A DNA stretch of 33,706 nucleotides from Lentimicrobiaceae bacterium (GTDB taxonomy: Bacteria; Bacteroidota; Bacteroidia; Bacteroidales; UBA4417), in contig JADLKF010000011.1 in the NCBI GenBank assembly GCA_015657475.1, forward strand, positions 1-33,706, given 5' to 3'. The notes beneath the pieces are model-generated. The model did no database searches. It saw only the letters and a program-made list of their open reading frames with translations, and was not told where the DNA came from. The position numbers and the translations under genes were made by a program. Below, in pieces: positions 1 to 33,706 of this stretch. Position 1 is the stretch's first letter. Each line of letters opens with the position of its first letter.

Positions 1-2481
1 AACTTGTATATAGTCCATCGGGTACATCACGCAATGGGTATGGAACTTCGGCGACGGAACGACCCAAACCATCAACTTCCGAATAACCCAACACATCGCC
101 ACACCTATGCTGTTGCCGGAATCTACAATGCAACCCTCACCGTTACCAACAGCAACGGCTGCAGCAATACATACTCATGGATAATCAATGTTGTGAGCGC
201 TCCTGATCCAATTTCATCTACAGTGGTAGTTGTGCAGGCAGCCCGGTTCAGTTCACCGATATTACACAGTGACTGGTTCACATCCATTATCGCCTGGCTG
301 TGGAACTTCGGCGATCCAGCTTCGGGTATCCTTAATAACAGCCTGTTACAAAATCCGGCTCACACTATAAACCGGCCGGAAACTATACCGTGAGCTGATC
401 ATCTTCACCAGCAGCGGATGTACCGATACGCCTTTAGGACAATTACTATTGAACCTTGCCCTTCGTTGATTTCACTGCACAGTCAGCCTGCGAAGACAGC
501 CTGTTCAGTTCACGCGGCTGCTTCAATGAACCTGAATACATCACAAGCTGGTTCTGGCAGTTTGGTGACGGAGGTACCAGCACGCTGGCTTCACCTCGCA
601 CACCTATGCAAATCCGGGTACGTATACATGACACTAACAGTCTCTGACACCTCTGGATGCTCTAACTCTATCAGCCACCCGGTGATAATTTCACCGCACC
701 GGCTGTGAACTTTCAGCTTCACCAACCCCGCCTGCAGCAGTCGACCGTGTCATTTGCCGACCTCACACAGGTGCTACCGGATATATCACCCAGTGGACCA
801 TGGAACTTGGTGATGGTAATACCCAGACCATCCTGTTCCCCAACCTGCCAAACACAACCCACACTTACATCAATGCAGGCAATTTCAATGTAACGCTTAC
901 TGTTACTACAAACAACGGATGCACTACGTCGCACAGCCAAATATTACTGTTAGCGCTCAACTTCGGCCGCCTTTGTATATGATGCCGGGTGCGTGGAACG
1001 GCAACTGATTTCACCGACCTTTCCACTGACCGGTTCATCATTACCAGTCACCAATGGAACTTTGTGACCCGGGAAGCGGAAACGCAAATACCTCCTCTCT
1101 CACCAATCCGACACACATCTACAATACTGCGGATCATTCACTGTTACTCTTTTGTTACCAATGCCAACGGCTGCAGCGATACTACATCACAGGTTATCAC
1201 CATCGATGGCGCTCCGGCTATTGACTTCAGCGTAACACCAGGATGCAGTGGTGATACAACACAGTTTGTAAGCAGCACCTATGTAAATTGGCCAATACCC
1301 AGAGCTGGCTGTGGCAGTTCGGGATGCGGAACCTCAACCCTGCCGACCGATCCATATTTATGCTCAACCGGGTATTTACACCGTAACACTTACCATCACT
1401 GACCTCTCGGGTTGCCAGGCAACCAAATCAACGGCTATAACAATTAATCCTGCGCCCATTGCAGCATTCAGCGCATCAGCACCGGCTGCCAGAACACTGC
1501 CGTTACATTTACCGATCTGAGCAACGGCAACGGTGGCAATATTACAATGTGGCACTGGGTGTTTGGCGATGGACACGATACCACCTATACTGCATTTGCC
1601 CGACGATTACTCACTCCTATGCCCAGGCAGCTACATTCAATGTGAAACTCACCGTTTACACTCAGAATGGTTGTGAGAAAACCTACCAGCAAAACATAAC
1701 CATATCACCCGCACCGGTTGCCGGCTTCACCTACCAGAATACCTGCGAAGGTGACGCAACCCAGTTCACCGACCAGACCGCAGCCTCCGGTGGTGTCACC
1801 ATCGTGGCATGGGCCTGGAACTTCGGTGATCCTGCCAGCGGCGCTGCCAATGCCAGCACACTGAAGAATCCTTCACATACATTCACTGCTGCCGGCACTT
1901 ACCAGGTAGTTCTCTTTACTACCAATGCTTCAGGATGTACCGACAGCATCCAGATACCGGTCGTGATCAATCCTGAACCCGGTGTTGATTTCATCACCGG
2001 CCCTGTGACCTGCAATGGTAACCCGTTGAGTTCTACACTGATACCACGCAAACAAACATTGCCACTGTTCAGACATACGACTGGGATTTCGGTGACGGAA
2101 CACCGCACAGCAACCTGCAGAACCCGCTTCATACCTATGCTAACCCGGGACGTACACTGTCACACTGACAATTACCGACCTGTCAGGATGTGATAATGCG
2201 ATTACACACAATGTGACCATTTCTGCCGGCCCGATTCCCGCATTTGCTTACCAGCAAGCATGTGTTGGCACAGCAACACAGTTCACCGATCAGTCGTCGG
2301 CTCCTGCCGGAAGTTCGATCGTGAGCTGGCACTGGGATTTCGGTGTTAACGGCATAACCAGCGATACTTCAAATCTGCAGAATCCCGAATTCACTTACAC
2401 ACAGCCCGGTTTATACACCGCAACACTCACCGTTACTACTGAAAGCGGCTGCAGTAATTCAATCAGCCAGCCCGTTCAGAT
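1..2481 (+). pseudogene. frame-broken upstream part of a PKD-repeat T9SS surface protein
   Basis: This stretch is the upstream continuation of the intact PKD/CHU_C reading frame that follows. Translated piecewise, it gives about ten PKD cores (W-x-F-G-D type turns followed by H-T-Y, T-L-T-V and G-C strands), but the frame changes at least ten times. Visible switches lie near 80, 210, 280, 366, 394, 600 and 2480. Each switch joins two parts of the same PKD fold. For example, Y-I-T-Q-W-V-W-N-F-G-D-G is in frame 2 at 20-55, and its continuation H-T-Y-A-V-A-G is in frame 1 from about 94. No insertion or mobile element is present. The frame changes stop abruptly near 2480, which fits poor consensus quality at a contig end better than gene decay. 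The true start lies left of the window. I am confident of the PKD content and less sure whether the frameshifts exist in the organism. Confidence 0.8.
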
Positions 2482-4620
2482 ATGGAACACCCGACGGCAG
2501 CATTTGCCTATAACACTACACCATGCAGCAACGGTACAGTTCAGTTCATGGATCAGTCCACCGCCTTCCAGTCCACCGTTACCTCATGGCTATGGGAGTT
2601 TGAACCCTACCAGTACAGCACACTGCAGCATCCATCCTACACTTATTATAAGACGGACACCTGTTACTCAGTGAAACTGATCATCACCGACAGCCGAGGG
2701 TGCAGTGATACCGTCACTCAGCTGGTCTGCGTTCCCGCAGCATTCGCTGTGAGCTTTACTCAGCAAAACACCTGTGCCGGCAGCGCTGTACAGTTTACCT
2801 CGCAACTCGTGGCTCCGGGCAACGATATCATTAATTCGTACCAATGGAACTTCGGCGATCCCGCATCGGGCAGCACCAATAATTCAACTGCACAGAATCC
2901 GTCGCATGTGTTCAACCAGCCTGGATTCTACACGGTAACGCTCACTGCACTTGATATTTATGGTTGTTCGGCTACTTATATTCAGAATATTGTGATCAAT
3001 GCTCTGCCGGTCGCTGCATTCACCTATGTATCCGGCGTGTGCGACAGCACCATCACTTTCACCAGCACCAGTCTTGGTGTAGCCGCTCCTGTTGCTACCT
3101 ACACCTGGTCGTTTGGCGATGGAACGGTCCAGACCTTTGCAGCGCCTGTTAATACAGTTATCCATAAATACCCGGCCGGCGGTCAATACTCTGTCAGCCT
3201 GACTGTTACAGACGAAAACGGGTGCAGCCATTCGGTTACCGAAGAGGTAAGCCTCAACTCATGCCTGGTGGCTGCCATGATGATACCCGATACACTGATC
3301 TGCCAGAACTACACCATTACCTTCAGCGACCGCAGCTCAGGAGGTACAGGCATCAGTTCGTGGCAATGGACATGGGGCGACGGATCGGCTCCAACCAGTT
3401 ACACAACATTTACCCCGAGTGTTACCCACATTTATACTCAACCAGGACAGTTCTGGGTATCGCTCAAAGTCACCTCCATAGTCAACGGCAGTGTGATGTC
3501 CGATTCAACGGCAATCAGGATCAATGTCCTGGCTTCACCCCTGGCCGGATTTATCACCGACAAACAATGCTTCGGCGACAAGACCGCCTTCATGGATACC
3601 ACGAACAATAACGGTGCTCTCTGGGTGGATTACCAGTGGAACTTTGGCGACCCGCTGAGCCTTGATGACATATCGGAAGACAGGAATCCGACCTACACCT
3701 ATCACACTGTAGGACAGTTTGATGCAAGCCTTATTGTAACCAACCAGTACGGGTGCATTGATACGGCATCTGCACCGGTTACTATCCATGGTCTGCCCAA
3801 TGCTTCGTTTGACTACAGCGCTGCTTGCCAGAACCAGCCGACTTACTTCTTCGACCACTCCGATCCCAACATTGCACCGCTCACCCACTGGGGCTGGAGG
3901 ATTGACCAATCGCAACAAATCGGGTGGATGACCGGCTCAACTCCTTCCTTCACATTCGACGAAACCGGTAATTACCATGTCCTGCTCTCGGTAGCCGACA
4001 GCAACGGATGTATTGACACTGCCTCACGAAACATTTCAGTGTATCCTACTCCGGTGAGTGCATTCGGCCTCGAAAAAGACTTTGAAAACGTGCAGGGACA
4101 GGTACACTTTATCAACGGCTCACTCAACGCCGATCAATACTACTGGGATTTCGGCAACGGACAGACTTCGGCTGGTGAATCACCCGTGGTGCAGTATGAC
4201 AATGACGGCGATTACCTCGTACAACTGTTTGCATACAACCAGTATGGCTGTATCGACTCTACCAGCTTCCTCTACAGGATGATGTACACAGGCCTGTGGG
4301 TACCCAATGCCTTTGCGCCTTCAGGGCCAATTGAACAGACTCGAATCTGGAAACCTGTGGGTATAAACCTGGCTTACTACAGGGCTGAAATCTATGATCG
4401 CTGGGATGCCCTGATATGGTCATCCGAAGCCCTCGACGATAAAGGTGCGCCTGCCGAAGGATGGGATGGCACCTACAAAGAAGTGCCTTGCCAGCAGGGT
4501 AGCTACGTGTGGAAGATCACAGCTATTTTCCGTGATGGTAAGATATGGCGCAACAAGGATGTTGGCGATCACACTGATATGCCCGAACAAACCAGCGGTA
4601 CTATTACGCTGATCAGGTAG
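2482..4620 (+). CDS. PKD-repeat surface protein with type B (CHU_C) T9SS sorting domain, C-terminal part
   Basis: This is an open frame of 712 codons whose first ATG is not a real start, because the protein continues upstream in other frames. It holds seven PKD domains of about 85-90 residues, each with a W-x-F-G-D or similar turn and a conserved G-C near the last strand. The last ~110 residues form a gliding-motility-associated C-terminal domain: V-P-N-A-F-A-P at its start, Y-D-R-W in the middle, G-W-D-G-T and C-Q-Q-G-S-Y-V-W-K after it. In this family that domain directs export through the T9SS and attachment at the cell surface. The usual N-G-D-G-x-N-D after P-N-A-F is replaced by S-G-P-I-E-Q. 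PKD arrays generally act in adhesion or polysaccharide binding, but the ligand cannot be told here. With the broken part upstream, the protein has about 17 PKD domains. Confidence 0.88.
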   Translation: MEHPTAAFAYNTTPCSNGTVQFMDQSTAFQSTVTSWLWEFEPYQYSTLQHPSYTYYKTDTCYSVKLIITDSRGCSDTVTQLVCVPAAFAVSFTQQNTCAGSAVQFTSQLVAPGNDIINSYQWNFGDPASGSTNNSTAQNPSHVFNQPGFYTVTLTALDIYGCSATYIQNIVINALPVAAFTYVSGVCDSTITFTSTSLGVAAPVATYTWSFGDGTVQTFAAPVNTVIHKYPAGGQYSVSLTVTDENGCSHSVTEEVSLNSCLVAAMMIPDTLICQNYTITFSDRSSGGTGISSWQWTWGDGSAPTSYTTFTPSVTHIYTQPGQFWVSLKVTSIVNGSVMSDSTAIRINVLASPLAGFITDKQCFGDKTAFMDTTNNNGALWVDYQWNFGDPLSLDDISEDRNPTYTYHTVGQFDASLIVTNQYGCIDTASAPVTIHGLPNASFDYSAACQNQPTYFFDHSDPNIAPLTHWGWRIDQSQQIGWMTGSTPSFTFDETGNYHVLLSVADSNGCIDTASRNISVYPTPVSAFGLEKDFENVQGQVHFINGSLNADQYYWDFGNGQTSAGESPVVQYDNDGDYLVQLFAYNQYGCIDSTSFLYRMMYTGLWVPNAFAPSGPIEQTRIWKPVGINLAYYRAEIYDRWDALIWSSEALDDKGAPAEGWDGTYKEVPCQQGSYVWKITAIFRDGKIWRNKDVGDHTDMPEQTSGTITLIR

Positions 4621-4728
4621 ACCATCTAGCAAATTACCTCACTATTGTATATCCTCCTGAAAAAGAGTGAGCCATTCACATGTGAGGAAATTTCCAGGTC
4701 AACGATCAATTTTTTACTATTTCGTCAT

Positions 4729-4757
4729 CTTGCGTTTGGTTTCTATTTTTATATTTG
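4729..4757 (+). promoter_or_regulatory. candidate Bacteroidota promoter for the GH109 gene
   Basis: TATATTTG at 4750-4757 matches the -7 consensus TAnnTTTG exactly. CTTG at 4729-4732 is a one-mismatch -33 element with a 17-base spacer. The ATG at 4782 lies 24 bases downstream. A TTG codon inside the -7 box is therefore an unlikely start. Confidence 0.45.
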
Positions 4758-4781
4758 CGAAACAAAAAGAAAGATTCAACC

Positions 4782-6212
4782 ATGCAAAAGAAAAGCAATC
4801 GTAAAAGCAGGCGAGATTTTCTCAAACTTACTGCCATTGGAACAGCCGCTGCCAGCCTTGCTCCACTCACAGGTTCATTTGCCAGCAATGCTGACGATGT
4901 ATCAGATGTTTTACCTTCAGTGTCATCACCCCAGGTACCAAAAGCGACACGAAAATCAGTGATGGGGCTGGTATGTGAACCGCTGGAAACAGTAAGAATT
5001 GCCGTTATAGGTGTTGGTATGCGCGGCAGCGACGCTGTACGTCGTTTACTCCAGGTTGAAGGAGTGAAGATACTAGCCATCTGCGACCCGGTAGAACACC
5101 TGGTTAAAGAATCAAACAAGACTATAACCGATGCCGGACTCCCTGCTGCTGCAGAATACACAGGTGATGAGGACTGGAAAAAAGTTTGCGAGAGGGAAGA
5201 TATTGATCTTATTTACTCTTGCACACCTTGGTATCTGCACACCCCAATTGCTGTATATGCAATGCGCTGTGGCAAACATGCTGCTACTGAAGTTCCGGCA
5301 GCGATGTCGCTTGATGAATGCTGGCAATTGGTGAATACTGCCGAAGAAACCCAGCGGCAATGCATGATGCTTGAAAACTGCTGCTATGATTTCTTTGAGA
5401 TGGCAACGTTGAACATGGCCCGCAACGGGGTCTTTGGAGAAATACTTCATGCCGAGGGCGCATATATTCATGACCTACGCTGGCTGAAATTTGCCGAAGA
5501 AAACAAAGGAGGTTACTACCACCGGTGGAGGCTCGATTACAGTAAGAAACATAATGGGAACCTTTACCCGACACACGGCCTTGGACCTATTGCGCAGATT
5601 ATGGGTATAAACAGGGGCGACCGTTTTGAATACCTGACTTCAATGTCGACGAAACAAGTTGGCCTAAGCCTTTATGCTGCCGAAAAATACGGGGCAAACT
5701 CTCCTGATGCCTTACAGGAGTATAAACTGGGTGACATGAATACCACCCTGATACATACTGCAAAAGGACACACCCTTATGGTCCAGCATGATACAACCAG
5801 CCCGCGCCCTTACAACCGTATACATCTTATCAGCGGCACAAAAGGCATGGCCATCAAATATCCTAAACAAAATATTGCGCTCGAGCCATCAGCCCATGAA
5901 TTTCTGAAACAGGAAGATTTTGACGCCCTGATGGCAAAATATGAACACCCACTGGCAAAACAAATAGGTGAGAAAGCAAAGAAGGTAGGCGGACATGGCG
6001 GGATGGACTTTATTATGGATTACCGGCTTATCTATTGCCTGCGTAAAGGTTTGCCTCTAGACCAGGATGTTTACGATGCCGCAGCGTGGTCAAGCATTGT
6101 TCAGTTAAGTGAGATGTCGGTGGAGAAAAAAAGCCGTAGCATCGAAGTACCTGATTTTACGCGCGGAGCCTGGCAGACGGCTCAACCCTGGCCAATTGTT
6201 ACTATTGACTGA
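4782..6212 (+). CDS. GH109-family alpha-N-acetylgalactosaminidase (Gfo/Idh/MocA fold, Tat signal)
   Basis: The 476-residue product starts with a twin-arginine signal (S-R-R-D-F-L-K at 9-15, then a hydrophobic stretch), so it is probably exported folded with its cofactor bound. A Rossmann motif G-V-G-M-R-G lies at 77-82. The body matches the Gfo/Idh/MocA-like glycosidases of family GH109, which cleave terminal alpha-GalNAc by an NAD-dependent redox mechanism. Recognised family segments are NGNLYPTHGLGP (His265), MVQHDTTSPRPY, GGHGGMDF, LDQDVYDAAAWSS and PDFTRGAW. The ATG at 4782 is preferred because it follows a promoter-like box and begins the Tat n-region. The gene is monocistronic, between a PKD surface protein and a terminator, with no polysaccharide-utilisation genes (susC/susD) beside it. 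Substrate is inferred from the family, and other GH109 members have differing or untested specificities. Confidence 0.85.
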   Translation: MQKKSNRKSRRDFLKLTAIGTAAASLAPLTGSFASNADDVSDVLPSVSSPQVPKATRKSVMGLVCEPLETVRIAVIGVGMRGSDAVRRLLQVEGVKILAICDPVEHLVKESNKTITDAGLPAAAEYTGDEDWKKVCEREDIDLIYSCTPWYLHTPIAVYAMRCGKHAATEVPAAMSLDECWQLVNTAEETQRQCMMLENCCYDFFEMATLNMARNGVFGEILHAEGAYIHDLRWLKFAEENKGGYYHRWRLDYSKKHNGNLYPTHGLGPIAQIMGINRGDRFEYLTSMSTKQVGLSLYAAEKYGANSPDALQEYKLGDMNTTLIHTAKGHTLMVQHDTTSPRPYNRIHLISGTKGMAIKYPKQNIALEPSAHEFLKQEDFDALMAKYEHPLAKQIGEKAKKVGGHGGMDFIMDYRLIYCLRKGLPLDQDVYDAAAWSSIVQLSEMSVEKKSRSIEVPDFTRGAWQTAQPWPIVTID

Positions 6213-6244
6213 TCACCGGTTAACTAAACAATAATTAATTAAAC

Positions 6245-6280
6245 AACAAAACGGCCTTGTGAATAACAGGCCGTTTTGTT
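6245..6280. terminator. bidirectional hairpin terminator between convergent genes
   Basis: A perfect 13-bp inverted repeat (6245-6257 with 6268-6280) encloses a 10-base loop. It is GC-rich in the inner stem, with A and T tracts on the outer arms. It sits between the stop of the GH109 gene and the stop of the convergent membrane-protein gene. Confidence 0.8.
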
Positions 6281-6302
6281 TATCATATATTACACGGCCA
6301 AA

Positions 6303-7043
6303 TTACTTTGTTGTGTTGTATAATAATCCAAACCTGAACCCGATATACATGTTGTGTGATCCCTCATATATGCCGCGAACGTTCGGAATACGGTAATCCT
6401 TGCTGTTTATATCGAGGATGCCGTAGGCTGTCTCAAAGGTGTAATTCATGGTCAACTTAGGCAGATCAGCGAGCCTGAACATTTTGTTGAATTCAATGCC
6501 AATCATAATATCTACCGGCCGGTACCAGTCATAAACTCTAATCGATCCCGTAGGAAGGTAGTCAGGGTTATTCAGCGGAAGTCCGCCTTCATTCCTGTAA
6601 AAGTATTGACTCGCCTGAGTTAGAAAACTGAACTGGGGCCCAACTGAGAACCAGGTCGGGTATTCATGACCCGACAAAGCAAACATTGCCATAACGGGAA
6701 TTTGGATATAACCAAGGCTTACTTCCCTCCTTGCAGTTGCACCACGCTGATCACCTTCATAATTCTGCCCCATCTTCCTGTAACCGAATCCGGCATTTAC
6801 ACCAAAATCTTTACCCGGGAAATAGGATACTCTAAAACCTGTCGATAACCCATAAGAAGTGGCATAATCCATTTCGGCATTGCCATAGATATCCTGATTT
6901 ATGATCCACCGGGTATGGAAACCAATCACAGGTTCAAGATGCAGGCTGCCTTTTTGCTGTGCATCAGAATCTGAAACCAATACACAAATTATAGATACCA
7001 CTATAAGTGAGACTTTTAAGATTATGTAATTAAATCGATTCAT
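6303..7043 (-). CDS. outer-membrane beta-barrel protein (paralogue 1)
   Basis: The 246-residue product has an N-terminal signal peptide (hydrophobic stretch ending near S-D-A-Q at about residue 29). It then shows alternating aromatic and polar strands, typical of small outer-membrane beta-barrels of the PorT/OmpA-barrel type in Bacteroidota. It ends with strand-like G-F-R-F-G-L-L-Y. It is clearly paralogous to the product of 7431-8189: both contain GYRKMGQNYEG, E-Y-P-T-W-F-S-x-G-P-Q, E-F-N-K-M-F-R and L-T-M-N-Y-T at equivalent places. No enzymatic or binding motif is visible and the function is unknown. The two genes are separated by a terminator, so this copy is probably transcribed on its own. 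Confidence 0.75.
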   Translation of the reverse strand: MNRFNYIILKVSLIVVSIICVLVSDSDAQQKGSLHLEPVIGFHTRWIINQDIYGNAEMDYATSYGLSTGFRVSYFPGKDFGVNAGFGYRKMGQNYEGDQRGATARREVSLGYIQIPVMAMFALSGHEYPTWFSVGPQFSFLTQASQYFYRNEGGLPLNNPDYLPTGSIRVYDWYRPVDIMIGIEFNKMFRLADLPKLTMNYTFETAYGILDINSKDYRIPNVRGIYEGSHNMYIGFRFGLLYNTTK

Positions 7044-7185
7044 GACTTGAAAATGAAAGAAATTTGATGCCAGATAATAACTTGCAGATTATTTTTTTAA
7101 GTAGTTCCCAACACTATTTAAGAGAAATCTTTTCAGGTGACTGTAACACATGAAGTTTATCAGTCCGGATTACACTACTCTTATG

Positions 7186-7220
7186 TAAATATACGATAAT
7201 CTAACAACTTTCAAGCCAAA
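7186..7220 (-). promoter_or_regulatory. weak candidate promoter for outer-membrane paralogue 1
   Basis: Read on the minus strand, TTTG (7220-7217), a 23-base spacer and TATATTTA (7193-7186) resemble the Bacteroidota promoter with one mismatch in the -7 box. It would give a leader of about 135 bases before the ATG at 7043, longer than other leaders in this window. Confidence 0.3.
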
Positions 7221-7265
7221 TAGTTCTCGTTTTATATATTCTGGATTTAACTCGCTGGTATAATA

Positions 7266-7298
7266 AATAAAAAAAGGCTTTGATTATTAACCAAAGCC
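7266..7298 (-). terminator. rho-independent terminator after outer-membrane paralogue 2
   Basis: On the minus strand, GGCTTTG (7298-7292) pairs with CAAAGCC (7282-7276) across a 9-base loop. A T-rich run follows at 7275-7266. It lies about 130 bases past the stop of the upstream minus-strand gene. Confidence 0.7.
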
Positions 7299-7430
7299 GT
7301 TTGATAAAGACTGATTGATTTTCTGCTGTTATAAGCCAGCAGTAACTTGTAGTGAACAGATTAAGTATGAGAAAACTAGTACACAAGTATCTTTATTAAA
7401 ACAATGAATCAGTTTCGATTTTGTGATAAA

Positions 7431-8189
7431 CTATCTCACAGCTCTATACATTATACCGATCCTGAATCCGAAATACATGTTATGAGAGGGACCATAAACC
7501 TTTCTGTAGTTAGGGATCCTGTATGCATTACCATTTATATCGAGCAAACCGAACCCTGATTCAAGGGTATAGTTCATCGTCAAACGGGGCGTTTTGTTAA
7601 ACCTGAACATTTTATTGAATTCCATCACAATCATGAGGTCAAATGGCTTGTACCATTGGTAGGTGTTGGTATCTCCTTCGGGAAGGTACTCAGGTTTAGC
7701 CATGCTTTCACCACCCGGTTCACGGGTAAAGTACTGGTTGGCCTTGGCAAGAAAACACACCTGTGGCCCGATTGAAAACCAAGTCGGATATTCTCTGTCA
7801 GCGAGTGCAAACATACCGAGCAACGGAATTTGTACATAATCCAGAGTGACCTTCCTCTTGGCATTTGCACCTTTTTCTTCTCCTTCATAATTCTGGCCCA
7901 TTTTCCTGTAACCGATCCCATAGTTCATTCCAATGTCGGAAGATGCAAAGTAATAGGTGCGGAAACCGCCATACGGGCCGAAAGATGTGACATATGGAAG
8001 TTCTCCATTGCCATAAATTGCCTGGTTGGCTATCCATCGGCTGGTAATTGCAACCGAAGGCTCAAGGTAGAAACTGCCTCCTCTTTGCGACATTACAGCC
8101 GGTGCAAAAACGAGTGAGATGGAAATAATGAGTAACGCCTTTCTGAGAAATTTAAGTTTATCACCGAAGCGTTTTTGATTCGTCTTCAT
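7431..8189 (-). CDS. outer-membrane beta-barrel protein (paralogue 2)
   Basis: The 252-residue product has a lysine/arginine-rich n-region, a hydrophobic signal segment and a cleavage-like V-M-S-Q. A barrel-like sequence follows that parallels the gene at 6303-7043 over its whole length. Shared blocks include GYRKMGQNYEG, E-Y-P-T-W-F-S-I-G-P-Q, E-F-N-K-M-F-R, L-T-M-N-Y-T and P-S/G-x-H-N-M-Y. The start is 14 bases after the stop of the MobB-like gene on the same strand, so the two may be co-transcribed. A clear terminator follows. The pair probably arose by tandem duplication. No ligand or substrate can be inferred. Confidence 0.75.
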   Translation of the reverse strand: MKTNQKRFGDKLKFLRKALLIISISLVFAPAVMSQRGGSFYLEPSVAITSRWIANQAIYGNGELPYVTSFGPYGGFRTYYFASSDIGMNYGIGYRKMGQNYEGEEKGANAKRKVTLDYVQIPLLGMFALADREYPTWFSIGPQVCFLAKANQYFTREPGGESMAKPEYLPEGDTNTYQWYKPFDLMIVMEFNKMFRFNKTPRLTMNYTLESGFGLLDINGNAYRIPNYRKVYGPSHNMYFGFRIGIMYRAVR

Positions 8190-8203
8190 TGGTAGAGTAA
8201 TAA

Positions 8204-8758
8204 TTAGTTATTTATTATCCAGCGATTTTTACAAAAGTTTACTTTTTCAATGTTTCCGAAAACTGCGTGTAAGCCCGGAGTGCAATCTATGACTAAGTCA
8301 GCCAGACTTTCGAGATCCTGGTTCTTCTTTGCAGGCAGTTTATCGTCACCGGAATGCATAAAGATAAATGCACCGGGCTCAATAACATGCCTCAAACTAC
8401 TGCTCTCACACACAACAAGATGGTCAGAAGGCACCAACTCAGACAACTGTTCAGCAATCATACGCAGGCCGGAAGTATCAACTTGCACGTAGTAAGCTTT
8501 CAAAGCTCCTGCTGAAAGCATTCTGGCCGTGTCTTTTGTTGATGACATATTAACCTCTTCGTAAATTTTTAACATCTCAGTTTCATCATTGTCATGATTG
8601 CCATGGAAAATTTCTTCTCCCTTTCTTATGCCTGTGACTTTTAAACCGATTATTTTCTGATATGCTGAAAATCGCTCAATTATTGCGCAGGCCAACGTTG
8701 TCTTCCCTATATTCCTTGCATTGCCTGCTATCAAAAGCATATTTGGCATTTCAATCAT
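8204..8758 (-). CDS. MobB-like P-loop NTPase
   Basis: The 184-residue protein begins with a Walker A loop (G-N-A-R-N-I-G-K-T-T at 12-21) right after a short hydrophobic strand. This matches the layout of MobB, the nucleotide-binding helper in molybdopterin guanine dinucleotide synthesis. A later C-E-S-S-S-L-R segment is also typical of MobB-like proteins. No molybdenum cofactor gene or molybdoenzyme lies nearby, so the pathway assignment is uncertain. The ATG at 8758 is backed by an unusually good ribosome binding site for this phylum (AAAGGAGA, about 7 bases upstream). The gene is followed after 14 bases by an outer-membrane protein gene on the same strand. A general GTP-binding role unrelated to Mo cofactor is the main alternative. 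Confidence 0.65.
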   Translation of the reverse strand: MIEMPNMLLIAGNARNIGKTTLACAIIERFSAYQKIIGLKVTGIRKGEEIFHGNHDNDETEMLKIYEEVNMSSTKDTARMLSAGALKAYYVQVDTSGLRMIAEQLSELVPSDHLVVCESSSLRHVIEPGAFIFMHSGDDKLPAKKNQDLESLADLVIDCTPGLHAVFGNIEKVNFCKNRWIINN

Positions 8759-9040
8759 GTTGTCTCCTTTTATTGATAGCCGGTGAGTGAAAAAGTAATC
8801 GTTTAAACTTGCGATTTTTTAAGTTATGTACCTAAAAATATGAATTATAGTATCTAATACGGAGGACATCTGGCGAAATTTCAGTTGAGCTATCACCCTC
8901 CTTTCTATATAGCCTTCTAACAAAACAATATATCCCTGGGGTTCTTTATACGATAACAAAAGAGAGAAATTGCAGTAATTTCCGGCGAATCCAGTATGCC
9001 GTTAGCAAAATGAACCATTACTGAAGATAATTCGTCAGCC

Positions 9041-10030
9041 TTAACTGTTCAGAGCTTTCCAGAGATGATCTTTAAGTGTTACCAACCCCTGACCAGTATG
9101 TGCGGATATAAAAACTGCGGATATGCGCGGGAGTTCCTTTTTAATTAATTCCACCATCTCATCGTCAAGCAGGTCGCTTTTAGTGATGGCAAGTACACGC
9201 GCTTTATCCAGAAGTTCAGGGTTATACTGCTTCAGCTCATGAAGCAGAATCTTGTACTCTTTCCTGATGTCTTTACTATCAGCAGGAATCATGAAAAGCA
9301 ACACCGAGTTACGCTCGATATGCCTGAGAAAACGCAGTCCCAACCCCCTTCCTTCGCTGGCTCCTTCGATAATCCCGGGAATATCGGCCATCACAAATGA
9401 CAGCCCTTCCCTGTACGAAACAATACCCAGATTAGGCCTGAGAGTAGTAAAAGGATAGTCCGCAATCTCGGGCTTCGCCGCCGACAAAACCGATAACAAT
9501 GTTGATTTTCCTGCGTTCGGAAATCCAACGAGTCCGACATCGGCAAGGATCTTTAATTCAAATATCTTCCAGCCTTCAATTCCAGACTCACCTGGTTGAG
9601 CATACTTTGGCGCCTGGTTCGTCGCTGTTTTGAAATGATCGTTGCCAAGTCCACCCCGACCTCCCTTCATCACAATCTTCTCTTCTCCGTGAAAGGTAAT
9701 CTCGCTTTCCTGTTCACCGGTTTCAGCATCCTTGACAATTGTACCTAACGGAACCTCAATCACAATATCATCGCCTTCTGCTCCTTTTCTTAACGCGCCT
9801 GAACCACCGGTGCCGTTGCCAGCAATCAGATGCTTGGTATATTTAAGGTGAAGTAATGTCCACAACTGGGCATTCCCCCTGATGATAATATGACCGCCCC
9901 TGCCTCCGTCTCCACCGTCGGGGCCGCCACGTGGGTTTAACTTAGTCCGCAGGAAATGTGCCGACCCGGCTCCTCCGTTGCCCGATTTGAGAAATATCTT
10001 CACATAATCAACAAAATTGGATGAGGCCAT
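9041..10030 (-). CDS. obg: GTPase Obg/CgtA
   Basis: The 329-residue product has the two-part architecture of Obg. A glycine-rich Obg fold covers residues 1 to about 160, with [12 protein letters not shown] at 35-46. The G domain follows with G1 G-F-P-N-A-G-K-S-T at 169-177, G3 D-I-P-G, G4 T-K-S-D and G5 S-A-H-T-G. Length is normal for members lacking a C-terminal extension. Obg binds the large ribosomal subunit and acts in ribosome assembly and stress control. The gene is last in a minus-strand run hpt-adk-obg, 83 bases after adk. I see no promoter in that gap, so it is likely transcribed with adk. Confidence 0.96.
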
Positions 10031-10113
10031 GGTTGTTCTTTAGGTTGGGTGATAGTGTTCTGCTATTTCGGCAATATGATACAAATCTGTAGCTCTGGCT
10101 TTTCAACAGGCCG

Positions 10114-11283
10114 CTATCTTTTTTTCTTCATTACTGCATCTACTGCTACTGACAAGCGCTCAATTACTTCTTCTCTCGGGCCGGTTGCATCCACTTCAAG
10201 GAGCTTGTTCTGTTTTCTGTATAGCTCCATGGTAGGTTTTGTTTTGTACTCATATTCTTCTAGGCGGTGAACGATAAGTTCTGTAGATTGATCATAAGGG
10301 CGCGCTTTCTCACTTTTACCACGTTTATCGAGGCGGCGGATCAGATCCAGCATTGGCACTCTGAGTTCAACTGCGCAAGATACACGCATGTTCATTCGTC
10401 TTAACAATCCGTCAAGGATATATGCCTGCAAAACCGTTCTCGGAAAGCCCTTGAAGATAAACCCGTTAACGTCATCGTGATGCTTCATCTCCTGTTCAAT
10501 AAGGGGAATTACAATCTCATCCGGGACGAGATCGCCCTGAGTCATCTTCTCTTTCACTTTCAATCCTATCTCAGTATTGTTACTCACCTCTTTCCTGAGC
10601 AGAGCACCGGTAGAGATATAGTAAAGGTTAAATTTCTGGGCGAGCAATTTCCCCTGTGTCCCTTTACCTGAACCCGGATGTCCCGAAAGCACCAGGTTGA
10701 ACCATTCCTTCTGAAGCGAAAGCTCTATCTGGGAATTAAGCCGTTCGAATATTTCAGGAATAGGGCCAACACCATCGATTGCATAGTATAGATTGCGCTC
10801 TTTATAGTATTCTTTTACCGGAAGTGTCTTGTTCTCATACTCAATCAGTCGCCGTTTGATTACTTCCTCGGTATCATCGGATCTGCCTGAGATCTTCCCT
10901 CTCTCGATAAGCCTGGTAATAAGTTCATCATTAGGAACTTCGAGGCTTAGCATGCACGATAACGAGGTGTTGAGTTTCAGCAATAACCCGTCGAGAATGT
11001 ATGCCTGCACGAAAGTGCGCGGAAATCCATCGAATAATATGCCGTTGCTGTCGGTGCTCGAAATGATCTTTTTTTCGATAAGTTCAACCATTATCTCATC
11101 CGAAACCAGTTCACCCCGCTGAATGATATCCTTCACACGGTTACCTAATTCAGACCCTTCGGCGATTTCCTGCCGCAGCAGGTCGCCGGTGGAGATATAA
11201 GCCAGGTTATATTTCTCGATGATGAGTTGTGACTGGGTTCCCTTGCCTGCACCCGGAGGACCGAAAAGCGCAATGTTAAGCAT
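10114..11283 (-). CDS. adk: tandem (two-domain) adenylate kinase
   Basis: The 389-residue protein is two complete adenylate kinase domains in one frame, about twice the usual ~190-215 residues. Domain 1 (1-190) has all core residues: P-loop G-P-P-G-A-G-K-G-T 8-16, S-T-G-D-L-L-R with Asp34, D-G-F-P-R-T with Asp85, a short zinc-free LID and G-R-S-D-D at 133-137. Domain 2 (from about 195) keeps the P-loop Lys207, the AMP-site arginines and the LID arginine. It has Ala227 and Lys278 where the two Mg-coordinating aspartates normally sit (Asp33 and Asp84 of the E. coli enzyme). Domain 1 is therefore expected to interconvert ATP + AMP and 2 ADP, while domain 2 looks weakened or regulatory. No frame irregularity is seen at the junction. 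The gene sits between hpt and obg. Confidence 0.95.
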   Translation of the reverse strand: MLNIALFGPPGAGKGTQSQLIIEKYNLAYISTGDLLRQEIAEGSELGNRVKDIIQRGELVSDEIMVELIEKKIISSTDSNGILFDGFPRTFVQAYILDGLLLKLNTSLSCMLSLEVPNDELITRLIERGKISGRSDDTEEVIKRRLIEYENKTLPVKEYYKERNLYYAIDGVGPIPEIFERLNSQIELSLQKEWFNLVLSGHPGSGKGTQGKLLAQKFNLYYISTGALLRKEVSNNTEIGLKVKEKMTQGDLVPDEIVIPLIEQEMKHHDDVNGFIFKGFPRTVLQAYILDGLLRRMNMRVSCAVELRVPMLDLIRRLDKRGKSEKARPYDQSTELIVHRLEEYEYKTKPTMELYRKQNKLLEVDATGPREEVIERLSVAVDAVMKKKR

Positions 11284-11354
11284 ATGATTCAGAAACTTTT
11301 ATTAATAATTATTCTTTGTTTCCATTATCTTGAATTGGCTTATGCTGCCAAACT

Positions 11355-11894
11355 CTATTCCGAAATCTTGTAAATATCAGCAGAATTTCTGCCAAGACCG
11401 TCATAATCGAGGCCATAACCAACGACAAAATCGTTAGGAATCCTGAAACAGACATAATCGATCGGGTAGTCCATTTTATAGGCTTCAGGCTTGAGCAAAC
11501 AGGCTGCCACTTTTACATCAAAAGCCTTTAGAGCCTTTATTTTGTCGATGAGCTTTACAATCGTAAGGCCTGAGTCAACAATATCTTCAACAAGCACAAC
11601 ATGCCTGCCTTCAACCGGAATATCAAGGCCTATAACTTCTTCAATTTTCCCTGTGCTGTTTACTCCTTTGTATGACGAAACCTTTACGAACGCAATCTCG
11701 CAGTCAATACTGATACGTTTCAGCAAGTCCGAAGCAAAAATGAATGAACCATTTAAAACTACAACGAACAGAGGCTTTTTCCCCTGGTATTCAAGGTTTA
11801 GCCTGGCGGCCAGCTTCTTTACTCCAGCCTGAATTTTTCGTTCAGACATATATTTTACAAACGTTTTGTCATGCAATTTCCAGGGTTCAGTCAT
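11355..11894 (-). CDS. hpt: hypoxanthine phosphoribosyltransferase
   Basis: The 179-residue product belongs to the purine phosphoribosyltransferases. The PRPP-binding motif V-E-D-I-V-D-S-G-L-T follows a run of hydrophobic residues. The C-terminal F-V-V-G-Y-G-L-D-Y-D-G segment is typical of bacterial HPRT, which salvages hypoxanthine (and guanine) to the nucleotide. The ATG at 11894 is chosen over a TTG at 11915 because a perfect -7 promoter box covers 11913-11920. The gene heads the hpt-adk-obg run and is divergent from purE, placing purine salvage and de novo synthesis back to back. Confidence 0.95.
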   Translation of the reverse strand: MTEPWKLHDKTFVKYMSERKIQAGVKKLAARLNLEYQGKKPLFVVVLNGSFIFASDLLKRISIDCEIAFVKVSSYKGVNSTGKIEEVIGLDIPVEGRHVVLVEDIVDSGLTIVKLIDKIKALKAFDVKVAACLLKPEAYKMDYPIDYVCFRIPNDFVVGYGLDYDGLGRNSADIYKISE

Positions 11895-11912
11895 GGTACA
11901 ATTCCTTTTCAG

Positions 11913-11942
11913 CAAAGATAGAACATCCTTTAAAATCGCAAT
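11913..11942 (-). promoter_or_regulatory. candidate promoter for hpt-adk-obg
   Basis: On the minus strand, ATTG (11942-11939), an 18-base spacer and TATCTTTG (11920-11913) fit the Bacteroidota consensus. The -7 box is perfect and the -33 box has one mismatch. The hpt ATG begins 18 bases downstream. Confidence 0.55.
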
Positions 11943-12023
11943 CTATCTGTCTTCATTAATGTTCTTAAAACCTGAGGATAAGTGTGCTTAAGTAATTTAT
12001 CAATGCACTTTTTATTATGACTA

Positions 12024-12054
12024 TTTGCGGTTAACTGCGACAGTATTATCTTCG
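12024..12054 (+). promoter_or_regulatory. candidate promoter for purE
   Basis: TTTG (12024-12027), a 19-base spacer and TATCTTCG (12047-12054) fit the Bacteroidota promoter with one mismatch in the -7 box. The purE ATG lies 19 bases further on. No purine riboswitch fold was recognised in the short leader. Confidence 0.55.
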
Positions 12055-12073
12055 CTTATTAAAACCCGAAACC

Positions 12074-12580
12074 ATGAATGCAATTGTGAGTATTATTATG
12101 GGCAGTACCAGCGACCTGCCGGTAATGGAAAGCGCCGCCAATGTTTTGAATGAGCTGAAAATTCCGTTTGAAATGAACGCTTTATCGGCTCACCGCACTC
12201 CCGAAAAAGTTGAAGAATTTGCCAGCAATGCTGCAGCCCGCGGAATAAAGGTAATAATTGCTGCCGCAGGCATGGCCGCTCATCTTCCCGGTGTAATTGC
12301 TGCATTCACACCTTTACCGGTGATTGGCGTTCCCATCCGTTCGACGTTCGACGGTCTCGACTCATTGCTTGCCATTGTTCAGATGCCGCCTGGTATACCC
12401 GTTGCCACAGTCGCCGTAAACGGCGCACAGAATGCCGCCATTTTAGCATCTCAGATCGTTGCCACCGGGGATGCTGAACTCGCTGAAAGAGTTATCAGGT
12501 ATAAGGAAAATCTCAAGAAGAAGATAATTGAAGCCAACGAGCAACTCAAAGACGTGAAGTTTGAGTACAAAGTGAACTAG
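12074..12580 (+). CDS. purE: N5-carboxyaminoimidazole ribonucleotide mutase (class I PurE)
   Basis: The 168-residue protein carries the class I PurE signatures: G-S-T-S-D at 10-14, S-A-H-R-T-P at 38-43 with the catalytic histidine, A-G-M-A-A-H-L-P-G and P-V-I-G-V-P. It moves the carboxyl group from N5-CAIR to C4 to give CAIR in purine biosynthesis. The partner PurK is not in the window. Length is normal. The gene is alone on its strand, with its own promoter-like element. It ends 7 bases before the stop of the convergent O-methyltransferase gene, with no obvious terminator in that gap. Confidence 0.97.
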   Translation: MNAIVSIIMGSTSDLPVMESAANVLNELKIPFEMNALSAHRTPEKVEEFASNAAARGIKVIIAAAGMAAHLPGVIAAFTPLPVIGVPIRSTFDGLDSLLAIVQMPPGIPVATVAVNGAQNAAILASQIVATGDAELAERVIRYKENLKKKIIEANEQLKDVKFEYKVN

Positions 12581-12587
12581 GTCAGCG

Positions 12588-13274
12588 CTACAGCTTCCTG
12601 ATAATTGTCAGCCCATCGCGAACTGTTAATAGCAAGCATTCAACACCTTTGTGGTTCATGATGTAATCATTAAATTCTGCAATTCCTGCGACTTCGCGGC
12701 TTGAGCCGGGATGATTATCCACCACTTTCCCATACCACAGGGTATTGTCGGCTATGATAAAGCCACTCGCAGATACTTTGTCGAAGATCATTTCAAAATA
12801 CCGGATATAGTCATCCTTGTTTCCATCGATGAACACGAGATCGAACGGGCCTTGTATTGACGGCACGATTTGGAAAGCGTCACCGATATGTAACTCCACT
12901 TTATTCTGGACCCCGGCAAGTTTAAAGTACTTCAGGGCAATTTCTTCAAGTTCGGGATTGCATTCAACGGTGTGTAAAATTCCTCCTTCAGCAATTCCCT
13001 CTGCTAGACAAATAGCAGAATAACCGGTAAAAGACCCAATCTCTAGTACTTTCATCGGCCTCATCATGCAACTTATTGTACGAAGAAGTGCTCCCTGAAC
13101 ATGCCCCGATAGCATCTGGGGTGCAACGGTTTTGAGGTGTGTCTCTCGCGAAAGTTGTTTAAGAATTTCAGGTTCTTCTGAAGTATGTTGTTCTGCATAC
13201 AGCTCAATATGAGGATTTACCAGCGATTCCGGCTGATTTGCAGAGGATCGAACCAATGTGTTATTTTTTACCAT
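12588..13274 (-). CDS. class I SAM-dependent O-methyltransferase
   Basis: The 228-residue product belongs to the caffeoyl-CoA/catechol O-methyltransferase-like family common in bacteria. SAM-binding motif I is V-L-E-I-G-S-F-T-G-Y at 76-85. A later D-L-V-F-I-D-G-N-K-D-D-Y supplies the metal-binding acidic residues of this family. The front part (H-T-S-E-E-P-E-I-L-K, R-E-T-H-L) is standard for Bacteroidota members. The ATG at 13274 overlaps the end of the upstream M16 peptidase gene by 14 bases, which implies translational coupling. About 15 residues at the N-terminus exceed the usual length, so a slightly later start is possible. The physiological substrate is unknown. Confidence 0.85.
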   Translation of the reverse strand: MVKNNTLVRSSANQPESLVNPHIELYAEQHTSEEPEILKQLSRETHLKTVAPQMLSGHVQGALLRTISCMMRPMKVLEIGSFTGYSAICLAEGIAEGGILHTVECNPELEEIALKYFKLAGVQNKVELHIGDAFQIVPSIQGPFDLVFIDGNKDDYIRYFEMIFDKVSASGFIIADNTLWYGKVVDNHPGSSREVAGIAEFNDYIMNHKGVECLLLTVRDGLTIIRKL

Positions 13275-14499
13275 TCGTAAAAATAAGTGAACTTAGAGCC
13301 GAAGGGTCAAAAACCTCATTGGCTACTTCCATTACATCTGAAGGAGTAATCGCCTCAACACGTGCGATCACTTCTTCTACAGTGTCTACCTTGTTGAAAA
13401 TCAACATGCTTTTACCGGCAGATAACATTTCATTTTGATGTGCTTCTACCGAAATTGCTATCTGGCCTTTCAGTTGCTCTTTACGGATTTTAAATCTTCC
13501 GTTGCCCATCTTTTCTTCCCTGATTTTGCGCAACTCTTTCATAACAAGGCTAATAGCCTTATCAACCATTCGTGTATCAGTGCCCAGGTATATCGTAAAA
13601 ATGCCTGTATCGGAAAGCGGCTGATAATTCGACTCAAGGTTGTATGCTATTCCATGCTTTTCGCGAAGTTCAAGGTTCAGCACCGAATTCATGGCAGGGC
13701 CACCGAGCATATTAGTGATCAACGCCAGCGTGTATCGTTTATTATCGTGGTAATTATATGCCCTGTTTCCTATAATTATGTGTGACTGGTGTTTAGAAAA
13801 CTTCCTCGATGCATCCATTTTTTCAAACTCGGGTGGCGAATACCTTGCAGGCTGTCCTTCACCAGCCAATTGATTGCCAAAATACCTCCCAGTAAGCATT
13901 AAAAGTTTTGAGAAATTTATATCTCCAACTGTACTAATAACTAATTGATTTGTAAAATAATGGCGCTTGGTAAAGCCAAGGATCTGTTCCCTGGTAAACT
14001 TTTTAAGGTGAGAAGGCGTCCCTAGAATATTTTTTCCCAATGGGTGATCGCCGAAAATAAGTGAGTCGAACTCGTCGTGAATCCAATCCATCGGGCTGTC
14101 CTTGTATGAATTGATTTCATCGATCACGACATCCCGCTCTTTTTTTATTTCCTCTTCCGGGAAAGTAGAATTAAAAAGAATATCAGAAAACAATTCAAGC
14201 GAACGACTGTAATATTCGGGAAGAAATGAAGCGTATACAGTTGTTTCTTCCTTTGTGGTGAATGCATTCAGATCTGCACCAACGTTTTCGATCCTGTCGA
14301 GTACCTGTCGGGCTGTTCGGTGGCTGGTTCCCTTAAAGATGAGGTGTTCAATAAAATGAGCCATACCCTGTTCTTCAGGCTTTTCGTCACGTGACCCTGC
14401 ATTCACCACGACACCCAGATGTGCTACAGGACCTCTCGTCTGCCTGTGAACCAACCGGATGCCGTTTGGAAATTGATAAGCCTGGTAAGGTGAAGACAT
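13261..14499 (-). CDS. M16-family zinc peptidase
   Basis: The 412-residue protein has the inverted zinc motif H-F-I-E-H at 48-52 (H-x-x-E-H). A K-E-R-D-V-V-I-D-E-I helix further on supplies the third ligand region, as in PqqL/mitochondrial processing peptidase-like enzymes. Both halves of the M16 fold are present, with the inactive half at the C-terminal end (R-E-K-H-G-I-A-Y). No signal peptide is evident, so it is probably cytoplasmic. Its natural substrate is unknown. The mRNA has no Shine-Dalgarno sequence before the ATG. It lies 130 bases after a GldN-like lipoprotein gene and overlaps the O-methyltransferase gene. Confidence 0.9.
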   Translation of the reverse strand: MSSPYQAYQFPNGIRLVHRQTRGPVAHLGVVVNAGSRDEKPEEQGMAHFIEHLIFKGTSHRTARQVLDRIENVGADLNAFTTKEETTVYASFLPEYYSRSLELFSDILFNSTFPEEEIKKERDVVIDEINSYKDSPMDWIHDEFDSLIFGDHPLGKNILGTPSHLKKFTREQILGFTKRHYFTNQLVISTVGDINFSKLLMLTGRYFGNQLAGEGQPARYSPPEFEKMDASRKFSKHQSHIIIGNRAYNYHDNKRYTLALITNMLGGPAMNSVLNLELREKHGIAYNLESNYQPLSDTGIFTIYLGTDTRMVDKAISLVMKELRKIREEKMGNGRFKIRKEQLKGQIAISVEAHQNEMLSAGKSMLIFNKVDTVEEVIARVEAITPSDVMEVANEVFDPSALSSLIFTNGKK

Positions 14500-14629
14500 T
14501 GGAGGAATTTCGAGTTTATTGTTAATAGTAAATGGTTAATGGCACAGAATACAACTTATTGCTATCGAATAGGAAACAATTAACATATGGCGACTAATTC
14601 CCCATTAACCAATTTCTGATCACTGCTGA

Positions 14630-15193
14630 TTACTTTAGTTTTAATTCTCCGGGGTATTTGCCATCAAAAAACACCCAAAAAAGCGGCATATAACCACGTA
14701 ATTCGCCGTCGTCACCATAACGGGCAATGAGTGGACAAACACCAGCTACTTCCTTGGTAAATTGAAGGCTTTTTTCGTCCATCTTCCATTCTTCCAGAAA
14801 ACGCAGCCTGGTAATATCACGGATATTGAGCTCCTGAACTAAAACAGTATCATAAAGAGAATGAGGGGGAGCGGCACGTTCGAGCGTAATTGTATCCGAA
14901 CGCTTCATAATGCTTTTCAATTGTTCGGGAGTAAGCAACTCGTTGGTGAAAAAGTCGTATGCCTTAACCTTCCCATCAAGCACCGACTGCATTATGTTCT
15001 TCACAAGCTTTTCGCGATCCTGCCCTTCAATATTCTGTACCCACCAGTCATTATCAGGGTCGGGCGATTTTATCGGAACATCGTATTGAATTCGTTTGGT
15101 CACCAACGATTTGTTGTCGTTCTGCTTATTGCAACCCGCTATGATTGCCGCCAATAAAATGGCAAGAGGCAATAGTTTGAACATTATTTTCAT
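14630..15193 (-). CDS. GldN/PorN-like lipoprotein
   Basis: The 187-residue product has a lipoprotein signal with lipobox I-A-G-C (Cys21). The mature part resembles the T9SS component GldN/PorN. D-G-K-V-x-A-Y-D comes near the start. Later, I-R-D-I-T-R-L-R-F-L-E-E-W is followed by G-V-C-P-L-I-A-R-Y and G-E-L-R-G-Y-M-P-L-F-W-V-F-F near the end, in the same order as GldN. GldN itself is longer, periplasmic rather than acylated, and normally encoded in gldKLMN; none of those partners is beside this gene. It sits 86 bases after the receiver/PPDK_N gene on the same strand. A role as an accessory ring or peptidoglycan-side subunit of the T9SS is inference only. Confidence 0.75.
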   Translation of the reverse strand: MKIMFKLLPLAILLAAIIAGCNKQNDNKSLVTKRIQYDVPIKSPDPDNDWWVQNIEGQDREKLVKNIMQSVLDGKVKAYDFFTNELLTPEQLKSIMKRSDTITLERAAPPHSLYDTVLVQELNIRDITRLRFLEEWKMDEKSLQFTKEVAGVCPLIARYGDDGELRGYMPLFWVFFDGKYPGELKLK

Positions 15194-15279
15194 CGGATTA
15201 ATATTAGATTTTTATACTCGAGAGCCTTATTATCCAGCCGCATCATCGGCAACCGATAAAAACGCTGACAATGAAGGCA

Positions 15280-18276
15280 TCAGAAAACTTCTTCCTCATT
15301 TTCAGAGCTTAACTTCAGCACAGCGCCTTTATTGTGTTTGCCATCTATTTTAATAGTCAGTGGCCTGGGAAACTGAACGTGCCTTATAATATCGTCTTCG
15401 AACAATGCAGGCAGACTGTTAAGTGTTTCAAGATCAATAAATCCATCGTTCATAAACGGATTTATTGTAAAGTAACCAACCCGGAAAGATGTAAGATTCT
15501 GAAAAAAGTGAGTGCCCTGACTTGGATCAATCCTGTAATTTTCAAGCCCTGACTCAATAATAAGCCTTGCTGCTGATATCTGCGGCCACTTCACCGGGAT
15601 ACCCAACCATGGATCGGTGCTGCCCCACCGGCCCGGGCCAATCAGAATGTAATTGTTTTGTGAAGCCAGAAATTTGTCGTTTATCAGACCTATACGGTAT
15701 GCGATCTCGGGATTGCGGGCCGGGTCGAAAACCTCGGGTTTTATATAAACAATATCCGAGATGCCGGATATTAGCCCGTTCCCCAGTGCTGCATTTGAAT
15801 ATATCAGCGTGTCTTCCGGATTTACTTCTTCAAGGTTTACATCATTTGATTCCTTGCTTTCTACTATCGGTCTGATTTGCAGCAAGGTAAATGCTTTTGG
15901 TGTTCCTTTGGGCCGGTGCAGATCAACAGCAAATTCTATCTCGATAGGTTTACCCAGTTCGCGATGGCCCATATCAAGACAAGTCTGCAATATTTCGGCA
16001 AGCGGAAAAGAATTATGATTCAAAATATTGGCAAATGTCACTACCCGGCGACCGTCATAATAGGTTCCTTCACGAAGAACATGATTTTCAAAATCAAGTG
16101 TTGAAACCAGATCCCTGAAAGCCAGATCAGCCGATGCTTCTTCAATCTTCAATCTTTTCAAATTCATCCCATCATCAAGCGAAGGCCAAAAGCTATCAGG
16201 CTTAAGATCAAGAGCATAAAAATATTTCTGGGTTTCACGCAACGCCATTTCTGTATTCGAAAGCTGCAGTATTTTTTTTGGATATTTCGGTGAAAACCTC
16301 AATGATGTTCCCCCGTCAACGATGTATTTCCCTAAACCGATGGCGATGGATGCAATACCATCCTCACTTCTTTCAGGAGCAATCGGATAATAGTTGATAG
16401 AGCGGGCTACTCCCGAAAATGTAGGGAAAAAGGAATCATCAAAGTGTGACCCCACAACCTGCTGCAGCACGATAGCCATCTTCTCTTCGTCAATGAGGTT
16501 GCGCGTTGCCGCCATGTAAGCCTTGCTGTTATGAAAAAACACCGAGGCGTAGACACTTTTGATTGCATTGCTGAGTTGTTCCAGCATCATGCGTTCGTCA
16601 CCCGGTACACGGGGCACCATATATGTGGAATATATGCCGGCAAAAGGCTGATAATGTGAATCTTCCAGCAGACTCGAAGAACGGACAGCAATAGGTCTGC
16701 TGCTCACACTGATGAACTTTGCGAGGTCATCGTGCAGCCTGAAAGGCAGGCGCGCATTGATGAACTGGTTCAGTATTTCCTCGTCAGGCAGATCTGACAA
16801 TCCTATCTTGAAAAGGTCGTTATCCTCCATAAACTCGTCAAACACGTCGGTGCATAGCACAACGGTGTGGGGAATCGATATATTGACTCCGGGGAATTTA
16901 TCGAAGAGGCGGTTTCGTTTAATGATAGTATCGAGAAATGCCAGGCCGCGGGCTTTCCCACCAATTGAACCATCACCAATACGGGTAAATGTTACATACT
17001 CGTCAAAGCTGTCACGGTTGAATTCAGCGATTATTCCCCTTGCTTTATTCAGACGGTAACCTGCAATGGCTTCAAAAAGGAAGCGGCGAATTTCATCAAG
17101 GTCGGTGAAATCGCCCGGACGAACATCTTTAAAGAATTCAGCCAGTGGAAACAAAGCCCTGGCAAACAGCCATTTAGAAAGGTGATTACGGTATATATGG
17201 TACAACAGTGAGTCGTCAGGAACTTCGAAGATGCGCTGCTGCAAAGCTTTCAGGTCACCGGCTCGCATAATCTCTTCCTTGGTTTCGGGATCTACAAAAA
17301 CGAAATCACCAAACGCAAAGTACTCCATCATAAAGTGCCTTAACTCGAGCGAAAGCGTTTTCGAGTTCTTGTTGATAAAGCCGACATTCATTTCGTGAGC
17401 AACAGATGCAAACTTTTCGTCGGACGATTGCAACAGGAATGGAACAAACTCATCTTCGGCCCGGACATGCTTAAGCAGTTTGAAACCCGCTTCCGGATCA
17501 TCCTTACCACGACGGCGGTAGCTTATGTCGGAGATGATACCAAGCAGACTGTGTTTAAACTTCTCATAAAGCCCGATAGCCTGCTCATAATTTGTGGCCA
17601 GTAAAATTTTTGGCCGGCCGCGGTTACGTAACATCTGCTGGTGTTCGTTCAGTCCTTCGGTCATGAAGGATCGCGACTGGTTGAACACGATTTTATATAT
17701 GTTCGGTAAATAACTTGAGTAAAACCTCACTGAGTCTTCAACCAGCAGCACTACCTGCACGCCAACCTCGCGGGTGTCGTGCTCGGCATTCATCTTGTCC
17801 TCAATCAGTTTGATGATAGCCAACAGAAGATCGCTGTTGCCCAACCAGCTGAAAATATAGTCGATCGCACTCAGGTCTTCATGCGACACCTTGAGAGAGA
17901 CTTCGCGTGAAAAAGGTGTCAATACAACAATCGGGATATCAGGGTATTGACTTTTTATCTTTTTAGCCAGGTCGAATGTGTCGAGTTCTTCGAGGTTCAA
18001 CATGCAGATAACCAGGTCAATATTTTCGCTTTTCAGCGTTGTAAAAGCCTCTTTCTCCGAAGGAACCTGTATAAACTGAGGCGGATACCGCAAATTGAGT
18101 GATACATATTCATTGAAAATCTGCTCATCAATACGGCCATCACCCTCAAGGATAAATGCATCATAATTGCTCGCAATCAGTAGTACATGATAAATACGTT
18201 TCCTCATCAGTTTGATGAACGGCGTATCATCGAAATAATATTTCTGCGAAAGCTGGGCTAATTGTGATGGTTTCAT
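15280..18276 (-). CDS. receiver-domain/PPDK_N (PEP/pyruvate-binding) fusion protein
   Basis: The 998-residue protein joins two receiver-like domains (about 28-165 and 174-320) to the ATP-binding domain of PEP synthase/pyruvate phosphate dikinase (from about 430; G-S-I-G-G-K-A-R-G at 436-444, then A-V-R-S-S-S-L-L-E-D-S). The first receiver has Met in the phosphoacceptor region (V-I-C-M-L-N-L). The second keeps acidic residues after strand 1 (V-E-D-S) and Asp250 in I-I-S-D-I-S-Y. The phosphohistidine swivel and the PEP-binding barrel of true PEP synthase are absent, so it should not make PEP by itself. The ATG at 18276 is chosen over a TTG at 18297 because of the promoter at 18308-18338. It is the first gene of a minus-strand run. 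A signal-controlled phosphotransferase is plausible. Confidence 0.85.
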   Translation of the reverse strand: MKPSQLAQLSQKYYFDDTPFIKLMRKRIYHVLLIASNYDAFILEGDGRIDEQIFNEYVSLNLRYPPQFIQVPSEKEAFTTLKSENIDLVICMLNLEELDTFDLAKKIKSQYPDIPIVVLTPFSREVSLKVSHEDLSAIDYIFSWLGNSDLLLAIIKLIEDKMNAEHDTREVGVQVVLLVEDSVRFYSSYLPNIYKIVFNQSRSFMTEGLNEHQQMLRNRGRPKILLATNYEQAIGLYEKFKHSLLGIISDISYRRRGKDDPEAGFKLLKHVRAEDEFVPFLLQSSDEKFASVAHEMNVGFINKNSKTLSLELRHFMMEYFAFGDFVFVDPETKEEIMRAGDLKALQQRIFEVPDDSLLYHIYRNHLSKWLFARALFPLAEFFKDVRPGDFTDLDEIRRFLFEAIAGYRLNKARGIIAEFNRDSFDEYVTFTRIGDGSIGGKARGLAFLDTIIKRNRLFDKFPGVNISIPHTVVLCTDVFDEFMEDNDLFKIGLSDLPDEEILNQFINARLPFRLHDDLAKFISVSSRPIAVRSSSLLEDSHYQPFAGIYSTYMVPRVPGDERMMLEQLSNAIKSVYASVFFHNSKAYMAATRNLIDEEKMAIVLQQVVGSHFDDSFFPTFSGVARSINYYPIAPERSEDGIASIAIGLGKYIVDGGTSLRFSPKYPKKILQLSNTEMALRETQKYFYALDLKPDSFWPSLDDGMNLKRLKIEEASADLAFRDLVSTLDFENHVLREGTYYDGRRVVTFANILNHNSFPLAEILQTCLDMGHRELGKPIEIEFAVDLHRPKGTPKAFTLLQIRPIVESKESNDVNLEEVNPEDTLIYSNAALGNGLISGISDIVYIKPEVFDPARNPEIAYRIGLINDKFLASQNNYILIGPGRWGSTDPWLGIPVKWPQISAARLIIESGLENYRIDPSQGTHFFQNLTSFRVGYFTINPFMNDGFIDLETLNSLPALFEDDIIRHVQFPRPLTIKIDGKHNKGAVLKLSSENEEEVF

Positions 18277-18307
18277 GTGTATATAACCGATCTGCAACCG
18301 ACAGGCG

Positions 18308-18338
18308 CAAAGTTATGCAAATAAGGTCTCTTGCCAAA
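18308..18338 (-). promoter_or_regulatory. perfect-consensus promoter for the receiver/PPDK_N gene
   Basis: On the minus strand, TTTG (18338-18335), a 19-base spacer and TAACTTTG (18315-18308) match the Bacteroidota consensus without mismatch. The ATG at 18276 lies 31 bases downstream. Confidence 0.65.
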
Positions 18339-18362
18339 GCACAATCGAACAAGGCAATTAGG

Positions 18363-18370
18363 TACCTTTG
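18363..18370 (+). promoter_or_regulatory. candidate -7 box for the patB-like operon
   Basis: TACCTTTG matches TAnnTTTG exactly and lies 21 bases before the ATG at 18392. No good TTTG is found at the right distance upstream, so only the -7 element is supported. Confidence 0.45.
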
Positions 18371-18391
18371 TAATCCTGAAAATACCCAATT

Positions 18392-19564
18392 ATGCATTAC
18401 AATTTTGATGAAGAAATTGACCGGCTGAATACCAGCAGCATCAAATACGATGGCCTTCAACAATTTTTCGGATCGGATGACCTGCTCCCGATGTGGGTGG
18501 CCGATATGGATTTCCGCACCCCGCATTTTATCATCAGCGCACTGAGAAACAGGCTCGAACATGAAGTCCTCGGTTACAGTATCCGTTCTGAAAGTTTCCA
18601 GGATGCGGTTGTGGGATGGCTGAAACGAAGGCATGGCTGGGAAATAAACAAAGACTGGATTGTTTTTACACCCGGAGTTGTACCTGCCATCAACATTGCC
18701 ATGCTTGCGCACACCTTGCCCGGCGATATTGTCATAACGCAGCCTCCTGTTTATTTTCCGTTTTTCAATGCTGTTACCGATCATGGCCGAAAACTGGTTT
18801 ACAACAAGTTAAGCCTTGTTGACGGAAGGCTGGCAGTTGATTTCGATGACCTCGAAAATGAATGCCGCAAGGGTGCTAAAATGATCATCATTTCAAGTCC
18901 TCACAACCCGGGTGGTAATGTTTGGACAAGTGATGAATTATCTAAGATTGCTGCGATTTGTCTCAGACATAATGTTCTAATAATCTCTGACGAAATTCAC
19001 AGTGACCTCGTTTACAAACCATACAAGCACACCCCGATGGCCAGCCTGTCGGATGAAATTGCTGCAAAAACAATCACATTTATAGCTCCCAGCAAAACGT
19101 TCAATGTGTCGGGGCTATCTTCTTCACTGGCAATAATTCCTAACGAAACTCTTCGGAAACAATTTGTTTCAACGCTTGATCATTTGCATATAGGGCTGGG
19201 AAATATATTTGGCAATGTGGCTATGGAAGCAGCTTTCACATATGGTGATGAGTATGTTGGCGAACTGATGGAATACCTTGCAGGTAATGTGGCACTTGTT
19301 GAATCGTTTCTTGAAACTCACATTCCGCAAATAATACCAGTAAGGCCGGAAGCAACATTTCTGGTATGGCTTGATTGCCGGGGGATGGGCATGTCTGATA
19401 AAGAATTGAATGATTTTTTCCTTAAGAAAGCCAGGCTGGCGCTTAACCAGGGTATACAGTTCGGCCCGGGAGGCGAAGGCTTTATGCGCCTGAATATTGG
19501 TTGCCCTAAAGCCACTCTCCTGAAAGGATTAAACCGCCTGAAGCACGCATTTTCAACGCTCTAA
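18392..19564 (+). CDS. patB: PatB/MalY-type PLP-dependent C-S lyase
   Basis: The 390-residue protein is a class I/II aminotransferase-fold enzyme of the MalY/PatB group, which cleaves C-S bonds in cystathionine or cysteine conjugates to give pyruvate, ammonia and a thiol. Signatures are L-P-M-W-V-A-D-M-D-F near residue 32 (specific to this group), S-S-P-H-N-P-G-G-N, S-D-E-I-H-S-D-L and S-K-T-F-N with the PLP lysine at 235. Length is typical. It is followed after 5 bases by a Dabb-domain gene and then a threonine aldolase gene, suggesting a small amino-acid catabolic operon. The exact substrate cannot be settled from sequence. Confidence 0.92.
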   Translation: MHYNFDEEIDRLNTSSIKYDGLQQFFGSDDLLPMWVADMDFRTPHFIISALRNRLEHEVLGYSIRSESFQDAVVGWLKRRHGWEINKDWIVFTPGVVPAINIAMLAHTLPGDIVITQPPVYFPFFNAVTDHGRKLVYNKLSLVDGRLAVDFDDLENECRKGAKMIIISSPHNPGGNVWTSDELSKIAAICLRHNVLIISDEIHSDLVYKPYKHTPMASLSDEIAAKTITFIAPSKTFNVSGLSSSLAIIPNETLRKQFVSTLDHLHIGLGNIFGNVAMEAAFTYGDEYVGELMEYLAGNVALVESFLETHIPQIIPVRPEATFLVWLDCRGMGMSDKELNDFFLKKARLALNQGIQFGPGGEGFMRLNIGCPKATLLKGLNRLKHAFSTL

Positions 19565-19569
19565 ATCCA

Positions 19570-19872
19570 ATGATCCGTCATATTGTGATGTTTAAACTCA
19601 AAGCGTTCGATAACGAAACGCTTAAACAGGAAGCACTTAAAGAGCTAAAGAAACGCCTGGAGATACTTCCTCAAAAAATCGATGTCATACGCCGTAGTGA
19701 AATTGGCATTGATATCAGAAAACTTACGTCATCCTATGATCTTATCCTGACCATGGACTTTGATAGCATGGAAGACCTGAATTATTACTCCGGACATCCC
19801 GAACACCAGGATTTTATCAGGTTCAATAAAGATTTCTCTGTTACAAAAGCGAGCGTTGATTACGAAATATGA
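19570..19872 (+). CDS. Dabb-domain (stress-responsive alpha/beta-barrel) protein
   Basis: The 100-residue product is a single Dabb ferredoxin-like domain. M-I-R-H-I-V-M-F-K-L opens the first strand, a central helix is rich in Lys and Glu, and G-H-P-E-H-Q-D-F comes near the end. Such proteins form dimeric barrels, and most have no established biochemical role. It lies 5 bases after the C-S lyase gene. Its end comes just before the threonine aldolase start, so the three genes look co-transcribed. Confidence 0.85.
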   Translation: MIRHIVMFKLKAFDNETLKQEALKELKKRLEILPQKIDVIRRSEIGIDIRKLTSSYDLILTMDFDSMEDLNYYSGHPEHQDFIRFNKDFSVTKASVDYEI

Positions 19873-19909
19873 TGCACAACAGATTTTAAAGTTCGTAAAT
19901 AACCCAACA

Positions 19910-20929
19910 ATGATGATAGACTTAAGAAGCGACACCGTAACCCGTCCTACTCCCGGAATGCTTGATGCCATGATGAAAGCATCGGTTGGTGATGATGTTT
20001 TCGGTGAGGACCCAACCATCAATGACCTTGAACAATACGCTGCCGGCCTTTTCAACAAAGAAGCTGCGCTTTTCTGCACATCAGGAACGCAGGCAAACCA
20101 GATTGCCGTTAAAGCACATACCCAGCCTGGTGACGAGGTTATCATTGACCGCCTGGCCCACATATATTATTACGAAGGAGGAGGAATTGCCTTTCACTCA
20201 GGATGTTCGGTATGCCTTCTAGAAGGTGACCGCGGCCGATTTACAGCAAATCAGGTAGCTGATCATATTAATCCGACCGATGACCCGCACCGCCCGCTCT
20301 CAAGGTTAGTTTGTATTGAAAACACCATGAATAAAGGCGGTGGTGCGATTTACGACTTCGATGAACTCATAGCCATTCAGCATGTTTGCAAACAACATGG
20401 ACTGAAATATCATCTTGACGGCGCCCGCCTGTTCAATGCCATCGTGGAAACCGGCAGGAAACCTGCTGAATTTGGCAACCTATTCGATTCGATATCAATA
20501 TGCCTTTCTAAAGGGCTGGGTGCTCCGGTTGGCTCACTGCTGATTGGTGACAAAGATTTCATCCTGAAAGCCAGGAGAATACGTAAAGTGTTTGGAGGAG
20601 GAATGCGCCAGGCAGGATTTCTGGCTGCCGCCGGTAAATACGCACTTTTGAACCATATCGAACGGCTGAGTGAAGATCACCGCAGGGCTCGTCAGATTGG
20701 TGACCTGCTTAAAAAACTGCCCTTTGTGACGAACATTGTTCCCATCGACACGAATATGATCTTCTTTCAACTTGACAGTTCAATGCCTTCTGATACTTTT
20801 CTGGAAAAACTCCGTGAAAAGGATATATATGCCCTGGCACTTTCACCCCAGGTTGTAAGGTTTGTCACTCATCTTGATATTACCGACCCAATGCTCGAAA
20901 CTCTCGACAAAGAATTGAAATCCATATAG
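19910..20929 (+). CDS. ltaE: low-specificity L-threonine aldolase
   Basis: The 339-residue product is a fold-type I PLP enzyme that splits threonine or allo-threonine to glycine and acetaldehyde. I-D-L-R-S-D-T-V-T-R-P-T opens the protein, Y-H-L-D-G-A-R-L-F-N lies in the middle, and L-S-K-G-L-G-A-P-V-G-S carries the PLP lysine (201). The frame stays open back to a TTG at 19856, but the two adjacent ATGs at 19910 and 19913 align with the usual start of the family, and the extra 18 residues look unlike it. The gene ends just before a strong bidirectional hairpin. Confidence 0.93.
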   Translation: MMIDLRSDTVTRPTPGMLDAMMKASVGDDVFGEDPTINDLEQYAAGLFNKEAALFCTSGTQANQIAVKAHTQPGDEVIIDRLAHIYYYEGGGIAFHSGCSVCLLEGDRGRFTANQVADHINPTDDPHRPLSRLVCIENTMNKGGGAIYDFDELIAIQHVCKQHGLKYHLDGARLFNAIVETGRKPAEFGNLFDSISICLSKGLGAPVGSLLIGDKDFILKARRIRKVFGGGMRQAGFLAAAGKYALLNHIERLSEDHRRARQIGDLLKKLPFVTNIVPIDTNMIFFQLDSSMPSDTFLEKLREKDIYALALSPQVVRFVTHLDITDPMLETLDKELKSI

Positions 20930-20949
20930 TTGATCGCTCAACTAAATAA

Positions 20950-20989
20950 AATAATGCCGGTTGAAAACTACTTCTCAACCGGCATTATT
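20950..20989. terminator. bidirectional hairpin terminator
   Basis: A perfect 15-bp inverted repeat (20950-20964 with 20975-20989) encloses a 10-base loop. The inner stem is GCCGGTTGA/TCAACCGGC with AT-rich outer arms. It separates the convergent threonine aldolase and M6 protease genes. Confidence 0.82.
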
Positions 20990-21005
20990 ACTAATAATCC
21001 CCCTC

Positions 21006-24000
21006 TTATTTCACAATTACTTTTATTGTTGTACTTGTTCCATCGAACCTCTTAATCTGCAATGCATACATTCCCGGGGTATATCCACTGAGATCAAGCA
21101 TAATTCTCTTTTCTACTGTTTCCGGTGTGAGACTTATCATCACCTTACCTACCTGGTCGAGCAATGTTATTTTAGTAAACCCGATGGTGGATGATTCGAT
21201 GTTGAGGATAGACGAAACCGGATTGGGATAAACCCTCAATGATGGCTTGTTGTTATCGGGAACGCTTACTGTTGAAAGGAAGTTTGCCACATATTGTAAC
21301 GATTCGTAAACTTCGAATGAATAAACAGCATTCAGCGATACAATATTTCCGTTCAACGTCCAGTTGGCAAACCTGTAACCGGCATTTTCATGTGCCGTCA
21401 ATGTAGCCATTGAGCCGTAAGTATATGAACCTTCTCCATTTATATAGCCTGCATTATCCGGTGATACCAAAGCAGTTACCGCAAATACCTGAATAAAATT
21501 AGCAGTCAGTGTAATATTGTCACTCACAGTGAAAGTATAGCTCTGATTGTAGGAAACTACTTGTCCGTTCACTGACCAATCGCTGAAAGCCCATCCTTCA
21601 TTGGATGTAGCGGTTACAGTTACTTGTGATCCTGCTGTTGCTGAACCTCCCCCTGTCACAATACCTCCGTCGGCCGGATTGGCAATCACCAATATATTAT
21701 AGACCTGTACCTGTTGCATAAACTGTGCTTCAAGGTCACGATTCTCTAATGCGTTGAAGGAATAAGCCGCATTACCTGAAACCATTGACCCGTCTTCATA
21801 CCAGCCGGTGAAGTCCCACCCTGTATTCGCCGAAGCAACTACAGTTACGTTTGCATTATATGAATAAGTACCTCCGCCTGAAACACTTCCGCCATCGACA
21901 GGGCTGGCACTCACATTAATTGTGTATTGCAGAACGGCAAAGTTTGCTGTAAGATTCACACTGTTATTCGCTATAAATGAATAGGTTGCATCGGTGGAAA
22001 CCACATTACCGTTCACGGTCCAGTTTACAAATCCGTAACCTGTATTAGGTGTTGCAATAGCTGTCACCTGATCGCCAATCGTGTATGTACCGTCACCTGT
22101 AGTTGTCCCGCCTGACGAAGGGTTTGCTGTGGTTGAAACCGTAACCTGGTTCATGCTGAAATTGGCAACCAGGTCGCGATTGGCCGAAGCGGTAAAACTA
22201 TATGAAGGTTCTGAGGAAACTGGAGTCCCATTTTCGGTCCAGTTAAGGAAATTCCAGTTTGTACTGGGAGTAGCCACCACTGTAACCGTCTGGCCGATCA
22301 AATAATTCCCTCCACCGCTGGTGGTGCCGCCTGACACGGGGTTGGATACAGTAGTGATAGTATAACTCTGGCTTCCTCCATTTTGTATATTAACATCGTC
22401 AATATACCAATAATCGTATTGATACAGGTCACCGGTAACGACAAAAGCTATATAAGTTGTGGACGAATTGAGGTTCGAAGTCACAATTGTATTTACCTGA
22501 TATGGTCCTACCATTGTGTTTGAAGTAGTAGCAAGTGACCATGCTTCATCTGTCCATGTGGTTCCGTTGGAACTTGACTGAACTTTTAGTGTAGCACCCG
22601 GAGCCCAATCATCAAGCAAATAACGGAAACTCAGGTTTAGTTGAGTGATACCGGTCGTATTAAACGAAGGTGTGATCAGTCGGGTTGTACCGGGGTTGAT
22701 ATCCTGGAAAGTAGATTTCATTTCACAGGCTGTACCTCCGGCATTATTGGTAGCTGATGCAGACCAACTGTTAACGGTTCCTGTGCCCGAATACTGTGTA
22801 CTCCAGCAGGCGGGAAATAATTCACCGGTAAACGATTCACTGTAAGGCAGTGATGACCCGCCACATAAAGTGGTAGCATTTGTTGTTATTCCGTTTGAAT
22901 AGGTAAATGTCCCGTCGACCGACCATAATTTATAGTAATAGGTGGTCGCCGGGTTCAGGGCAGTGTGGTTAAAGGAAGTTCCGCTGCCTGCATATATTAC
23001 AATGCCTCCGCCGCTGATAGTATTGCCGGCAGAATATGATGTGCCATTTTGTGGAATACCAAATGTCGGAGTTGTATTATAAACCAGCATTACGTTATTG
23101 TTGGAGCTGTTTTTAGTCCACGAAAGATCTATTTGCGTTGTACTTACGGGTGTAGCTGAGAACATGGATGGATTTTGAACTGTACTCATTCCCACTGTAA
23201 ATGAAATTGTTGAACCGGCGGCTGTAATATTGTAAATGTTTAACCCTCCTGCAGAACCATCCTGCAGAAATGGTGCCGGGTTTGTACCATCGTTGATCGC
23301 TGTGCGACCTGAGCCTGCCGAAAAATAGGCTGAAGAAGGCGTGCCATTGGTTGTAGTCGTTCCATTTGGCCTGTAGATATATAGCTCATCAGGAGGGCCA
23401 TCAGCATTTCCGGTTAGCGACGGATCAATTCTGTAAACAATTAATCCTGAACCCGGAAGACTTCCTTCATAAGTACCGGTTGCTTTCCTGTATTCCACCA
23501 CATAGTATTCTGAATATGAATTAGGTGAGGCAATTTTATAGCAATTGTTGGTTGATGAAGTCAGAGGCTGCAGCGTATAAGTCCCTGATGTCGTGATTTC
23601 CGGAATGCTGGTAATCCATGATTGCTCTGCATATTTCCATTTCATATAGGCCGTCATGTGTCCTCCACCATACTCCATAAGGTCCCAACTTGCTGCTGGT
23701 GAAATATTCAGTCCACCATCATCATAATGATATAGGTCAGGAGCGCCAAGTGTATGGAATGTTTCATGACAAAGCGTGGTTACATCCACCTGCGTTTCGG
23801 GTTGAAAAGTATAATCCCAAACCTGTTTTCCATTAATGCTTACATTATATGAGTATAAAACCCAACGGTGTGCCCATAATAAACTTGCCCATGCACCATG
23901 GTCACCTCTGACAATAAAACACACATTATCAACATATCCATCATTGTCAGCATCAATATTAAGACCAGAAGGTACCGGTGAATTGGCATTGATCCAGTTT

Positions 24001-24695
24001 ATTGCATCGCGAAGCAGTCCATGCTCCCTCAACCTGCGTTCATTATCTGTACTGTACCCATTAGGATTAGTCGTGGCATTGTAAGGCTCAAAATAATTAC
24101 GATTATGTGAATCAGTATATGACAGGTTCGTTGTCATAGCACATGCGGGATAATGAGTTGAGCTGATGGTCAACTGATTGTAAGAAACTTCTGTGTAGTA
24201 TGACTTCAATGAAACGCCTGTTGTCAGGTTAAAAAGGTCATCATATGTTTGGCGGGTGGTTGAGAACTCCGCATCGTCGGCAAATTTTATATAGATCACG
24301 AGGTTATTCATTGTACCGGTATGCGGCGCCATCACTGAAGTGCTGTTATCTGAGAGATATTGGCTTCGCAGCCTTTCATACTCACCACGAGAAACTTTTG
24401 CCCACTTTCGGAGTCCAACAACCTCAGGATCAACTTGATTCACCCTGAATTCTGACGGAACCACAACTTCGTCCTGACGAATGCCGTAATAATAATAGCC
24501 GTCAGCTGCCTGAATTATTGTAAAACCGTTAGCATCGTGCAGCCAGTTGAAATACTCGTCGCCCGAAACAAAGCAATGGATCGTTGTACCATCAGGTTGC
24601 TGTACCTGATATGGCTGATTTCTGACCACTGAAGCATTCGAAAAAGTAAAAGCAACTAGCACAGCTGCTAGTAAAAGGAGTAGTCGTTTTTTCAT
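21006..24695 (-). CDS. secreted M6-family metalloprotease with InlB-type repeats and type A T9SS sorting domain
   Basis: The 1229-residue protein has a signal peptide (1 to about 21) and an M6-type propeptide region. The zinc motif H-E-T-F-H at 310-314 precedes G-A-P-D-L-Y-H-Y-D, as in immune-inhibitor-A-like peptidases. A fibronectin-III-like segment and a MAM/jelly-roll-like segment come next (residues about 500-770). Five divergent InlB-type B repeats (G-G-x-x-x-G-x-G, later N-W-T-x-N-G and A-N-F) follow. It ends in a Por-type sorting domain (R-V-Y-P-N-P, then G-M-Y-A-L-Q and a basic final strand). It should leave through the T9SS and act on extracellular or host/dead-cell proteins. The substrate is unknown. 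It is monocistronic. Confidence 0.93.
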   Translation of the reverse strand: MKKRLLLLLAAVLVAFTFSNASVVRNQPYQVQQPDGTTIHCFVSGDEYFNWLHDANGFTIIQAADGYYYYGIRQDEVVVPSEFRVNQVDPEVVGLRKWAKVSRGEYERLRSQYLSDNSTSVMAPHTGTMNNLVIYIKFADDAEFSTTRQTYDDLFNLTTGVSLKSYYTEVSYNQLTISSTHYPACAMTTNLSYTDSHNRNYFEPYNATTNPNGYSTDNERRLREHGLLRDAINWINANSPVPSGLNIDADNDGYVDNVCFIVRGDHGAWASLLWAHRWVLYSYNVSINGKQVWDYTFQPETQVDVTTLCHETFHTLGAPDLYHYDDGGLNISPAASWDLMEYGGGHMTAYMKWKYAEQSWITSIPEITTSGTYTLQPLTSSTNNCYKIASPNSYSEYYVVEYRKATGTYEGSLPGSGLIVYRIDPSLTGNADGPPDELYIYRPNGTTTTNGTPSSAYFSAGSGRTAINDGTNPAPFLQDGSAGGLNIYNITAAGSTISFTVGMSTVQNPSMFSATPVSTTQIDLSWTKNSSNNNVMLVYNTTPTFGIPQNGTSYSAGNTISGGGIVIYAGSGTSFNHTALNPATTYYYKLWSVDGTFTYSNGITTNATTLCGGSSLPYSESFTGELFPACWSTQYSGTGTVNSWSASATNNAGGTACEMKSTFQDINPGTTRLITPSFNTTGITQLNLSFRYLLDDWAPGATLKVQSSSNGTTWTDEAWSLATTSNTMVGPYQVNTIVTSNLNSSTTYIAFVVTGDLYQYDYWYIDDVNIQNGGSQSYTITTVSNPVSGGTTSGGGNYLIGQTVTVVATPSTNWNFLNWTENGTPVSSEPSYSFTASANRDLVANFSMNQVTVSTTANPSSGGTTTGDGTYTIGDQVTAIATPNTGYGFVNWTVNGNVVSTDATYSFIANNSVNLTANFAVLQYTINVSASPVDGGSVSGGGTYSYNANVTVVASANTGWDFTGWYEDGSMVSGNAAYSFNALENRDLEAQFMQQVQVYNILVIANPADGGIVTGGGSATAGSQVTVTATSNEGWAFSDWSVNGQVVSYNQSYTFTVSDNITLTANFIQVFAVTALVSPDNAGYINGEGSYTYGSMATLTAHENAGYRFANWTLNGNIVSLNAVYSFEVYESLQYVANFLSTVSVPDNNKPSLRVYPNPVSSILNIESSTIGFTKITLLDQVGKVMISLTPETVEKRIMLDLSGYTPGMYALQIKRFDGTSTTIKVIVK
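21285..22375 (-). repeat. five InlB-type B repeats within the M6 protease
   Basis: Five consecutive units of about 72-76 residues share the pattern G-G-x-x-x-G-x-G-x-Y, then V-T-V/A-x-A, G-W/Y-x-F-x-N/D-W, and A-N-F at the end. Their sequences have diverged, so the array is old compared with the SprB array at the other end of the window. Confidence 0.85.
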
Positions 24696-25056
24696 ATTAG
24701 CTATGATAGTGATTGATTGTGAGTTTATTACGCAGATAAAAAATTGTATTGTCCGGAAAGCTTCCCGGTTGTAGAAGTTAATGGCTTTATAACTGTAAAA
24801 GTGACACAGTTTTTACAACTTTTTTTCTTCATTTCCGAATCACTTCAAATCGATACGCCACTTCTGACAAAACAACTTTTCAGGTCATATAACACTGACT
24901 GATTTTCTTTCATTATTTTGTTAATGAAATAACAGACCATTTTAAAATCTCTCCGTATTTCACGGAAAAAACAAAAATAAACGATTTACCTTCACTTTCG
25001 GCTGGATAAAAATCCCTTACATTTGCTTCTAACAAATCCATCAAAACCCTACTGTT
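24696..25056. other. divergent intergenic region between M6 protease and transhydrogenase genes
   Basis: This 361-base AT-rich region holds the 5' sides of two divergent genes. Apart from the pntA promoter candidate near 25000, I see no gene, hairpin or known riboswitch. A TATTTTTG-like minus-strand box at 24979-24972 is too far from the protease start and has no partner element. Confidence 0.6.
24996..25025 (+). promoter_or_regulatory. candidate promoter for the transhydrogenase operon
   Basis: TTTC (24996-24999), an 18-base spacer and TACATTTG (25018-25025) match the Bacteroidota consensus with one -33 mismatch. The ATG at 25057 lies 31 bases downstream. Confidence 0.55.
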
Positions 25057-26184
25057 ATGACAATAGGAATTCTAAAAGAAATTACTGACGAAAACCGGGT
25101 AGCCATGCTACCTGAGAGTGTATCGACACTTGTAAAAATGAATGTTGCTGTATTGGTTGAATCGGGTGCCGGAGCAGCTGCTTTTGCTTTTGACGCTGAT
25201 TACGAGAAAGCAGGTGCACAAGTAGCTAAGAAAGCCGATTTGATTGCCCAATCGGATGTGATCATCAAAATTCAGCCACCAACTTCTGAAGAAGCTGCTT
25301 TGCTGAAAGACGGGCAGGTGCTGCTTGCTGTACTCAATCCTTATTTCAACACCACCCTGGTGAAGGAACTGGCTGCTAAAAATGTGACCGCCTTCAGCAT
25401 GGATGTAGTACCACGCACAACGAGGGCACAAGCAATGGATATCCTTTCATCGATGGCGACAGTTGCCGGCTACAAAGCCGTATTAACAGCAGCCAACACT
25501 TTGCCCAAGTTCTTCCCTATGTTCATGACTGCTGCCGGGACTATCAAACCTGCCAACCTGCTTATCCTGGGTGCCGGTGTTGCAGGGCTTCAGGCAATTG
25601 CAACTTCACGTAAGCTTGGCGCTGTTGTGTATGTATTCGATGTACGCGCTGCCGTGAAAGAAGAGGTTATAGGACTCGGCGGAAAATTTGTTGAAGTTGA
25701 AGGTGCTACTGATGACAAAGCAGCCGGCGGCTATGCAGTTGAACAGACGGAAGAGTTCAAGATCAGGCAGGCAAAAGCTATTCACGACCAGGCAGTTAAA
25801 TCAGATGTTGTGATTTGCACAGCGCAGATTCCCGGCAAAAAAGCTCCTGTACTTCTGAAGAAAGAAACCGTGGAAGCCATGACACCCGGATCGGTTGTCA
25901 TTGACCTGGCAGCATCGACCGGAGGCAACTGCGAACTGACAAAAAACAATGAAACTATTGTTCACAACGGCGTTAAAATTATCGGTAATTCGCAACTGCC
26001 GACTGAAATGCCAACAGATGCCAGCCGCATGTTTGGCAAAAACCTCATCAATTTCCTTAAACTCATTATAACCAAAGAAGGCGCTCTCAACCTGAACTGG
26101 GAAGATGATATCGTGAAAGGGACAGCAGTTACGCACGGCAAGGAAATCGTTCATGAAAGAGTCAAATCAATTATCAATTCATAA
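25057..26184 (+). CDS. pntA: NAD(P) transhydrogenase subunit alpha part 1 (NAD-binding domain I)
   Basis: The 375-residue soluble subunit binds NAD(H) in the proton-translocating transhydrogenase, which uses the proton gradient to reduce NADP with NADH. The dinucleotide motif G-A-G-V-A-G lies at 172-177 and is followed by D-V-R at the end of the next strand. The N-terminal K-E-I-T-D-E-N-R-V-A-M segment is typical of the family and of the related alanine dehydrogenases. It stops at the end of domain I, as in three-subunit bacterial enzymes. The membrane part is encoded by the next gene, 12 bases later. The operon order alpha1-alpha2-beta supports the call over alanine dehydrogenase. Confidence 0.95.
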   Translation: MTIGILKEITDENRVAMLPESVSTLVKMNVAVLVESGAGAAAFAFDADYEKAGAQVAKKADLIAQSDVIIKIQPPTSEEAALLKDGQVLLAVLNPYFNTTLVKELAAKNVTAFSMDVVPRTTRAQAMDILSSMATVAGYKAVLTAANTLPKFFPMFMTAAGTIKPANLLILGAGVAGLQAIATSRKLGAVVYVFDVRAAVKEEVIGLGGKFVEVEGATDDKAAGGYAVEQTEEFKIRQAKAIHDQAVKSDVVICTAQIPGKKAPVLLKKETVEAMTPGSVVIDLAASTGGNCELTKNNETIVHNGVKIIGNSQLPTEMPTDASRMFGKNLINFLKLIITKEGALNLNWEDDIVKGTAVTHGKEIVHERVKSIINS

Positions 26185-26196
26185 CCAAACTGATTT

Positions 26197-26499
26197 ATGG
26201 AAGACATTTTAAAATTCTTTATGGAATACAAGGACATGATTTTTATCATTGTCCTATCCATATTCCTCGGGATTGAAGTGATTTCGCATGTACCCGCTGT
26301 ATTACATACTCCTCTTATGTCGGGCAGTAATGCCATTCACGGAGTAGTGATTATTGGTGCCATCATTGTGATGGGACATGCCGAAAACACTTTATCGCTT
26401 ATTCTCGGTTTTATAGCCGTGATACTCGGTACACTTAATGTTGTTGGTGGTTTCGTGGTGACCGACCGAATGCTCGAAATGTTTAAAAAGAAAAAATAA
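26197..26499 (+). CDS. NAD(P) transhydrogenase subunit alpha part 2 (membrane domain)
   Basis: This 100-residue, very hydrophobic protein has about three membrane helices and contains the family's H-V-P-A-V-L-H-T-P-L-M-S-G-S-N-A-I-H-G block. It is the alpha-side half of the proton channel (domain II). It lies 12 bases after part 1 and 15 before the beta subunit, so all three should be translated from one mRNA. It ends in a lysine-rich cytoplasmic tail. Confidence 0.95.
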   Translation: MEDILKFFMEYKDMIFIIVLSIFLGIEVISHVPAVLHTPLMSGSNAIHGVVIIGAIIVMGHAENTLSLILGFIAVILGTLNVVGGFVVTDRMLEMFKKKK

Positions 26500-26514
26500 C
26501 AGGGAGGACAAAAC

Positions 26515-27963
26515 ATGGAAACCATTTCGAAAATCATTGAATACTCAAGCGAAATCTCCATTCTTGAGATCTCGTATTTGCTTGCTTCTGTGCTCTTTAT
26601 CCTCGGCTTGAAAAAACTCAGCCACCCGGCAACAGCACGCTCCGGAAACCTTTGGGCTGCTGCCGGTATGGCTGCCGCCATTCTTTTCACCATCCTTTTT
26701 CACAAGAAAGATGGTCAGCCGATCGGCAATATTCCCTGGATCCTTGTTGCGCTTGCAATTGGCTCTTTTATAGGATGGTATGCATCCAAGAAAGTAAAAA
26801 TGACAGCCATGCCGCAGATGGTCTCCATCTTCAACGGGATGGGTGGCGCCTGTGCTGCTTTGATCTCAATGATGGAATTCCCAAAAATGCAGAATATGCT
26901 GGCTGCTGAGGGGGCTTCGCACATGCTTGGCGGTGAAGGCATTGCAATCCTTCTGGGACTTATGATCGGAGGTGTGTCTTTTGCAGGAAGCATGATCGCT
27001 TTCGGTAAACTCGATGGCAGGATTGGCGACATAAAGCACCCGGTACTAAGGATCATAAACCTTACATTCCTGGTACTTCTCCTGGTAGCTCTTGTATTCA
27101 TCCTGTTCCTGAAACCTGAAGCCGGTAATAATTGGCCCATTTATCTTTTCGCTTTCGCAGCACTGGTTTATGGAGTTACATTTGTTATGCCTATTGGTGG
27201 CGCCGATATGCCGGTCGTTATTTCGCTGCTCAACTCGTTCACCGGGGTTGCTGCAGCCATGGGCGGGTTTCTTTATAACAACCAGGCCATGCTAACCGGT
27301 GGTATACTGGTTGGGTCATCCGGGACCATTCTTACCATCCTTATGTGCAATGCCATGAACCGTTCACTGATGAATGTAATCATCGGTGCGTTTGGAGTTG
27401 CAGGCGCCGGCGGAACTGAAGCTGCTGATAAAACTGTTAAAGAAATCTCACTGAGTGATGCAGCAGTTCTGCTCAGCTACTCGCAGAAAGTTTATATCGT
27501 TCCCGGATATGGCCTTGCTGTTGCTCAGGCACAACACTTATGTCACGAACTTGATAATTTACTGGCTTCTAAAGGTGTGGAAGTAAAATATGCCATTCAT
27601 CCGGTTGCAGGTCGCATGCCCGGACATATGAATGTATTGCTGGCCGAAGCTGATGTGCCTTATGAAAAGCTGGTTGAAATGGAAGACGCCAACAACGAAA
27701 TGGCCAATACTGATGTGGTCATCGTGATTGGTGCCAACGATGTTGTAAACCCTGCTGCTGAAGATGATCCATCAAGCCCGATTTATGGTATGCCCATCAT
27801 CAAGGCGCTCGACGCACGCAACATCATTGTGATGAAACGCAGTATGGCTGCAGGTTATGCCGCTATTCCGAACAACCTTTTCTATCATCAGAAAAACCGT
27901 ATGTTGTTTGGCGACGCCAAAGCTACCCTGCAGAAACTTGTTGCTGAAATCAAGAGTTTGTAG
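26515..27963 (+). CDS. pntB: NAD(P) transhydrogenase subunit beta
   Basis: The 482-residue protein has a membrane half of about eight or nine helices (1 to about 290). The NADP-binding domain III follows, with V-P-G-Y-G-L-A-V-A-Q-A-Q-H at the start of the nucleotide fold and later G-A-N-D-V-V-N-P-A-A. It completes the proton-pumping transhydrogenase with the two genes before it. Its start has a strong Shine-Dalgarno-like AGGGAGG (26501-26507), rare in this window, which may set subunit stoichiometry. A terminator follows at once. Confidence 0.96.
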   Translation: METISKIIEYSSEISILEISYLLASVLFILGLKKLSHPATARSGNLWAAAGMAAAILFTILFHKKDGQPIGNIPWILVALAIGSFIGWYASKKVKMTAMPQMVSIFNGMGGACAALISMMEFPKMQNMLAAEGASHMLGGEGIAILLGLMIGGVSFAGSMIAFGKLDGRIGDIKHPVLRIINLTFLVLLLVALVFILFLKPEAGNNWPIYLFAFAALVYGVTFVMPIGGADMPVVISLLNSFTGVAAAMGGFLYNNQAMLTGGILVGSSGTILTILMCNAMNRSLMNVIIGAFGVAGAGGTEAADKTVKEISLSDAAVLLSYSQKVYIVPGYGLAVAQAQHLCHELDNLLASKGVEVKYAIHPVAGRMPGHMNVLLAEADVPYEKLVEMEDANNEMANTDVVIVIGANDVVNPAAEDDPSSPIYGMPIIKALDARNIIVMKRSMAAGYAAIPNNLFYHQKNRMLFGDAKATLQKLVAEIKSL

Positions 27964-27984
27964 GATTTTATTCTGAAAAATTTG

Positions 27985-28017
27985 ACCGGCGGTTTGAACT
28001 AACTGCCGGTTTTTTTA
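27985..28017 (+). terminator. rho-independent terminator of the transhydrogenase operon
   Basis: ACCGGCGGTT (27985-27994) pairs with AACTGCCGGT (28001-28010) with one G-U pair and a 6-base loop. A run of seven T follows from 28010. It overlaps the promoter of the next gene. Confidence 0.82.
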
Positions 28018-28023
28018 TATTTG
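27993..28023 (+). promoter_or_regulatory. perfect-consensus promoter of the SprA-like gene, overlapping a terminator
   Basis: TTTG (27993-27996), a 19-base spacer and TATATTTG (28016-28023) match the consensus exactly. The -33 element lies in the left arm and loop of the upstream terminator, and the -7 box begins in its T tract. The ATG at 28044 is 20 bases downstream. Confidence 0.65.
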
Positions 28024-28043
28024 GGTGATAATTTTTACACATT

Positions 28044-29084
28044 ATGAAATTTTATCATTTAACACTTCTTCTGGCAATAAACATTTTATTTATGTTATCC
28101 TGTAAAAAAGATCCTTCGGGAAATCAACCGCCAGAACCGGAAGCAAATATTTTATCGTTACAAAATCCACTGTTATGGAAACATTCGACAGTCCCGCTAT
28201 TGTTTCCTGAATCAGAATTGATCAATAATGTTTCCAGTGGATTCAATCGGGCAAAGATTTCCTGGTATTGTATTGATCCACTGTTTTATAACAAAAACCT
28301 GGGATTAAGGCCAGTCAATATCTCAAATGATGATATATCTGACAATGATTGCCGCATTATTTGGGAAAACGAACTATTCAATTCAAAAATGAGTCCGGTT
28401 AGTTCTCCAATGCAATTATCAGTAATTAACCTGAACTTTTACCCTGATGAAAAAGGGCCCTGGAATTTCGATTTATTATCGAATTCGGTTTCTGGTGGAA
28501 TCCAGTCGAATGGTAAACTCAAAAATCCTGAATCCAGATGGGGAGGCATCATGAGAGCCATTGAAAATTCAGAGTTCAAAATTAAATATCTCGATTTCTG
28601 GATTATGGATCCATTTACCAAGAATCCGGAGCTAAGTGGATTTCTCTACATTAACCTCGGAGATATAAGCGAAGACATCTTAAATGACAACCTTCTATCG
28701 TCAGAGATTAATGGAACAGGCGAAGTGATTGAAACTGCATGGGGGAAAGTAAAACCGGCACAGATGGTTTATAATTTCCCGGCTTCAAATCCTGAATTAT
28801 ATGATACCGGTCTGGATGAACTGCCTGATGTGGACGAATTGAAGTATTTTGCCAATTATCTTGAAGGTATTCAGTCAAATTGCTCAGTCGATGTTTTCGC
28901 CAAGGTTGCTCAAGACCCTTCCAATGATGATTACCACTATTTTTTAGGCAGTGACTTTGATGAACTGAACTACAAAGTATGTGACCGGTATAAAAACTAT
29001 AATGGCAGGAATCGAACTCAATTCCTGCAAATAATGAATTGGCAAACACTATTTCCAGCCGAATTCCTGACAATGAAGATTTAA
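28044..29084 (+). CDS. stand-alone SprA-like lipoprotein, N-terminal frame
   Basis: The protein starts with a lipoprotein signal (lipobox M-L-S-C, Cys20). The mature sequence matches the SprA family, the large outer-membrane channel of the T9SS (Sov in Porphyromonas). Matching blocks are RAKISWYCIDPLFY at 69-82, WGGIMRAI at 166-173, LYINLGDISEDIL from 201, and then T-A-W-G-K-V, D-T-G-L-D-E-L and Y-K-N-Y-N-G. Family resemblance ends at about 29006, where one C appears lost. The last 26 codons of this frame are unlike SprA, and the match resumes in the next frame (29039-29410). Joined, the product is about 455 residues, against roughly 2400 for full SprA, so most barrel strands cannot be present. 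It follows a consensus promoter and precedes a SprB-repeat adhesin gene. Confidence 0.85.
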   Translation: MKFYHLTLLLAINILFMLSCKKDPSGNQPPEPEANILSLQNPLLWKHSTVPLLFPESELINNVSSGFNRAKISWYCIDPLFYNKNLGLRPVNISNDDISDNDCRIIWENELFNSKMSPVSSPMQLSVINLNFYPDEKGPWNFDLLSNSVSGGIQSNGKLKNPESRWGGIMRAIENSEFKIKYLDFWIMDPFTKNPELSGFLYINLGDISEDILNDNLLSSEINGTGEVIETAWGKVKPAQMVYNFPASNPELYDTGLDELPDVDELKYFANYLEGIQSNCSVDVFAKVAQDPSNDDYHYFLGSDFDELNYKVCDRYKNYNGRNRTQFLQIMNWQTLFPAEFLTMKI

Positions 29085-29410
29085 ATAAGAATGGTATACT
29101 CGATATTAAGAACGACTATTTTGAATATAAGATTTCAATTAACAAGAATGACTTCCTGATCGGGACAAACTATATTGTTGATATGTTTTCTGCCTTTACT
29201 CGACTGCAAAACGGAGAAGATATCAGGACTGACTATTACCATTTCCGAATACCTTTATCAGATTTTAAAACATCATATGGCAATCCGAATCTATCAGTGA
29301 ATCCAACGTTCATTAGGCTATTTGTTACCGGATTTGCTAATCCAATAGTATTGAGGTTTATTAACCTGGAACTCTCCGAGGAGCCTGTTGATTATTCTCA
29401 ATTTCAGTAA
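29039..29410 (+). CDS. stand-alone SprA-like lipoprotein, C-terminal frame
   Basis: This frame continues the SprA-like gene after the single-base loss near 29006. Read from there it gives Q-E-S-N-S, then I-P-D-N-E-D-L-N-K-N-G, Y-F-E-Y-K-I-S-I, F-R-I-P-L, and F-I-R-L-F-V-T-G-F then V-L-R-F-I-N-L-E-L. These are in the same order as the equivalent part of SprA, where a repeat of this module ends in G-E-W-R. The TTG at 29039 is not a believable start, as the match begins earlier. The stop at 29408-29410 follows the end of the module cleanly, suggesting a natural end rather than truncation. Confidence in a single original gene is high; whether the frameshift exists in the cell is open. Confidence 0.8.
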   Translation: MANTISSRIPDNEDLNKNGILDIKNDYFEYKISINKNDFLIGTNYIVDMFSAFTRLQNGEDIRTDYYHFRIPLSDFKTSYGNPNLSVNPTFIRLFVTGFANPIVLRFINLELSEEPVDYSQFQ

Positions 29411-29544
29411 TCATACTTTCTTACATAACGTGAATCCGTTGTGGCTGATATGCCCAACATAATTTTTATATGGATTTTGATCTCCGCAAATATTTACCGG
29501 CAGTCATGCAGTGCTGAATTCCTGTTTACAAAGTAATTATCTTC

Positions 29545-30948
29545 GTGCGCAAAAAAATAAAACCAGTGGCTGAAAAAAAGATATCTATACTATTGATATT
29601 AATTTTCAACATTGTATTTTGTGGAATTCTTACATCACAAAATATCGTTGTAAGCAGTTACCGTAATGATGCCATTTCGGGTGGTGATCCCCGTGATGAA
29701 TGGACTGAATTATTAGTAATTGATGACAATGTTGATCTGAGAAACTACACGCTGAGGGATAATAATAGCACTCAAACAGCCTGGCAAACACCCATTACCT
29801 TTAATAATATCGCTTTCTGGAATAATATGCGGGCTGGTACTATCATCATAGTATGGCACAGGGTAGTTGGTTCTAATTCAGTGACTCACCCTATGGATAT
29901 CAATAAATCAGATGGCTACATCGAAGTTCATGCGAATGATCCGGCATATTTTACCGGCGGAGATTTTGGAACCGCTCCATCATTTGCAGGTTCAACCCTG
30001 AATATATCGAATGGTGGTGATATCATTCAACTTAGAAATCCTTCGGGTACCCACATTCATGCTTTGGCGCACCGTGCCACCGTGGGTGCTGATTTTACTG
30101 CATTACCCTCTCCAAAGCTCAATCATCAGCAAAACTTAGCTTCTCAAAAAGCAGTGGCTGTTTTTGTTTGTCCCGGCACCAACCTCCAGGAATATGGCTG
30201 GAACAGTCCGCAAAACGGGACGACCTATACTGACACCTCCAGCCTGCAGGTTTCAAAAGGCCTCCCCAACCAATGTTCTGCCAGTTCAACGGCTAACTCT
30301 GACTACTGGCGCAGCCTTCGCCAGCCTCTATGGACAACGCCTGCCATGTTTGGATCATTTACTGCTCCCTCAACAATCAGTCTTGACTGGACATCTGCCA
30401 TCGATCCAAATCCCGGTGATGGCACCCAGGGATATATTGTTCTGCGCAACCTTGTAAATTCATTTACAGCACCAACTGATGGCCATACTTATGCCACCGG
30501 TAATACGATAGGCACCAGTGTGGTTGTGGCGGTCATTCCTTCGTCGCAAACACTCACCTATACTGATAGTTACACCCTTGCCTGCGGCGAAACAATGTAC
30601 TACCGCATTTATCCCTATCGCTACGGTACCGACGAAATCAACGGCAACGACTACCATGTTGCCCGTGGCAGGGCATACAATGAAACAAATTTCGCTGCAG
30701 CAAGCGTAAGCCGGGCTGCCGGACCTGTTATCAGCAATGTCTTACCCACCAGTCCCTCATGCGGATTGAGCAACGGCTCAATATATGTCTTTGCAAACGG
30801 AGGTACCGGAATACTTCAATATTCCATTGATAACGGCGCTACCTGGTTTCAAAATGGCGGCGTTTTCAGTAACCTTGGCCCGGAAGTTATTATATATATG
30901 TTAAGGACGCTTCTGACTGCCAGACTGCATATGGTTTCAATCCGGTGA
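29545..30948 (+). CDS. lamin-tail/SprB-repeat T9SS adhesin, N-terminal frame
   Basis: The first half of a large surface protein has a signal peptide (basic K-K, then I-S-I-L-L-I-L-I-F-N-I-V-F). A lamin-tail-like domain follows (D-E-W-T-E-L-L-V-I-D-D at about 51-61 with D-L-R-N-Y-T-L-R-D). Next come a fibronectin-III-like part (Y-I-V-L-R-N, M-Y-Y-R-I-Y-P-Y) and the first SprB repeat from 30757. The repeat is cut at 30881, where one C seems missing from a C run, so the last ~23 codons here are out of frame. The true product continues in the other frame. Two GTG starts are possible, 29545 and 29566. The latter is favoured by a TATCTTCG box that ends at 29545, but no convincing -33 element supports it. 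It starts 134 bases after the SprA-like gene. Confidence 0.85.
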   Translation: MRKKIKPVAEKKISILLILIFNIVFCGILTSQNIVVSSYRNDAISGGDPRDEWTELLVIDDNVDLRNYTLRDNNSTQTAWQTPITFNNIAFWNNMRAGTIIIVWHRVVGSNSVTHPMDINKSDGYIEVHANDPAYFTGGDFGTAPSFAGSTLNISNGGDIIQLRNPSGTHIHALAHRATVGADFTALPSPKLNHQQNLASQKAVAVFVCPGTNLQEYGWNSPQNGTTYTDTSSLQVSKGLPNQCSASSTANSDYWRSLRQPLWTTPAMFGSFTAPSTISLDWTSAIDPNPGDGTQGYIVLRNLVNSFTAPTDGHTYATGNTIGTSVVVAVIPSSQTLTYTDSYTLACGETMYYRIYPYRYGTDEINGNDYHVARGRAYNETNFAAASVSRAAGPVISNVLPTSPSCGLSNGSIYVFANGGTGILQYSIDNGATWFQNGGVFSNLGPEVIIYMLRTLLTARLHMVSIR

Positions 30949-32940
30949 TGCTTAATGCTTCGTCTGCCGCAACCATCAATTCGGTTACCCATACCGATGC
31001 AACCTGCGGCAACAGCGACGGTACCATTACCATTACTGCGAGCGGTGGCACCCCGCCTCTACAGTACTCCGTTAACAATGGCGCCACGTGGCAGGCGAAT
31101 CCTCTTTTCACTAACCTGGCAGCAGGTAACTATTATATTTATGTTGAAGACAACCTTAGCTGTCAGACCACCTATTCCTCCAACCCTGAGGTTATCAGCA
31201 ATACAGGTGGTGCGTCGATCGATACGGTAATTTCTACCAATTCAACCTGCGGCAACAGCGACGGCACAATTACCATTACAGCAGTGGGTGGTGCTCCACC
31301 GCTACACTACTCCATTAACAATGGCGCCACATGGCAGGCGAATCCTCTTTTCACTAACCTGGCGGCAGGTAACTATTATATTTATGTTGAAGACAACCTT
31401 GGCTGTCAGACCGCCTATACCTACAACCCTCAGGTTATCGGCAATACAGGAGGCGCGTCGATCGACACAGTCATTTCTACTAATTCGACCTGCAGCAACA
31501 GCAACGGTACCATTACTATTACAGCGGCCGGTGGCGCTCCACCTATCCAGTATTCCATTGACAATGGCGCCACCTGGCAAACGAATTCTCTGTTCACTAA
31601 CCTGGTAGCAAGCAGCTATTATATTTTTGTTGAAGACGACAATGGCTGTCAGACAGCCTATACCTACAACCCTCAGGTTATCGGCAATACAGGCGGCGCG
31701 TCGGTCGACACAGTCATGGTTACCAATACAACCTGCGGGATGAGCAATGGTTCCATTACCATTGATGCTGCAAACGGCACTCCGCCATTGCAATACTCCA
31801 TCAACGGCGGTGCGGATTACTACCTGACCAATATTTTCACCGGCCTGGCACAGGGCAATTACATGGTGATGGTAAGCGATGCCAATAACTGCGCCAGTGC
31901 CTATGCATCGAATCCAGCGGTAGTTTCGAATATTTCCGGAGCTGCTATTGATTCGGTAAACGCAATTTCGTCAACCTGCGGAAACAGCAACGGTAGTATT
32001 ATCATTTATGCTTCAGGAGGAACATATCCGTTAAGCTATTCAGTTGATGACGGGCTGACATGGAGTAATGATTCGGCTGCCTATAACAGCTTGCCTGCCG
32101 GGAACTATAAAGTTGTGATACAGGATAATAACAACTGCTTAACATACTGGCCGTCAAATCCTGTGGCTGTGAGCAATACCGGTGGCGCAGCCATTGATAC
32201 GGTGATGGTTACTGATGCAACCTGCGGCAGCGACGGCGCTATCAACATTGTAGCTACCGGCGGTACAGCTCCTTTGAGTTACTCCATTGATAACGGCGTA
32301 ACCTGGAATAACTCACCACAGTTCCTTAACCTTTCACCCGGTAATTACACTGTTTTAACCTCTGATGCTAACAACTGCCAGGTAGCTTATGCCTTTAACA
32401 TTTTGACAATCAATAGTTTGTCGGGATCATACATCAGCAGCATAATGGTACGCGATGAAACCTGCAACCTGTCAAACGGAGAAATCACCCTGATAACAAC
32501 CGGCAGTCCACCACCAATTCAGTACTCAATCGACGGCGGAAATACCTGGCAGGATTCAGCGCATTTTACCAGCCTTGTTGCAGCTTCGTACAATGCGGCT
32601 ATCATGGGACTAAACAACTGCCTGACACCGTACCCATACAACCCGGTGAATGTTAAAAACCAGGCCGCACCCTCGCTATTAGCTGCAGCCACCGATGCCA
32701 CCTGCAACGAAGATAACGGTTTAATTGAAGTTACCACTTCGGGCGGCAAACAGCCTCTCCGCTTTACATTAGATGATGGATTAACCTGGCAGGACTCGGC
32801 AATGTTTCACAATCTGGCGACAGGCACTTATAATATTGCAGTTTCCGATTCAAACAATTGCATCGGTTACTTTCAGAACAATCCGTTGGAAATCAAACGG
32901 ATACCTATGGCTGATTTATCTCTGTCGCAAGCGGGTACCT
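30757..32940 (+). repeat. nine SprB-type repeats, first units nearly identical in DNA
   Basis: The conserved A-C-C-T-G-C codon pair recurs at 31002, 31245, 31488, 31731, 31974, 32220, 32460 and 32700. The period is 243 bases, then 246, 240 and 240. The first unit starts at 30757. Units starting at 31002, 31245 and 31488 are very similar at base level, with exact runs of more than 20 bases. The later units have diverged. Confidence 0.9.
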
Positions 32941-33410
32941 TGTGTGCAGGGCAGGAATGGATCCTTTCACCCGGCACTGGTTATACCTCCTACTTTTGGC
33001 AGGATGGTTCATCACAGCCATCATTCAAAGCGACTGATGAAGGTTTGTACTGGGTCACAGCAACAGATACAAATGGTTGTTTATCAAGCGATTCTGTGTT
33101 GATTGTGAAATGCGCTGACTTGTTTGGGATACCAACAGCTTTTTCGCCAGATCTTGACGGGAAGAATGAAATTTTCCGTGTGATAGCATTCCATCCTGAA
33201 AAAATACTCGAATTCAGGATGTACATTTTTGACCGCTGGGGGCAATTGATCTTTGAAACCAATTCTCTGTTGGGTTACTGGGATGGAAGATTTAAAGGAC
33301 ATCCCTGTGATGCCGGAGTATACAGTTACCTGATAGAATTCCGGGCTGATAACAGTTACCAGTCGGACCAGAAGAGCCCTGTTCGGGGAATGGTAACAAT
33401 TGTCAGATAA
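30945..33410 (+). CDS. SprB-repeat T9SS adhesin with type B sorting domain, C-terminal frame
   Basis: This frame is open from about 30883 and continues the protein begun at 29545. It holds eight more SprB-type repeats of 80-82 residues (pattern T-C-G-N-S-x-G-x-I-T-I, G-G-x-x-P-L-x-Y-S-I-x-N-G-x-T-W, L-x-x-G-x-Y, D-x-N-x-C), then an Ig-like segment (C-A-G-Q-E-W and W-Q-D-G). The last ~95 residues are a CHU_C domain (I-P-T-A-F-S-P-D-L-D-G-K-N-E-I-F, then F-D-R-W-G, W-D-G and A-G-V-Y-S-Y). The type B sorting domain sends it through the T9SS to the surface. SprB repeats occur in gliding adhesins. No gliding locus other than the SprA-like gene is near. Confidence 0.9.
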   Translation: MMLNASSAATINSVTHTDATCGNSDGTITITASGGTPPLQYSVNNGATWQANPLFTNLAAGNYYIYVEDNLSCQTTYSSNPEVISNTGGASIDTVISTNSTCGNSDGTITITAVGGAPPLHYSINNGATWQANPLFTNLAAGNYYIYVEDNLGCQTAYTYNPQVIGNTGGASIDTVISTNSTCSNSNGTITITAAGGAPPIQYSIDNGATWQTNSLFTNLVASSYYIFVEDDNGCQTAYTYNPQVIGNTGGASVDTVMVTNTTCGMSNGSITIDAANGTPPLQYSINGGADYYLTNIFTGLAQGNYMVMVSDANNCASAYASNPAVVSNISGAAIDSVNAISSTCGNSNGSIIIYASGGTYPLSYSVDDGLTWSNDSAAYNSLPAGNYKVVIQDNNNCLTYWPSNPVAVSNTGGAAIDTVMVTDATCGSDGAINIVATGGTAPLSYSIDNGVTWNNSPQFLNLSPGNYTVLTSDANNCQVAYAFNILTINSLSGSYISSIMVRDETCNLSNGEITLITTGSPPPIQYSIDGGNTWQDSAHFTSLVAASYNAAIMGLNNCLTPYPYNPVNVKNQAAPSLLAAATDATCNEDNGLIEVTTSGGKQPLRFTLDDGLTWQDSAMFHNLATGTYNIAVSDSNNCIGYFQNNPLEIKRIPMADLSLSQAGTLCAGQEWILSPGTGYTSYFWQDGSSQPSFKATDEGLYWVTATDTNGCLSSDSVLIVKCADLFGIPTAFSPDLDGKNEIFRVIAFHPEKILEFRMYIFDRWGQLIFETNSLLGYWDGRFKGHPCDAGVYSYLIEFRADNSYQSDQKSPVRGMVTIVR

Positions 33411-33428
33411 GTTCCATCTGGAGATTGA

Positions 33429-33706
33429 CTACCAATTCTCATCAGCCTCACCAATCAATTCCTTTGATTCATCGTTACCAAGATAACGGTCGATAATATA
33501 ATGCACCAGGTATACTAAAGGTGTGAGAATTATGGCCAACAGAACTTTGTAAATGTACTGAACCACACCCACTTTAAGCACAGCTCCAATCGTCCAGTTA
33601 CCAAAAACATAAAATGCGATTGCCAGGATGATGAAGCTGTCAAATAGCTGAGATATCACTGTACTGCCCGTTGCTCTGAGCCACAAGTATTTATGTCCGG
33701 TTATAC
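33429..33706 (-). CDS. queuosine precursor transporter (YhhQ/VUT family), 3' part
   Basis: The frame runs off the right end of the window, so the N-terminal part of the gene is missing. The visible 91 or so residues start with I-T-G-H-K-Y-L-W-L-R-A-T-G-S-T-V-I-S-Q, a hallmark of the YhhQ family, which imports queuosine precursors. Two hydrophobic helices and a charged tail follow. Its stop lies 18 bases from the stop of the convergent adhesin gene, with no clear hairpin between them. Confidence 0.88.
   Translation of the reverse strand, partial: ITGHKYLWLRATGSTVISQLFDSFIILAIAFYVFGNWTIGAVLKVGVVQYIYKVLLAIILTPLVYLVHYIIDRYLGNDESKELIGEADENW

What the first reader, a model, noticed from the sequence alone, without database searches (positions are those of the whole stretch)
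28044..33410. Stand-alone SprA module as a lipoprotein, directly upstream of a SprB-repeat adhesin
SprA is normally a ~2400-residue outer-membrane channel. Here about 455 residues of one SprA module, with its own lipobox, stand alone between a consensus promoter and a T9SS adhesin gene built of SprB repeats. The module ends cleanly. This could be a dedicated surface lipoprotein that docks or displays the adhesin, or that interacts with the real SprA. The pair is my best candidate for an undescribed system. Pairing is inferred from adjacency only.
Basis: partly seen in the sequence, partly recalled or inferred. Interest (0 to 1): 0.78.

Follow-up and report, generated by a model that had tools for sequence, protein, structure and literature searches.

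The report
Free-standing secretion-gate domain, made as lipoprotein
A bacterium carries, besides the full gene for its giant protein-export gate (SprA), a separate small gene for just one soluble domain of that gate fitted with a lipid-anchor signal; a few distant relatives carry the same domain with other export tags, so it looks like a real but rare and unstudied spin-off, with no consistent tie to the neighbouring adhesin gene.

Summary
Window 28044-29410 encodes one SprA slice (F. johnsoniae SprA residues ~870-1258) behind a lipoprotein signal peptide. It is split by a one-base frame break near 29003. A SprB-repeat/type B CTD adhesin follows, itself frame-broken. The genome has a separate sprA on another contig. 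Five further free-standing copies of the same slice were found in four other genomes out of about 790. One is an intact 453-aa lipoprotein in the same genus. Three are secreted proteins ending in a T9SS type A sorting domain. One runs off a contig end and keeps an extra SprA piece with the sequence between excised. The four intact copies match nearly the same SprA coordinates, and codon-position statistics show constraint on both sides of the break. The window's break is more likely a sequence error than decay, because other genes in this assembly, sprA included, are also broken. The adhesin pairing is not supported: only one of the five other copies lies near an adhesin, separated by three genes. 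Best reading: a barrel-less sprA duplicate whose product sits on the outer membrane, probably acting on T9SS cargo or carriers or as a repurposed binding domain. Location and partners are inferred; the structure prediction failed.

The parts
27984..28011 (+). terminator-like hairpin after pntB (NAD(P) transhydrogenase beta subunit), separating the gene from its upstream neighbour
   Evidence: consensus scan; pntB PF02233 E=1.8e-176
27993..28023 (+). Bacteroidota-type promoter-like site TTTG-N19-TATATTTG
   Evidence: pattern search: 3 in window vs 1.05 expected, so weak evidence on its own
28044..28103 (+). lipoprotein signal peptide with lipobox MLSC, lipidated Cys20 predicted
   Evidence: read directly from the translation; same arrangement in the intact relative L075 (SCKKEP)
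28044..29084 (+). 5' piece of the stand-alone SprA module gene (346-aa ORF; true coding frame up to about 29003)
   Evidence: TIGR04189 E=1.2e-71, model 772-1066/2319
29000..29012 (+). frame break (one-base change of length); intact relatives have no break here
29006..29410 (+). 3' piece of the same gene in another frame, ending with a stop just after the last conserved strand of the module
   Evidence: PF14349 E=7.5e-23; 99% match of the query's 3' part; codon-position constraint
29545..30948 (+). 5' piece of the neighbouring adhesin (signal peptide, lamin-tail-like region below cut-off, first SprB repeat below cut-off)
30945..33410 (+). 3' piece of the adhesin: SprB repeats and CHU_C / type B T9SS sorting domain; neighbour only, not shown to belong to the module
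   Evidence: PF13573 E=7.6e-57, PF13585 E=9.1e-14; TIGR04131 E=5.9e-12

Best explanation
The gene is a barrel-less descendant of sprA: one soluble module (equivalent to F. johnsoniae SprA ~870-1258) cut out at its domain borders and given its own export tag. Shown: homology, slice borders, lipobox, a separate sprA in the same genome, and further free-standing copies with a lipobox or a T9SS type A C-terminal domain. Inferred: the product ends up on the outer membrane, most plausibly the outside, because the relatives with a T9SS sorting domain should be sent there and SprA's substrate-contacting cap is there. There it would work as an accessory that keeps the module's binding surface, touching T9SS cargo or carrier proteins (or a surface ligand) without forming a channel. 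The frame break in this assembly is most likely a sequence error rather than gene death.
For: Full SprA is separate (C26). Free-standing copies: G007 intact 453-aa lipoprotein; G080 and G184 568 aa and G402 527 aa, with signal peptide + module + Por_Secre_tail; G184 second copy at a contig end. Matches to TIGR04189 in the four intact copies all begin at model position 769-775 and end at 1188-1219 of 2319. SprA-conserved residues are 71-93% retained. Codon-position differences 39/30/59% and 40/31/60% on either side of the break show protein-level constraint on both pieces. The G184 second copy keeps a SprA piece that lies ~100 aa upstream of the module in SprA, with the intervening sequence deleted. 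The module region maps to SprA 870-1258 in solved translocons. The sorting domain of cargo binds PorV loops and the SprA cap (PMC10994853). Sequence-error reading: Ns elsewhere in contigs C8 and C26, sprA itself interrupted, and a PKD gene at 1-4620 in several frames.
Against: No binding partner is known. That residues 870-1258 are the extracellular cap is inferred, not checked on coordinates. The AlphaFold model failed (pLDDT 34). The lipoprotein lacks the published minimal surface-export signal. The copies are rare and patchy, absent from 14 of 16 genomes of the genus, so they are not a core T9SS part. Several residues invariant in SprA are lost in the free copies (e.g. the N-T of EDxNxDNTL), which could mean loss of a translocon contact.
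Confidence: 0.45

Rival explanations
1. Repurposed domain: the module was released from SprA and now serves as a surface binding protein (ion-, glycan- or protein-binding beta domain) with no remaining role in T9SS.
For: Faster divergence than SprA: the two same-genus lipoproteins are 51% identical while SprA modules of that genus are 61-84% identical. SprA-specific residues are lost while the core is kept, and the loop reads D-x-N-x-N-G-x-x-D, calcium-loop-like, in the lipoproteins. Neighbours are unrelated to T9SS in most loci.
Against: No ligand is known; most SprA-conserved residues are retained.
Confidence: 0.3
2. Decaying gene: in this genome the copy is a pseudogene killed by a real frameshift.
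For: The reading frame is broken, and the adjacent adhesin is broken as well.
Against: Both pieces still show coding constraint. Four of five other copies are open throughout and the fifth is open up to its contig end. The genome's own sprA and other long genes are broken too, and Ns are scattered in the contigs, pointing to sequence errors.
Confidence: 0.17
3. One reading: a dedicated lipoprotein that docks or displays the neighbouring SprB-repeat adhesin.
For: Same strand, 134 bp apart, no terminator-like site on this strand found between them. About 13 CHU_C matches per 4.4 Mb make direct adjacency uncommon by chance. One other locus has an adhesin within ~2.4 kb.
Against: Adhesin adjacency is absent in four of five other loci, including the closest relative. 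SprB is anchored by SprF, a PorP-like barrel (PMC7463736; also the abstract of PMC9143113). The single other locus has three genes in between and its genome holds 49 CHU_C matches.
Confidence: 0.06
4. Competitor or decoy: the free module lowers T9SS activity by occupying PorV or cargo sorting domains outside the translocon.
For: In SprA the cap contributes to sorting-domain binding inside the translocon (PMC10994853), and the free copies keep most conserved residues.
Against: Nothing here shows binding. The contact surface in the translocon is mainly hydrophobic and plastic, poorly conserved in the cargo, and comes partly from the PorV loops.
Confidence: 0.1

Closest known systems
SprA/Sov T9SS outer-membrane translocon (TIGR04189, PF14349; PDB 6h3i, 6h3j, 8gl6)
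   Same: The whole protein after the signal peptide is one SprA slice, ~40% identical to the genome's own SprA over ~400 residues.
   Different: No barrel strands, ~450 instead of ~2400 residues, own lipobox; cannot be a translocon. It nevertheless passes the SprA equivalog cut-off of 200 bits, so automatic annotation would probably name it SprA.
T9SS type A cargo proteins (Por_Secre_tail, PF18962/TIGR04183)
   Same: Relatives in G080, G184 and G402 have signal peptide + module + type A sorting domain.
   Different: The window's protein and its same-genus relative have a lipobox and no sorting domain.
SprF/PorP-type anchors of type B adhesins
   Different: No sequence relation; no PorP/SprF gene next to the window adhesin; adjacency not conserved.
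T9SS accessory lipoproteins (SprE/PorW, GldK, PorE)
   Same: Outer-membrane lipoproteins of the same pathway.
   Different: No match between them was seen; those are periplasmic core or adaptor parts (PMC7463736), this is a rare accessory.

Membership tests
SprA/Sov translocon | sequence match above the family cut-off | tested here: met
   TIGR04189 241.6 bits for the 5' piece, cut-off 200
SprA/Sov translocon | full ~2400-residue protein with the transmembrane barrel | tested here: not met
   only model positions ~772-1190 of 2319 are present; ~456 aa
SprA/Sov translocon | the genome's single translocon gene | tested here: not met
   the full-length SprA locus is on contig C26
Surface-exposed Bacteroidota lipoprotein | signal peptide with lipobox | tested here: met
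   MLSC at residues 17-20, read from sequence
Surface-exposed Bacteroidota lipoprotein | export signal K-(D/E)2 or Q-A-(D/E)2 just after the cysteine | tested here: not met
   C-KKDPS (window) and C-KKEPA (L075) have one acidic residue; the signal differs between species, so exposure stays open
T9SS type A cargo | C-terminal sorting domain | tested here: not met
   absent in the window protein and L075; present in G080, G184 and G402 copies
Dedicated adhesin-partner system | conserved adjacency to a SprB/CHU_C gene | tested here: not met
   direct adjacency in the window only; 1 of 5 other loci within ~2.4 kb
SprA extracellular cap domain | same fold and position as SprA 870-1258 in the cryo-EM structure | tested here: inconclusive
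   sequence maps there; model failed; coordinates not available

The most novel reading that the evidence does not exclude
Bacteria have more than once released the soluble module of the T9SS gate as a separate surface protein, tagged either by lipid or by the T9SS sorting signal itself (a piece of the gate exported through the gate), and this free module acts on cargo or carriers outside the translocon.
Probability: 0.2. Interest if true: 0.72.

Novelty: new variant of a known kind. Interest (0 to 1): 0.5.

Why it matters
It would show that a soluble module of the 36-strand SprA channel folds and has value without the barrel, giving an ordinary-sized protein with which to test what this part of the translocon binds. 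It also warns that the SprA equivalog model (TIGR04189) accepts ~450-residue proteins that cannot be translocons, so 'sprA' counts from automatic annotation can be inflated.

Tried and rejected
Structure prediction of L075 with the two window pieces as alignment: pLDDT 34, useless; genome-search loci were not submitted because the tool's stated list does not include them. Fold search was therefore not run. Programmed frameshifting: the -1 frame carries a stop just before the break and there is no suitable slippery run at the break; the same-genus relative needs no shift. Remnant of a local full-length sprA: rejected, since the upstream neighbour is pntB ending at 27963 and sprA is on C26. Plasmid or phage carriage: phages no match, plasmids only one match, annotated sprA, in Parabacteroides. 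Rfam: no match in the window. Number of origins: the 65-row tree puts the G080/G184 copies inside their own family's SprA and the two lipoproteins elsewhere, but constrained trees are not rejected (lipoproteins with their genus's SprA p-AU 0.88; four short copies together p-AU 0.72), so two origins are favoured and not proven. Literature: no held paper on short or stand-alone SprA proteins.

Full report
Observation. The window is G000:C8:1-33706 of a 4.41-Mb, 26-contig assembly, 97% complete. ORF 28044-29084 encodes a signal peptide with lipobox (MLSC|KKD) followed by sequence that matches SprA; the remaining ~135 residues are in another frame, 29006-29410. The read-through product is ~456 aa. 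It matches PF14349 and TIGR04189 far beyond chance, is ~40% identical to the SprA of the same genome on contig C26, and aligns to residues 870-1258 of the solved F. johnsoniae SprA (done with the intact relative). The following adhesin (29545-33410) has SprB repeats and a type B sorting domain and is also split between two frames.

Is the break real? The 3' piece is as constrained as the 5' piece: differences from the same-genus relative by codon position are 39/30/59% and 40/31/60%. Elsewhere in this assembly the contigs carry scattered Ns; sprA on C26 is interrupted at an N followed by a stop; and the PKD-repeat gene at the window's start lies in several frames. The break is therefore more likely a sequence error, or a very recent event, than an old pseudogene. 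This is an inference; reads would settle it.

Relatives. A search of 149 relatives found full-length SprA nearly everywhere and short copies in two genomes. Searches of 393 genomes of the order, 395 of the class, the genus (16), and the families of two hits (3 and 10) followed. In about 790 distinct genomes there are six stand-alone copies in five genomes: the window; G007 (L075, JAIFMH010000345.1, an intact 453-aa lipoprotein, 49% identical in alignment A2); G080 (568 aa); G184 (568 aa, plus a second copy running off a contig end); and G402 (527 aa). Limits: only the best 3-4 candidates per genome were scored in the two large searches, and match lists were cut, so weak short copies could be missed; genomes with two or more matches were followed up. 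The G080, G184 and G402 copies carry a signal peptide and a type A T9SS sorting domain (the G080 domain is weak: 23.9 bits against Pfam's cut-off of 27, but over NCBIfam's cut-off of 23). The four intact copies match TIGR04189 from model position 769-775 to 1188-1219 of 2319, so nearly the same slice was kept in all. The second G184 copy also keeps a SprA hairpin-like piece that lies about 100 residues upstream of the module in SprA, with the sequence between deleted. This is what a copy of sprA that lost its barrel strands would look like.

History. In a 65-row tree the G080/G184 copies nest inside the SprA of their own family with strong support, while the two lipoproteins form a separate, long-branched clade. 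Tests that force the lipoproteins to group with their genus's SprA, or four short copies together, are not rejected, and the former has the higher likelihood. I conclude that two or more origins are likely but not proven. The free copies keep 71-93% of the residues that are at least 93% conserved in SprA. What they lose is not random-looking: the N-T of the EDxNxDNTL loop and part of the segment around F..R..YQD differ in most or all of the copies that cover them. Divergence is faster than in SprA (51% identity between the two lipoproteins against 61-84% among SprA modules of the genus).

Neighbours. L075 sits between an acyltransferase-like gene and a dGTPase-like gene, read from sequence. 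The G184 first copy lies between phosphoglucomutase-like and membrane glycosyltransferase-like genes, read from sequence. The G080 copy is near secreted proteins and a ChaN protein. The G402 copy is between trmD-like and phosphatase-like genes. The second G184 copy is ~2.4 kb from a SprB-repeat type B adhesin, with PorP/SprF, GNAT and methyltransferase genes between (the sorting domain of that adhesin scores just under its NCBIfam cut-off and over Pfam's). CHU_C matches number 13 in the window's genome and 49 in G184, so direct adjacency in the window is unusual by chance, but it was picked after the fact and is not conserved. The pairing claim is therefore not supported.

Mechanism. In the translocon, the cargo sorting domain binds PorV loops and the SprA cavity including its cap (PMC10994853). 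The barrel is capped on the cell surface, and SprA's N terminus is periplasmic. I infer, without coordinates, that the large soluble module 870-1258 belongs to the cap. The relatives' T9SS sorting domains imply delivery to the outside. For the lipoprotein form surface exposure is open, because C-KKDPS does not contain K-(D/E)2 (PMC5080379), though the signal varies between species. The most likely role is an accessory surface protein that keeps the module's binding surface. Alternatives are a repurposed binding domain, a decoy of T9SS, or a dying gene here.

Novelty. No held paper describes stand-alone SprA modules. They are a new variant of a known family: they look like part of SprA, are not translocons, and would probably be misnamed SprA by the present model.

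Noticed in passing
G000:C26, locus L074:1873-7813 (-): The genome's own full-length sprA is interrupted in the assembly by an ambiguous base followed by a stop, and has several other Ns; a sign of base-level errors in this assembly.
   Followed up: partly
L098:1-8000 (G184:C166): SprB-repeat type B adhesin, PorP/SprF, GNAT, methyltransferase and a second stand-alone SprA module on one strand; the module keeps an extra SprA piece with the sequence between removed, a fossil of how such copies arise.
   Followed up: partly
window 1-4620: PKD-repeat surface protein gene lying in several frames, apparently one gene broken by more than one frame change.
   Followed up: partly
window 10114-11283 (-): 389-aa protein with two adenylate kinase matches (PF00406, two stretches), a possible tandem fusion next to an Obg-like GTPase gene.
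   Followed up: no
window 15280-18297 (-) and L073:6271-9744 (-): 1005-aa protein with PEP-synthase/PPDK-type ATP-binding and receiver-like domains; a similar-looking 1157-aa gene lies just downstream of the window (similarity judged by eye).
   Followed up: no
window 21006-24695 (-): 1229-aa secreted protein with five divergent InlB B-type repeats and a T9SS type A sorting domain.
   Followed up: no
NCBIfam TIGR04189: The SprA 'equivalog' cut-off (200 bits) is passed by ~450-570-aa proteins that cover only model positions ~770-1190 of 2319; automatic annotation will probably call them SprA.
   Followed up: yes
plasmid NZ_OY725768.1:102721-103974: A gene annotated sprA lies on a 388-kb record listed as a Parabacteroides distasonis plasmid; unusual place for a core T9SS gene, or a mislabelled chromosome piece.
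   Followed up: no
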